The translations under genes and the position numbers were made by a program. 64,000 bases of DNA from Zymoseptoria tritici IPO323 (lineage: Eukaryota > Ascomycota > Dothideomycetes > Mycosphaerellales > Mycosphaerellaceae). Of this stretch, positions 1 through 64,000 are shown piece by piece. The notes below the pieces were generated by a model. That model searched no databases. It was not told where the DNA came from and saw nothing but the letters and a program-made list of their open reading frames with translations. Location of the stretch: NCBI RefSeq assembly GCF_000219625.1, contig NC_018213.1, forward strand, positions 1,110,055 to 1,174,054, written 5' to 3'. Each line of letters opens with the position of its first letter. Position 1 is the stretch's first letter.

Positions 1-797
1 CCACGTGCAACAATCAAGGGATGAGCCAATGATCTGCTGCCCTGCTTCTTCTCCTCTATGCACATGTCCAGGATCTCTTCAACATTCGTAGATCCTCTAA
101 TTTGCTTGTCACGAATCCCGTCAGAGGGCAATGTTCACGAATTGCAACGGACGACGTTCCATCGAAGAAGTGCGACCGCTTCGTCACTGCACGATGGACT
201 CAAGTCTATGCCGGAGCTTTCATTGGCATACCTTTGTCTGGCTGTACAACGAAAGACATCAACTTACCTCTGGCGTGCAGTCTATCGGCTACCATCAGAC
301 TTGTGCAGTGCTACTGGCTTCTGAGCGGCTTCTTTCAAGGGAGTCAAGACGTTGAGTCAGTATCGTCTGCCGTCCATGACCATCCAGGAGCATATATTCA
401 ACAGACGCATCAACTGGATTGCCGCCCACGTGAGTAGTATCGTGCCAGACTGCTCCGCGGAACATCATACCACATGTACGATTTCTAGACATGAGCTTCA
501 TTGAACGAGGCTGTTGGCAAACGCGAGGTAGGCAGGCAATTCATGTCAGACCCTCACTCAGAGGTAAGGTAGGTACGGTTTGAATGCATTTGCAAGCCTT
601 CCTCAAGTCGAGAAATCGTTGCCATGCGACCAATCCATCCCGTTGGGCAAGAAGTAGCGATGGGAAGCACCATCCGCATGCTCGTCTCAGGTCAGGTTCG
701 CGCTTCAATCAATCCCAAGTCTTCCAATCCTCACTCCACGCCGATGCGCCCACCTTTTCTACCATCCTCATATATCCTTCACACTGGCAGCATGCAT
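1..797. other. no supported gene; upstream region of the kinase gene
   Basis: Short overlapping frames occur on both strands, but none has a recognisable domain or a convincing start. The last part is probably the promoter and leader of the kinase gene that starts near 798. Confidence 0.5.
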
Positions 798-3700
798 ATG
801 CCCTTCATCAGCAAGAGATCACGCAAAGGAACTGGCACATCCAAGTCTCGGCAACCACTCAATCGGAAGCTATCACGCCTCTTCCGTAACAACACCAGAT
901 CAACGGTGAACTCGACCTCGGACCAGACGAGCAATCTTCCCTCACTCAGAAGAGTCGCCACACTCGGCAGACTCAGACGCGCTGCGTCTCGCTATCTGGA
1001 CCGGATCATGACCTCTCCTGGTGTGTTGTGACCTTTCGACAATCTCAAAGCACGACTGACTTCTCCTAGAACCTCGTCCATCGGTCGACGGCGCTTCTGT
1101 TCCAAATCATCACACCGCCATTCCACCCACTCCGATCCTCGCCGAGCGTCCCAAAGTACAACGTGGTCGAGGTCTCTTTCGTTCATCCTCTTCCGTTCGT
1201 GAAAGAGCACACACGTACGACATACTTCAAGCCGGTCAAAGTCCCCCGCGAAGAAAGCGCTCGGTGCGATTCCAAGGAATGGAAGAAGTTCAAGTCGACG
1301 GACAGAACGGCGCTGAAGCCGACAGTGGACCTGCAGCGACGAATGCATCTCAAGAGTCGCATGCTACCAAGCATTCACACCACAGAGTTTCCGAACGCAT
1401 TGAAGCATTGGCTGCCAAATTCGCCGTCACATCGGGAGGACTGGATACTGTCGTGCACCGCTCGAACTCGAGGGCAAGGCCGACTGTGCCGCACATCGAT
1501 ACTAACGTGGAGGCCAACTCGAGCAGTCGTGGTATGAATAGCAATGCCTCCCCGCAGACGGCATCTTCTGCGTCGACTTCAGCTAGAGACTTCAACTCCA
1601 ACTGGTCGCCGATGAGTACCGCCTCTACGGCAGCCACCTCGTACACTTCACCAGGATCATTCTCGTTCGCAATGCGCAATCGGACGACTCCTGAGGATCT
1701 TCACCATCTGGGCAAGGGCGCGGGCACTGGCGACGAGAATACTCTCCCACCAATCGAAGAAGACAGCGGCCGTTTCCTGCTGATCCCTGTGCAAGAAACG
1801 CTGGTTGAAGGCGTCATACCGACCATCGCGACGGTAGAGAACGCTGCCGCAGCAAAGTGCGCTCTGGAGACAAGCTACAGCCAGCTCTCAGAACCATCAT
1901 CGCCACGATCCATCCGTCGCAAGAAATTCGAACAGCGCATGGGCGACTTCGGCATGCCTCACGATGAACGCGTCGCAGCGAGAGCCCTCTGGCTCAAATC
2001 CGAAAGCGACCACCTCCGTCAAATGCGAGTCTTGAAATCCACATCCCTCGCTCGCCGCGAGACAAAAGGCATCTCCATCGCCGGCTTCGACGTCATCCGC
2101 GTCCTAGGCAAAGGCAGCTTCGGCGTAGTCCGCCTCGTCACCGAACGTCAAGCCAAACCCAAAGACACCGACACCACCACCCTTCCCGACGACTCGGTGG
2201 TCACCGACGTCGCCAACATGGACGGCACCGCCAAACGCAACCTCCCCAGCGGCAAACCCCTCTCCGACGTCTTCGCCATGAAAGTCATCCGCAAATCGGA
2301 AATGCTGCGCGCCTGTCAAGAAGGTCACCTCCGCGCTGAGCGGGACTTTCTCGTCGCTTCTGAGGGATCCCGGTGGGTGGTGCCGCTCATCGCCAGTTTT
2401 CAGGACAATACGAATCTCTACCTCGTGATGGAGTATATGATTGGCGGGGACTTTTTGGGACTGCTGCTCCGTGAGGATGTGCTGGAAGAAGGCGTGGCCA
2501 AGTAGTATGTGGCTGAGATGATCCTTTGTATTGAGGAGGCGCATCGTATGAAGTGGATTCATCGAGACATCAAGCCGGACAATTTTTTGATCAGCGCTTC
2601 CGGGCATTTGAAGATCTCCGATTTTGGACTTGCGTTCAATGGGCATTGGGCGCATTCGCAATCTTACTATAATTCTCAACGCGAGACTCTGCTCGACAAA
2701 CTTGGGATCAAGATTCGAGGGGACGATCAAGATATTCTCGACGACCTGGAAGCCTCCACCGCCGACCCCCGCCGTCCCACCCCGAAGCCCTCCCGCAACA
2801 AACTCGATCCCGCCGATGAAGCAGCGAGGGAAGGCCTCCTCCCTCACCGCAATCGCACTGAACGCCGCAAACTCGCCCGCTCCATCGTCGGCACGTCGCA
2901 ATACATGGCGCCTGAAGTCATTCTCGGCCAACCCTACGATGGGCGCTGCGACTGGTGGAGTGTGGGCATCATTCTGTACGAGTGTCTTTACGGTCGGACG
3001 CCGTTTTACTGTGAGAATCGACAGCGGACGAAAGAGAGTATCGTACGGTGGAGAGAGACGTTGAAGTTTCCTGAGGGCGTGGAACGCTGGAGTCGACCAG
3101 GGAGTGAAGAGGGGAGGAGGAAATTGGAAGCTCCGACTGCGGTGGTGGTGGATTTATTGAGGGGTTTATTGTGCGATAAAGAGGGGAGACTGAGTTCGAG
3201 GCAGTATCGACAGGAAGGACGATTGGGACGACGGATGAGTGCCGCGGCGATTGGCGGGAGGGATGGTATGGGGAGTGGAGGAGCGAGTCCGTTGGCGAGA
3301 CATGTCTATGCGAACGGCGCGGAGGAAATCAAGAGCCATCCGTTCTTCGCGGGGATTCCTTGGAGTCAGGTGCATTTGCTTCCGCCGCCGTTTGTGCCGA
3401 GGGTGAGGGAACGGCAGAGTATTACGAAGTATTTTGAGGAGGAGAAGGATATTGTTAGTGATTTGGGGGAGGAGGGGGATGGGGGGAGTGAGACGGGGGA
3501 AGGGAGTGAGGGGAGTGGGATTGAGGAAGGGGTGATGTTTGAGTTGGAGGGAATGGAGGATGAGGAGGTGGAGAAGGTGTTGGGCACGAAGAGGAAGGTG
3601 GAGAAGTGGAAGAGGTTGAGGGCGGTGAGGGAGAAGGTTGTGCTGGGGATTGAGGCTGTTCCGGAGGCGGATGAGGAGTTGAGGAGGATTAAGGAGCATT

Positions 3701-4101
3701 ATGGGATGGGGTTTGAGGGGTGGAAGGCGAGGAGGAAGGTCGAGGTGGCGGAGATGAGGGCCGAGAGGGGGGTGGATGCGGAGAAGGTGCTGGCGAGGTG
3801 TGTGGTGGAGATGAATGCGGGTGGTGGGAAGGGTGGAAAGGAGAAGAAGAGGGCGAGGGATCGGGTTTTGAGGGATGGGGGGTTGGGGAGGAAGGTTTTG
3901 GAGTTGAGGAAATTGGGGGCGTTTTGGGGGTATACTTATCGGAGGCCGAAGGGGGTTGTGATTGTTGGTGGTGCTGGGGGGAGGAGGGGGAGGAGAGGTG
4001 GGTTGGAGAGGGGAACGATTTTACCTGTTGTTGGTGGTGGGAGTGATGGGAAAGAGGAGGAGAGGGGCGATGTTTGGGGGTTGGGGGAAGGGTGGAAGTG
4101 A
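798..4101 (+). CDS. NDR-type AGC serine/threonine kinase, interrupted by an in-frame TAG
   Basis: Two exons are inferred: 798-1020 and 1070-4101. The 49-bp intron (GT at 1021, CTGAC branch, TAG at 1069) restores one frame of 1,084 codons. The start is ATG 798, or 792 two codons upstream. The long Ser/Thr-rich N-terminus (about residues 1-410) precedes a kinase domain. Visible are the glycine loop GKGSFGVV (about 420), the ATP lysine in FAMKVIRK (479), HRDIKPDN (catalytic Asp 574), SDFGLAF (Asp 592), a long insert before the activation loop as in NDR/LATS kinases, and GTSQYMAPE. Codon 553 (2503-2505) is TAG inside the C-lobe helix just before [13 protein letters not shown]; the frame continues intact on both sides. 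As I recall, related fungal kinases have Trp here, so TGG to TAG is likely. The gene is therefore either a fresh pseudogene, a readthrough case or a sequence error. The C-terminal third is very G-rich. Ppk35-like fungal NDR kinases are the nearest match I can name. Confidence 0.8.
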
Positions 4102-4576
4102 GTGGCTTGTATTGAGCTGGACGACCTGAGATGTGTGGCTCCTGAAATAATGATAATCGTTGATCTTTCGGGGTGTATGTGTTCCAGCGGCGGAAGTAAG
4201 GTATCCTAGCAGAGTTGGCTTTGTCTTCCTCCTGGCTGGAAGACATCGCGACGATTCACGCACGACATTTGATGGGCAGTTTCGATAACCAATTCACCGA
4301 GGTGTCCAGCCTCATGCCGCATTCGGGAATACAAATACTCCGACGGGTTCAGGCGTACCCTGAGATGGAGACGAGAAAGCGTTGCATCCGATGCGGGAGG
4401 GAAGACATGGCGCAGCGAAGATGAGAATAGAGGAGATGATGTCTTTCGACTGGAGCTCATGGGAGATGATGTCTTTCGACTGGGGCTCACGAGAGATAAT
4501 GTCTTTCACCTCTCACATTTTCTCTCCGAGTGGAGATTGGTTCGGGCAAAACGGGAGCTAGATATGGTGCTTGTTT
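4102..4576. other. intergenic between kinase gene and transposon
   Basis: This holds the kinase 3' region and a short tandem repeat at its right end. No gene is supported. Confidence 0.5.
4433..4510. repeat. 30-bp tandem repeat, about 2.6 copies
   Basis: Units begin at 4433, 4463 and 4493 with GAGATGATGTCTTTCGACTG. The first two copies differ at only a few positions; the third is partial and diverged. It lies 66 bp outside the left transposon end. Confidence 0.85.
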
Positions 4577-4623
4577 GATCGTGTCCTATATCGCAGTTTA
4601 GGTCACTACCTCAATTCTCATTT
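4577..4623 (+). repeat. left terminal inverted repeat
   Basis: It starts GATCGTGTCCTATAT and pairs with the reverse complement of 9953-9999. The only mismatch is at 4592. Unlike the interior it still contains CA dinucleotides. Confidence 0.95.
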
Positions 4624-4914
4624 CTTACAATTACAACACTACTACTACTATTGTCGCCAATTGCTTATATTGTTACCTATATAGTAGCAGAGTTACTCTA
4701 TCGACAATATTAACAATTACATATAAGTGCGCGCGCTAATACGCCGTTTAGTTAGATAAGTGTCATTTTCTTCGACTCTTAAACCTCTTATTAACACTAC
4801 TACTTCTACTACTCTACCGCGCGCGCTCGCAGCTCGCTCGTTACATAATACATACTACTCGTAATATCGCACCCTCGCGCGCACGTAAAAATAGCTAGTT
4901 AGATACTACTTAAT

Positions 4915-5737
4915 ATAGAACTTGGTAAGGCTCGCGACCCTAATCGCCTACGCGGACTCTCTCTCTCCGACGACAACGACGATAAGCTAGCGACTATATC
5001 TACTGCAGCTATTACTCCTGCTCCTTAGCTACCTGCCGACCTTCTCGTCTACGATAAGCCTACTACGGCTACCTCTAAAGACTTCTAGTATATCTCCGAC
5101 CTTTAATAGAACGATACCCTTATTAGAGTATAGAGCAGCAATAAAAACACTAAGAAGAGCGGACGTTAGATGCTTATAAAATACGATTATGTACGTAGAG
5201 TTATAGAGACGGACAAAGGTAATATAGCTCGCATAGCTCTTAGTAAGGCTCGTAGGCTAATAATAAATAATAGGCATTCCGGCGGTTACTAAGTACAGCT
5301 AGTACGAGGATCGTAGACTCGACTGCAAGACTTCTAAGACTCTCGCTACCTATACTTACTACTACTATAAGGGCAAGCCTCCGTGTTTTGCTAGAGAGTA
5401 GGTAAAGATTAAGGAGGAGCCGGTAGAAAAGAAGTCTGTATTAAAGGAGGCTGTTAGCAGCATGCGAGGTAAGATAAATAAGGCGCAGGACAAGATCGCT
5501 ACGTTAGAGTCGGAGGTGTCGGATTTAAAGCGTAAGATTAGCGGTTTAAAGTATAAGATTAGCGGTTTAAAGTGTATAAAAGGTTAGCTAAAGGAGGAGC
5601 TAATTAAGGAGATTATAGACGAGGTTAATAACGTACAGAGCAAGTTAAAGGCTACTATTACTAAGATTAAGCAGTCGGTGTTATAGTATTAGCGTGCTGT
5701 TAACGAGAAGTTTAGTAGACTAGGCGTAATAGATTAA
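4915..5737 (+). pseudogene. transposon relic frame A: coiled-coil protein
   Basis: A coding-like frame runs from an ATA at 4915 (a possible mutated ATG) to TAA 5735-5737, with one frame change near 5285-5300 that could be an intron or indel. The first half holds the stretch NDDKLATISTAAITPAP. The second half is Lys/Glu-rich with heptad-like repeats (KISGLKYKISGLK, then KEELIKEIIDEVNNV), which suggests a coiled coil. In-frame stops at 5300, 5399, 5585, 5684 and 5690 are all TAG, as expected from CAG or TGG after RIP. Function is unknown; a structural or accessory transposon protein is an inference from its position. Confidence 0.6.
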
Positions 5738-5924
5738 TAGATAGATCGATTTAGCCTACGAGCTCTCCGCGAGCCTTGCGAGCCTGCACGTTAATACCCA
5801 AATAAATGCGTTAGTTGCTGTATATCTCCTTAAATCCCTCGTTTTCACGCTTACGAGCCAGCCGTTTTAGCCTGCGTACACGCCGCGAGCCGTTTTTAAG
5901 GAAGAGAATTAAGGTGTTAAGAGA

Positions 5925-5956
5925 TTAAGATATTAAGATATTAAGATATTAAGATA
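5925..5956. repeat. 8-bp tandem repeat TTAAGATA, 4 copies
   Basis: Four perfect units lie between relic frames A and B, in sequence that is non-coding on either strand. Confidence 0.9.
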
Positions 5957-6055
5957 TACGTTTATCGTTCCTTCTAGCTACGAGCTAGTCTATTTAGTCC
6001 GCGAGCACGCAACGAGCGAGTCGTCGGTAGCGTATATTTATTAGATTCGTGTATA

Positions 6056-7840
6056 TTAGTCCTTCTAGTTAGCCCTGCCCTTCTCGGTAAGCTTAATAGT
6101 CCGCTCGCTCCGTCTAGTGCTAACAGCTACTAGCTCGTTAACCTTCTTCTTCTTCTTCTTTATCTTCTGCTGCTAAACAACCGGCTCGGCGACCTCCTCT
6201 AGCATCTCTAAACCCCCTTAACTAGCAGCAGTAGTAGCGGTAGTAGTAGCAGCAGTAGTAGCAGCAGTAGTAGTAGCAGTAGTAGTAGTAGTAGTAGCAG
6301 TAGTAGTAGTAGTAGTAGTAGTAGCACTGCTAGGCTCCTTCGCCTTCGACTTTAACTAAGGCGTTGTTATTATTGTTGTCGCTAACGAAGAGGGTATCGT
6401 CGAGTCCGAAGGGATCGCTGGCGCTAGCGCACTAGCTGCTGCGGAGGTAATCGTCGAAGATGCACTATTCTCCTTAGCTCGGTTCGCGGTAGCTTCCTTA
6501 GCCCTTACTATATTGCCTAAGCTGTCCGTATTAGGGTCGAGCAGAATGCAGTCGTTAAGCTAGCTTACCGGCGATAATTAGAGGTCGCGGCTAGCAGGGC
6601 GTTTAGAGCTAGAGCGTTGCTAAGGCAGAGGGCTAGAGCGCTTGTCCTATAAGGAGCTAAGGGCAGCGCGAGCTATACGAGAACAGCTCGCGAGCCCTGT
6701 AGACTAATCTACGAGCGCCTTACTATTGCTGCCGGACGGGCCTACGTCTATTACAAGGTAGCGTACTTCCGGTGCGAGCTAGCTTACGAGTAGGTAACTC
6801 TAGCCTACGAGGACTTTCTTGCCGTCGATGCTAGTATAGCTGTTAGTCTATATAAACGGATAGTGAATAACGCCGTCCTTGTCCTTAAATACACGCCCGT
6901 TAGGGTATAGGACAGTGCTATCGGTCTGCACGTCGTAGCTAATTACATACTAGAATATAGGCTCGCCGTCCTTCCTTACGGAGCGTTTTAAGTCTATATA
7001 TACCTAGCTATCGTCGTAATTCTTCTAGCCGCTAGCGTAGATAACGTAAGTAATCCGAATAGTCGCCTACGGAGCCCTACCGGTTGTCGATAGATTAAAC
7101 AGCTGTATTATCCTAATCGTAGTATTCGTAGCAGCTACGTTATTAGCGCCGAGCTTAATAGGCTAATTCCTACTATACTCCCTTGTTAAATAGATATCGT
7201 AATAGGGCTTCTTATCTCGCCGCTGCTTCGCAGCTACGCTCTCGTTTAGCAGATACTCTAAGAAGAGCCTTCTACAGTTATGTTTCGCAGCGGCCTTAAG
7301 AATAGTATCTATCTCGGCAATAACGCCCTAAGCTTATTATAAGATCTTATTACGTTTGTCGGAGTAGACCGGCGTCGCATTATCGTTAGCGTCCTTACTA
7401 TCTACAGGCTCCGGATCTGTAAGGGTAACAGTATAAAGGAAGCACTTAGCAGTAAATAGCAGCAGTAGCTTGTCCTTATTGTCCTAGGCACCGCCCCTCG
7501 CACTCTTATTATTAGCTAACAGCTCCCTTAAACACTTGGCCTTCTTAGCCTCCTTTAATAAGTTAGTAGCAGCGTTAGGTAACTTACGGGCCTTCGTCTT
7601 AGCCGCCTTCTTTATCTTAGTGTTCGCACGGCTCTGCGGAATGTATATGCCTTCGCGAGTACCGGAGCTAGGAGGGGTAGGCTAGCGCTCGTAGTCGCTC
7701 GCAGGGTTGCCGTCGTTACTCGCTAGAGCTACTCGCGAGGGTAGAGGGCAGCCGCAGAAGCTACAGTTTTTATTACTAAGATTAGCATAAGAGGTGTAGG
7801 GTAGTACCGCAGGATTGCGGCAGAACTAAAAGGTAGCTAT
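6056..7840 (-). pseudogene. transposon relic frame B: unrecognised 595-codon protein
   Basis: Read on the minus strand from 7840, one frame continues to TAA at 6058-6056 without any frameshift. It is cut by about two dozen stops, every one TAG or TAA. The first codon is ATA, which could be a RIP-mutated ATG. Visible pieces are a Cys-rich start (FCRNPAVLPY, then NCSFCGCPL), a Lys-rich segment (NLLKEAKKAKC), a central part with many Tyr and Asp residues (YDVQTDSTVLYPNGR), a poly-Thr tract encoded by the 6224-6326 triplet repeat, and a basic end (KIKKKKKKVNELV). I do not recognise the family. The frame may continue past 6056 for a few tens of codons. It could be a second transposition protein or cargo. 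Confidence 0.65.
6224..6326. repeat. AGC/AGT trinucleotide microsatellite
   Basis: About 34 triplets of AGC or AGT lie inside relic frame B, where on the minus strand they read as ACT/GCT (Thr/Ala). Mixed AGC and AGT units show the run is imperfect. Confidence 0.9.
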
Positions 7841-8329
7841 AAGATAGCTGTATATAAGGAACGGAGGTAAGCAGAAGGAAGAGGAAGGCTAGGAGGGCAG
7901 GAGGGCATAGCCTAGTATATTGTTAATCGAATACAAAGCTATTAGCGCGGAAGAAGTCCCTTATATAGTTACGCGGCTATAACTTAGCGCCCTTCGGAGG
8001 GGTCTAAAACTCCGCGAGCTCGTTGCCGGCCGTAAGGTAACGAGCGGCAGTATCGCGGAGGTAAAGATATACATCTATATAGATCTTATCCTTATTAGCG
8101 TCTAGCTCGCGACTATCGAGCGTCGCCGGAAAGCTACTAGCTACTAGCATCTCGGTAGCCTATAGCAGAGTCGGTAGAGGAAGGTATATAAGAAGATCTG
8201 TAAATAGTTAGCTCGTTACGGCACGTAAAACGCTCGCAACGCTAGCAGGCTAGTAGCAAGCTCTCGATCCCTATACCGCTCCTTAACCCTAGTCGTCTCG
8301 CAACCGCTCGCAGCCGCTCGCAGCTGCTC
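7841..8329. other. transposon interior between the two minus-strand relic frames
   Basis: RIP-type sequence without a frame I can follow. It probably holds the upstream region of relic frame B and the 3' end of the integrase relic. Confidence 0.5.
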
Positions 8330-8334
8330 GTGCG
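8296..8334. repeat. 10-bp CGCTCGCAGC-type tandem repeat
   Basis: About four diverged units lie at the 3' end of the integrase relic. The same CTCGCA/ACGAGC word recurs many times elsewhere in the element. Confidence 0.7.
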
Positions 8335-9831
8335 TAGGGGATACTAACCGAATTAAGCATACTAATCCGCTATCCGCTAGATACGCGGATACTCTATATT
8401 AAGGTAGATTCCGCGATCCTCTACGCTATTAGGAGGATAGTCGTAGTTGTAAGCAGGAATACTAGGCAAATGCCTATTAACTTTAGGCTACTTTCGAATG
8501 CCGTAGTTATTATAGCTATTAATAAATAGCTCGACCGTAAACTAGAGGATTAGAACGAAGACAGCAAGGAACGCTATACGGTTAGCCCTGCTATCCTCGC
8601 TATAGAGGCCTTTATCGCGAAGCCGGTAGAAGAAATTACGCTATCGATTCTATCCTACAGCTATATTAAGACCCTAGAAGCGCTCTATTGTTTAATTACC
8701 TTTGCTCGTTATATACTAGAAGCTATCGCGGAACTTAATGTTCTTACCCTCCTAAAGTTTATAGCAGAAGAGGTATATATTAGCTATTAATAGAGTCTCT
8801 ACGCCGTAATCCGCTCGTATAATCTATAGAAGTTAGCAGAGCTGCGAGCATAGGGACGTACAGTAACGAGCCTACCTTTAGCGTAAAGCTAAGTTCTCGG
8901 ACTATATCTAAATACTACTTAGAAACCGAGAAGACCGTCTTAGCTATAGTGCCTACGTAAATCTATATAATCTTCTGTATATATATATCGATATAGGCGT
9001 AGAAGCAGATACCGAAGATCTCGAACTTATAGTAGGCATCTACCGACTATATATAATTAGGACCCTTAGCCTTTAGACGACCGCGCTTAACACCCTTACG
9101 ACTACCCTTCCGGCGGCGAGTATTATAGCCTACAGGATTAAGGGAATACGCGATCTTAGCTATGCAATCCCTACGAGCAAACGAGCGTTAGCGTACGAGC
9201 TAGGCGAAGGAGTTTACGAGTAAGGGAAGCAGCGTAAATTGCAGTTTACGAGCGGACGAATCTAGCCTACGAGCGGACGAATCCAGCCTACGAGCGGACG
9301 CATCCTGCTTACGAGCGTACTTACGAGCGTGTATACAGACCTTCTAATAATGTTATATTCCTTCCGTAGGTGCCTTACTAATCGTTTGTATCTATAGTTA
9401 TCTAACGTACTACCTACAATCGTCCCCTCTAATACCCTCTGTATAACCTTATCGTGTTTAGGCTAGTTATCTCTTAGGATCCTTCGATACAAGCCTAGCT
9501 TCTTCCGGATATCTACTAATTACTATAGGCTAATCTCGAAGCCGTCCTTCTTTAGGCATCTTAACAGTAACTCGTCTGTTATGTCCTACTGCTAGAAGAG
9601 CTCCTTAATCCTTATATATAGTAGTGCCTAATAGTCCTTATCTTAATAGATCCTCGGATACGTAGATAGCTACTATCGAGCTAGTATCCGTCTAAACGTT
9701 CGAGGCTTAATAGCTACTTGCTACTCTTCCCTTAGCTATTAAACGACGTCGTCGTAGGTCTATTCGGAGACCCTAAGAAGGAGCTCGATCTCGGTTCGAA
9801 GGTAGTCGATATTAAGGGCGGCGCGTAGTAT
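8330..9831 (-). pseudogene. transposon relic frame C: DDE integrase-type transposase with two introns
   Basis: The minus-strand frame begins at an ATA (9831-9829, possible former ATG). Exon 1 (9831-9341) is Arg/Leu-rich. Intron A (9340-9171, 170 bp) has a CTAAC branch and TAG end. Exon 2 (9170-8876) carries GPNYI, a TAG, then SVDAYYKFEIFG with the first catalytic Asp. Intron B (8875-8824, 52 bp) has a GCTAAC branch. Exon 3 starts IIRADYGVET with the second Asp, then TIERF with the Glu, and ends in a YNYDYPPNSVED segment. Removing both introns joins the integrase core in one frame. Stops seen in the exons are TAG or TAA. The fold is that of the retroviral-type integrase core found in fungal integrase-domain proteins; this is recognised from memory. 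The exact 3' end is uncertain. Confidence 0.75.
9244..9322. repeat. 21-bp minisatellite CTACGAGCGGACGAATCCAGC
   Basis: About 3.5 copies lie within intron A of the integrase relic. They explain why that intron is three times longer than the other introns in this window. Confidence 0.85.
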
Positions 9832-9952
9832 AGCGAGAGGGTAGTAAGGGTGTTAAAAAGAAGAAGAAGAACGATGTTACGAGCAAGAGAGATAGACGTT
9901 GCGAGCGTTTAGCGCTTACTAAGCGCAATATCGATAAAACGAGGTTTTGAGA

Positions 9953-9999
9953 AAATGAGAATTGAGGTAGTGACCTAAACTGCCATATAGGACACGATC
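9953..9999 (-). repeat. right terminal inverted repeat
   Basis: This is the inverted copy of the left end, mismatched only at 9984. The bases that follow (CACAGC) do not continue the repeat, so this marks the element border. Confidence 0.95.
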
Positions 10000-10295
10000 C
10001 ACAGCCCACCTCGGCGCTGAACGTCGTTCACATTCACTCCATCATCAGATCTCTCTCGTCATCCATTTGCCCGCACTGCGAGCATTAGAGCCATATGCCG
10101 ATGATCAACAGGTAGGCGAAGTAAACCATCGAGTGGTCAAAAGCAAGCCTTCCAACAGGCAAAGCTCTCTTCATTGGACGTCAACCTCACCATCCTCGAC
10201 CCCACTTCCACTACTGACCTTCAGACATCGTCCACGTCCCGTAAGGTCCTCATCGCATCTCTTCTTCTTCGCCGTCACCCTCTCGAGCTCCCGAC
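10000..10295. other. leader of the dehydrogenase gene
   Basis: Sequence between the transposon border and ATG 10296, with pyrimidine-rich stretches near the start codon. The transposon ends 296 bp before the start codon, so it lies in or next to this promoter. Confidence 0.5.
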
Positions 10296-11231
10296 ATGTC
10301 TTCTCCTCCTCAACCCACCAAAATCGCCCTTATCGGCGCCGGCACAATCGGCCTTTCCTTCGCCGCCCTTCACCTCTCCAAAAACCCCACCTGCACCATC
10401 ACAATCTACGACACCCGTCCCGATCTCTCCTCATATGTCGCGCAACATCTCCCCAGCTACCTCGTAGACGTCGATGATCACGAGTCATGTACACGGCGAC
10501 TCACGTTCGCGACATCGTTAGAAGAAGCTGTCAGAGGTGCGAATATCGTTCAAGAGCAAGGACCCGAGAACTCCGCGTGGAAAGTACAGTTATGGCCGCA
10601 AGTGGAGAAGTTCGCAAGGAAAGAGGCGTTGTTGTGGAGCAGTACGAGTGGCATCCCGGCGAGCGAGCAGAGTGCGGGGATGGAGGATAAGACGAGACTG
10701 GTGGTTTGTCATCCGTATAATCCGCCGCATATCATGCCGTTGTTGGAAGTTGTGCGGTCGCCGAGCACGTCGGATACAGTGGTTGAGCAAACGCTGGCAT
10801 ACTGGCGGAGACTGGGCCGAGCGCCGGTAGTGGTGAGGAAAGAATGCGTCGGCTTCGTGGCGAATCGACTCGCGTTCGCACTGGTCCGGGAGGCGTGTAG
10901 TCTGGTCGCACAAGGGGTGGTGGGGGTGGAGGAGTGCGATGAGATTGTTAGGAATTCGATGGGCCCGAGGTGGGCAGTTGCTGGGCCGTTCAAGGCGTAT
11001 CATGCCGGTGGAGGGGAGAAGGGGTTGAGGGGTTTTGTGGAGAAGGAGGGAATTGGAGGGACGGTGGAGAAGTGTTGGAGGAAGAGCGAGGAGGATGCGA
11101 GGGAGGGGAATGTGTGGGTTGGGGAGGAGTGGCAGGAGGAGGTTTGTAGGCTGGCGGAGGAGGCGTATGGGGTTGTGGATACGAGGGAGAGGGATGAGAA
11201 GACGAGGAGGGTTTTGGATGCTGTGAGGTGA
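10296..11231 (+). CDS. 3-hydroxyacyl-CoA dehydrogenase-like NAD-dependent enzyme
   Basis: Single exon, 311 residues. The N-terminal Rossmann fold shows ALIGAGTIG (residues 11-19) and an acidic residue after the second strand (IYDTRPD), as expected for NAD(H). VCHPYNPPHIMPLLEVV holds the catalytic His-Pro-x-Asn motif, and CVGFVANRLAFALVREACSLV is the start of the C-terminal helical domain. Length fits the short, single-function members such as lambda-crystallin/L-gulonate 3-dehydrogenase or L-carnitine dehydrogenase rather than a multifunctional beta-oxidation protein. The exact substrate cannot be told from sequence. No targeting peptide is evident. The 3' third becomes strongly G-rich. Confidence 0.88.
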   Translation: MSSPPQPTKIALIGAGTIGLSFAALHLSKNPTCTITIYDTRPDLSSYVAQHLPSYLVDVDDHESCTRRLTFATSLEEAVRGANIVQEQGPENSAWKVQLWPQVEKFARKEALLWSSTSGIPASEQSAGMEDKTRLVVCHPYNPPHIMPLLEVVRSPSTSDTVVEQTLAYWRRLGRAPVVVRKECVGFVANRLAFALVREACSLVAQGVVGVEECDEIVRNSMGPRWAVAGPFKAYHAGGGEKGLRGFVEKEGIGGTVEKCWRKSEEDAREGNVWVGEEWQEEVCRLAEEAYGVVDTRERDEKTRRVLDAVR

Positions 11232-12512
11232 GGTGAGGTAGGAGGTGTTGAGGTTGGAGTGGTGTATAGAATAATGTTCAAAGCATGTCACAGTATATGC
11301 GTATCGCAAACGCATCGGAGTTCGGGCTTGCAACGCGGTGTCTCGACATGGACAATGCTCTTGATGAATCGACGCCTTGTTTCAACCTCACCTTCGCATC
11401 AATGCTGTAGTCCTAATGATCTACTTCTCCTGCCCACCTTCGCCTACACATTCTCGCCACGTTGGGGGCCGAGTCGAGCAACTCCGAGAACGTATCTGAC
11501 AGTGGGAACCTTCACGGACATACCACTTCTAGGAAACCGCCAACTAGCGATCGAGAAGCACAGCTGAGATTGTCACTCCGCAACATTCTAGGGGCCATTG
11601 ATGAAGGTTCGCCTGCCATGCACAAGCCCCGCAGGATCACGCGACATCGCGTGGCAACCTTCAAGGTTGGTCTTGAGTACACTTCGTCTTGTGTATCTTT
11701 GCCATCGCTCCTTTGCTGACACAAAGCTATCGTCCATCTGGATCCATCCCGTCGGTCGAATACTCCATCAGGACGAGATCTGGGGTACCAGATACCACGA
11801 TGCACCTCATCTCGCAGCATGACCGAATTTGCACACCGATCCGCCCACGGTTGAATATCGCAGACACAGCCGAGCCATTGCCAGTGGCGTACCGAAGCTT
11901 TGCCCTCGACGCGCCCGCGTTCAAGCGACCTTCCTGATGCATGGCTACACCGGACGCCTCGCCCGGGTTGTGCGGCTGGCAGCTGCTGGTGGGTGGCGCA
12001 AGATAGCTGAGAGATGGAAGGATTTACAGGAATCTGGAAGGGTGGCATGAGCACCCGACCAAAGGCGAGGTCCGCCATGCGGCACACGTCCACTCACAAT
12101 TCGCTGTGCGGCCGCGGCTAACTGCGAATGCTATCGTGCCAAGGCGAGGCTAATGCTTACTTTCTCTGCAACGGGAAGTTCGCCCGACCGGAGTGTGAAA
12201 GCGTAACCAGTGACTCTGCTGATTAGACCCTGTCTGGACCAGTCAAAGATCTGCAAATCGAGGGCAAGTCTTGCACGCGGACCACGCTCTCGAACAACCA
12301 TTTGCCAAGGGCGCTGATAAGCTACCTTAGTATCGCGGTCGAAATAGCTGTGCCGCGCGAGAGGGGACCGACCGAGTACCACGGAACTTTTTATGAAAGC
12401 GACCTGCTGCCCGCATTCCCGAGCTGTTGCTCCCTCTTTCGTCTCTCACGTCGTGTGATCGCAGCGAGTCTGTCCTTGGTCTCTACCTTTCAAGGACCGT
12501 CATCTTTCAGCC
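11232..12512. other. intergenic, no supported gene
   Basis: Several overlapping frames of up to 193 codons exist here, but they overlap one another on both strands and show no domain. It holds the 3' region of the dehydrogenase gene and the promoter of the transporter gene. Confidence 0.5.
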
Positions 12513-14613
12513 ATGGAGTACAATCACTCAAAATCGGTCGACCCGGCAGCGGTCCCTCAATTCCAGCACGAGCATGAGCATTTGCATCATTCGCACAATG
12601 CCGCGCACACTGGAAACGATGTGCCTATTTACACCGCAGGCACGACCGTCGGTGGGCCGCATGGCATCTTGAATGGCGAGAACGATGGTCATGCTCACCA
12701 TTCGCATGCGCATGATTCGGACAAGAAGGGAGAGGCATACATGGTTACGGATACCGAGAAAGGCCAAGCAACACCCATTACGCCCTCGTCGAGCTTGGAA
12801 GAGAAGCCAGTCCGCAGTGGAAAGTTCCCTGCCTTCTACCGCAAATACCGCATTTTCATCCACGCCTTCATCTGGCTGGTCGTCACTGGTTGGTGGATCG
12901 CTGGTCTGGTTTTGCACAGGCCTGGCACTGCGAATCCAAAGAACTGGGTTGTTCCATTCCTGCTCTGGCTGGCGATCTCGCTGAGAATCCTCTTCCTGCA
13001 CGTGCCTGTTACGGTCGTTTCCAAGCCAATGAAATGGACGTGGAGAAACACCGGAAGCCGTGTCAACCAAATGATCCCCGAGAAACTCCGCCTGCCCATC
13101 GGTGCATTCGTCACTTTCTCAGTGTTCATCATCGGCTCATTCGCATCCCCAACATCGCAGGACAACACCCGCGAAAACCGTGCCATCAGCTTGTTGGGTC
13201 TGCTCATCCTCATCGCCGCTCTGTACGGAACGTCCAAGAACCGCAGCAAGATCAACTGGCACACCGTCATCAGCGGCTACCTCATCCAATACATCATCGC
13301 TCTGTTCGTGCTCAGGACCGGCGTTGGCTTCGACATTTTCGACTTCATCTCCAAGCTTGCCCGCCTCCTTCTCGGATTCGCCAAAGATGGTGTGGCTTTT
13401 CTCACCAGCACGGAGACCTCGCAGATTGGCATGTTCTTCTTCACCGTGCTTCCTGCCATCATCTTCTTCGTGGCTCTCGTCCAGCTGCTCTACTACTGGG
13501 GTTTCATCCAATGGTTCGTCGGCAAGTTCGCCGTGTTCTTCTTCTGGGCGATGCGCATTTCCGGAGCTGAGGCCGTTGTCGCATCCGCTACGCCTTTCAT
13601 CGGACAGGGAGAGAGCGCCATGTTGATCAAGCCGTTCGTGCCTCATCTCACCATGGCTGAGCTGCACCAAGTCATGTGCTGTGGTTTCGCGACCATTGCC
13701 GGTAGTGTGCTCGTGGCATACATTGGCATGGGCATCAACCCACAGGCTCTCATCTCCTCCTGCGTGATGTCCATCCCTGCCTCCCTCGCGGCCAGCAAGC
13801 TTCGTTACCCAGAGACCGAGGAGACTTTGACGGCTGGAAAGATTGTCGTGCCCGATGATGATGAGCACAAGGCCTCCAACTCGATTCACGCTTTTGCCAA
13901 TGGCGCATGGCTCGGATTGAAGATCGCCGGCATGATTTTGACCACTCTGTTGTGCATCATTGCCCTTGTTGCCCTCCTCAACGGCCTGTTGACATGGGTT
14001 GGACGCTACATCGGCTTGAACGGCGACTACGATCTCACTCTTGAGTTGATCCTTGGTAAGCATTTTTCTTCCAAGAAAAATGAACCACTCAGCTAACAAT
14101 TCCCAGGTTACCTCTTCTACCCCGTCGCCTTCCTACTCGGCGTGCCCCGTGGTCCAGATCTCATCAAGGTCGCTCGACTGATCGGCGTCAAGGTCATCAC
14201 CGTAAGCAATCCCTTCATACCACGCTCAAATCCCGCCAGCTAATACCCCTCTGCAGAACGAATTCGTCGCCTACGGCATGCTCACCAACTCCACCGAGTA
14301 CGCCGACCTCTCCCCGCGCTCCAACATTATCGCGACCTACTCCCTCTGTGGTTTCGGCAACATCGGCTCGCTGGGCACTCAAATCGGTGTGCTTTCACAG
14401 CTCGCTCCCGGTCGTGCCGGTGACGTCTCAAAACTTGCCATCTCCGCTCTTGTCACCGGTGTCTTGTCGACTCTTAGCAGCGCAAGTATCGCCGGCTTGG
14501 TCATTCAGGATCCTACGAAGTTCCAGGTTACCGTGCCGACGAAGAGGGCGATTTTGAGCTCGGAGATTGAGGCTGTGGTGCAAGAGGAGCAGCAGGAGGC
14601 CGAGGTTTTGTAG
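12513..14613 (+). CDS. concentrative nucleoside transporter (CNT family)
   Basis: Exons are 12513-14055, 14107-14201 and 14257-14613. Both introns (51 and 55 bp) have GTAAGC donors, CTAA-type branches and CAG ends. The product is 664 residues. It imports nucleosides by cation symport at the plasma membrane. A His-rich cytosolic N-terminus (HEHEHLHHSHN, residues 16-26) is followed by many hydrophobic helices. CNT motifs visible are GQGESAMLIKPF, the MTMAEL-like segment HLTMAELHQVM, and in the last exon NEFVAYGML with RSNIIATYSLCGFGNIGSLG. These correspond to the conserved substrate and Na+/H+ binding regions of the family. The gene appears intact. Confidence 0.93.
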
Positions 14614-14918
14614 AGGTATTTATGTGTTCCAGACAGGAATGAAATGAGGAATGACTTCATCAGTGCAGTGCCATGCCTCTCGTGTGCGTGTTTGCCATGG
14701 TTACTGACGTGGATGATGGACATATACCGCTGTGCTATGCGTGGTACCAATAGTGATGCGATGTTCACTTGCCAAGTGCGCACCTTCCGAAACGGGAAGT
14801 ATCGCGAACTGAGTCGAAAAGTCAAGTTTGCTACTACGAAACAAAGAGGGCCGTGTTGCACAACACTTCTGCGCGGGATGTCAATCCTGACGATGGCAGC
14901 ATCAAGCGAGCGCCCAAA
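14614..14918. other. intergenic with the first copy of a duplicated 54-bp segment
   Basis: This is the promoter region of the first paralogue. Frames open upstream of 14919 are not supported, because homology with the second paralogue begins only at the start codon. Confidence 0.5.
14764..14817 (+). repeat. upstream duplicated segment, copy 1
   Basis: About 45 of 54 positions match 15974-16027 without gaps. It lies about 100 bp before the first paralogue. Confidence 0.8.
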
Positions 14919-15755
14919 ATGGACTTTCAGAAAGCAGTTGCTCGCGGCAATAGACTGCTCACAGCCATGAACGACTCCGTTCAAAACACGACTCAAAGTG
15001 AGTGGACATCGTACGCCGACCTCGCAAGGTTTGGCTGGGAAGTCGAATATGACTACAGCGTCATGAACCCTCAGCCCGAAAGAGAAATCGACATGATCAC
15101 GAGCCATCCGACCCTGGTTGTGACGCATCCAGCGGGTAGCATGGAAGAGTATCGGTGGTCTCACCACGAGTCGACGGTGCATAATTTTATTGTGTATCAC
15201 GGGACCGGCGGTTGGTACGCGCAGAGCTATAGCCTTCCCGGCGGATCGATCTTTGCAACTTCGCTAAGCAGTCCGGCGAACCAAGGGCCAAAGGAGCATC
15301 CCCCCGTGACGGGCAGTCCGAATCGACTCCCGCTGCTTCAACATTGGTCGGATGTGACTTACCTGCAATGGGCGGAGCTCGCAGAGAACGATGGGCAGCG
15401 AAGAGGTCTGCAACGGGTTGTGCATTGCGAGATCACGAACGAGGACACACGGACTGTCATCGACGAGATTATGGCGAAACGGAAGCTAAAGATGGAGGAC
15501 ATTAACCCATACCCCGGCATGATCGTCCTACCTTCTGACGGCGATGGCGATGATTTCAAGGCTCTTCTCGGCACGCCCAATGCTTCCGGCACTGCATACT
15601 TGCTGGCTCAGCACAAGGCTGCTCATCAGCTTGGGCGCAAGACAGTGAAGAGCATCTCTGTGTTCTCGGCAGGTCAGGCTCCGGCGAAAGGACGACATTA
15701 TGGGGACGAGGGGAGACGCGGGTACGCAATGGTTATCAATATCGAGGATTTGTAA
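14919..15755 (+). CDS. uncharacterised protein, tandem paralogue 1
   Basis: Single exon, 278 residues from ATG 14919. The start is chosen because MDFQKAVARGNRLLTAM aligns with the start of the next gene. I do not recognise the family. Shared blocks are WTSYADLARFGW, REIDMITSHP, HWSDVTYLQWAELAEND, GLQRVVHCEITNEDTR and DDFKALLGTPNASGTAYLLAQHK, plus a C-terminal YAMVINI. No signal peptide or membrane helix is seen, so a cytosolic protein is likely. It lies 305 bp after the transporter gene and 566 bp before its paralogue, same orientation. Confidence 0.75.
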   Translation: MDFQKAVARGNRLLTAMNDSVQNTTQSEWTSYADLARFGWEVEYDYSVMNPQPEREIDMITSHPTLVVTHPAGSMEEYRWSHHESTVHNFIVYHGTGGWYAQSYSLPGGSIFATSLSSPANQGPKEHPPVTGSPNRLPLLQHWSDVTYLQWAELAENDGQRRGLQRVVHCEITNEDTRTVIDEIMAKRKLKMEDINPYPGMIVLPSDGDGDDFKALLGTPNASGTAYLLAQHKAAHQLGRKTVKSISVFSAGQAPAKGRHYGDEGRRGYAMVINIEDL

Positions 15756-16321
15756 GTCGTGATTCACATGGCGAGGGAAGGAAGACGGGCCCTGAAAAAT
15801 TTGATGACTGTTTCACATTGATGGTGTTTGTGGAGAGGAGAGCTGAACGACATCTTGTGTACTTGGAGAGCAAATCTAAGCGAAGAGTAAGAGAAAAGAT
15901 CATCATGATCATACCTGCAGTTGTTTGGACGGCTTCGCTGCTGTGGCACAAGTCTGGCGACTCTGCCATGTCATTCACTTGCCAAGTCCGCACCTGCCCG
16001 AACGGGAAACATCGCGAAGGGAGCCGAGCTAGCGTACAACGATCCCTCTGCCTCTTCCTCGAATTCACTCCAAGGACTGAGCTCGCGACTCTGTTTGTCC
16101 CCTTTGAGCTCGATGTCTCTACCTTTCACATTGCAGGACAAATCACGACAAAGCGACAATGTCTCGAGCATTCTAGTCGGAGCGTTCCATGTCTGACTGC
16201 CAGCTTGCTTCGCAAACCCACGGGGAATGGAACAAAGAGCCATGTTGTATTATACATTCGCTCAGGAGATCTTCCGGCTCTTGAAAGCATCCAAGCGCCA
16301 CTCTTCTTCGAAACGCATATG
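15756..16321. other. spacer between the paralogues
   Basis: Contains the second copy of the duplicated upstream segment. A frame open from 15818 into the next gene is not supported, because the shared protein sequence begins at 16322. Confidence 0.5.
15974..16027 (+). repeat. upstream duplicated segment, copy 2
   Basis: Matches 14764-14817 without gaps. It sits about 295 bp before the second paralogue, so about 190 bp was gained here or lost upstream of copy 1. Confidence 0.8.
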
Positions 16322-17137
16322 ATGTCGTTCCAGGAGGCAGTCAATCGTGGCAACAGACTACTCACAGCCATGCATGCCCCACCTACCAGCACACCCCAAA
16401 GCACATGGACTTCCTTCTCCGACCTCAGCAAGTACGGCTGGATCAATGAGGAGTCCCATCAAGACATCAACTTCAAAGCCCGGCGAGAGATCAAGCTGAT
16501 CATGTCCGACCCTCTCCTGGCGCCCACGCATCTCTCGGCAAACAACATCAAGATCCGCCTGATGCACGGAGTCAATCGCTCTGTAGACAACAAGGTCTAT
16601 CTTGAGACGGGCGGGTACTTCGAGCAGCTCTACAACGTCGAAGGCGGAACAATGTTCGCGACGTCCCTGTGGAGCCCGAAATACACGGGAGCCCAAATGC
16701 CAATTGCGGTTACAGGCGAGAAGTACGCTTTCCCTCCCATCTGCTTCTGGTCGGACGTCGTATACCTCCAGTGGGAGGAACTGGCCAAGAACGACATGCA
16801 GCTCAAGGGTCTGCAGCGTGTAGTCCACTGCAGCATCTCCAACGACACCACGCGGGCCATTATCGACAAAATCCTGAGCGATCGAGGGACCATCGCTGGA
16901 GAACTTGTGTATCCTGGCGTGACGATCTCGTTTTCCGATGGGGATGATTTCAAGGCTCTGCTGGGTACGCCGAACGCTTGTGGGACGGCGTATTTGTTGG
17001 CGCAGCATAAGGGACAGCTTGGGCAAAAGGTGGTGAAGAGGTTCGATGTGTTTTCGGTGTTTTCGGAGGGCCAGGACATGAAGGCGAAGGTTGAGGGGAA
17101 GTGGGCCTATGCGATGGTGATTCATGTTGGTGATTAG
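16322..17137 (+). CDS. uncharacterised protein, tandem paralogue 2
   Basis: Single exon, 271 residues. ATG 16319 immediately precedes ATG 16322; the latter matches the paralogue start (MSFQEAVNRGNRLLTAM). It shares WTSFSDLSKYGW, REIKLIMSDP, WSDVVYLQWEELAKND, GLQRVVHCSISNDTTR and DDFKALLGTPNACGTAYLLAQHK with paralogue 1. The middle third, between about residues 60 and 110, is much more diverged. It ends YAMVIHVGD. The pair arose by tandem duplication that included upstream sequence. Function unknown. Confidence 0.75.
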   Translation: MSFQEAVNRGNRLLTAMHAPPTSTPQSTWTSFSDLSKYGWINEESHQDINFKARREIKLIMSDPLLAPTHLSANNIKIRLMHGVNRSVDNKVYLETGGYFEQLYNVEGGTMFATSLWSPKYTGAQMPIAVTGEKYAFPPICFWSDVVYLQWEELAKNDMQLKGLQRVVHCSISNDTTRAIIDKILSDRGTIAGELVYPGVTISFSDGDDFKALLGTPNACGTAYLLAQHKGQLGQKVVKRFDVFSVFSEGQDMKAKVEGKWAYAMVIHVGD

Positions 17138-17304
17138 TAGTCTTGGTTTGAACGAGAGGAAGGGGAGGAGGATTTAGATTTTTGCTGAGCGATCTTGCTT
17201 GATGGGAATGATCGAGGCATCTCGTATCGAGGAATAGATCGGAGAGACAGGGGAGAAATGCATCTGTAGGATAATCTGGTGACATTCTCGTCGTTATCTC
17301 ATTC

Positions 17305-17917
17305 CTACAATACCTCATAAGCATCATAAATGACCTGACTCCCCACCCGCCCGGAACTCGCAATAGCCACCATCTGGTTCAAGAAGCTATACCTCGGATC
17401 GCCGGTCTCGAACGTCAAATGCAGCCGCATCTTGAATTGATCCGCAGTGATGCTCGTGTCGTCGCCCAGCTTCTCGAGAATCTCCTTTGGTCCTGTGCGG
17501 GTACCTGTCGTTTGAAGGTATATCGTCGCGCCATCGTGAGTGACGAGGTTGTAGCGAGTGTTGAGGTAGGCTGTCTGTTGATCTTCATGGTCGCGCACGA
17601 TTTCCCAGTCTGTTGGAGGAGTGTCAGTGATGTACAGGTAAGGGTGAGAGAAGAAACCTACCGCCGCCTCCTGGCAGAATCTCTCCTCTCATTCTCGGTC
17701 CTTCGAAGCGGCCGCCTTTGAAGATGACCGTGCTGCGGTCACCAAATGGGCCTTGACCAATATGGCGGAAAGTTTCCATTTCGCATTCGAGATGTAGGAG
17801 GAACGTCAATGTTGGGAGAGGGAGCTTGTATTCGGGAGTGTTCCATTTGGTGTTCGAAAGGGAGGAGATGGGATGTGGTTTCTCGATTGTGCCTGGTTGC
17901 ATGCTCGAGGATGACAT
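17305..17917 (-). CDS. DUF3237 family protein
   Basis: Exons on the minus strand are 17917-17662 and 17609-17305, giving 186 residues. The 52-bp intron has a GTAGGT donor, a CTGAC branch and a CAG end. The start MSSSSMQPGT is preferred over an upstream in-frame ATG at 18091, because the conserved part begins soon after it. DUF3237 features visible are LECEMETFRHIGQGPFGDR, GPRMRGEILPGGGDW, YNLVTHDGATIYLQTTG, FETGDPRYSFLNQMVAIASSG and a C-terminal YDAYEVL. The family forms a beta-barrel; its biochemical role is not established. No signal peptide is seen. It lies convergent with paralogue 2, 167 bp apart. Confidence 0.85.
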
Positions 17918-18360
17918 CGCCAGAGGTCGTGAAAAGTCGACTTGTTCTTTGAATGATATTGGAGACTTGGGAACGAGATTGTTCAAATTCTGGATCAAGA
18001 GAATGTGTCGCTTATGTAGGTCTGCCAGCAATACGAGGCAAGTGAGGTCGGCATTTAAGATGGACCCTTCGTGACGACGTCGTTGAACCATCCGATGCTT
18101 CCGAGCCCAACGCCTCGAAGACTTTTCACATCAATGAATTCGGTCCATGGGATCAATGTAGAAAGATATGAGACACACATGGCACGGAAGGCACTGGGTA
18201 GATGCAAGTCTTTTGCTAGATTTCTTGGTAACAATCGATATGATATACATCGTCGTGCTACAACTACATCCCATCCTCGTCAAGACATCATTCGTGAGGC
18301 CACAGCCGTTTGGCTTGCTCATTTTCCACCATTCCATTGCAGAGCCGAAAGCCATGCAGC
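17918..18360. other. intergenic, no supported gene
   Basis: Promoter of the DUF3237 gene and 3' region of the peroxidase gene. Nothing else is seen. Confidence 0.5.
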
Positions 18361-19892
18361 CTAGAAGGTTCCAGTCTTCATACCGGAGAAGAGGTTGTTG
18401 TTCAAGCTCTTGAGTTCTGGGCAGCCCAAAGCCTGTGCTTGTGGGCCCAACGTCTTGGTCAACAAGTTGAGAGCAGCGCCGACGGCTCCAGTGACAGGAG
18501 AGCCGGCATCGACAAGACCAGCCTGAGAAGCACGAAGGAAGAAGCAGGAAAGGTTGTTACCCTCACCCAAAGTCGCTCCGTTGAAGACGCCGCCAGTGAG
18601 ATCGCCGAGATCGACGCCAGTGAAGCTGTTCACCGTGCCCGTATTGCCACCGAATTTGATGATGCCTGGATACATCCGATCGTTCACGGCGGTGTCGACG
18701 TTGGTATCGACGGTGTTCATCGGCTGGCTGGTTGGGCGCTTGTACCTGAAAGTAGAGAAAAGTTAGCACCTCGATCGCACCAATGGACTCGAGGAAAGAG
18801 CACAAGGCACGGTCTCCGATACGTCGTGCCTCTGTGTCCCGTGAGGTGCTTGACATACCAGTTGTCAGGAATGCGTTCTTGGCCTCTATTGTGCACGAAG
18901 CTGCCGGTTTCACCAGTGACAGCGAAGAAGGACTTGAGCGTTTCGCGAGAGAGCTGACCTCCCATGTTGTCGGCAGAGTGGTTGGACATCTGGTACGTGT
19001 TAGAAGAGTAAAGCAGAGCCTTTCAATAGCAGACTCACGAAGTTGACCACGAAGTTATGAGCATCAGGAGCGACGAGGCCAGAGAAGGGGGCGCTGAAGT
19101 AGTATGGGTTGTTTTCGACACTGTACTGCATCGTGTAGTACGCTTGCGAAGCAACCTTGTCATGGGTGAGGTTGTCCTCATCGCCGAGCAGGCTGTAAAG
19201 TCGTTCCCATCGGTGCATCTCGAAAGCGCCGACGTTGCCTCCGTGCATAAAGGCGTCACCCTGGTGAGGTCGTTAATAAAGGAGAACAAAATGAAGCCAG
19301 CCATTGTACATACTCGAACGATGGAAGCATCTCCCTCGTACCGCGAGTGAGTTCCAACGATACCAGTTGGTCGGCCCAGTAGTCCGACAGCGCCGTTGTA
19401 ACCGGATCCAATAGACCAAGTACCAGCGACGGGGTCACCAGAGACGGCGATTGCAATGGCGGCAAGGGCAGCGCCGAGCTCTGGAGACATGCTGTATGCG
19501 GCACCCAGGCCATCTACGGTTTGCTGGATCGTAGCAATGCCGTTCCGGGGAAGGAAGGCGTGGTTCGCAGCAGCGTTAAGGCCGGCTGAAGAGGATGTGG
19601 TCAGTACATCGGAACAATAAAGGTAGTCGTCAGGCTTCATACGGCACTGGCCACGAAGATCGCCTGCTCCTGGTGAGCGGAACTCGTGTCCGCTTCCTTC
19701 TTGGACGTTCACGAGTTGATCTTGAGCGTCAAAGACTGTGCATTTGCCATGCGAGCCGCAGTTGTCGCGGTCAGTCGTAAACCTGGGTGCCGGTACGGTT
19801 GGAAAGACCTCGCGCTTCTGCAGCTGTTCGAGGACGGCGGGGAAGGCCGAGACCAACGGCAAGGCCGCGAGCAAGCTGAATGTATTCTTCAT
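18361..19892 (-). CDS. secreted heme-thiolate peroxidase (chloroperoxidase/peroxygenase family)
   Basis: Five minus-strand exons are inferred: 19892-19643, 19585-19314, 19260-19039, 18989-18859 and 18745-18361, giving 419 residues. A signal peptide (MKNTFSLLAALPLVSAFPA) begins the protein. The first intron (19642-19586, 57 bp, GTATGA donor, CTGAC branch, TTCAG end) is a multiple of three, so the frame also reads through it. Only splicing creates QCPGLNAAANHAFLPRNG, the motif whose Cys is the heme ligand. Downstream are GDAFMHGGNVGAFEMHRWERLYSLLGD (split below 20 residues as GGNVGAFEMHRWERL), ENNPYYFSAPFSG, and a variable Gly-rich C-terminus. The family oxidises organic substrates with hydrogen peroxide outside the cell. 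Substrate unknown. Confidence 0.85.
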
Positions 19893-21903
19893 GACGTTTT
19901 TGTGAGTATGAGAAGGAGGATTGCTTGTGCAGGGTAGAGATCTGTGTAGAACGCACTTGCCTTCTTATACATTCGATGTACACTACAGCTGCGTGCTGGG
20001 TGGCCAAACAACGATGTCAGTCTTACCCAAAGGAGTCTATACCGTGAGATGTGCGGACGCTCGCAAGAGCCGTTTCTGTACTTCGCAAAAATCCTTGTGT
20101 ACAATTGGTCGGAGGACAGCCAAGTCGAGGTTTGGAGTAGCGGCAAATGCGGTTTTGAGCTGATCGACACGGCGTCTCTCCGTATAAGGAAGGACAACGT
20201 TCCGAAGTAGCGTGAGGGGTTTCCCAGTCTAAAAAGCCCCCAAGCCTCAGATGCAACCCTGGACTTTCCCCTCAGCGTAGGTGATATCAAAACAGAGTGC
20301 TTCAATTGGACCGGCCGGCTCAGCAGATCATGGGAATCGCGCGAGAGTTTGTGGATCCCCATGGGGAAGATCTGCAATCACTTATAGACAGGCAAGTCTT
20401 ATTCCGGATGATGCCACATCGCAGCAATCGATTTCTATGCCCAAGAGAAGTCTGGGTCGTCGATGAAGTATTCGCCGGAGTGTGCCTATCTCTGGTATAT
20501 TTGAATGATTCTCCATTGGCCAGGTCTGTCTCAGTTGACGAGTGGGCAAGCTTTCAAGTTGCCTCGAGCTGTGCCATGGATTTTCTCATGCCGGCTGCTT
20601 GGAGCTTGGGCTTGCAGAGTGATTTGGCATCGACTTTCCTCGGGAATTCCCTGTCGAGACTCGAGAGGCTGATATGTCCCCTGCATGGGCGCCACTGATG
20701 TGCCTCAGGAAACCTCCTCTTTGTGTACCAAGAATATGGAACGAAGGATGAACTCTAGGCGCAGATATCGTTTTGTGGCGGCGCCTCTGGCAGCATCAGT
20801 GGCGCTGTATATGCCGAAGCACTGCAGTGATCGCCGCTTGGGAAATGTCATCGAGCATGTGCGAACGCAAGCGAGTGACCACAACCCTGTGGTCACGGAT
20901 AGAATCCAAGAAGGCCGGCATCTCCACTCCTCCAGTCGAGTAGTCCGTGGTGCGTTTTGGAAGTCATGCCTTCTCGAGAATGGCAAACCGCAAATCAACT
21001 GACCGCAGATGTCATGTGAGGACATATGAGGCTAAAAAGAGCGCTCCGTTGGCTGTGCTGCTATTCGTGACGGATCTAAAGGGCGGGTGTTCGGCAGCTC
21101 AGCGGTGGTCCTTCAATCAAAAGGGCTTTCTTGTCAAAACGTGGTCTTGGAGGCAGGATCGGCCAGAAACGTGCACTGTGCATCTGCGTTGTCTGCTTTT
21201 CGCAGAGATCACTTATTTGAAGACCCGTCAGGGTGGGCCATTGTCTACCGCTCGCACAGTCCGAATCGTGCGTCCTCCGTGTGTAAGGCGTATTCTTGAT
21301 TGGGATATCCTTGTCGATCGAAGCAACAGAATTGAACTTGAGGGTCCTTGTTCTGCACGCCTCTGGCCATAGAATACGCTGTCATGCCGTCTCGAAGAGC
21401 TGTGCAGTCAGACTCCCTAGACGACTTGACAGTTGTATGGTCGATGGGTTAGGAAGTCACCTTGACCGTACAGGTAGTCGTACAGAGTAATGTGTTTCTC
21501 AACCCTACCGATGAAGACGATTCCGCTATTGGCATGCCGGCTTAATAAGTGGCCATACCTACCAGTTATCTGGACATGATCATACATGATTTGTCATCGT
21601 GTGCAAGTCTGGCCTCCTCTGTGCTTGCCAGCCAATCTTCTCGGATGGCGTCGATGACACGGCGCCCAAGTTTGCTCCTCTTGTCCTGGTTCTCGCCATA
21701 GATCGTGATTCCATATGCCTGTATTTAGGATGCTCAGGTGCTCGGACGCAATCTCTTGACAAATGATGATGATATGATAAGCAGTCCCGCGACAATCGAC
21801 AGATGTCGTTCCTCGACTTAGCTCGACTGGCCGGCACTACCTCGGGCGAACCAGCCTCACCTCGCAAAGGTAAGGTATCCCTACTTCTCTCCCCTCACAC
21901 AAC
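19893..21903. other. 2-kb intergenic region, no supported gene
   Basis: Promoters of the divergent peroxidase and HET genes lie at the two ends. Frames of up to 141 codons in the middle overlap each other and have no recognisable domain. Confidence 0.45.
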
Positions 21904-22518
21904 ATGCTCTTCCAATACGCAAACCTCGCCGCAGGCTCTCTGCGTCTAGTACGCTTCCATCCAAGTAGCATCTCGAGCAACATCCATCTCGTGCTCGAGC
22001 ATCAAGATCGCTACTACGATGAAGACGTCCACTACAGCGTGCTCGCCTACGATGGGTCAAACACGAGCGATGTGAAAAGCATCACGCTACAAGGTCGCAC
22101 AAAGCTGGTCCCGAGAACACTATGGGAAGCTTTAAATGGCATGTTCGACTTTCACGATACGATGGGACGCTTCTGGATCGATTATGTATCAATCAATATG
22201 AAGGACGATGAAGAGAAAAGGGTTCACCAGGCTCAACTTCCGAGAATATACGCCTCTGCAGACAGAGTGTTGGCATGGGTAGACTCGACTGATGGCACCT
22301 TCGAGGAAGCATTTGCTGATGTCTCTTCTCAAACCGTGGGCACTGAGGGGAGGAAGGCTGCTTTGGAAGTCCTTCGAAGCGAAGAATCCGTTAAGGCCGT
22401 CCTGGACACACCAGCCATGAGAAGCGCGAAGAAGATTGTGCTTGCCTGCGGGAAGTCTGCATGTGACATCGGACGCTACGAATCGAACGAGCAAGATCAC
22501 ATACGTCAACTCTTATGA
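21904..22518 (+). CDS. short HET-domain protein
   Basis: Single exon, 204 residues. The order of motifs fits the HET (heterokaryon incompatibility) domain: HYSVLAYDG, then ITLQGRTKLVPRTLWEAL, FWIDYVSINMKDDEEKRVHQ and LPRIYASADRVLAWVD. The usual WIDAICINQ block is altered to WIDYVSINM. HET proteins trigger cell death after fusion with unlike strains; many members are not in true het loci. This protein ends about 70 residues after the domain, so it lacks the long C-terminal part common in the family. It could be a degraded or minimal member. Confidence 0.65.
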   Translation: MLFQYANLAAGSLRLVRFHPSSISSNIHLVLEHQDRYYDEDVHYSVLAYDGSNTSDVKSITLQGRTKLVPRTLWEALNGMFDFHDTMGRFWIDYVSINMKDDEEKRVHQAQLPRIYASADRVLAWVDSTDGTFEEAFADVSSQTVGTEGRKAALEVLRSEESVKAVLDTPAMRSAKKIVLACGKSACDIGRYESNEQDHIRQLL

Positions 22519-22791
22519 TCATGTGCAAGATGCTTCACTCGCCGACCGGCTTATGCAAGAATGTGCCAGAACTTCTTGAATGATGCATGCCTTCGCTGAG
22601 CAAGCAGCAGAAACATCGCCAACTCTTTGCTGCAACAATCGGAGAAACCAAACTCTGTCCGGAGCAAACACATCGCCAACCGCATATACACGGCCTTCCG
22701 CATCGTCTAGTTTTCATCTCTCCACCACCATCACACCACACAGAGATCCACGGTATCCCATACACCCACCAGACAACGCACCTCATCAACC

Positions 22792-23217
22792 ATGTCCGAC
22801 AATAAGAAGACCGACTCTCCCTCCACCAAGGCCACCAAGGAAGCAGCCAACACCAAACTCCCCTCCTCCCCAGCCACATTCGAAGACACCTACCCCACCG
22901 TCTCCGAGTCCAGACTCCGCGACTCTCCCGAGCAAATCACCCACAAAGACTACCACGAAGACTTTATCGTCGTGTCGACCACCGCTACTCCGGCTCCGGG
23001 CGAATTGGAGACGAACGGCAAGGCGTATGGATCCGTAGGAAGCGTGGGCGTGGAAGGCGTGGAGGGGGGCTTGAGTATGAGGAATGAGGCGGCCAGGAAG
23101 GGAATGGTGACGGAGGAGGATTACGTTTTTGTTGGAGGGACGGAGAAGGAGAAGAAGGAGGTGAAGGGAAAGAAGGAAGGGAAGGGAGAAAAGAAGGAGG
23201 GCGGCAAGAACGGTTGA
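22792..23217 (+). CDS. small hydrophilic hypothetical protein
   Basis: Single exon, 141 residues from ATG 22792 (context ACCATGT). The Lys/Glu/Ser/Thr-rich sequence looks disordered. Visible are TFEDTYPTVSESRLRDSPEQ, a conserved-looking HEDFIVVST, EEDYVFVGG, and a C-terminal tail of Lys-Glu-Gly repeats. No domain is recognised. Its 3' end is 144 bp from the convergent COG6 gene. Confidence 0.55.
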   Translation: MSDNKKTDSPSTKATKEAANTKLPSSPATFEDTYPTVSESRLRDSPEQITHKDYHEDFIVVSTTATPAPGELETNGKAYGSVGSVGVEGVEGGLSMRNEAARKGMVTEEDYVFVGGTEKEKKEVKGKKEGKGEKKEGGKNG

Positions 23218-23361
23218 GGGCTTGATGGCTGATGGGTGAGGAGGTAATTGAGTTGTAGCAGGATGAAGGCGAGCATCGCTCGCCTGGGCGCATATTGAAA
23301 CTTTTCTTGGGCAGATATTTGGGGTGCCAATGTTGTCTTGACGTGCGAAGGCTGTGCCAGC

Positions 23362-25446
23362 TCAACTGAGAAGCACTCTGATCTCGTCCTCAGTCCTAGG
23401 GAATATCTCCCTGAGCCAGACCTCATCTTCGCCTTGCTCTCCATTGACCTGCTTACTCCTCGCTTCATCCGCCTGAATGATCAACTCCTCAATCCCTTCA
23501 AAGTCCTCACAGAACCTCTCAGCCGCTTGGTCCACAATTCGACGTACCAGTGGCTTCTGCTCCAAACCTTTGAGAAAGGCCCGTGCATCCTCAGTTGCCG
23601 ATGGAAGGAATGCGTCCAGCTGTTGCGCGGTGGCTAGTAGCTGTCCAGGGTCTTTGTAGCTGGAGTTTAGGTCCGCGACGCTAGACACATGCTTGACCAA
23701 GGGACCTAGGCCAGATTCTCCAAGGAACCACTCGTGCGTTGCGTTGGCGAGCTCAGCCACATGATTATCGATCTGGCCTTGCAGATCCTCCGATCGATCG
23801 GCGAAAGAATGCGCGCTGAGCGTCTCTTTGGTGGCGAACAGGCAATTGATCGCCAGGATCTGGTTGTCGGGGGATGGCAGCCGCTTGGCGAGGTTTTGGC
23901 AGCCGGCCAGGAAAGGATCGAGGGCTTCTTGTAGAATCGACTGAAAACCTTCTATGCGCTGTGCGCGGCTTGCAGTGACGATGGAAGTGTCGTAGCTTTT
24001 CATCAATACTTTCAGCGTCTGCAGCGCTTCGACCAGAAACTCGGGAGGGGAAAGATCCCCGCTTGGGATGAAGAGGTCCACTTGCAGATTGGCAACGTGA
24101 TCTCGAGTGATGGATCGGAAAGCGCGCATTGCTGTGTCAATCAGAGGACGCAGGGTGTCGAGGAGTGCAGACCTCTCGCCGAGCAGGTTGGTAAAGATGG
24201 TGGTGTAGAAGGTCACCAGATTGGCGATCTTGTAAGCAAGCGTGGCATCCTCATGACTGTGGACGACTTGCTCTGCTCTTTGCCTGAGTTGTCGAAACAC
24301 GCCGGTCAGGTCCTTGTCGACAAGTTCGTTTAATGCTTTGCGACCATCGAATGGCTCGGCAGCTCCTTCCTTGATGGATCGTATCCATGGCTCACTTTCG
24401 ATACCAGCTTGGATACTCTTGGCGATCTCATCACCTTCCGAGATGAAGAGTACTTCCAAAGCCTCGCGCTCGGACACAGTAGCAGAGTGAGCCCATGCCA
24501 ACATGTCGCTGATGTACCGCAGTGGGTCGTGTGCCGAGAGCTCGATGGCCTTGCCCAGCACCGGGTGATCAGCGTCCACAGGAGCTCCTGTGAGCGCTGC
24601 ATAAAAGTTGTTCGAAAGGATGTTCTCTCTTGCCTCCGCAAAGAAGTCCAGACAGTTTTGGAACAAGGTAGGACGTTCAGCCAGTACACGTAAAGCTCTG
24701 CGAATTGCTGCGCTGAGTTGCGGATTCTCCAGATCCAGGGTCTTGAATTCGCGCTGAATCCACCTGTATAGCTTTTGGAACGCAGCATTGAGATTGCGGG
24801 AACTCTGCTCGAGAATCTCCATGCCAAGGCGTTGGTTCTCCGTTCCGAGCAGAATCTGGCTGTCTTCGTGGATCTTCTTCACTCTAGTCAGAATCCTGAA
24901 GAAGTCATCGTTGACAGGCTCAGCAGTTGATGTCAACGTAGCGAGGTCTGCGTCCGAGACTACGAAATGCGCCTGGAAAGCGTTCAGCAACTGCTGTTTC
25001 GTCTCAACCTCGCGCTTGCTGGCCAGCAGCGACTTGGCCTCATCCAGCATCGGCGCAGTCTCGCGGTTGGAAGCAGAGATGTGCCTTCTCATCTCTACGC
25101 AGCTGCTGTTGAGGTTTGCAATCGCTGCTCCGATGCGTTTCAATTGTTCGGCGACTTTGCCAAAGTCCTGGACGATCTCTCCGTTGCATTGAATGAGCTC
25201 TTCCTGAACGTCCAGACGAAGGTTCCTTCGGGTCTCAGCCGTGTTCTGCAGTCCTCGCTCGTCGAGGATGGACAAGGCATCGCGAATTTCTAGGTCGGAG
25301 TAGGAGGCCGATAAAACGCTCGTGATCCTGTTTTGCAGGGCATTCGATCGGCCACCTGCACCGACAGAGCCTATGGGTGTGGATACAGCAGTGCCGCTCT
25401 CTATTGCTGGCGATGAGACCCGATCCGGGAAGTATGAAGTCGCCAT
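23362..25446 (-). CDS. COG6: conserved oligomeric Golgi complex subunit 6
   Basis: Single exon, 694 residues. COG6 is part of lobe B of the COG tether, which captures vesicles returning within the Golgi. The N-terminal helical region shows NALQNRITSVLSASYSDLEI, then ALSILDERG and a coiled-coil stretch (VAEQLKRIGAAIANLNSSC). Typical family segments follow: FQAHFVVSDADL, LYRWIQREFKTLDLENPQL, DHPVLGKAIELSAHDPLRYI, and the C-terminal IFPRTEDEIRVLLS. Length and ends fit full-length fungal Cog6. The start has no competing ATG upstream in frame. Confidence 0.93.
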   Translation of the reverse strand: MATSYFPDRVSSPAIESGTAVSTPIGSVGAGGRSNALQNRITSVLSASYSDLEIRDALSILDERGLQNTAETRRNLRLDVQEELIQCNGEIVQDFGKVAEQLKRIGAAIANLNSSCVEMRRHISASNRETAPMLDEAKSLLASKREVETKQQLLNAFQAHFVVSDADLATLTSTAEPVNDDFFRILTRVKKIHEDSQILLGTENQRLGMEILEQSSRNLNAAFQKLYRWIQREFKTLDLENPQLSAAIRRALRVLAERPTLFQNCLDFFAEARENILSNNFYAALTGAPVDADHPVLGKAIELSAHDPLRYISDMLAWAHSATVSEREALEVLFISEGDEIAKSIQAGIESEPWIRSIKEGAAEPFDGRKALNELVDKDLTGVFRQLRQRAEQVVHSHEDATLAYKIANLVTFYTTIFTNLLGERSALLDTLRPLIDTAMRAFRSITRDHVANLQVDLFIPSGDLSPPEFLVEALQTLKVLMKSYDTSIVTASRAQRIEGFQSILQEALDPFLAGCQNLAKRLPSPDNQILAINCLFATKETLSAHSFADRSEDLQGQIDNHVAELANATHEWFLGESGLGPLVKHVSSVADLNSSYKDPGQLLATAQQLDAFLPSATEDARAFLKGLEQKPLVRRIVDQAAERFCEDFEGIEELIIQADEARSKQVNGEQGEDEVWLREIFPRTEDEIRVLLS

Positions 25447-26062
25447 CTTTCAATGCCGCGATGAATGGATTTTGTGGACCAAGGACCCGATGCGTGATTC
25501 CAGAATTGACGAGAGCAGGGACCAGGTCGATACTCTCTCCACCATGAACGACAGCAAAACCGTCGTCCACGATCATACCAGTTGACACGTCTTTCCACCA
25601 CAGGAGACTTCCTCTCACACTCCACGTGTAGCGAATTCCTAAGTGGGACAAGCTTTTCAATCATGCGGATGCGTCAGCAACACAGAATGTCGCAGAGTGC
25701 CGGGTTCCAACTTCCTGCTTCCTGCTACAGGTTTCAGACTTGAGATGCTCGAGGTGTGATCAGGGAGCGCTTCATCAACCTATAGGAGGTTTTGAAGATG
25801 CGAGTTTGGTGGGAGGCGCCGTTCTCCCGCGTGCTCAGCCCCAAACGGCCCTTGTCCTCGTTTTGCCCCGCGGTCTGCACATCATCCAGCACGAGCTGCC
25901 ACTTTTGTTCCACCTTCATGCTCCAACTTCGCGCAAGAATCTCGATCACTCCTTCGACGGTCCAGCCAAGCGATCACCCCTGCCAACTGTGAGCGCACAC
26001 GATCCCGCTTGCCTGATCCTTGAGACACAAACCAGAGGTTCCCGCAAGCTCCATCGCCCGCC
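25447..26062. other. divergent promoter region of COG6 and NCS-1 genes
   Basis: No gene is supported. The last 100 bases before 26063 are probably the 5' leader of the calcium sensor gene. Confidence 0.5.
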
Positions 26063-27240
26063 ATGGGCAAAAGGTATGCTCTTTCCCTTTCTCCCACCTG
26101 CGGAAGTGTGACGTCGGACTGCTGCAACTGCTGCATGGATCACATGGACGTGGAGCGCAAGCGAAGTGGGAAAACTGGAATGAGGTGGTATAAACGTCAA
26201 TTCGAAGAGTACCGACACCGCTGTCCTCACCATCAGCTATATCTGCAAAGAGAGGGAAAGGGATCAATATGACGGATACACCAACGGAAGAGAAGAAAGT
26301 CCACGACATCATACCGGATGAAGTTGGCGACATCTCGAAGTCCTCTACTGGCGGCGTCAGGCGCATCAGTATCGCTGGTCATGCCGCTCGTCCACGTCCA
26401 TTCCGCATCCCACGCAGCGAGAGTTATAGCTACCCTGCCTTCAAAGCGAAGCAGGAGTGCGCTCTCAGGATCGGCATCAACGACTTCCAGCGCGAGATCA
26501 CGAAGAGCACTGGCGTACCGCATATGGAGCTGAAACCGGACAAGCTGACACTGCATCCTCATAGCCAGAGCAAGCTCTCGCAGCAAGAGCTCATCGACCT
26601 TCAAAAAGCCACACACTTTGATAAGAAAGAGCTGCAGCAATGGTATAAGGGTGAGAATGCGGAACAATGGATCACGTTGGAGAGACACAAATGTCCTGAC
26701 AACACTCACAGGCTTCCTAAAAGACTGCCCCAGCGGCATGCTCACCAAATCCGAATTCCAAAAAATCTACAAACAATTCTTCCCCTTCGGCGACCCGTCC
26801 TCCTTTGCCGACTACGTCTTCAATGTCTTCGACGCCGACAAATCCGGCAGCATCGACTTCAAAGAATTCATCTGCGCGCTCTCCGTCACGAGCCGTGGGA
26901 AAATGGAGGACAAACTCGACTGGGCTTTTCAGCTGTACGACATCGACGGCGACGGCAAGATCAGCTACGAGGAGATGTTATCCATCGTCGAGGCGATATA
27001 TAAGATGGTGGGGTCTATGGTCAAGTTACCCGAGGACGAGGATACGCCGGAGAAGAGGGTCAAGAAGATTTTTGCGATGATGGATAAGGATGAGAATGGT
27101 AGTTTGGATATGGCGGAGTTCAAGGTGAGTGGAAGTTGTGTGTGGGCGTGGAGGATAGTGCTGACTGTTGTGATCAGGAGGGAAGCAAGCGTGATGAGAC
27201 GATTGTCTCTGCTCTTTCGCTTTACGATGGGTTGGTATAG
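26063..27240 (+). CDS. NCS1: neuronal calcium sensor 1 / frequenin
   Basis: Exons 26063-26073, 26565-26650, 26712-27124 and 27178-27240 give 190 residues, the standard NCS-1 length. The first exon codes only MGKS, with the N-myristoylation glycine at position 2; a 491-bp intron follows. Then come [30 protein letters not shown], and EF-hand loops [24 protein letters not shown] and [12 protein letters not shown]; the first EF-hand (CPSG) is the degenerate one typical of the family. The end is [13 protein letters not shown]-1 binds calcium and activates phosphatidylinositol 4-kinase at membranes in yeasts. A coding-like frame from 26269 runs through intron 1 into exon 2; see the separate entry. 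Confidence 0.95.
26269..26564 (+). other. open frame inside NCS-1 intron 1, in frame with exon 2
   Basis: From ATG 26269 there are 98 stop-free codons leading directly into QSKLSQQEL of exon 2. Used as a first exon it would replace the myristoylated start by a Ser/Arg-rich 98-residue extension ([19 protein letters not shown]). No domain is recognised. Chance openness is possible over this length. Confidence 0.35.
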
Positions 27241-27712
27241 GTTGATTGTGGATTGCTGCTTTGGAGCGAGGCCAGAAATGCCAAGTGTAGGCACCAGAAG
27301 TTGTCCGGCGTCCAGTTGGAAGGATCAGAACCATGCGAGCATTGCCACGGCAGCGCAATGTCGTGAGACCGTGTCCGCAGGAGCGCTCGGTCCCCACTAT
27401 GCATATGTTAGGAGAGGCAACGAGCAGATTGCGACAAAATTCTACGACCAAGATTCAATGACATGTGTTGATCCTGCTCAACATGGGGGGCTGACGAATG
27501 AAATACGTCTTTCACCAGCATAGTGGTAAGAACGGCACGCATAGCACAGCTGAAGAACTCGCAGCATCGGAGAAACGGGATGAAGACAGGGAACAACAGA
27601 ACTTGGAACTTCGAACCATGGAAACGAAACATTGGATGTGAAAACTTATCTTTGTCATTCATTCATTCATTCATTCATTCACTCTGGAGATCTGCAGCAG
27701 AGCTAAAAACGC
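27241..27712. other. intergenic with an ATTC microsatellite
   Basis: 27656-27682 is a run of about 6.5 ATTC units. The region is otherwise the shared 3' flank of the convergent NCS-1 and small secreted protein genes. Confidence 0.6.
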
Positions 27713-28081
27713 TTAAAATCCTGACGTCGGTGCATAAGGCGCACAGACATTTCCCCCGACGAAATCATACATCGGATACGCCTCCTTCAGCGCGTGATTC
27801 ACCTTGTCATTCTTGAAGTTCGTGGCGAACTTGAGTCTTGTCATGCCAGCGCCATCGTCCGTGCAGGACCACTTGTTGGAGAGCTTGATGGACTTCTTCA
27901 GAGTTGCCTTGACGGCTTTGCAGCCGGCTCCGTCGTTGAATGGCTGGTCGATCCGTGCGATCCAAACGCCGCCGTTGCCGAAGTAGGTCAGGTTGCAGTA
28001 TGCGCCGGGGATCCAGCCGGTGGGGGTCGGGGCGGCGAGGGAGAGGGTGAGCAGGAGTGTTGTTGGGAGGAGGAAGTGCAT
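27713..28081 (-). CDS. small secreted cysteine-containing protein
   Basis: Single exon, 122 residues. Residues 1-17 (MHFLLPTTLLLTLSLAA) form a clear signal peptide. The mature part has four Cys (29, 54, 73, 113), enough for two disulphides, and one N-glycosylation sequon at Asn30 (NLT). It includes YCNLTYFGNGGVWIARID and LKEAYPMYDFVGGNVC. I do not recognise a domain. Size and cysteines fit effector-like or cell-wall-associated secreted proteins of plant- or rock-inhabiting fungi, but that is inference only. Confidence 0.7.
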   Translation of the reverse strand: MHFLLPTTLLLTLSLAAPTPTGWIPGAYCNLTYFGNGGVWIARIDQPFNDGAGCKAVKATLKKSIKLSNKWSCTDDGAGMTRLKFATNFKNDKVNHALKEAYPMYDFVGGNVCAPYAPTSGF

Positions 28082-29531
28082 CTTGGCTGTTGGTTGGTTG
28101 GGTTTGGTTTTGGGGGTTGGGTGTGTGTTTCTTGGTCGCTTGGATTTGATCTGGGGAAGAAGGTGAGGGATGGCAGGGAGAGAATCATATTAGTAGGAAA
28201 AAGTGGTGAGGTCGAGACAATGCTGCTGTGAATATGGGCTGGACAAAGGTGGGAATAGTGACAATGCATCATGAATAGGAAATTGTGAATGAGGTCAAAG
28301 AATCGTCGTCACGAGCACAATGGTTCGGACAAGACAAGTGATCTTTGACAAGGCGGAAGTGCGTCTCTGCCGACTCCCGAGCGTTTTTGTCGTGAGACAT
28401 GTCGAAGATGCTGACGGCCATGCGAGAGCCCTCAATCCCAGGCGACCTGAATGTTGTTCGATGCGTCCGTTGAAAGCATCTGGTCTCACCGAGAGATGAT
28501 CGTATCGCATTCGTAGACTTGCAGGGGCGTTTGGCCAGACTCAGACCGTTCGTCCTCGACCAGGGAGTCGTGGAGAGTTGAGATGAGATCCATCATCCAT
28601 GCGAAACGACCGAGGGACCAGGGCTACCATGTATCCTTGTCCACGGTCTCGTATAAACTGTTCGCCGTTGCTTCACAGTCTGCAAGTTGACAGAGTCGAA
28701 GAACAGATGAGAAGTCGTTGGACTTTCAATTTGACATTTTGCAGTGCACATCCCTTTTCCATCATCGTCGTCGTCAGAATCAATAAGAAGGTTGAGCGCG
28801 CGGATTAGGTTACCGTCCCTTGAGCCGTGTCTTTCTGGATCGGTGGCTTGACCCTCACTTTTGGGGAGTGAGGAGTCGTTGCTCCGTACCGAGAATAGTA
28901 GAGCAGTGCAAGATGGAGAGCGTGTCCATCGACATACATGTCTCTCGAGCACCATGCCGTCGCCATGTTACTGTATCGCCAATAAAATGTTGTAGAAGCG
29001 AGAGCCTTATGAGGAAGGTCAACAAATTTAGAACTCATCTTAGCTTGCCGCTTGACCGATGGGGAGCGCCGTTAATTGGTCTCTCCTCCTTTCCCGCGCG
29101 GCTGCCCGCTGATCCCTGCAAGGTACACGTTGCGCTAGTTTACCGTGTAATCTCCGTCGTGGAGCGAGGCGATGGATTGGCCTGCTGAGGTGTGCTTCGA
29201 TTCTCCCGCGCGACCCTCTCGCACACATCTCGCCGGCCGGCAGGTCTCTTCTTCTCCTCCACCACCACCACCACCACCGACACACACCCCAGCAACCACA
29301 CTCTCTTCACTTCACTTCTCAGCGACAGCGCCGGTCCGCCGCCCTTCGTTCATCGGTGGACCCATCTTCGCAGCCATTCTTTGCTTCATCTCGCACTGCT
29401 GGGCGTAGGACTCACACCACATTCCACGACCCGACGGTCCGCATTCCTCGACAACCAACCGACGACGATACTCCCGACCTCCCTCCGATCGACTTCGCAC
29501 ACGATAACCTCGACATTTCGCAGTCGACGAT
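28082..29531. other. 1.4-kb divergent intergenic region
   Basis: No gene is supported. From about 29220 a pyrimidine-rich, CCA-repeat-containing leader precedes the SH3 gene. Confidence 0.5.
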
Positions 29532-31114
29532 ATGGCCCTCCACAAACGACACACGCATGGTCGCGTGTTCCGCGGCGAGGAGGCCCGCGAACTACTGGCC
29601 ATTCGCAAGCGTGAGAACCACGCCGACCAGCCTGTCATGAACATCCCGGAGGGACAGGACTTGAAGCCTCGCCAGGACAATGGCGTCAAGGTCGTCTACG
29701 TAACACTGCCGCAGACCTTCTCCGGACCGGCCTACTACCTTACGCTATCTTCCGCGCCAGCTCCGCAACCACAGGCAACCCAGACGGCATCGTTTGTCAA
29801 GGCGGCTCCTCTCCAAGGCCGCCCATCGTCAGCCACCGCGGTTGCATCACCTGTCTCCTCCGCTGTTGTTAGTCCGAAAATGCCCTCCACGTCGAGCGCG
29901 GATCTGAGCGATGAAACATCCAGCGCGAGCTTGAGCTCGATCCCGACGACGATGGCCACTTCAAGTAGAGTCTCGGGTACACCTCTACGGTCGACAGCTA
30001 CATCCACATCCTCAGCCGCAGCAGAAGCAACCGACAGCAGTGGAATGACCGCTGGAGGCAAGGCAGGCCTTGCCTTTGGGATCATATTCATAATCGGCGC
30101 GATGGCGGGATGCGTCTACTTCTTCTTGTGGAGGAAGAAGAAGCAGACTGCCAAACAAAATGGCGAGATGATCGACGAGAAGCGCACCAGCTTCCCTCGT
30201 GCAGGCTCCCAACCGCATGGTGGAATGACCGCCGCCGCCGCAACTGGTGCTTTCGCCGCACCCGTCATGCGTCAAATGGAGGAGCAACCTCGACAGATGG
30301 ACCACGGTGAGCGTGCGGCCACCAAGCACGACTCCATCCAGACTGAGAAGGTTCCCGCCAGCGTGCGCTCCGAGCGTACCTCGTCCACCGCTCCACGTCT
30401 CAGCCTTCGACCGATCACCCAACTCATGTTTGCAGGAGACCGAACCAGCTCCGGTAACAAGCTCGAAAGCCAGCCTCGCGAGAACCCATTCAAAGATGGT
30501 GCTGAGAAGGCTCGATCGACCAGCCCGCCCTCAAATCCATTCGATGGCGCCAGTCCTACGGCAGCAGGTAATGCCTCACCACAGTTTGCCGCCGGCGCTG
30601 TCCCAATGACTGCAGGCGGTGTTTCTCCACGCGGTCCAAACAATGTCCACCGTGTCCAGCTCGACTTCAAGCCCAGCATGGACGACGAATTAGAGCTTCG
30701 ATCCGGTCAGCTCGTTCGCATGCTCCACGAATATGACGATGGCTGGGTGAGTACCTTGATTTATACAACATGTACCGACAATACTAACATCTTCCCCAGG
30801 CTCTTTGCATCCGCATGGACCGCAGCCAACAAGGTGTCGCCCCACGCACCTGCCTGTCCAAACTCCCAGTGAAGCCCCGACCCCAAGGCCCACCTGGACA
30901 GCAAGGCTCCCGCCCGGGCACAGCCCAAAGCAATCGTAGCCCACCCAACGCTCCCGGCATGATGGTCCCTCGCCCTCTGACACCCAACTCCAATGAACGC
31001 CCCATTTCCCCTCCCATGCGAAGCGAGATGCGCCCTAGTCCTTCTGAGAACGTCGCGCCACCAGCGAGCGTGAGCGTTCCCGCGCGGAAACCTGTTCCAG
31101 GTCAGGCGATGTAG
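29532..31114 (+). CDS. single-pass membrane protein with C-terminal SH3 domain
   Basis: Exons 29532-30746 and 30800-31114 give 509 residues; the 53-bp intron interrupts the SH3 domain. The order is a Ser/Thr/Ala-rich, probably extracellular stretch (about 75-170), one transmembrane helix (178-200, GLAFGIIFIIGAMAGCVYFF) followed by RKKKQ stop-transfer residues, a disordered Pro/Ser-rich cytosolic region, and an SH3 domain (VHRVQLDFKPSMDDELELR, LVRMLHEYDDGW, then GVAPRTCLS). A Pro-rich tail ends the protein. No classical signal peptide is seen, so insertion by the single helix is likely. The architecture resembles Fus1-type and other fungal cell-surface SH3 proteins involved in polarity or fusion, without proof of orthology. 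Confidence 0.8.
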
Positions 31115-31749
31115 TCCTGAGGGACTTGTGGTGCTTGCGATTTCCTCTGTGTCTAGCGTTGTTTGACGATGTTACGGGGTGGCTGATAAACCGGCTACTA
31201 CTATTTACCACTTACTTTCTTCCCTTCACATACGGCAATACACCATTGCCAATCGTTGCTGCGGGCGCTTCTATCAGATACCCTCGCTGGCCTTGCCTGT
31301 CGACGGGAGAGAAAGAAGGAAGGGAGGTGAAGGAATTAGAGAAAGAATGGAGGAAAGGAAGATTGAGAAAGGACTCTCGCCCGTGTTTCGAACTTATTAT
31401 GTGTAGATATATGGTTGATCGGCTTGTGTGGTATGCAATGGACTAGTCAAAGCTTGCCTCTTCAAACTCGTAGCTCTTCTTCTCCTGTACTCCGAGCCAC
31501 ACGGCCAATAGTTATGCGTGAGTCTCGCAGTCCCGTCTTTGACAATGAACTCGCGAACAAAGCCATCTGTTCTCCCACCGCATTTCGCCATGCCACTTTC
31601 CCTCGTCCAGTCTGCGACTTACAATATCACTGATCGGCACTTTCACATTATCAGCGGCCCCAACATGCTATGACATCGCACAACAGCGCGTATCCTTTAG
31701 TACCGCATGCATGTCGTGCAGAAGCGTGAAGCACTGAAGCCCAATTCAC
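31115..31749. other. intergenic, no supported gene
   Basis: Contains the 3' flank of the SH3 gene and the promoter of the next gene on the same strand. Confidence 0.5.
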
Positions 31750-32922
31750 ATGGCAGGCGGTCCGAGCTCGAAACAACGGCGGCCTCCGGCTGCTAAACTT
31801 TCGACGGCACCACCCCAGAACGGACCTGCTTCACAACAAAACCATCAAAAGTCTTCCGACGCGGCCGACACAGGAGAAGGGAAGAGATTGAAACTAGAAA
31901 GCCGTGGAGATAGGAAGACTTCAAGAAAACGAAGACGGGACGAGAACGACGAATCCCAGGATAGAGGGAGCAAGAAAGGCGAGGACTGTGCTTGGATTCT
32001 TGAGGGGAAGGAGAAGGCGAAGAAAGGGAAGCGGAAGAGGGAGGAGGACTCTTCGAATACTGAGGTTTCGACCGCTGACAAATCTATTGGGAACAAGAGA
32101 ACCAAGAGCAGAAAGATTGAAGACGCATCCTCGACTGCACCAGCTCTTGAAGCTGAAGCAAGCGCGAATCCAATTCATGACAGAAGTAACGACCAAAATA
32201 GCACGAACTCCGAGGACACCGGCACCACGATCTTCGACTTCGACGCCCTCGCTACAGCCTGCGCCCAAGCAAACTGCACACCAGAAGACATCGACCTCGG
32301 AATCTGTGACGCCGACTGGATCTGTGACTACACATGCCAAGTGGTGGCCCGCAGACTTGCTTCGGCGCCCTTGACGAAAGTAGACGTCCTGATTGAGACA
32401 CTCGCACGAGAGGCGCTGCAGAGTTTCGAAGCGCTCGAGTTATTGGAACGAAGTGTGAGCGAGGTGTTTAATTGTGTTGCTTGGTGGTTTGCTTTCAAGT
32501 TTTTGGAGCTGAAAAGACCGGGTGCGGGAGACGAGTTTGAGTCCAACAGATTGGCCACGCCGGGTCTTTCGACTGGGTTTGCGAGGGTCAACATTGGACG
32601 GCCGAACGGATTGGGAAGACTTGTTCTTGCGAGTGGAAGTCCAGAGTCACTGGAGACACCGGCACCTTGGCAGATTCGAATTGTGTCAACCCCTGGTCTT
32701 TCGAGCGGTGTGAGCAAGCTGCACATCACGACTGAAACCGCCGTAGCTGGACAAGCGACACCTGGACTTTCCGACGGTCTTGAAGCCTTGCATATCGTGA
32801 GACGGAAGAATCCGCCTAGACAAGCGAGCAGAGCGACGCCAGGACTCTCGAGAAACTTCAGTCATCTGCAATTGGCGAGCGAAGACAGTGTCCTGCAAGA
32901 CAGCCAGTACACCCGTTTCTGA
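31750..32922 (+). CDS. uncharacterised nuclear protein with four TPGLS repeats
   Basis: Single exon, 390 residues. The first 130 residues are Lys/Arg-rich with several likely nuclear localisation signals (KTSRKRRRDE, KKGKRKREED). A central, apparently folded segment (about 160-255) reads TTIFDFDALATACAQ, CDADWICDYTCQVVARRLAS and VFNCVAWWFAFKFLEL. The C-terminal part has four copies of a motif T-P-G-L-S-x-G/N-hydrophobic, then L-H-I or similar, starting at 32554, 32686, 32755 and 32833. I do not recognise the family. Its stop lies only 35 bp before the next ATG on the same strand, so the two genes may share transcription. Confidence 0.7.
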   Translation: MAGGPSSKQRRPPAAKLSTAPPQNGPASQQNHQKSSDAADTGEGKRLKLESRGDRKTSRKRRRDENDESQDRGSKKGEDCAWILEGKEKAKKGKRKREEDSSNTEVSTADKSIGNKRTKSRKIEDASSTAPALEAEASANPIHDRSNDQNSTNSEDTGTTIFDFDALATACAQANCTPEDIDLGICDADWICDYTCQVVARRLASAPLTKVDVLIETLAREALQSFEALELLERSVSEVFNCVAWWFAFKFLELKRPGAGDEFESNRLATPGLSTGFARVNIGRPNGLGRLVLASGSPESLETPAPWQIRIVSTPGLSSGVSKLHITTETAVAGQATPGLSDGLEALHIVRRKNPPRQASRATPGLSRNFSHLQLASEDSVLQDSQYTRF

Positions 32923-32957
32923 GTGCTGATCTCAGCCGAGCACCAACACGAACGACG

Positions 32958-34622
32958 ATGCCGGGCCCAAGTGTTCCCGGCGCCCAACTGGGACAATTCC
33001 TCGTTGCCATCAATGGATTCATACAAAATCACAACGAGGATCAGCTCGCACAGTGGATGGTCATCGAACCGCCGTTTCCCAACGAATATCAGCAGTTGAT
33101 CAGCGAGGTGCGACAACTGTATCCAAAGGGCAACGAGAGTGCGCTGGAGGACAAGTGCAGACAGGTGCTCGGTGCTGCTCGGGAGGGTGTGGATGGCAGT
33201 GGGACTTGGTCGCAATTCATACTGTTCATGGTGCAGTATCTTGTCTATTTGCGAGACCTGCAGCCAGATAAGGATCATTTGCTGGAGACTTTTGAGTCGC
33301 TGAGTTTGTTGCAGAAGTAAGTCCTCTCCCTGTTAAGTTGTGAGCTTCGACCCATGCTAACAACGCACAGGAAAGCGAACAGCGCTCTCAACCACGGAGT
33401 ACTAGGGCAGCTCATGCTATCCGTGGTGGTCACCAGCGCCAAATTCGTGTGCTTCCTCGCCATCACCCTGGACAAGGATCCTTCACTCCTCGGCAGCGGA
33501 GCTAAGGCGGCCGCCAAAGAAGACGATTCACCGGTGTCACTCGCCGAAGGAGCCGTGAATAACCTCCGCGACGCATTCAACACATGTGCGACCGACCGCA
33601 CATCCTACCTCGACAGTAATGGCAGACCCGAAGGCAAGAAGCGTGGCATCTACCTCATCGCCAACATCTGCTTCAAAATCCTGTTCCAATGCCGCAAAAC
33701 GAGCAACGCTACCACCTTCTTCGAACACATCTACCTCCACTCCCCACCTCTGAGCGCCTATCCCAAAAGCCAACGAGTCACCTACCTGTACTACCTCGGT
33801 GCCTACCTCTTCGAGAACAGCCACTTCTACCGCGCCCAACTCGCGCTCCAACATGCCTATGACGAATCCCCTGCTAGTCCTCAATGCATCCGCCAACGTC
33901 GACGTATCCTGGTCTATCTCATCACCTCCAACATTATCATGGGCCGCTTCCCATCCGCCTCCCTCCTGCAACGCCCCGAAGCACAAGGCCTCTACGACCG
34001 CTTCATGCCTCTCATGCACGCCATTCGCAGCGGCAACATCGCCGCGTTCAGGCAGCACCTCGACTGGAGCAGTCCGCACGCCGACTTCTTCCTCCACTTC
34101 CGAATCCTCCTACAACTCCGCAACCGCTGCGAAGTCCTCGTATGGAGAAGCTTAATCCGTAAGACCTGGATTTTAGCCGGCACGAGGTACGACCGGACTG
34201 GGAACAGCAAAGCCGCACCGCACGTGAGCGTCGAAGATCTAGTCGCAGTCTTCTACGCTCTAGAAAAGCGCGCTCAAAATCCGGCCGAAGCAGTGTGGCA
34301 GGACCCCGACTTCGACGGCGCAGACTACAAAACCGAGCCGGACAAGCTCCTCCCCGATGCGACGTCCATCGAGTCGATACTCTCCTCGCTCATCGAGCAA
34401 GGGTTTCTGCGTGGATTTTTGGCGCATCGATCGGGCAAGTTTGTGATTATGGGAGCGAAGCAGAGAGGTGGAGATGAATTGGCGGCGGGCTTTCCGACGC
34501 CTTGGGAGGTTATTCGGCAGAAGGCGGACGAGGAGGTTCCGGGGTGGAGAAAGATGCCGCAGAGTGGTGCTGGTGGGATGGTGATCAATTTGAGCGGTGC
34601 GAGGCCGGCGGGCATGGTTTAA
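32958..34622 (+). CDS. PCI-domain protein of the Csn12/Thp1/PCID2 family
   Basis: Exons 32958-33316 and 33371-34622 give 536 residues; the 54-bp intron has a GCTAAC branch. Helical-repeat sequence leads to family blocks: KKRGIYLIANICFKILFQCR, SQRVTYLYYLGAYLFENSHF and RRRILVYLITSNIIMGRFPS (the last two are the most conserved). A winged-helix PCI end contains ESILSSLIEQGFLRGFLAH. Proteins of this family act in mRNA export (TREX-2) or copurify with the COP9 signalosome. Csn12 is the more likely assignment from the N-terminus (FIQNHNEDQLAQWMVIEPPF), but Thp1 cannot be excluded. Confidence 0.85.
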
Positions 34623-35586
34623 AGGAGTCTTGTGGTGGAAAGTTAAGGAAGATTTTGTTCGCAAGGAGACCAGGGAGTATTACACCATAGAAGAGCAAAC
34701 GCCATGGTCGATATTCAGAAAGGTCCACACTCCATCATCGGTCTGGTCTTCAAGTGGCCCATCGCTAACTCATCAATAGCCCATACCAGCCCATTGAATT
34801 GGGAAATTCAATACACAGCCTGTCGAAGTCTTTCCACCGGCCAAGCCGAACGTTGGCGGGTCTCATACCTCGCTATTGGCTTCTTCTTGGCGGAAGCTAA
34901 CGGCTGTTCCTCATTGGCATATACTGCCAATATTCCAGGTGCGATGGTCCCAAAGTCTCAGGTATCCGATGTCCTTATGAGGTGCAGCAGTGCTTGGTCC
35001 GGCTAGAAGTGTTTTGGCGTTGTTCGAGGGTCTTATTGCGGCTTCTGCTTTGGGAAGGTAGGGTACGTGGTGGTCTGCTGACTGTCGAATGGTTGAGAAG
35101 ACTTGCCCTCGCTGGCGTTAGGTGTCGGAGGATACATGTTTGTCTGGTAACACGGAACTTCTCAGATCACATGAACCGACAGCTAACAGTCCTTCCAAAT
35201 ACTCTGACCACGCAGGTCATTCTCCATCTCCTCTCGAAAGGCCAGATCTGCGAACGACCAATCGATGGAAGCGGAGAAGGACAGAGTTCAGTCTTCATTC
35301 TAGACCCCGCCTTCACCCCGCAACGGCTGGACTGGTCGACGTAGACTAGCTTCACGATCGGATCAACACCAGAAGAGTGTGTTCCAGACGTTGGTTCGGC
35401 GACATGGAAGTCCTGCTGTTGGACGAGGTTTGTGCAACCGCTTAGCAGGCTGCATTGGCGTGTACGGTCGAGGCGGTGGTACATATGTTCGCTATGGTCG
35501 CTGTTTGTATATCCCTTTGTTCGATTGACCCAAGCCGATATCTGATCACCGACGCGAATCGATAACAGCAACTCGTTCTCATCAAT
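34623..35586. other. intergenic, no supported gene
   Basis: Nothing convincing on either strand; a 215-codon minus-strand frame overlaps the start of the catalase-like gene and is its shadow. Confidence 0.5.
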
Positions 35587-36824
35587 ATGTCGAAGTACAT
35601 CCGCTGGGACGCCGAGGGCGTCGAGTACGAGCAGCCGGGCGAAAAGGAGAAGATCTGGGAGGTGTCGGAGCAGTTCAACCGCATGCAGATGATGAATTTC
35701 AACGAGCACCACCACTGCTTGCGAGGAACCCATCTCAAGACCCAAGGTGTAGGTGTTTATCGTCCGCAACCCCGAATATGGTTGTACTGACCCTCTCCAG
35801 TGCGTCATGGGCAAATTTGTCGTTCACGAGAACCTTCCCGCCCACCTCGCCCAAGGCATGTTCGCAAAAGCCGGCACATACGACGTGATCATGCGCTACT
35901 CGTCCCTGACGCCCAAGATCCTCCCCGACAACGCTCCGCAGCCGCGAGGCATTGGTATGAAGATCTTTGGCGTGCAGGGCGAGAAGATCTGGGGCGAGGA
36001 CAAAGGCACGCAGGACTTCACATTCAACAACTACCCCGTGCTTGAACTCCGCACTCCCAAGGACACTCATGAGATTGCCGACTCGCTGGAGCGAAACTGG
36101 AACACGCTTGAGAAGTTTGCCACTGAGCTGTCGGAGCGGCCAGATGCGGAGGTTGCGTGTATGCCGGCTCGACTGCCCAAGCAGCATAGTAAGCACTCTT
36201 GATGAGGGATGATGACGAGATTCGTTCTGACAGATGATAGTGGTGGCCATGAAGGAGTGGTCGCAGTCCGCATACCGTCATGGAGACTACGTCGCCAAAT
36301 ACGGCGTTTTCCCCAAGGGCGAGGAGCAGATCAAGCTCGAGAACGAACTCATCGCTGATGATGCCCCAATCAACATCCTCTCCCAGCACACTCGCCAATT
36401 CCATCAGAACCACAAGGTCACCTACTCCTTCTGCGCTCAGCTCTTGCAGAACCTCGATCAGCAGCCCGTGGAAGACATCGGCGTGGAGTGGGATGAGAAG
36501 AAGTACCCGTTCGAAGAGATTGCACACCTCGAATTCGATCCGCAAGACTCATGGCTGCCCGAGTTCCGTGTCTGGTGGGACGACAGGATTACCTGCAACT
36601 CATGGCACGGCTTGAAGGCGCACCAGCCGCTCGGCAGCACCAACCGCATGAGGAGGGTCGTATATGCCGAGAGCAGGAAGCTTCGTCTGCGCGTGAATGC
36701 TTTCAAGGACTACATCGAACCCGCAGGTCTGGCAGAGGTGCCAGCGCCGATTCCAGCCGTACAGATTCCCATGAATCCGAAAGCTGGACAATTTGCGGTG
36801 ACTTCGGTGCAAGTTGGTGCTTGA
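35587..36824 (+). CDS. catalase-like heme protein
   Basis: Exons 35587-35748, 35801-36188 and 36241-36824 give 377 residues. Intron 1 (52 bp) has a GTAGGT donor and CTGAC branch; for intron 2 the distal TAG at 36240 is chosen because it gives KQHMVAMKEWSQ in frame. Catalase-core features are RGTHLKTQG with the distal His, a VIMRYSSL segment, QPRGIGMKIFGVQG, TQDFTFNNYPVLEL (compare the catalase RDF..NN.PVF block) and YRHGDYVAKYGVFP. The protein is shorter than ordinary 500-residue catalases. Such short catalase-like proteins may be peroxidases or oxygenases using peroxide; the reaction is unknown. No peroxisomal C-terminal signal is visible (ends VQVGA). Confidence 0.82.
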
Positions 36825-37002
36825 GTCGGATCAAAGCCTGTAGAGAGTGTAGCAATGCCTTGAACCCTTTTTCTCGTGTCAATGCGGGCAATATACGGTG
36901 ATTCTTGTATCGATGAGCGCAATATCCGATGCAAGTCATCAACCAATCATTGTCCAAAGACGGTCCAGTGAATGCGGTCAGACTCGCATCACCGCGCAAA
37001 AA

Positions 37003-37939
37003 TCACCAGAAAAGGTGCTTTGGGAACTGTGCAGGAAGTTGTTTCTCGGATGTCGGTGTCTCCTCCTGGCGTGTTGGAGGTCGCATTTCTGTTATCTGGG
37101 GATCAATTTGCTTGGACACAGATCGAGCCGGATTGGATATTGAAAACAGAGCTTCGCATGCATCACGAGTCTCCTCGCTGTACCTCCTCTGACTCAGCGC
37201 TGAAGAGCCATGCTGAGCTTGTCGCCAGTCTCCATTCTCGCCGTAAGGGTGTTGAGAGACTGCTTGGTACTGTCTAGGATCGTCCACAATCATTCTTGCG
37301 ATCGGGGCGGCCTGACCGTTGAGGATAGGTGGAGAGGCATGTGGCATGTGAGGTAACTCTGGTGTTTGCTCCAGTTTCTGACTCGGGTATGGCAGGTGTG
37401 GACCGGGATGGTCAGACTTTACAAAGCCATCAGTGCGATGCCTCTGCCACTCTCTGATTGTGTCTGGGCGGTTCAAAGGATGTTTCGACCAGTATTCCGG
37501 TCCCGAAAGAGAGGTCGCCCAAGCTTGATGGGATGGTCCATGGCCAGTGTCGTTGTGCAAAGTGGCTACTAGCTGTTCGTTCGACACTTGAGGCAATAGA
37601 CTGAGTAGAAGTCTTTCGGTTTCCTGCAGCCGGTCTTGCAGCGAGCGTAGATAGTCCTTGGCTGGTCCTCTGTTGCGCTGTGAGCATACGTCTTTCAAAC
37701 TGACTGAGAACAACATCCAGCCTCACCTCTTCTTCTGATCACTCCACCAGCATTCTTCATTGTGCAATCGACATTGGTCGCATGTTGGTCTTCCACGGTT
37801 AGCATCAGCCAAAGTGGTTCAAGGCATGTCTCCCAGCGACTCACTTCTCTCCGCTGCATTTCTGACGCCTGGCTCGACAGACAGCGCATGCTGCTGTGAT
37901 TCTTGACCTTCGACCTTTCTCTGGTGTGCTGGTTGGCAT
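37003..37939 (-). CDS. Zn2Cys6 DNA-binding protein without middle homology domain
   Basis: Minus-strand exons 37939-37845, 37789-37727 and 37669-37003 give 274 residues. Splicing builds the binuclear zinc cluster: CAVCRARRQKC, then CDQCRLHNEEC, spanning the first intron (55 bp). The basic linker KKRGPAKDYLRSLQDR and a dimerisation coiled coil (LQETERLLLSLLPQV) follow. A GPEYWSKHPLNRPDTIREWQ segment is the only other ordered-looking part. The rest is Pro/Gln-rich and probably disordered. It lacks the regulatory domain of most family members, which is instead encoded divergently at 38258-40251. It may be a naturally short regulator or the detached 5' half of one gene. Confidence 0.8.
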
Positions 37940-38257
37940 TCTGTTGTTGATGTTGGTATGTGCTGCGATGGGCAGGGAAAGAATGAGGCAGAACGATTGA
38001 GCGGACGGGAGGACCACCCCCTGCCTTGGTTGAAAAACGGAACGATTTAGGCGGGATTTCAAGGGCGGGCGTTCCACCTAGAATCGACGCCAAGATTTCC
38101 TGACAAAGCCAAAATATGCCCTGGTCCGCCGGACTCATTCTGACTCTCAGTCAAATCTCGCCCACGGGATTCATTCAACGTCCGACAGCCGACGCTCATC
38201 CTTCCGAAAACCGCGATTCTCCGTTCTTTGCTCTGGACATGAGTCCAGATCGAAATC
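37940..38257. promoter_or_regulatory. shared region between two divergent transcription-factor-like genes
   Basis: This 318-bp gap separates the two start codons and must hold both promoters. If the genes are halves of one broken gene, it also contains a rearrangement breakpoint. Confidence 0.45.
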
Positions 38258-40251
38258 ATGGAGATCCCCAAGACCGAGGCGGAGGACTCGCCCACAAGCA
38301 ACCATGAAACGGGCTCTCTCATACCTGAGGCCGGATCAAGTCGGTTCATTGGATCCTCCTCTGGGGTGTACTTCATCAATACTGTGAAGCAAGCCTTTGC
38401 TTCGTCACGGCAGTATGAAGGATCTGTCCTTCCTGCTGCCGAAGAAACAGTAGGTGGGGAGGACGATATTGCTTCTGCTCGCAATTCACCCGAGCGTGGT
38501 ACCCACTACGAAGTCATCATTGGAGCCCACAACAACACAGTTGAGATCATCAACCGATCAACGCAGCTGGGTTCATTACCAACCTACGACACAGCACAAC
38601 TGCTCGCGGTGGAATATTTTCAAACATGGCATCCAATTCTTCCTTTCCTTTCTGGACAAGAATTTCTGCAAGACCTCGACGCACTCTACTCAGATTCCAA
38701 GGTCATGAAGGGCGGAAACAGAATCGCCGTAGACAGGACCCGGACTTGCTACCTTGTCATCTTACAATGCGTCTTTTCTATGGGAGCCTTCACCACCTCA
38801 AATCCATCCTCCACGCAAACATCAGTCTTGTCGAAGTCGGACCTGCTCTCTCTTGTTGGCTCACTTGCTTCACGGCATGATCTGCTTTCCGTGCAGACAG
38901 TTCTCGCCGCACAACTATATTGCATATCGACCATGAATCTGCGCACCGCATCGTCGTTGGGTGGTCTTCTGAGCAAGCTTGTCTATCATGCGGGTCTCCA
39001 CAGGTGTCCATATCGCTATCCTCAACTCTCTAATGAGGACCGAGACCTTCGCAAGCGCATCTTTTGGTCCGCATATGCTCTGGACCGGTACCTGGCCCAG
39101 TCTCTTGGCATCCCTGTATCCTTTCTCGATTCTGAGATTGATGTCTGCGTTTCAGGAAGGAGCGAGAAGCACGATACGGAAGCTCTCAACACTAACGGAG
39201 TGCCTGCCCGTACAACGGGTGCCAATTCTGGGGCCTCCGGCCAGTCTTCGCCCAGTACCGCGAATGCTCATGGATCTGATGCTACGCGATCCCATGCAGA
39301 CGAACCTCGCGACGGACCAGGCAACAATCGCGAAGTCATTCTTGCCAACTTTGTCGAATATGGTAGACTGCTTGGACGAGCGCTGGAGATCTACCATGCT
39401 TCTCTGCACTCTCGTAATCATGATTCTCGCAAGATATTGTTCTTACGGTCAGATATTGACAAGTGGTTCAACAGTTTTCCGGAAGAGCCGACCGGACGTG
39501 GCGATCCAGGCGTCGACATGCAAGTCACTCGCTTCCTGCCGTTTCTGCATGTCTTGTATGAACAACTGATCATCTCGATCAATCGGCCGTCTTTATCACT
39601 ACCGCGGTCTGCTCCGGAATTCCATCACGGCCTTCAAGTCACGATTCGAGCCGCGAAGAGAACCATCCTCGCACTGGAGAAGCAGCCGAACTTGTTCTGG
39701 CCTGGGTATCTTTCTGCTTGCTGGATGTCCGGGTTGATCGTATCATTTGCTTGCCAGATCGGATTGTACAACACAAGACAAGGCTCTCAGTAAGTCGAGC
39801 ACACCATTTCCCAATACTGGTCATGGCATTGCTAATATGGCGAAACAGGGAAATCCTTCGCTGTCTAGACCTGCTGCGGCGCATGAGCGAGCGCTGGAAG
39901 AGTGCAAAGCGCTGCTACGCAGCTCTATCAACGCTACTATCCGATCTACAGCGTCCAAAGCGACGAGCAGAGTCTGAAGCCATGACCGAAGATGAGCTGA
40001 ACGGACAAAATCCCAAGCGCAGGCGCCAAGATAGCATTGATCTAGACTCTCCAAATACGGTCCAGGTCGGGGTGTCTACCACTCCAAGGGCACCGCCAGC
40101 GATGCAAAATCCGGGATTCGCTCCTTTTCCGCCGAGTATCAACTATGGAGACTGGGACGTGAACGACTTCTTTCAGGATATCTCCTGGGAGAACCTGTTC
40201 GATATTGGAGACATGCCTCAAGATGCTGGCTTACAATTTTTCGCGGGATGA
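38258..40251 (+). CDS. fungal-specific transcription factor domain protein lacking a zinc cluster
   Basis: Exons 38258-39789 and 39849-40251 give 644 residues. The fungal transcription factor (middle homology) domain is clear: SSSGVYFINTVKQAF near the start, YFQTWHPILPFLSGQEFLQD, LLSKLVYHAGLHRCPYRYP, LRKRIFWSAYALDRYLAQSL and GIPVSFLDSEIDV. The C-terminal exon has RRMSERWKSAKRCYAALSTL and an acidic aromatic tail (DWDVNDFFQDISWENLFDI) that may activate transcription. There is no Zn2Cys6 motif upstream in frame; a stop lies 15-18 bases before the ATG's fifth upstream codon. Without a DNA-binding domain it may be a cofactor or the separated 3' half of the neighbouring regulator. Confidence 0.82.
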
Positions 40252-42589
40252 GCATGCGGGCATCGGAACGTTAGCCCTACTTCTCGACCAGAGCATCCGG
40301 GAAGGCTTTGCTCCTTGTCTCGCCGTCGTTGCCAGAAGATCCTGCAGAGTACAGATCAGTCTGGCGAAAAGGCCTGCCGGGCCAGCGGCGATGACTCGTG
40401 TAAAAATTCCGGTATTTCCTTCACTGCCACCAACTGGTCCCGGGCTCCGTGGAGGCACTTGTTGCTACCCTTCGGGTAGCGCACTTGGGAGTGTCTGGAA
40501 GTAGTCTATCGGCAGTAGATTTGCTGTTCCAGCGGGTCATCGACATATCGAAGTGCTCGCTAAAGGTCAAAAACACGTGCGTGCTACGTTCACTCACCGA
40601 ATGCTTATCATCAGCCCGGGAAGTCAGCAAGCACCGTTTTCTAAATCGAGCACGAAGGCGCGCGAGACGATGATGTCACTCGTCTAACAGAAAGACTGAC
40701 AATCGTGCAATACCGATGTTCTGCAGCTATCATTCTCGCACTGCGGCCCTCCTGCATCGTATTCGAAAACATGTGACGCCTGCGAATCCCGACATCAAGA
40801 CTCAAAACAAGCCCGTCCCAAAAATCACACCATCCGGCGCCCCCAAGACCGTTGCCTTCACCACGAAGCCACCATCTAACACCCCGCCCATCCATCCCCA
40901 TGCGGGATGCACCCTGGGTGGTGGCCATCCTTAGGACACGGGTTCTTCTGCAAGCAGACCGACCGCGTTAGCAAGCGAGCAAAACGAGGGCCTTGCAGGG
41001 CGCATACTTCGACGCATTTGGAGGAGTAGCCCTCATCTCCACCGTTGCCGACGCATCTTCCCCATGGAAAATGTTTGTCCGGGTCCACGTATTCCCCTTT
41101 CGGAAGGCAATTCTATGGGCGGTTGTGAGTACGGGCGTGGCTGCTGAGATTTGGGAGATACTCACGAAGCCACCGAGGACGGTTGAGCCGAGGGAGAGCA
41201 GGAGGGAGAGGTGGAGAAAATGTGCATGGTTGCTGTTTGAGGGCTTGTGAAGCGGAGGTTTCTTACGATCGGGTGACTTGGAGGGTTGGGGTTTTGGCGC
41301 CTGTCACGTGAGACTGGCCGCGTTATATGATTTCAAGTGTCGACGGGCGGTGCACAGCAGGTGCAGAATCCGGTCAAACCTGAACTGGGGATCCATGTGT
41401 TGCAGCTCATTTCGCACGGTCAATTCGAACAGCTGCAACCTTGTCCCTCCATCTCGACACAGCATCTCCCTAGAATCAGAGCTCCCTCGGTCATGTGGTC
41501 GTGTCGTGATGTGAAGGGAATCATGTCGAGGATGTTACTACTGCGCGGGAGCTAGGAGATGCTATGGCAGGATGAAGAACGAGGGCTGCGGGCATTCGAT
41601 CGTCGACGCATAGCAAAAAGTCAGCATGACGGACCACGTGAAGAGAATGTTCGTTACGATTGGTGGAAGGAAGGTGCAGACTATAGTTGTCGGGCTATGT
41701 ACGCGCATAATGGCCAAATCTGGCATGACTGCCTCGCATTTGATGCTTGAAAGTGCCGGTCTTCCAGGGGTCATGAATGTGAGTGTGACAAGAAAGATCC
41801 TTGAAGCTGCGAAAGTCTAGAACAAGAGCAGAGCCATCTACATCCGGCGACTCCGGCCGCTATTTCAAATCATGCTTGCAAGTTTCGCGACAATATCTCG
41901 CACCCATGTTTCCAGCCCTACGTACACGGTAGTCGTCACCTCGAGGTTCAGAGTTCATATCAACAGCGGTATTGCTAGCATACTTCCCAGTGAAAGGCTT
42001 AGCAACATTGATGACGGAAGGTGCCTTACAAGCCGCGTGTTCGTCGCGCAACGGCTTTCCACAAGGCCAGCGGTCTTCAACGTTGTGCTAAAGGCAGGCT
42101 TCGTTTCGGACCATTCACTCGATTTCTCTCGAAAATGTCTGAGTCCGAGACTCGACTTGATTCTTTAGTGTCGATCGTCGCAGGAGCCGCGTGGAATCTA
42201 TGAAGGTGACTCCGCAGCGTGCAATCCGCAGCAGTCGAATCCAAAGTCCCGATCTCGATGTAGTGTGTTTCGGATTCCGGAAGTGGAAAGCGCATTCCGA
42301 ACAAGCTGGAGCCATATCCTGGGGCCCTTTTTATGCGGCCACGTGAGACTCGATATCGAGATCGTCAGGATGGTGTCGAGTAAAGTGTCATGTGCGCGCA
42401 AGCATGTCCTTCCTATCGTGTATGGCCGTGCATGATGAATCTGGCGATGAGGCGGACACCATGCCTTGATCTTCATCGCGATGCGGTTTGCAGTGTTTCG
42501 AAGATGTCTTCATTCTCTCGATTATGCTCCTCTACCTCCTAGCCCTCCACCTCCAGGTCTGATGCTTGAAATTGTCCAATGTTGTTGTT
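40252..42589. other. 2.3-kb intergenic region, no supported gene
   Basis: Only frames below about 100 codons without domains. A 64-codon frame at 41626-41820 is the most protein-like, but nothing supports it. Confidence 0.45.
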
Positions 42590-42925
42590 TTACTTTGGCT
42601 CATCATAAGGACCGAACATGGCAATCTCGATGGCGTCCATGATCCAGATAGACAGTGCGTCATACACACCCGCGACAAGTCCTTGCGCCGGCTCACCACT
42701 CTCCACCTGCGCCAGAAACTTCTTATCCTGTTCCGTAGTCGGGTTCTTCTTCGCCAATTCTCGCAGACTTTCGGCGGCCTGGGAGTCCTTGTGCAGGTCT
42801 AGCGTGACGACGTTGCCGTTTTGTCGCTTGTAGCTGATGGTGCGAGTGCGAGCGGAGAGGAAGGCAGGGCGAGAAGGCCTCATGCTTGTGTCAACCACGA
42901 CGGGGTTTGCGACGGCCGCGGCCAT
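42590..42925 (-). CDS. small hypothetical protein
   Basis: Single exon, 111 residues. It contains RTRTISYKRQNGNVVTLDLH, ESLRELAKKNPTTEQDKKFL and a hydrophobic YDALSIWIMDAIEIAMFGPY near the end. The composition is that of a real folded small protein, and no longer frame overlaps it. No family is recognised, and no signal peptide is seen. Confidence 0.55.
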   Translation of the reverse strand: MAAAVANPVVVDTSMRPSRPAFLSARTRTISYKRQNGNVVTLDLHKDSQAAESLRELAKKNPTTEQDKKFLAQVESGEPAQGLVAGVYDALSIWIMDAIEIAMFGPYDEPK

Positions 42926-44722
42926 CGTGGCGCTGTGGGAGCGTTCGGATGAAATGGTGAATGTCTTAACACGGTCTCGTTTGGGTGCAGCGTGCAGTTC
43001 AGTGGAGATGGGCGGCAGTTCGAGCGGAGGTCTGGCGTAGGCCTGTCTTTGCTTTGGGTGTTACACTGAGTTTTCTACTGATCAATGGAGCTGAAATGTC
43101 AACAAAGAAATCTGTGTATTTGCGAAGATTGAGGAGGTCGGCCAAGTCGGCGTGCGCGCCACATTTAGCAACGTCGAGGCGTTTCGGCTGAGAACATTTC
43201 GTCACTGCTCGTTGCAGCACGCAGAAGGTTTTCTTGGCCAGCGAGTAAAGTTTGGCCAAAGGCACATGGTCACGAGACACATTCTGTGCCTGCAGCAGTT
43301 TTCCTTCTGCCGACATGCACTGGACACGGTCAAACAGCGTGCATACGTCAAAGCCTTTGTGCAACGGTGGCACAGTCGGGCGAGCACATTGTGATCAGAC
43401 CAGCGCGCGGCGTTTGAAGGCAAGACAGTTCTCAGCCATTGAGGCTCACAAGGAAGTCCTGGATGAGACTCTCCATCGGAAGGGATCACGCATCGAGTCC
43501 ACGGGTCGTCGCATGACTTGTTTTTGTGCGTGTACGACGTCAATTGTGGTGAAGTCGTCGATTGACTCGTCTCGATCCAGATGTCGCAGTGCTGCGATGA
43601 TCGGTTGCCTTCCGAGTTGAGGGCGTTGTTCGTGTTGGGCATCCAGGCACCAAGGATGGCCGGATGAGTCTTTTCGGATGATGTCAAGACTATCGCGTCG
43701 CATTCGTGTTGTGGTTTGTCAATAGTAAACAAGACCCCGGGACAACCAACGAAGCTATTGGAAGAGCGCATCGCAATTCCAGCGGAGTTTGCGCCTGGTG
43801 GTGGGCATGCTTCGTAGTCTGGTCAGATAGCGGCGCTGCATCAAAAGCGCATTTCTCACCAACGTCTGAAGCATTGCAATTCCGCTTTCGTCGCTGTTCT
43901 CACAGATCGGCAAAGGAGCGCGAGATCCAGGGCGACTGGGAAGTTGACAGCTGTCCAATCAGGCCCGACGGTTTTCCACGCTAGTCCGCGCTAGATCACG
44001 CCTTCCCTGTTCAAGGGTCCGTCAACCAAAACAACACGGCAAGCTCGGGGAACGTTCTCTCCATGCAACTTGCATCGCGTCGGGAAAGTACCCACGCCTC
44101 ATCCGCACTGCCTGAGACCGAATCTTCCACGACTTTACTTCACTTCTTCCACCACACCGCCGCCATCGCTCCCAAGGCGCATCGACCTGACACCCGCCCT
44201 GTTCCGCCCTTGCACCACCACACGATAGACACTCGTCGCGTCCGTCACATGTTTTGAGCTGTCAACATTCCTCGGCCAAGGGAATACCTAGACTCGCCCC
44301 CGAATCGGACAACAAGGACATCCATATCGCTTGTCAGATTGCGCGCGTCCCCTCATATGCCAATTGCGACAGCACAAACACCGATCTTCACGACCGTCCG
44401 AACGCGCCCATCGCATCGACCCACGACGTCCAATCTCACTCGAACCCCGTTGCCTGAGAGCAAGGAATCCAGGCACCACTCGAGTGAATAGCGACCCGCA
44501 CCGACCGCTCCGCATCGCGCGACACAATACACAATTCCATATTTGTAGGCGCACGACACCCACCCGCTTGACGCTTCGTCGACCACGCGCCGCCCAACCT
44601 GGCTCACTCGCAGCACTTCGTCTAAGAGGCCGACCACCGGCATGGAGTTGGAATATTCGCCGCGCCATACGGCCTGTGGTTCAATACACATGCTGTCACC
44701 GACACACCCACACAGCCCGCAG
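42926..44722. other. intergenic and long leader of the Wee1 gene
   Basis: No gene is supported. From about 44040 the plus strand is C-rich and reads like a long 5' untranslated leader. An ATG at 44642, in frame with the kinase, could add 27 residues. Confidence 0.5.
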
Positions 44723-47700
44723 ATGGACGGTTTTGCGACCCTCAGACAGATTCGTCGCTCACTCTCTCGTTCACCCTCGCGGCCGTCGCGCTACACACTG
44801 CTTGTCACGAAAGGTGATTCGACATCTCCCACCGCTCAAAACACTACCGCACCTCGATCGCCATCTGGACTGAGCCGCGCATTCAGCGCAGACTCGACAA
44901 ATTTGGACACACGATCGAAATCCTCCGGATCACGTTCTGGTCCGCTTCGCATGAAATCGCGCAGGACATCGCCTAACAGCCCACTTCGTCGCGCGCTTAG
45001 CGACAACACGAACCACGCCAACGCCAACCCCAGGTACTCCACACGCCGGAGTTCTACCGAAGACATTGACCAGGAGAACATGGACTGCTCAGAAGACTTG
45101 GTGAAGGCTGTGATAGAGTCACATTCTCCGTCTATCAAAATCGACTTTGCGAAACCAGGACCCGAGAAACTCCTGCAACCCGTCCTTCGTGAGCATGCCT
45201 CGCCGATGAAGTCCAGCCCTCTCAAGCGGAGCGATGGTGTAATGAACCTGGAAGCTGCTAGTCTCGGGAGTCCTCGATGCAGTAAGCGCCGAAGCTTACA
45301 CGGCGCATCATTTGGCAACGACTTCAGTGTGTTCGATCAGAGCTTTGATGGCGCGCAAGATGGTTCAGATTCCCCCGAGGAGAAGGAGAGGGAGAGGGAC
45401 CATGGTCCCATTTTCAACTGGACGGCAGCTGCGCCGCCATCACCACAAAGGAGACCGTTTAGTCTACGGAAGTCGACTCTGCAACAGCGTACTGGACCTG
45501 TTGCGCGCCGCAATTTATTTGCGGATTCGATGCGCGATGCGACCATGAGTCCTTCACACGCTCGAGCGCGGTCCAGATTCTCGTTGGATGGCGCTCTACC
45601 TCTCCGCAGCCCGGACCTGGAGTCTCCTTTCCGACGAGTCAATGCGAACGAGCCGCCCGTTCTGTTCCCTCCGCCAGCGCCGAAGCAGTACCAGTCGGCG
45701 CCGAAGCCACATCCGCTGTCGCACACGCTGACTCAATCATCCTCATTCTCTAGCATCGTTGACGATGATGACGCGACAATCACTTTTCCAGCAGAGCAAC
45801 CGCAACAACCAGAACCCGCGCGGCAAATCGATGAGCTCCCGAAACGACTGCAGGGCTTCTCAAAATCGCTGCCACTTGGTGCTCTCCGTCCACGGCATGG
45901 CGAATCTGTGGTCAACGGCCCCGAGGCGTACGCCACTCCTGACGGCTTTAAGATGGCCAAGCCGCTTCCACAAGCATTCATGTCAACCGGCTTGATCTCA
46001 AAGCGCAACCGTGACTTGGATGGAGCTCAAGGGTCACTATACTCGAGCACGCACATGCCAGATACGCCATCCAAGAAAGCACCACTTGTTCATATTGGAC
46101 CCGTCTCAGGACAGTCTGCGCTGGGCAAAGTCTCACAACCTTTGCACGAATTTGGCAGCCCAAGCACTCCATTCAACGGACGTGTGTCGAGGTTTGCTTC
46201 CGAGTCGTTTGGCCAAGGCGTCAGCATCTTCGGCTCCAAGGTCAACCAACCGCAGCTCACTCGAAGGAACAGCTTCCTTAGCATCGATGACGGAGATGAC
46301 ATGAGTGACTCTCCCACCAAGCACCTCGAGGCACAAACATCTGCAGACGATCTCCCTCCCACCCCGACCAAATCAATGTCCACGACGATTCGACCAGGTT
46401 CCAAAGGCGGCAAGAGCAATAGTCTGCGCAGCAGTCTTTTCGGACGAAGAGCGTCTATCGGACCAGACACATTCGCCTCTCCCGCAAACCGCGAGCACTC
46501 GCCACCAGCTGTCGAGGATGACTGTAAGTATATGCTCGACCAGTTCACGCCTTGTTTTCGGTCGGAGAAGGACGCAGACTGCGCCATCGATGATTCGCCC
46601 ATGCCATTTATCACGTTGACTGCTTCTACTGCAAATGCTTCTACCACCGCGAATGCTTTTGCTGCGAATGATTTTGCCAGCGCCTCGCCGTCATTGTTTC
46701 GGAGTCAGTCGATGCAAGCGCCGCAACGACTGAGAACGCCATCGCCAATCGCAAAAAGATCGTTTCGGTCTTTCCCCTTGTTGGACGCGCAGCTCAGTCC
46801 GCAACGCAGTCCACATACTAAACATCATTCTCTACCAGCACCAATACCCAGTCCGATCACGATTCGCAGAGATGACGGCAAGAAGACTCCGAATACTCCT
46901 CAAGAATCCTTTACTCCACCGGACCCAAGCAGCTTGTCAATCTCGGTCGAGCATCGCGTGTCGCTGTCTTTGAACAGTTCCAGCTTCCCTCCGGCCACGC
47001 CTACCGGTCCACGAGGAGACTCATTCGGCATCAGCATCGGCCAGAGCCATGCTTCATCTGGATACTTCGGCAACGACGTCGACACGGCACTCACCACTCG
47101 CTTTGGTCACGTCCAGCCCTTCGGCGTGGGTGAGTTCTCACAAGTCTACAAGGTGTCGAAGCCACTTGCTGGTGGCCCGTCGGCTGTGCGACACAAGCTC
47201 AGCCCGGGCAACAAGGTCTGGGCGGTCAAGAAGTCTCGCAAGCCGTACACTGGAGTCAAGGACCGCCAGCGTAAGATGCAGGAAGTGCAAATCCTCAAAT
47301 CGCTTCACGGTCATGAACACATCCTCGAGCTCGTCGACGAGTGGGAGGTTAAGAACCACCTATACATCCAGACGGAGTACTGTGAGAACGGCAACCTCAA
47401 AGACTTCTTGCAACAAACCGGCTTCAAAGGTCGTCTCGACGATTTCCGCATCTGGAAGATTCTCCTTGAACTCTCTCAAGGCATCAAATCTATACACGAT
47501 GCCAACTTCATTCACCTCGATCTGAAGCCCGCCAACATCTTCATCGACTGGGAAGGCGTGCTCAAAATTGGCGACTTCGGTCTGGCATCCACCTGGCCCG
47601 CTCCACACGGCCTTGACGGCGAAGGCGACCGCGAATACATCGGTCCCGAAGTCCTCTCTGGCCGCTTCGACAAACCCGCCGACATCTTCTCCTTGGGTAT

Positions 47701-48307
47701 GATCATGCTGGAGATTGCCGGCAACATCGTGCTTCCTGACAACGGCGCGTCCTGGCAACGCCTCCGAACAGGCGATCTGTCTGACCTCCCTTCTCTCACC
47801 TGGAGCTCCGACTCAACCCTCGTGCGCGACCCTTCTGGTGATCCTGTAGAGCTGCTGAACGAGTCTACCGACTCCCTCTGCGCATCCTACAATGGCGACA
47901 ATGATGACAGCGACCTTTCCTTTCTCCGGCCTGCTGCCGCCAACAACATCTCTCACCACCATCAACAGCACCAGCACTCCGCGGACAAACTCGTCCGCTC
48001 GCAAGACTTGTCCCAACCACCGCATTTCATGGTGCATTCGGACGACCCGGAAGCGCTGGATAAAATCGTGCAGTGGATGATTCGCCCGGATCCGGACGCG
48101 AGACCGATGGTCGATGCGTTGCTTGCTGCGGGCGGAGTGAGGTGGGTTGAGGAGAGACGACGTGCAGGCGCGACGGTCTACGAAGGGAATTGGGGTCCGG
48201 CGGATGATGTTCTGAATCATGGGATGGAAGAGGTGGATGGTGGAGGATTTGGGTTGGGACTGATGGGAGGTGCTGGAGGAGAGGATGTGGAGATGTTGGA
48301 TATTTGA
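44723..48307 (+). CDS. wee1: Wee1-type mitotic inhibitor kinase
   Basis: About 1,194 residues from ATG 44723 (MDGFATLRQIRRSLSRSPS); an in-frame ATG at 44642 is an alternative start. Wee1 phosphorylates the cyclin-dependent kinase on a tyrosine to delay mitosis. The long Ser/Pro-rich N-terminus has many potential phosphorylation sites. The kinase domain begins near residue 796: FGVGEFSQVYKV, VWAVKKSRKPYTG, ILELVDEWEVKNHLYIQTEY, HLDLKPANIFI (catalytic Asp), IGDFGLA, and the Wee1-like EGDREYIGPE in place of APE. GT at 46524 and AG at 46577 flank a 54-base stretch that could be an in-frame intron. A long His/Gln-rich insert lies near the end of the domain. Confidence 0.93.
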   Translation: MDGFATLRQIRRSLSRSPSRPSRYTLLVTKGDSTSPTAQNTTAPRSPSGLSRAFSADSTNLDTRSKSSGSRSGPLRMKSRRTSPNSPLRRALSDNTNHANANPRYSTRRSSTEDIDQENMDCSEDLVKAVIESHSPSIKIDFAKPGPEKLLQPVLREHASPMKSSPLKRSDGVMNLEAASLGSPRCSKRRSLHGASFGNDFSVFDQSFDGAQDGSDSPEEKERERDHGPIFNWTAAAPPSPQRRPFSLRKSTLQQRTGPVARRNLFADSMRDATMSPSHARARSRFSLDGALPLRSPDLESPFRRVNANEPPVLFPPPAPKQYQSAPKPHPLSHTLTQSSSFSSIVDDDDATITFPAEQPQQPEPARQIDELPKRLQGFSKSLPLGALRPRHGESVVNGPEAYATPDGFKMAKPLPQAFMSTGLISKRNRDLDGAQGSLYSSTHMPDTPSKKAPLVHIGPVSGQSALGKVSQPLHEFGSPSTPFNGRVSRFASESFGQGVSIFGSKVNQPQLTRRNSFLSIDDGDDMSDSPTKHLEAQTSADDLPPTPTKSMSTTIRPGSKGGKSNSLRSSLFGRRASIGPDTFASPANREHSPPAVEDDCKYMLDQFTPCFRSEKDADCAIDDSPMPFITLTASTANASTTANAFAANDFASASPSLFRSQSMQAPQRLRTPSPIAKRSFRSFPLLDAQLSPQRSPHTKHHSLPAPIPSPITIRRDDGKKTPNTPQESFTPPDPSSLSISVEHRVSLSLNSSSFPPATPTGPRGDSFGISIGQSHASSGYFGNDVDTALTTRFGHVQPFGVGEFSQVYKVSKPLAGGPSAVRHKLSPGNKVWAVKKSRKPYTGVKDRQRKMQEVQILKSLHGHEHILELVDEWEVKNHLYIQTEYCENGNLKDFLQQTGFKGRLDDFRIWKILLELSQGIKSIHDANFIHLDLKPANIFIDWEGVLKIGDFGLASTWPAPHGLDGEGDREYIGPEVLSGRFDKPADIFSLGMIMLEIAGNIVLPDNGASWQRLRTGDLSDLPSLTWSSDSTLVRDPSGDPVELLNESTDSLCASYNGDNDDSDLSFLRPAAANNISHHHQQHQHSADKLVRSQDLSQPPHFMVHSDDPEALDKIVQWMIRPDPDARPMVDALLAAGGVRWVEERRRAGATVYEGNWGPADDVLNHGMEEVDGGGFGLGLMGGAGGEDVEMLDI

Positions 48308-50774
48308 GTGTGTCGAGGAAGTGGGAAGGGAGGAAGTGGGCAAGGGAGGTGGTTCCCTTGCTGTTGTGGTGTGGTTTCACGGAAATGGAGCAAGGGGTGG
48401 ACAGGGTGGTTACTTTGCTTATGGGCGAGTATTGTTTCTTCAGCGAGCGCATGCATCACGACACTTATGAACGAATCATGGGAATGGGAATGGAAAGGGA
48501 CAAAGGCCAGGGGCACAAGGGAAGAGGCAAGGGCATCGGGCGAAATTCGATGATGATGGACGACCATGAACGAGCATTGGTATTCAATGTGTATACCTTA
48601 CCTTGTTTCGGGAAGATGAAGTGGTATAGCTAGCCTACTATACTGATATGGATTCGTCGTCATCATCAACAAACATCAAATCATTCTCGTCTGTCGTTTC
48701 GACCAACGTTCACATCAGGTCGTCGACTCGTCGTGCCCCTTACCTTCTGCGACGCGGTGTGCTTATTTTCTTCCTTGTACCATCTCCCGCTCCACGCAAT
48801 GCTCGGCAGAGGGAGTGTCACGACCGACGCATCTAGGTGATGTTTCATACACGAGCATGTGCGGACCCGTGGACCGGGACGGGTGGGCATTGTATGGTTG
48901 GGAGCGTGGGACTTGTGCGTGGGTGAGACGTGAGGAGCCTCGTCCTGCCAGACCCGAGGCTTTATTACCTCCCTGCTTCCGCTCAAACTGCACCGTCCAA
49001 GCCAGGCGAAAGCTGTACAGAGAAGGATGCGCGAGGTGTTGGGGAGCTTGGCATTGGAACCCGTTCTGTGATGACAACATGGTCCTGGCGATAATGTGTT
49101 TCCCTGTTATCGCTTACATTTCACTAGACAAAGTGTACGTAGGTAGCTTGGAGCGTGCAGTTTGAGCGGCAGGATAGAGGGACCTTCATTCGAATCGTCT
49201 GGATATGCTCGCCTCAGGCATGCAGAAAAGTCGAGCAAGCACACAGTGGGCACACTCCCGGTTCATCTTCTCCGCTGTCATCTCCAGCCCTGCGTCTATA
49301 GCAGGTTTTGTTGGCCCGAATTGCCTACTTGGGAAGACGCGCCGGTGGAAGCAGGGAATCGACTTACTTCTCACCCCGCTGAGCATGATGAACGATGTCT
49401 TCCTCGTTTGTGGCGCGAATCAAAGTGTGGCACGTCAGATCGGGTGAAGTGTGGCACGTCACAGAGGTTGGGGGTTTGCATGTGATGGGAGTGTCAGCTT
49501 GCTTGCTTTTTGTCGTTGTTGTTGTTGTTGTTTGCGTTGCTGGCGATGTTCCTTGCCGGCGTGGGAGGGATGCTTGCGTGAGGCGGTGTGCTGGTTCGAA
49601 TCGTCGTGTCAAGTGTCAAAAGCGCGGTTCCCAACTTCCCATCGTTGATGATGTGGCTGAGGCCTTGTGAGCATATCCGCGGATCTGGGATGGAGCTAGA
49701 GTAGGCGAGTTTCCGACGGGAGAATGAATGTGTCGAGTACTCGCGATCTGGGAGTCGCTTCGAATAGGCGGAAGAGGTCGTATACGAAGCTGACGGCATG
49801 AGTCGCTCAACATGCTCTTCAATCGCATGTACAAGTGTATGATGTTACATAAAAGTAAGCAAGAGAGATCCCATCCTCTTGTTCGGGTCTTTCTTCGGTG
49901 TCGATAGTTCTATGCCGAGGACGGAAGCGCGGAAGGAAGGAACGTGGTCCGATTTGCCAGCGTTCCTGAATTACGCCTCTTTCGTCGCCATGACTGATCA
50001 TGGAGAGAGATGAGGAGAGACCGAGAGAGGAGGAGAGATCGGAAGAGATGGCCGTGGAAGAATGCATTTCCTCTTCGTCAGAACTGCAAGGCCTTGTTCG
50101 TTCGTACAGCATTACATCCAACTCACCCGGGGATTGCACAGATCAGGCTGTTGTGACGAGTCGAATCCACCATCTCTCTCGTCCGGCGCCTTGTCTTTGT
50201 TCCGCTTTGAACCTGGTCCCCTGGCACTGACACGACGACACTACCGTTCTCTTCGCGTTCACACATTTCGACCTGTTTCTTTCCACAACATTACACCACC
50301 TCTCACCACCGCGATCACTCTTACCCTCGCCGAAACTGCCGACATCGACTGCGCGATCCGACTCGACGAACATCCTCCATCCCGAAGCCGAATCCGATCG
50401 TCATTCCAACGCCAGCGCGACCTTGCTCTCACGATACCTTACACCGCATTGTCGCCAGCGTTTCTCCGTGCCCAACAGTGTTCCCAGTCTAACACCGTTC
50501 CCAAATTCGACACCCGTGCGACTCGCGCCGCCTCTCGCCGGATCGGCCGCTCAAGCCGTGCCACCATAGGCTGCATACAGCAAGCACCCTTGCTCGTCGG
50601 ACTCGATCAGTGGCTTGACCTGACAACGCATGCACTGTCCTGTTTGCTAAAATCGGTCATGGATTTCGCGTGATGACAACTGCTCCAATCGAATATTGCG
50701 CGCCATGGGACTGATCATACTTGGGGAAACCGGACCAACAAAGCAGAACGATTACGACAATAAAAGAAGACGTC
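48308..50774. other. 2.5-kb intergenic region with a GTT microsatellite
   Basis: No gene is supported. A short GTT run lies at 49515-49531. A 203-codon frame at 50062-50673 is biased like leader sequence and has no domain. Confidence 0.45.
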
Positions 50775-53441
50775 ATGGCGAACAATAGCAACAAGGACAC
50801 CTCTGTGGAGTTTCGCTCGCTGAGCGGACAGATCGAGACCGCTGAACCAACGGCGAGTGCTGCGAATGCGAATGCGGTGAAGAAGGGAACGGATAAGACG
50901 CCACCTGCTGGTGGGAATACACCTACACTGAGGAAGTCGTCGTCTACAACACTTGCTGCGAAAGTCCCATCACCCGCGACTGGACAGAGCCCACACACTT
51001 CACGAAATGCATCCCCGACACGAAAGGAGAAGCCCACCACACTACCGACTGGATTGTCTACCACACCTTCTGCCGCAGCCATACAACGAGCGCTATCCGC
51101 TTCAAGCGTGCCACAACTACAACCCCAATCATTACAGTCGCAAACACAAGGCACATCGGTGACGGAAGCGGTCTCCAAGTTGGCGAGACCAGTAAAGAGT
51201 GCGACTGCATCGGGAGATACCACACCACAATGGCCGATCTCTCCTCGAGTAAAATCACCACCTCCTTCGGGAGCGAGCTCACGACGAGGTTCGACAAAGA
51301 AACTTGATGCGCCTGCGATCCAGGTGATCGGCGCTCCGCCATCGAATGGCACGCCGACCGCTTCAAGACAGGCCAGCGCAGAAGGCGCAAAGATGGAATC
51401 CCAATTGCAGGCCCCTCCGCCGCCAAAGGTTCCGTCCCGAGGTCCTAGTGGGAAATCGGTACTGGAGACAGTGCAGGAGAATGCATCAGATTCGTTGGAG
51501 CCAAGTCCCGCAGCTGCCCAGGCTACCGCCGACTTGAAACCTCTCACAAAGATTTCTGGACCAGAGAAGTCTGTCAGTCGGAGAGGTTCCAAGGCTGATC
51601 TGGAGCGGACACCCGGCGAAAGTGGAAGCGAATCTCCAGGCAGCAAAAGCGATGGCACAAACCGCGGTCGACGCAATTCTGGAGCGAATAGCGCCACCGC
51701 TGCTCCTGCGCCGCGAACGAAAAGCACTACAGCGAAACCGAACCATGGCAGCTCGTCCACAAAAACACGGCCTGGCGATGTAAAGCAAGGCATGACTGTG
51801 GAGACGGAGACTGTGCAAAGTATTCCTCAATCAGCAATTGCTGCTGCTGGTGATCGATCCGGTGGGCTGCGAGCGGACCACGGAGGAAGTGTCAAGCAGA
51901 AGCCGAGCAGTGAGACCATCAGACCGAAAAAGGAGAGAAAGAAGGCGGAGAGAAAAACTAGGAGTGTCAATCAAGGCACTGCCACAACGAAAGCGGACTT
52001 GTTCGAAGCTCGCGTGGCAAATGCTGTGGAAGAGGCTAACAGTTCGGACTCGGACGAAACGTTTGTCTACGAGTCGAATCCAGCGCCAGAGCCACAGCGA
52101 CGGCAGCGCCACCACTCTCGCACGCCAAGTGTAACGTCCTCACACAGCATGGCCGGAGAGCAACGTGGAGCGATTCGAAACTATGGAGACGTTTTCGACG
52201 AACGAAGAGTTGGTGGTAAACGGAGCATGAAGTTCTCGTCCAATCCGTACAACGATCACGATAGTCCCGAGAGCAACAATGGCACCGTTCGCTCTCACAC
52301 ACCTCGACATATCGGCCGACATGGGCGCGGCGCATACCACTCTGCCAACCATGATCCAGATTCTCCTTTCACACAAGCCTCGAAACTTCGTAATCAGCAC
52401 CTCCCCAATGGACGATCACGACCCAACTCTCCGAAAAGTCCGCAGAGTATGAACTTCAGATCAGGGCCACTTTTCACGTCCAACAGAAAGCAGGAGCACC
52501 CCTACGACTTCGATACAGAACAAAACGCAGATGATGAACGAACGCCGCTGATGGGAACTGTACGGACGCCGAGAAGACATGTCTCTCGATTCTCCAACAG
52601 CGCAAGCCACACCATGATGGACGACTACGAATTCGAGAGTAGAGGCAACCGACTGTGGTGTTTCACGGGGCGAGCAGGTGCATGTGTACTCACGACAATC
52701 ATGCTTATCCTGGTGGTTGTTGCCGCCGTCTTCTTTGTTTTCGCTAGCAACCGACCTTTGCAAGACGTCCAAATCCATCGAATCCAAAACGTCCTGGCTA
52801 GCGAGCAGGAATTGATGCTGGATCTCTTCGTGGGCGCCATCAACCCCAACACCCTCGCCATTTCCATCAGTGAAATGGACATCAACGTCTTCGCTAAGAG
52901 CAAACATGTCGGTGCTGGCCACAATGACCGCGCTACTGATCGTCGCACCAAGCGCCGACGAAGTGGCTCCAACGCCAACCCGAACCCCATCCAGGAGCCC
53001 GACGGCCACTGGCGCAACCCGAACGACCCCGTGCATCACTCCAACCCCGACTCTGAAACCGACGCGCAAACCATGCTGCTTGGTCGCATCTTTCACTTCG
53101 ACCAAGCCCTCTCCTTTCCCGCCTCACCTCTTTCCCTCACCGAGCACAAATCTTCCGGCCAGTTGCGCCTTACGCGGCCGGGCAACAAGACCGAAGCAGG
53201 AGGCAGCGCGCGCTGGGAAGAGGTGATTCAGTACCCGTTTGAGTTGATCGTGAGGGGCGTGTTGAAGTATCAGTTGCCCATCTCCGCGAGGGTGCAGAGT
53301 GCTGCTGTCGGGGCGAAGGTTATGGTGCATCCGGAGGAAGGGCTGACCTCGAGGGGCAGTATGAGAGTTGAGCCGGTTGATGAGGGGGAGAAGTGGGAGT
53401 GGATTGAATGGCCAGAGGAGGTGGAGGATAAGCAGGAATGA
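50775..53441 (+). CDS. VAC7: Vac7-like vacuolar membrane protein
   Basis: Single exon, 888 residues from ATG 50775. Vac7 is a vacuole membrane activator of the Fab1 kinase that makes PtdIns(3,5)P2. The first 600 residues are Ser/Pro/Thr-rich and disordered. Conserved parts follow: DETFVYESNPAP, a RHSRTPSVTSSHS-like stretch, DERTPLMGTVRTPRR, then GNRLWCFTGRAG leading into one transmembrane helix (about 635-658, LTTIMLILVVVAAVFFVFA). The lumenal part starts NRPLQDVQIHRIQNVLASEQ and has LDLFVGAINPNTLAISISEMD, which resembles LEA-type fold regions in this family. A Lys-rich, Ser-rich N-terminus supports cytosolic orientation. Confidence 0.88.
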   Translation: MANNSNKDTSVEFRSLSGQIETAEPTASAANANAVKKGTDKTPPAGGNTPTLRKSSSTTLAAKVPSPATGQSPHTSRNASPTRKEKPTTLPTGLSTTPSAAAIQRALSASSVPQLQPQSLQSQTQGTSVTEAVSKLARPVKSATASGDTTPQWPISPRVKSPPPSGASSRRGSTKKLDAPAIQVIGAPPSNGTPTASRQASAEGAKMESQLQAPPPPKVPSRGPSGKSVLETVQENASDSLEPSPAAAQATADLKPLTKISGPEKSVSRRGSKADLERTPGESGSESPGSKSDGTNRGRRNSGANSATAAPAPRTKSTTAKPNHGSSSTKTRPGDVKQGMTVETETVQSIPQSAIAAAGDRSGGLRADHGGSVKQKPSSETIRPKKERKKAERKTRSVNQGTATTKADLFEARVANAVEEANSSDSDETFVYESNPAPEPQRRQRHHSRTPSVTSSHSMAGEQRGAIRNYGDVFDERRVGGKRSMKFSSNPYNDHDSPESNNGTVRSHTPRHIGRHGRGAYHSANHDPDSPFTQASKLRNQHLPNGRSRPNSPKSPQSMNFRSGPLFTSNRKQEHPYDFDTEQNADDERTPLMGTVRTPRRHVSRFSNSASHTMMDDYEFESRGNRLWCFTGRAGACVLTTIMLILVVVAAVFFVFASNRPLQDVQIHRIQNVLASEQELMLDLFVGAINPNTLAISISEMDINVFAKSKHVGAGHNDRATDRRTKRRRSGSNANPNPIQEPDGHWRNPNDPVHHSNPDSETDAQTMLLGRIFHFDQALSFPASPLSLTEHKSSGQLRLTRPGNKTEAGGSARWEEVIQYPFELIVRGVLKYQLPISARVQSAAVGAKVMVHPEEGLTSRGSMRVEPVDEGEKWEWIEWPEEVEDKQE

Positions 53442-54402
53442 TGGACGGGTGGAGGTGTGGGATTATTTGGCATACCTTGGTTTGAGGCTGGAATTTTGGA
53501 TGTTCAGCGTTTTAGCGAAGGACTTTTGACTGGTTGACTGGAAGGAGTTCAGGAGGGTAGAGCTTGGAGGAGTCGGGTTACGCGGCGGACACCGCATCTA
53601 CTTTGTCTGGCATGAGTCGGGAATTTGGGAAGGAGAGGAGGAACAGGGCAGGTGACACAGACGCAAGAGATTGATTATTCCGACAAGAAGAATAAATTGG
53701 ATTTCTACCGCATCTACAGTCTTGAGCGTGCTGAAGGTGAATAAGAGATCTTTACCACAAGTATCGCAACGGTCCCGCTCAGACTGCACCGCTCGACCTG
53801 TCTTTCTCAGGTTTGGATTGTGCAGTCCAAGCAGGAGAAATGGGAGAAACAGAAGGTAAATGCCTTTGACTGCAGTCTATCGCTCTCATGGAACCAGTCT
53901 TGGCAGAGATGATTCTTCCACGGACACTACCTCCTTCTCAAGGGCGCTCCTTCCAGAAGCTCGAACGAACTCGGTGTGCAGGTGCGGAATCCCGAGCTTT
54001 AGGTGTGAAGCTCAGACACCTACAAATTTCACACCACTACAGCTCCCTTTGTCTCTCCACCATCATCTGCGTTACCATTAGTTCTCCGCCCTCTGCGCGC
54101 TCTCATCTCGTGCCACAGATGAGCCTCACTCTTGTGTACGTGGCTCGCTCAGCCCATTATGCAGCCGAGCTCTGCAGCGTTACGACGCCGCGCTCTCTTT
54201 GGAGCTCTACCAAGAACGTGGACTTGGCTTTTGTGCGACCTCGTTATCTCAGCCTCAAGCATGTCTCTGAGGGAGGTCGCCCATGATTTCCTCAGGAGAA
54301 ATCTTGACAACAACTATGTGACAGACTGGCACTCGTCCGCTGAGAATCAGGAGGCTTCATCCACTGTCGAGCTGCATCGGTGTGCAAGGAACCAACGTGA
54401 CC
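53442..54402. other. intergenic, no supported gene
   Basis: 3' flank of the Vac7-like gene and promoter of the DUF3176 gene. Frames upstream of 54403 use non-ATG starts and are not supported. Confidence 0.5.
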
Positions 54403-56253
54403 ATGGCTTTGGACGACGCTCCGAACCAGGTAGAGGGGCGGTCGGACCACAAATCCAGGATTCACTCACCCGATGAGTCGCTTTCCAGTCTGATTACGCC
54501 GAAACCTGGAGTGCCTTCACTGCGATCCCCTGAGGAAACGTCCAAGAAGAGCACTAGCTGGAACAAGATACTGCTGGACACTTGGCTGCCCGAGATCTTC
54601 ATTCTGGTCCTGAGTGTGGCATGCTTGGTCACCATCATTGTCATTCTCAGTGTCTATGATGGTACACTGTCTCGAGAACTTCCATACGGCATCACTTTGA
54701 ACGCGATCGTCTCCGTTCTGGCTACAGCGAGCCGCTCCGCGCTTCTTTTCCCGGTGGCGGCATGCGTTGGCCAGCTCAAGTGGTGCTGGTATGCCAAAAA
54801 GAGACCATTGCACGACATTCAGACGTTTGATGATGCCAGTAGAGGGCCGTGGGGAGCATTGATGTTCCTGTCTGGCCGTCGAGCTCAGTCCGCTGCCACT
54901 GTCGGGGCCATCGTCACTGTCCTGGCTCTTGCGTTTGATCCATTCCTGCAGCAAGTCCTGTCGTATCCAACGAAGATGAGATCCAGCGAGAACTCGAGGG
55001 CAATCGCGACCAAGGTATCCGCGTGGTATTTTAACACAGAAGACGACCTCATGTATCGGGCGATCAACGCTGGCATATGGGCTAACAATAGCGACTTCAC
55101 GGTGACGCCCATCTGTGATACAGGGAATTGCAATTGGGAACGCCGTATACAATCCATCGGATGGTGCTCCAAGTGCGAGAATGCGACATCCTACGCTAAG
55201 ATCACCGATTGCGATTTCGAAAACATGTCCGTCAACATGAATCCCTTTTACTACCGCGGCAAAGCTTTGAAAGACAACGACGAGGTGATGACCTGCAGTG
55301 CGACCCTAAGCGGCGGCAATGCTGTTCGGATGGCCGAGTTCCCTGGCAGCATCGACGGCGTGCCCCCTGGTTATTACACGCTAAGGCCTTCTTACATATG
55401 GACACTCAATAACGACAGTAGTGCACCGCCAGGGGAGTCAAGATGGTCGAATACCACCTTTCTAGGTGTAAACAATCCGGTACTTGCCATCGGATCTCTA
55501 AGCTTGGACCTCTTCGCCGAATCTCGAGAACACGACCACGATCAGGCACCATACTCGCCTCGTGCCGGTTCCACTGAAGAGTGCGTGCTGAGTCTCTGCG
55601 AGATCGAGTACAGCCTATCCGTCACAAACGGAACTCCCGTCATGGACAATGTCACGTTCGATTGGGGCCACACTGTTCGATACTCTGATGGCCGAAGTTG
55701 CTGGCAAACCAAACCCGGTAGCATACGCTATCGCCAGGCTGAGGTGTCTCATTTGTCACAAGGGTTGAACAACGGGAGTTTCATCTTCCACAACACCTCC
55801 ATGATGTCGTTTTGTCCCGACGATCTCGCCTCAGGACGCTGGAACTCCATCGGTGCAGCAATCGCGAGCACCCAACGCATCGTGACGTCCAACTCGCTGT
55901 CGTCGGCTGTACGTGGTATCGCAGCGTCTCTGACGGAATTGGGTCTTCGCGGTGACGAGGGTGTCTTCACACATGCTGTCGAAGGGACGGCGTACGAGTC
56001 TGGCACTTTTGTGCATGTCGCGTGGATGTGGATTGCTCTGCCTGTGGCGCTTGAGATTGCTACTGTTTTGCTGCTCGTTGCCACGATGTGGCAGACCCGG
56101 GTTCAGAAGATACGGATGTGGAAGTCGTCGGTGTTGCCGCTGCTTTATCATCACCTTGCAGAGGATCTTTTGGAGCAGGAGGAGGTGCCGGAGAAAGTTA
56201 GTGATATGGAGGTAGCTGCTCGGAGCACGTCGGTGGAGCTGGTTCATCTGTGA
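54403..56253 (+). CDS. DUF3176 integral membrane protein
   Basis: Single exon, 616 residues. A hydrophilic N-terminus precedes WLPEIFILVLSVACLVTIIV (helix 1, 62-84), NAIVSVLATASRSALLFPVA (helix 2), a cytosolic loop with QLKWCWY and RGPWGALMFL, and helix 3 (AATVGAIVTVLALAFDPF). A large extracytoplasmic domain carries paired Cys (CDTGNCNW, GWCSKCEN) and many N-glycosylation sequons. The last helix is WMWIALPVALEIATVLLLVA. This layout, with QQVLSYP after helix 3, is that of fungal DUF3176 proteins, whose role is unknown. Confidence 0.85.
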   Translation: MALDDAPNQVEGRSDHKSRIHSPDESLSSLITPKPGVPSLRSPEETSKKSTSWNKILLDTWLPEIFILVLSVACLVTIIVILSVYDGTLSRELPYGITLNAIVSVLATASRSALLFPVAACVGQLKWCWYAKKRPLHDIQTFDDASRGPWGALMFLSGRRAQSAATVGAIVTVLALAFDPFLQQVLSYPTKMRSSENSRAIATKVSAWYFNTEDDLMYRAINAGIWANNSDFTVTPICDTGNCNWERRIQSIGWCSKCENATSYAKITDCDFENMSVNMNPFYYRGKALKDNDEVMTCSATLSGGNAVRMAEFPGSIDGVPPGYYTLRPSYIWTLNNDSSAPPGESRWSNTTFLGVNNPVLAIGSLSLDLFAESREHDHDQAPYSPRAGSTEECVLSLCEIEYSLSVTNGTPVMDNVTFDWGHTVRYSDGRSCWQTKPGSIRYRQAEVSHLSQGLNNGSFIFHNTSMMSFCPDDLASGRWNSIGAAIASTQRIVTSNSLSSAVRGIAASLTELGLRGDEGVFTHAVEGTAYESGTFVHVAWMWIALPVALEIATVLLLVATMWQTRVQKIRMWKSSVLPLLYHHLAEDLLEQEEVPEKVSDMEVAARSTSVELVHL

Positions 56254-56708
56254 GACGGATTTGCTCGGTATGGTAGGTTGTAGAGTAGCTGACAGTGGTT
56301 GAAAAGAAGACAGCCCAAGGCATAGAATGGATGCTCTCTTTTCAGCCCCCAAATGTCTTGGCGGCCCATGACCTCAGATAGACTTCACGTCTTCCGGTCT
56401 CCACACTTTCTCTCCGCAAAACTGCACAGCTGCGAGGTTCCGCGCGCGAACTCCGCGACCAGCATCACAAAGCGTGCACCATTACCCGCGTCGCACGTGC
56501 GGAACTTCGAGTCGCTTCGCTGCACGACTGCTCAATTCTTTTGATCATTTCTTAGACTGTCTCGAATCACCTTAGCTGCAACTGTCGGACCGCCAGCTCG
56601 AGCTCGCGCCGAATATCACATGCAAGCCATGCGCTCAACAACCACACCTCGATCTTGACCTGCAGCACCACCGCCGTTACACTCGCCTAGGCGTCTCTCA
56701 CCGTCGCG
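56254..56708. other. promoter region of the Hfi1 gene
   Basis: No gene is supported; the final 150 bases look like a C-rich leader. Confidence 0.5.
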
Positions 56709-58163
56709 ATGAATCCCGCCGATCTGAGTCTTACGATATCCCCCCAACAGACCAAGACCACGCCGGCGCAAAAGTATGGCTCAACAAATGGTACGCCGGG
56801 AATGGGTGGAGGAGGATCGAGCAAGACGGGCGTGGAAAGAGTCAATCTGGAAGGAGTATACCTGGCATTGAAGGGCGCATTGGGAGAAAGATGGGGAGAA
56901 TACAAAGCTGCGCTGAACGCCTATGTCATGGGAACACTCAACCAGGCTGAGCTGTCCTGGATGCTGGGACCAATATTTGCTGGAGTCACACCAGCAGTGG
57001 GAACCTCTTCCACTCTCAATGGCGCGGACACTTCTAAACCGCCTACCAGCTTGAGCACGCTGCACAATACGCTCATCACATCCATATACGCCAACACGCT
57101 ACGCGATCCTCCTCCCTCTGAAGTCGCGCCATGGGTTGTTGCGACAGACAAGCCCACTACGACAGCTAAGACAGGTGCAGGATCTGGCGCGAATGACAAG
57201 GCGGAAGAAAGACTGAAGCACGAAGTTATGAGCGTTCATGCCCGCGATCGCAAAAGAATTAAAACCAACAAGGAGACGCCCAGATCCCTCAACGACGGCT
57301 TCCACTCCATGGAAGCTTACATGCACGAACTCGCTGTGCAACCTCCTCAACAACCTCCTCCTCAAGAACCTCAATCTGCAACAGGGACTGGACCACAAGC
57401 AGCCACTGGCGCCCTTGCGAAGACTTCCTGGGACGTTGAGATTCGCCGTCGCTACGCCACATCCCTCGCATCAGAAGTCCTCGAATTTCCCTCACAATCA
57501 GACCTTCAAAACCGCATCGAACCAATTTGCTTTGAAGAAGGTCTCACCGGCGGTGTTCAACTCGGCACCATAAACGCATGCGCGGAGCTTGTGGAAGCGG
57601 CGGCAGAAGTCTTCGTGAAAGAAATGCTCAGCAACTTGCTCGGACACGCGCATTCCAATGTCGCTGGAGGCAAAGACGGCGTGCAGACGGAGAAGTTTCG
57701 CCGGCAGTTGAGGAGGGAGGAAGAAGATGCCGAAAGGGGAGTGGTGCAGAGGACTGCGGGTGGCTTGTTGCCTGTGGAGCTGGATGTGCAGAGCAAAAGG
57801 GAGCCGTTGACGATGGGCGACTTGAGGCTCGCCGTGGGGATGCGGGATGGGTATTTGCATCTTGACCGCTTTCTTGAGGAGAAGGTATGGATGGGACCGT
57901 GGCCAGACTTGAATCTCAATGCTGGTGAAAAGCCGAATGGATTTGGTGGCGGGCAATCATTCGGCATCGGTCACGGAGGTGGTGGTGGAGACATGAACGG
58001 GAACGAGAATGGCAATGGTGGGCTGGATGACGATGATGACGACGCAGATGCGGTGGCGGTGGATGATTTCGACTTCCCAATGCCGACGTTCAAGGGCACG
58101 GAGAGGAAGGACGTGGAGGGGTTAATGAGTGCGCTGGACGATTGCCTCCTGGCTGCTGGGTAG
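56709..58163 (+). CDS. HFI1: SAGA complex subunit Hfi1/Ada1
   Basis: Single exon, 484 residues. Hfi1 (Ada1) is a histone-fold structural subunit of the SAGA transcription coactivator. The SAGA-Tad1 type domain is visible as RVNLEGVYLALKGALGERWG, YVMGTLNQAELSWMLGPIF, LHNTLITSIYANTLRDPPP and the basic ARDRKRIK. A histone-fold-like C-terminal part has ICFEEGLTGGVQLGTINACA and LTMGDLRLAVGM. The tail is acidic. It is followed at 102 bp by another gene on the same strand. Confidence 0.88.
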   Translation: MNPADLSLTISPQQTKTTPAQKYGSTNGTPGMGGGGSSKTGVERVNLEGVYLALKGALGERWGEYKAALNAYVMGTLNQAELSWMLGPIFAGVTPAVGTSSTLNGADTSKPPTSLSTLHNTLITSIYANTLRDPPPSEVAPWVVATDKPTTTAKTGAGSGANDKAEERLKHEVMSVHARDRKRIKTNKETPRSLNDGFHSMEAYMHELAVQPPQQPPPQEPQSATGTGPQAATGALAKTSWDVEIRRRYATSLASEVLEFPSQSDLQNRIEPICFEEGLTGGVQLGTINACAELVEAAAEVFVKEMLSNLLGHAHSNVAGGKDGVQTEKFRRQLRREEEDAERGVVQRTAGGLLPVELDVQSKREPLTMGDLRLAVGMRDGYLHLDRFLEEKVWMGPWPDLNLNAGEKPNGFGGGQSFGIGHGGGGGDMNGNENGNGGLDDDDDDADAVAVDDFDFPMPTFKGTERKDVEGLMSALDDCLLAAG

Positions 58164-58265
58164 AATACCGCGGATTCAGGGAAGGTTCAATTCTGTAGCG
58201 GGGTGGAGGAAGTGGATGGTCAAGCGGCATTTCTTCATGCTCCTGCTGAAGCGCTTTCTGTGGAG

Positions 58266-61200
58266 ATGATTTCGAAGAAGGGTAAAGGCCCTGCGGTCTC
58301 GAAGTCCGCAAAGAAGAAAGCGAAGCAGACTGCCAAGGAGAGGTCACGATCAGCTGAGCTCGGGTCGAATGTTGGCGAAGACGAATCGCGCACCCAGACC
58401 AAGAAGAGGAAGAATGGCGAGCTGGATCGCCAGGCCGATGATCCACTGGAACTCGATGCAACTCCACCTGCCGCTGAGCCCAAGAGAAAGAAGATGAAGA
58501 AGACGATGGCCAGCAACTTCCTACGTCAGCCATCACCTCACAGCGACAGTATTGCCAAGACCAACGATTTGATGGAGGCGAGGTATGCTCAGCTGTATGA
58601 CAGAAATGACTCGGTGGTGTCAGGTAGCGAGCCTCAATCTCTCGGCGAATCTGGAAAGACTGTCGCCCGTGCTACGATTGGGTTCGCTGTTCAAGCGATG
58701 GAGGGTCAGATTCAAGGGACAAAGCGAAAAAGAACGGTTGCGGATGATGTTGCGGATGAGGACAGCGATGATCCGCTTGCTGGTGGAAAGACTTTGGCGC
58801 CTGCACTGAGACGCCGAGAAAAGGGGCCGACCAAGGGCACCGATGAGTGGGTTGCTGCGCCTGATGAGCAAACGGTGATGGTAGATGGACAGGCTGATGT
58901 TGCGACTCACGCTGATCTTGATCCAACCATTATTGGTGAGCTGGAGGGACGAAGCATCATGGACCGTGAATCCATCACTTCCTCGAAGGAGGTCGACGGG
59001 CCTGGACCTGTTGCCGACCTTCAACTCATTCCCCGGTTGCACCCGGTCCAGGAGTCTGAACAACGGAGATCCACAGAGCCCGTACCGATCTCTGAACCGC
59101 AGCCAGATCTTCGGAATTATGATATTCCTGATCTTCACCCCCCGCCTGATGATGATACCGCACTCTTGTCCAAGACCACATTCGATTCTGACCTGTTCAA
59201 CAATATTGAGATCGACGAGGAGGAGATGATACAGACTCTTGCGTTCATGAAAGACTGTGAAACTCCTTGCCAACCTTCGCAAGATGAAAGGTCCGACAAG
59301 ACTCTGAACGATTTGTTTCCGGAGTTATCGTCGCCGTCCACAGGTGGCGATACATCGATGCAGTCAATCGGCCCTGAGTATCGAAATGGCACGCTTGCTG
59401 CGGATGAGTCGACTACTGTACGGCCATGCTTAGTGGAGAATGCGAATGGAGTGAAGAATGTGGAGTCTGGTCCGACGGACATGCCACCACCTCCACACGG
59501 CTCCGGTATTTCTAGTCAGCCCGTTGGGTTGGAGCAGGTCAACTTTGACATGACTACGGGCCAAGTCGGGGATCTTGCGCCTGCATTGAGCCCTGCGATG
59601 GCACCTCCGATACCACCGAGGACCACTGCTGGAGATTTGAGGTCACCTCACATGCAAAACTCTGGCGGCGCGACTCACTATCACGACCGGCGGGTGCAGA
59701 CATATCATGGACAAAATGGTTTTGCCAACAACGCACCAGTCGCGGTAATGGGCAGGGGAGCCAACACACTCGCGCAGCAGCTGGAAAGGCAGCAGGCGCT
59801 CTTGCAATACGATCGGCAGCTGGCTACCATCGAGCTGAACGCCCATATGCAGCGCAGACAACTTCAAGCATCAGCGATGAATATGCCGCAAATTCATCAG
59901 CGACCATTTGTCCTTGGAAATAACAGTCCTCAAGGATTGACGCAAGCTCCGCACGCTCAGCGACCAATGCCGTCGCCCAATGCAATTCAAAACCCATACG
60001 CAGGGGCCCAGATGGTCCCGCAACTGGACATGCACACGCTCCAACGCATGAGGGCTGCCAACGCAGCTCAGCAAGTTCCGCAAGGCACATATTCATCCAC
60101 TCTTGACGAGGGCTATGCCAGGCAACCGAACCAGATGTACACGCGAGCTCCGGGAGCACAGCGACAAGCGATGGTCTCGCCGTACATGAGCGCCGGAACG
60201 GCCAACATGCCAAGTCCTATCCCGCGGATACAATCGTTGAATGGTGCGTCACCTGGCACTCCGACGAGAATGCGGGCGTCTAGAACGTCGGCTTCTCAGA
60301 ATCGGCGTCCGGCGCAGCTCATTGATTTGACCAACGAAAGACAGCCTATACGGCAGCCAGATTTCGTTCTAGGACCCCTCCATCTGCCTGCCAAGCAAGC
60401 TGCACAGCTCGAGGCTTCACAACTTCGATCGCCAGCAGCGAAGAACTCAGCTCGTGTTTCTTCGCGGCCAGCGAAGCAAACACCAGCTACGGAACATCAG
60501 TCGCCCGCGCCACCGCAGCTCATGAGCCCTTTTCAGCCTGCCCAGCATCGCACCCCATCTCGGCCAGCCAGCACTCACCAACAAGGCCAATCCGAGCCGC
60601 AGTCCATTCCCAGCAGCCGCAAACCCTCATCAGCTTCCAAAAACCTCAGCCCTCCCTCCGACTCAGCGCCGTCAACGAAAAAGAAGAACTCTAAGTGGAG
60701 TCTCCCAAATCTGAAAGACTTGCGAAATCTGGTGGCCGAGCATGGCTCGAACTACGACGCCATCGCCGAAGCTTTAGGGAACAAGTCGGAGACCATGGTC
60801 AAGAACCAGTTCAACCGCCTTGTCAAGGCTGGCGATCTGGAGATTGTGGATCTGGCTGTACAGGCTGACGCAAGGAAGCAGATGGAGAAAACCGCTCGGA
60901 GGGCGGCAAGGGAGCAAGCTGCAGGCCAGGTGCAACCTGCGACTGGGATCCCGGTGGCTGAGCAAATGATGCCGCCGTCGACGAGTCCGAGATTGATGCA
61001 CGGCGGTGTGGGTACGGGCGGACGCACGCCGAATGTCAACGGCGCGGTGACGAGTACAACGAAGACGTCGCCGATGCCCGGCAGAGCTATGCGAGCCACG
61101 AATGTCACTTCGCCGACGCCCGCGCCTGTTGCTGGCGTGCATCGTCAGCCTCCATCAGTGCCTCAGTCGGACCGCGCGTTTCCCGCGAATCCCTACGCTG

Positions 61201-61808
61201 CTCCGTCATCTGACTTCGGCAACGGAACTGCCATTAGCCAGCCACAGTTTACGGCGCCACAACAGCATACGCAGCAGGAACCTGCGCAGCAAGCCCCTCC
61301 GCAGCAGGTCTCTCTGCAGCAAGTCTCTCTGCAGCGGGTCCCTCCGCAGCAAGCTCCCTTGCAGACACTAGCACCACAATCCATGCAGCCTCGGCTCGAT
61401 CAACTCAACCACGGCGTTGGTCGCGCTCGCTCCACGCACAAACGGGATGTCACAGCTCCTCCAGTCACGGATCCCGAGATCCCACCCGCACCGCCTGGCT
61501 TCGGGTACTCCGACCATACCGGAAGGTACTCGGACATGAGTCCTCACTCCAAGACTTTGGCATATGGTCCCCTGCACGGGCCCATCCCCCCACCAGAGTC
61601 TACGCCCCAGGCTCAAGCTGAGGGATCGTTACAGCCATACGATGTGCCGAAAGGCGCAGAGGACTCAAATCAGGCGCACAGGGAGACAACTCAAGACGCT
61701 GAACTTCGGCTGTCAATGCAAGCCGCCCTTCGAGCCGGTGCCGGGCATCCGACTGGATGTACCTGTCAGGAATGTGAGGCGGATAGCTGGGCGAGAGGAG
61801 CAGGATAG
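58266..61808 (+). CDS. large disordered nuclear protein with SANT/Myb-like domain
   Basis: Single exon, 1,180 residues from ATG 58266; the frame is open upstream to 58203 but without an ATG. The N-terminus is basic (SKSAKKKAKQTAKER) and the middle long, Pro/Gln/Ser-rich and disordered. A SANT/Myb-like fold lies at about 810-860: KWSLPNLKDLRNLVAEHG, YDAIAEALGNKSETMVKNQF, as in chromatin and co-repressor proteins. A Gln/Pro tandem repeat follows, and the end has a CTCQEC cysteine cluster. A role in chromatin regulation is likely from the SANT domain; the partner complex is not evident. The gene starts 102 bp after HFI1, which may not leave room for a full promoter. Confidence 0.75.
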   Translation: MISKKGKGPAVSKSAKKKAKQTAKERSRSAELGSNVGEDESRTQTKKRKNGELDRQADDPLELDATPPAAEPKRKKMKKTMASNFLRQPSPHSDSIAKTNDLMEARYAQLYDRNDSVVSGSEPQSLGESGKTVARATIGFAVQAMEGQIQGTKRKRTVADDVADEDSDDPLAGGKTLAPALRRREKGPTKGTDEWVAAPDEQTVMVDGQADVATHADLDPTIIGELEGRSIMDRESITSSKEVDGPGPVADLQLIPRLHPVQESEQRRSTEPVPISEPQPDLRNYDIPDLHPPPDDDTALLSKTTFDSDLFNNIEIDEEEMIQTLAFMKDCETPCQPSQDERSDKTLNDLFPELSSPSTGGDTSMQSIGPEYRNGTLAADESTTVRPCLVENANGVKNVESGPTDMPPPPHGSGISSQPVGLEQVNFDMTTGQVGDLAPALSPAMAPPIPPRTTAGDLRSPHMQNSGGATHYHDRRVQTYHGQNGFANNAPVAVMGRGANTLAQQLERQQALLQYDRQLATIELNAHMQRRQLQASAMNMPQIHQRPFVLGNNSPQGLTQAPHAQRPMPSPNAIQNPYAGAQMVPQLDMHTLQRMRAANAAQQVPQGTYSSTLDEGYARQPNQMYTRAPGAQRQAMVSPYMSAGTANMPSPIPRIQSLNGASPGTPTRMRASRTSASQNRRPAQLIDLTNERQPIRQPDFVLGPLHLPAKQAAQLEASQLRSPAAKNSARVSSRPAKQTPATEHQSPAPPQLMSPFQPAQHRTPSRPASTHQQGQSEPQSIPSSRKPSSASKNLSPPSDSAPSTKKKNSKWSLPNLKDLRNLVAEHGSNYDAIAEALGNKSETMVKNQFNRLVKAGDLEIVDLAVQADARKQMEKTARRAAREQAAGQVQPATGIPVAEQMMPPSTSPRLMHGGVGTGGRTPNVNGAVTSTTKTSPMPGRAMRATNVTSPTPAPVAGVHRQPPSVPQSDRAFPANPYAAPSSDFGNGTAISQPQFTAPQQHTQQEPAQQAPPQQVSLQQVSLQRVPPQQAPLQTLAPQSMQPRLDQLNHGVGRARSTHKRDVTAPPVTDPEIPPAPPGFGYSDHTGRYSDMSPHSKTLAYGPLHGPIPPPESTPQAQAEGSLQPYDVPKGAEDSNQAHRETTQDAELRLSMQAALRAGAGHPTGCTCQECEADSWARGAG
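61279..61364 (+). repeat. 15-bp coding tandem repeat
   Basis: About five and a half units of the CCGCAGCAGGTCTCT type encode a five-residue Pro-Gln-Gln repeat in the SANT-domain protein. Confidence 0.8.
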
Positions 61809-62465
61809 CTTCTCGGCTCTCTTCACGGGCCGACGCAGAGGAGGTCAGGGTAGGTCAGAGGTTCTGACTGCCCTACTGCAGCATGCAGAAACCATCACTT
61901 GTACATGATCCTCGTAAAGCTGCTAAGCCTCGCCAAGACGCGTGTAGAAAGCTTGACACTCTTCACAAGAGCTCTATTTTGGTGACTTCACGTTCCTATA
62001 TCCTTTCTTACTTCTCCGTATCCATTATTCGTGGTCTCTTCGAGCTCGCATGCGCTCTTTGAATGGCACATACAACGCTTCTGGGTGTCCTCCAGCGTTT
62101 GTGAGTTGACAAATGAGTCTGATGCATCAACGGTCACGGCAGTTGGCGATTGAGATTCTAGACTTCAGCTTGCCTTGTCTAGGTCGCTGCACGTTGCAAC
62201 GAATCGGTACATGGCGGGTCATACGCGGCATATGAGGCGATGCAGGAGGCTGAGGCTTTGTTGCACCACCACGTGCATGATGCGTGATTTTGTGTACTTG
62301 TGAGTGCGTGAGCTAAGGTACTTATTGAACGCAGCTGCCCGCATTGTGAGGGTGACGCGGACTTTTGTGAGCTCCCGACAAACAACAACAACCGAAATCT
62401 TCCCACTCCTGGCCCTCGACCTAACTACTCATCAAGAATCCATCTCAGACTTTCTCTCAGCCAAA
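61809..62465. other. intergenic, no supported gene
   Basis: 3' flank of the SANT gene and promoter/leader of the WW gene. Confidence 0.5.
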
Positions 62466-63248
62466 ATGTCCGCAGGAAGCTACTACAACGAAGACCGCTA
62501 CTCCGGCGGCGGCGGGGGCAATGGAGGCTACAACCAACCTCCACCACCACCCAACGTCCCACGCCCTTGGATCGCCGAATGGGACGCCCGCGACCAGCGC
62601 TACATCTTCATCAACCAAGAAACCGGCCAACGCAGCTGGGACTTCCCACGCGACGAGTACCGCGGCGGCGGCGGCGGCCAAAACTACGGCTCCAACAGCG
62701 GCTACCCACCACCCCAACAACAAACCCAATACCAAGAAGCCCCTCACGAGGAGAAGAAGTCCCACGGCCTCCTCTACGGCGCCCTCGGCGCAGCAGCAGG
62801 ACTCGCTGGCGGCGCCTTCTTGATGCACGAAGGTTCCGAAGCCAAACAAGACCTCGAATCCGACGCATACCGCGCTGAAGACCGCATTTCCAATTTCGAT
62901 AATCGCGAGGAACAGCGTTTTGATAATTTTGAAAACCGCACGGAGCAACGTTTCGACGACTTCGGCAATCGCGTGGAATACGCGCCGGAAGAAGCGGCGG
63001 AGTGGACGGGTAGGAAAGTACAGGAAGTGGAGGATATTCCGCAGGATGTCGAGCAGGGGTTTGATCGGTTTGGGGAGAGGGTGGAGAGGAAGTGGGATGA
63101 TGGCGTGCAGGATGTGGAGGATGTGCCGGATGATGTGGCGGGGTGGGCGGGGGAGAAGGTGGGCGATGTGGAGAGGTTTGATGATAATGTCGAGGACGCT
63201 TATGACGCCGGGAGGGATGAGGGGAGGGATGATGATGATCGGTATTGA
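62466..63248 (+). CDS. WW-domain protein with acidic 11-residue repeats
   Basis: Single exon, 260 residues. A Gly/Pro-rich start leads to one WW domain (about 35-61): PWIAEWDARDQRYIFINQET and RSWDFP, with both Trp and the final Pro. A Gly/Ala-rich hydrophobic stretch (about 103-122, YGALGAAAGLAGGAFLM) could insert in or touch a membrane. The C-terminal half is highly charged with 11-residue repeats of the type FDNREEQRFDN/FENRTEQRFDD, then acidic blocks (EVEDIPQDVEQGFDRF, DVEDVPDDVAGWAGEK). Such 11-mers form amphipathic helices as in LEA and perilipin-like proteins. Function unknown. Confidence 0.75.
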   Translation: MSAGSYYNEDRYSGGGGGNGGYNQPPPPPNVPRPWIAEWDARDQRYIFINQETGQRSWDFPRDEYRGGGGGQNYGSNSGYPPPQQQTQYQEAPHEEKKSHGLLYGALGAAAGLAGGAFLMHEGSEAKQDLESDAYRAEDRISNFDNREEQRFDNFENRTEQRFDDFGNRVEYAPEEAAEWTGRKVQEVEDIPQDVEQGFDRFGERVERKWDDGVQDVEDVPDDVAGWAGEKVGDVERFDDNVEDAYDAGRDEGRDDDDRY

Positions 63249-63468
63249 GGTGGGAAGAGGAGTGATCTGGTCTGGAGCGAAGCAGGGAGATCTCACTTGA
63301 GAGTTTCGTTGTTATGAGCAAAGGATGGGCATGCAATTCGACTTCGCTCAGGTCGATGCATTCTCATCGATCTATCGATGTCTATGGTACACGACTGTTT
63401 TAGCATTTGCTTCCGGGAATTGCGTGGCATGATGTAGCGTAGCACAGCATTGCGTCGCATCATGTCAA

Positions 63469-64000
63469 TCACAAGCCATCAAAACCCTCATCGTCACCAT
63501 CGTCAATGTCGCCATCGACAATCTCCTTCGCCAACTCGCGCTCACGGTCGCGAGCCTTGGCAGCCTCAGCAATCTCCTGACGATGCTTGTTCATGGGGTA
63601 TCTCATCGCCATCACACACTCGTCCCTCATGCCCAACAATGCCGATATACGAGCGTGGAATGCCTCCGATGGCTCGGTCGTGCTGTATGCATCCTTCTGT
63701 GGTACCGTCACCATGTGTCCGTTCTGGTGGTCCAACGAAGCCTCAATCACTCCATCGCGGATAGCCTTTGCGGTGATGTACTCGGCCGACTCTTCTGACT
63801 CCACTCCGAGGCGCGTGCAGATGTCTCGTAGGGAGATTCGAGAGTATGACAACGACAGCATGCGCACGCCGGTCTTGATGACGTTCTGGCGAAGACGGAG
63901 GATCAAGGTGTAGGTGCCATCTTTGCGGAACTGAGCTTCGCTGACGTTGACGCACTTCAGGAAAGCCTGCAAGTCACCCACGCGAACGGCCTGGACGAGC
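63469..64000 (-). CDS. RPN3: 26S proteasome regulatory subunit Rpn3, C-terminal part (runs off the window)
   Basis: The frame enters at the right edge and ends at 63469; only about 176 C-terminal residues are present. Rpn3 (PSMD3) is a PCI-domain lid subunit of the proteasome. Visible are DGTYTLILRLRQNVIKTG, RMLSLSYSRISLRDICTRL, AEYITAKAIRDGVIEASLD, VPQKDAYSTTEPSEAFHARI and an acidic end (DIDDGDDEGFDGL). The strongly conserved LSYSRISL winged-helix block makes the assignment firm. The start is outside the window. Confidence 0.93.
   Translation of the reverse strand, partial: LVQAVRVGDLQAFLKCVNVSEAQFRKDGTYTLILRLRQNVIKTGVRMLSLSYSRISLRDICTRLGVESEESAEYITAKAIRDGVIEASLDHQNGHMVTVPQKDAYSTTEPSEAFHARISALLGMRDECVMAMRYPMNKHRQEIAEAAKARDRERELAKEIVDGDIDDGDDEGFDGL

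Follow-up and report, generated by a model that had tools for sequence, protein, structure and literature searches.

The nearest known kind of element to the one described here is IS3EU, including the four-gene Styx of Zymoseptoria tritici. Styx is 7927 bp long and encodes an IS3EU-like integrase among its four genes, of which one has a DUF3577 domain, while two further genes have putative DNA-binding motifs; it generates 6-bp duplications, is found as one degenerate copy in strain IPO323 and has been associated with chromosome rearrangements (PMC10853768). IS3EU elements with additional genes have also been described from rust fungi (PMC12730594). The complete published IS3EU elements always have TA..TA ends and usually make 6-bp duplications, and the duplication length varies in the bacterial IS3 family, in which members of the IS407 subgroup make 4 bp (PMC10045372). 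Duplications of 4 bp are also made by Ginger1 and most Ginger2 elements (PMC2836005, PMC10045372), and Ginger1 combines a Gypsy-like integrase containing an H2C2 finger with TGTNR ends (PMC2836005). IS481EU have been described as single-gene elements with TNT..AYA ends and duplications of about 4, 15 or 25 bp (PMC10045372).

We analyzed a window of 64,000 nucleotides from Z. tritici IPO323, in which positions 4577-9999 correspond to a complete transposon of 5.4 kb with terminal inverted repeats. The left repeat (4577..4623), which starts with GATCGTG, and the right repeat (9953..9999) are 47 nt long and complementary at 46 positions (98%), as had been reported in an earlier note on this DNA. 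The element is heavily affected by RIP, with a TA/AT ratio of 2.02 and a composite RIP index of +1.59, against indices of -0.84 on one side of the element and -0.77 on the other, and 285 of the 286 differences to its closest sister copy, L002, are transitions. The view of the earlier note that this is a complete, RIP-killed element encoding a DDE integrase plus two more proteins is borne out. The element belongs to a multicopy family (family 1), for which 27 or more related loci were found in the IPO323 genome, and a diverged second family (family 2) includes a copy on C16.

Three long decayed frames that had escaped random indels were also claimed, and in-frame gaps indeed predominate in all three genes. 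The window copy was compared to 25 further copies, and gaps no longer than 60 nt were counted. In the integrase exons all 8 such gaps were multiples of three, in gene B 159 of 183 were (24 were not) and in exon 2 of gene A 18 of 19, as compared to 111 of 449 elsewhere. A gap common to several copies was counted once for each copy, and longer gaps, of which gene B had 18, gene A 3, gene C 1 and the remaining sequence 7, were excluded.

Gene C is, as predicted from its sequence, an IS3-like integrase with a helix-turn-helix (HTH) domain and a DDE core. Four exons separated by introns were recognized on the minus strand, and the introns are located at the same protein positions in families 1 and 2. 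Exon 1 (9337..9831) encodes the N-terminal, Clr5-like HTH; it was aligned by tblastn from residue 7 of P0001, a predicted uninterrupted protein of 511 amino acids from Z. tritici strain 1A5, and its start was extrapolated. Exon 2 (8880..9172, inner limit estimated) encodes the start of the DDE core with the first catalytic D, exon 3 (8380..8823) the remaining core with the second D and the E, and exon 4 (7935..8198) the C-terminal part. The window exons are 41-49% identical to P0001 (tblastn). This protein matched rva_4 (8.5e-18) and Clr5 above the cut-offs and HTH_21 below its cut-off, and its top NCBIfam match was an IS3 transposase at 1e-5 with 25 bits, far below the model cut-off of 160. 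A read-through family-1 copy also matched rva_4 (2.5e-12). Searches of the PDB gave no match with P0001 and one chance-level match with an integrase profile (E 0.42). The structure model of the integrase has a mean pLDDT of 39.5, with values mostly above 50 only in approximately the first 116 residues and very low confidence for the core.

These data bear on the possibility that the element is of the Ginger type, which shares with it an integrase-like DDE transposase and, in most members, 4-bp duplications. We consider this very unlikely, since P0001 gave no match to the Gypsy-type rve or H2C2 profiles (limit E 10, with most matches above about 0.1 dropped by HMMER), the TGTNR ends were not found, and the duplications are not confined to CCGG/CCGT, the preference of Ginger1. 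The three genes and the GAT..ATC ends of the element do not fit IS481EU either.

Gene B (6020..7825, minus strand) was located by tblastn with P0002, the gene B protein of strain 1A5, and with gene B of family 2, and its lower limit is approximate. The protein has a cysteine-containing N-terminus, a low-complexity middle and a basic C-terminal tail. P0002 was aligned to family-1 copies at 23-26%, while a search of 9 family-1 copies with the C-terminal half of gene B from the family-2 copy on C16 gave no match. A PDB search with gene B gave no match, and the mean pLDDT of its structure model is 32.7. Gene B is probably a transposase partner or regulator; because the predicted models are of very low confidence, this role is a guess.

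Gene A has the opposite orientation. Its exon 2 (5273..5745, plus strand), which is RIPped, encodes a cluster of cysteines with Zn2Cys6 spacing followed by a coiled coil; upstream of it lies an N-terminal part at about 4920-5270. In the window copy the cluster (5294..5386, plus strand) is decayed, with Tyr codons at 4 of the 6 Cys positions. The Zn2Cys6 spacing is C-x2-C-x6-C-x5-12-C-x2-C-x6-8-C, and a scan of 21 family-1 copies gave a strict match in 3; the family-2 copy also matched, as compared to none of 200 sequences obtained by shuffling the letters of one copy. Of 24 loci checked, 23 include the site, and each of these has either a Cys or a Tyr codon at all six positions. With the limit set at E 10, the Pfam Zn_clus profile did not match the gene A exon of family 2, and the coiled-coil matches in the window frame are weak and all below the cut-off. 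Family-2 gene A was matched in 7 of the 9 family-1 copies searched, the window copy being without a match, and the N-terminal exon of gene A from the C16 copy had no match in 9 family-1 copies. Taken together, the spaced cysteines and the coiled coil suggest that gene A probably encodes a dimeric DNA-binding protein.

All three genes are covered to at least 80% in 19 of the 27 family-1 loci, and the C16 copy of family 2 has the three genes in an identical order, its proteins showing low identity to those of family 1. In both families, genes C and B are arranged head to tail with gene A pointing towards them, and since this order and orientation are common to two diverged families, the trio is an old cassette that has been kept. 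The earlier note expected the three frames to co-occur within one pair of ends, and it is in such a unit that they are found. It could alternatively be argued that they are unrelated host genes or genes of nested elements caught by chance between two ends. Nested insertions have been described for the Z. tritici genome (PMC4522978), and the family copies on C7 and C15 appear to be split by insertions, yet the recurrence of the trio in 19 of 27 loci, and with unchanged order in family 2, leaves this explanation practically negligible.

Little-mutated relatives, which had been anticipated, do exist: the C16 copy is not RIPped (composite index -0.05) and P0001 is uninterrupted. No copy identified in the IPO323 genome had all three genes demonstrably intact. 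Protein searches for relatives in other fungi, two of which scored the best 7994 and the best 7998 candidates, returned only P0001 and P0002 from strain 1A5. Given that these searches required exact-word sharing and that two of them scored a limited number of candidates, absence from other fungi does not follow. A scan of viral contigs with P0001 gave 4 pattern matches and no relative.

The earlier note cautioned that the GATC at both ends hides a possible 4-bp duplication. This ambiguity is resolved by the other copies, among which starts with GATC, GATG and GATA all exist, so that GAT belongs to the element end and the duplication lies outside it. The survey of family-1 ends used the GAT pattern, and ends printed without a pattern agree, except for one RIP-altered end. 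The termini are GAT..ATC in both families and in three further relatives with ends read. An exact 4-bp duplication was found in 18 of the 23 family-1 copies for which both ends were read (with a probability of 1/256 per copy, the binomial chance is 1.5e-39), with 3 of 4 bases matching in 2 copies (RIP-type differences) and no own duplication in 3. In four of these 23 copies (L010, L014, L026 and one on C15), the two ends were paired with inserted DNA lying between them. All 7 family-2 copies read have an exact duplication and so, as read by eye, do 3 of 4 other relatives tried, the ends of one on C20 being impossible to delimit. As judged from these copies, the target duplication is 4 bp immediately outside the GAT..ATC ends.

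Ends without the inner genes, which the earlier note regarded as evidence against its reading, do literally occur in one 412-bp element. It has the same ends and its own 4-bp duplication, and looks like an ordinary non-autonomous derivative.

The window copy (L001) is without a duplication of its own. The GTTT on its left (4573..4576) has its duplicate not at its right end but at L002, an inverted sister copy 65 kb away, and the CACA on its right (10000..10003) is likewise duplicated at L002. In each of the swapped flank pairs the match is exactly 4 bp long (GTTT and TGTG). Such swapped duplications are the mark of an inversion, and the two copies are thus probably the hinge of a 65-kb chromosome inversion, with a putative inverted segment that occupies 10000..64000 and extends past the window end (C6:1120054-1185222). 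The swap is known from one assembly and might also have arisen by separate deletions or a repeat assembly error; we find this unlikely, since a match of precisely 4 bp in both pairs is what would be expected from crossing over between two copies in inverted orientation. The reading frames that span the joined empty sites were decisive in neither direction. Inversions between IPO323 and 3D7 have been described in an earlier study (PMC5082898).

Comparison to the known systems gives a mixed picture. Like Styx, the element is a TIR element of the same species with an integrase-type DDE transposase, further genes and a link to rearrangements, but by the published description Styx differs in length (7927 bp versus 5.4 kb), genes (four versus three), duplication (6 versus 4 bp) and IPO323 copies (one versus at least 27 loci). 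A search for DUF3577 gave no match in the IPO323 genome, and none in the control genomes either. With IS3EU in general (including GingerRoot), the element shares an IS3-like DDE transposase without the HHCC zinc finger, as seen in P0001, whose IS3 match is below the model cut-off, and the occurrence of multi-gene members in fungi. The IS407 subgroup is similar in having an IS3 DDE transposase and 4-bp duplications, but is bacterial and has the TG..CA ends described for IS3. The IS3EU-type kind is thus already known, and the remark that the element fits no nameable fungal family fails in this respect, given Styx and the rust elements. The remark keeps some force because the GAT..ATC ends and the 4-bp duplication depart from two hallmarks in the published IS3EU description, the TA..TA termini and the usual 6 bp.

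Whether this departure separates the element from IS3EU can be read in two ways. It may be a plain IS3EU member, a cousin of Styx in which the end sequence and the duplication length have changed, which we rate at about even chances: the transposase is IS3-like, multi-gene IS3EU elements occur in fungi and in Z. tritici itself, and duplication length varies in bacterial IS3, but GAT..ATC and 4 bp recur in two families and three relatives, unlike the TA..TA ends and usual 6 bp of the published complete IS3EU elements. Alternatively, and rather doubtfully, it could represent a superfamily of its own, of IS3-like origin but apart from IS3EU, characterized by GAT..ATC ends, 4-bp duplications and a three-protein machine in which a Zn2Cys6 coiled-coil protein is the obligate DNA-binding partner of the integrase.

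On either reading, the element is very probably a dead cut-and-paste transposon with three genes and an IS3-like integrase, which was inactivated by RIP and whose recombination with a sister copy flipped 65 kb. The gene C transposase, with its HTH and DDE integrase, has relatives in bacterial IS3 and, probably, in eukaryotic IS3EU, and would most likely bind the approximately 47-bp ends and cut at the GAT..ATC termini. Joining to the target with a 4-bp stagger, followed by repair, would yield the 4-bp duplication; the ends and the duplication are seen in the sequence, and the catalysis is putative. Genes A and B are the element's own, A probably encoding a DNA-binding protein and B probably a partner or regulator. 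RIP would later have inactivated the family-1 copies, and recombination between the window copy and the inverted L002 would have flipped the intervening 65 kb.

In the curated transposable element library of Z. tritici, 105 of 331 consensus sequences are unclassified (PMC10652580), and the element is possibly already among them. The combination of GAT..ATC ends, a 4-bp duplication, the C-B-A trio and an IS3-like integrase could serve to name some of these consensus sequences, and perhaps be useful in other fungi too. The swapped duplications provide an example, documented to the base, in which two transposon copies are likely to have caused a chromosome inversion. Finally, the conservation of the trio poses a question that is open to testing and does not arise with single-gene transposons, namely what role two partner proteins may have for a eukaryotic IS3-like integrase.

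The transposon at window positions 4577-9999, described in the earlier note as a complete element inactivated by RIP, proved to be real and richer than stated there: its 47-nt inverted repeats match at 46/47 positions, it is RIPped, and it belongs to a three-gene, multicopy family (family 1), beside which a second, diverged family was identified. RIP statistics within the element are a TA/AT ratio of 2.02 and a composite RIP index of +1.59, as compared to composite indices of -0.84 and -0.77 in the two flanks. A DNA search of the strain's own genome (39,686,251 bases in 21 contigs, with the window at C6:1110055-1174054) recovered 80 matching pieces, from which 27 loci were taken as family 1, omitting L028, a duplicate of L002, which is the closest sister of the window copy (L001). 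Genes A, B and C were each covered to at least 80% in 19 of these loci. The other eight were L010, L013, L014, L015, L024, L025, L026 and L027, of which at least three (L010, L014, L026) are parts of copies split by inserted DNA, with the other end read separately. The composite RIP index ranged from 0.46 to 2.21 across the 27 loci. Of the differences between the window copy and L002, 285 are transitions and one is a transversion.

The ends start with GATC or GATG in family 1 and with GATA or GATG in family 2, and because the starts vary in this way GAT is part of the element. In the main end survey, for which family-1 ends were sought with a GAT pattern, both ends were read in 23 copies, and the 4 bp outside GAT were duplicated exactly in 18 of them (L004, L005, L006, L007, L009, L010, L011, L012, L014, L016, L017, L018, L019, L020, L022, L023, L026 and the C20 copy, L077/L078); RIP has changed the left end of the L014 copy, which was identified by eye. 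At 1/256 per copy, the chance of this outcome is 1.5e-39. Three of the four bases were duplicated in L003 and in the C15 copy (L067/L068), with a RIP-type difference, while L001, L002 and the chimeric L021 had no matching flanks. One or no end was readable in L008, L013, L015, L024, L025, L027, L070 and L071, which are outside the 23. No fixed motif was seen among the duplicated 4-bp words.

Family 2, a family of several copies, includes an element on contig C16 (541700-547129, 5430 bp), which has a composite index of -0.05, a target duplication of CCAC and the same gene trio in the same order as family 1. Exact 4-bp duplications were found in all seven family-2 copies with two ends read. More diverged relatives of this element were located in the genome, among other places at C19:189127-194052, C1:3302471-3307402, C1:5764888-5769779 and C3:1146013-1150946, and also at C20:225921-230581, C5:63891-66382 and C2:669641-674598. 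In three of the four more distant relatives tried, GAT starts and 4-bp duplications (CCGG, TCGC, TGAG) were identified by eye; the ends of the fourth could not be delineated. L064 (C2:2446891-2447302) is a 412-bp non-autonomous element with the family ends, a 4-bp duplication (TGCG) and none of the genes; it seems to hold a smaller inverted-repeat element nested at a TA.

Gene C lies on the minus strand, with exons at about 9831-9337, 9172-8880, 8823-8380 and 8198-7935 as placed by homology to P0001, an uninterrupted predicted protein of 511 aa from strain 1A5 to which gene C is homologous along its length. The integrase of the C16 element aligns with P0001 at 92% identity; when the two families were compared, P0001 was used in its place. 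Identity to P0001 is 41-49% for the window exons and 38-61% for the nine family-1 copies searched. The intron positions in the protein are identical in the two families, and the catalytic D, D and E are aligned between them, with one residue gone in some RIPped rows. Above their cut-offs, P0001 matched Clr5 (23 bits, cut-off 22.3) and rva_4 (8.5e-18), with HTH_21 under its cut-off; neither rve nor H2C2 was listed in the profile search, and the top NCBIfam match was an IS3 transposase (1e-5, well under the model cut-off). The window's own gene C frame matched rva_4 under the cut-off (1.3e-4). In the own-genome search, rva_4 was found at 21 places at E 0.01 or better; among family-1 copies the cut-off is exceeded at C1:4068218, C2:962874, C20:179342 and C6:1673636, as well as at C15:412340 together with its neighbours in the frame. 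Among the matches listed, every database relative of the element's proteins came from strain 1A5 of Z. tritici. In intron 1, a stretch of 21-bp tandem repeats (9242-9320) varies in length among copies.

Gene B (7825 to about 6020, minus strand) was placed by its match to P0002, a second strain 1A5 protein (25%, 2.6e-12 for the window copy). In all nine family-1 copies searched, gene B matched P0002 and the N-terminal half of the family-2 gene B; the C-terminal half of the C16 gene B had no match in these copies. A simple repeat within gene B (6211-6342), encoding an Ala/Thr-rich stretch, varies in length among copies. For gene A exon 2 (5273-5745, plus strand), family-2 exon 2 matched seven of the nine copies at 26-29%, one of them at no better than E 0.002. 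The window copy, in which the cysteines are mostly lost, did not match this exon, and the N-terminal exon of the C16 gene A had no match in the nine copies. With the Zn2Cys6 six-cysteine spacing pattern as standard, strict spacing was found in three of the 21 family-1 copies scanned and in C16, and a search with the family-2 gene A exon gave no Zn_clus match. Among 24 loci checked, the six codons read Cys or Tyr in all 23 that cover the site, a pattern that marks the tyrosines as RIP products of original cysteines.

Gap lengths between the window element and 25 copies, omitting gaps above 60 nt, were multiples of three in 8/8 cases in the integrase exons, 159/183 in gene B and 18/19 in gene A exon 2, as compared to 111/449 at other positions. 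The ends, the 4-bp insertion duplication, the conserved gene trio and an IS3-like transposase are evidenced by sequence. The product of gene C would carry out cut-and-paste transposition, gene A would bind DNA, and gene B may have a partner or regulatory role; structure prediction was of no help on mechanism or roles.

The window copy has GTTT as its left and CACA as its right flank, and L002, 65 kb away in the opposite direction, has the reciprocal flanks, each swapped pair matching over exactly four bases. This is the expected product of a crossover between inverted copies, and we infer that the segment C6:1120054-1185222 (about 65 kb, taking in window 10000-64000) was likely inverted between them. 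A 3-hydroxyacyl-CoA dehydrogenase-like frame (10305-11231; 3HCDH_N, 6e-37) starts about 300 bp inside the putative inverted segment; if the inversion is real, its old upstream DNA would lie beyond the sister copy. Elsewhere, L003 (C14:521260) and L021 (C14:534356) lie in opposite directions with identical left flanks over 30 bp, and the two ends of L021 differ in kind, a pattern that points to local duplication or rearrangement.

We also compared the lineage to known transposons. Complete IS3EU families are described as having TA..TA termini throughout and usually 6-bp duplications (PMC10045372), whereas the window lineage has GAT..ATC and 4 bp; fungal IS3EU elements with multiple genes are on record (PMC12730594). 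Styx, from the same species, is reported as a 7927-bp element that has four genes and makes 6-bp duplications (PMC10853768); by this description it differs from the three genes and 4-bp duplication found here. Ginger1 is characterized by a Gypsy-type integrase, an H2C2 finger and TGTNR ends (PMC2836005). Ginger elements share the 4-bp duplication with the window lineage. No description of a three-gene element with GAT..ATC ends and a 4-bp duplication was found in the literature searched. The curated library for the species is described as holding 331 consensus sequences, 105 of them unclassified (PMC10652580), and the family, compared by description, may well already stand there under another name. 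On present evidence, the lineage is a variant within a known kind of transposon and not a separate kind. It is a diversified lineage of three-gene, IS3-like transposons with their own ends and duplication length, and one inversion was likely mediated by a pair of its copies.
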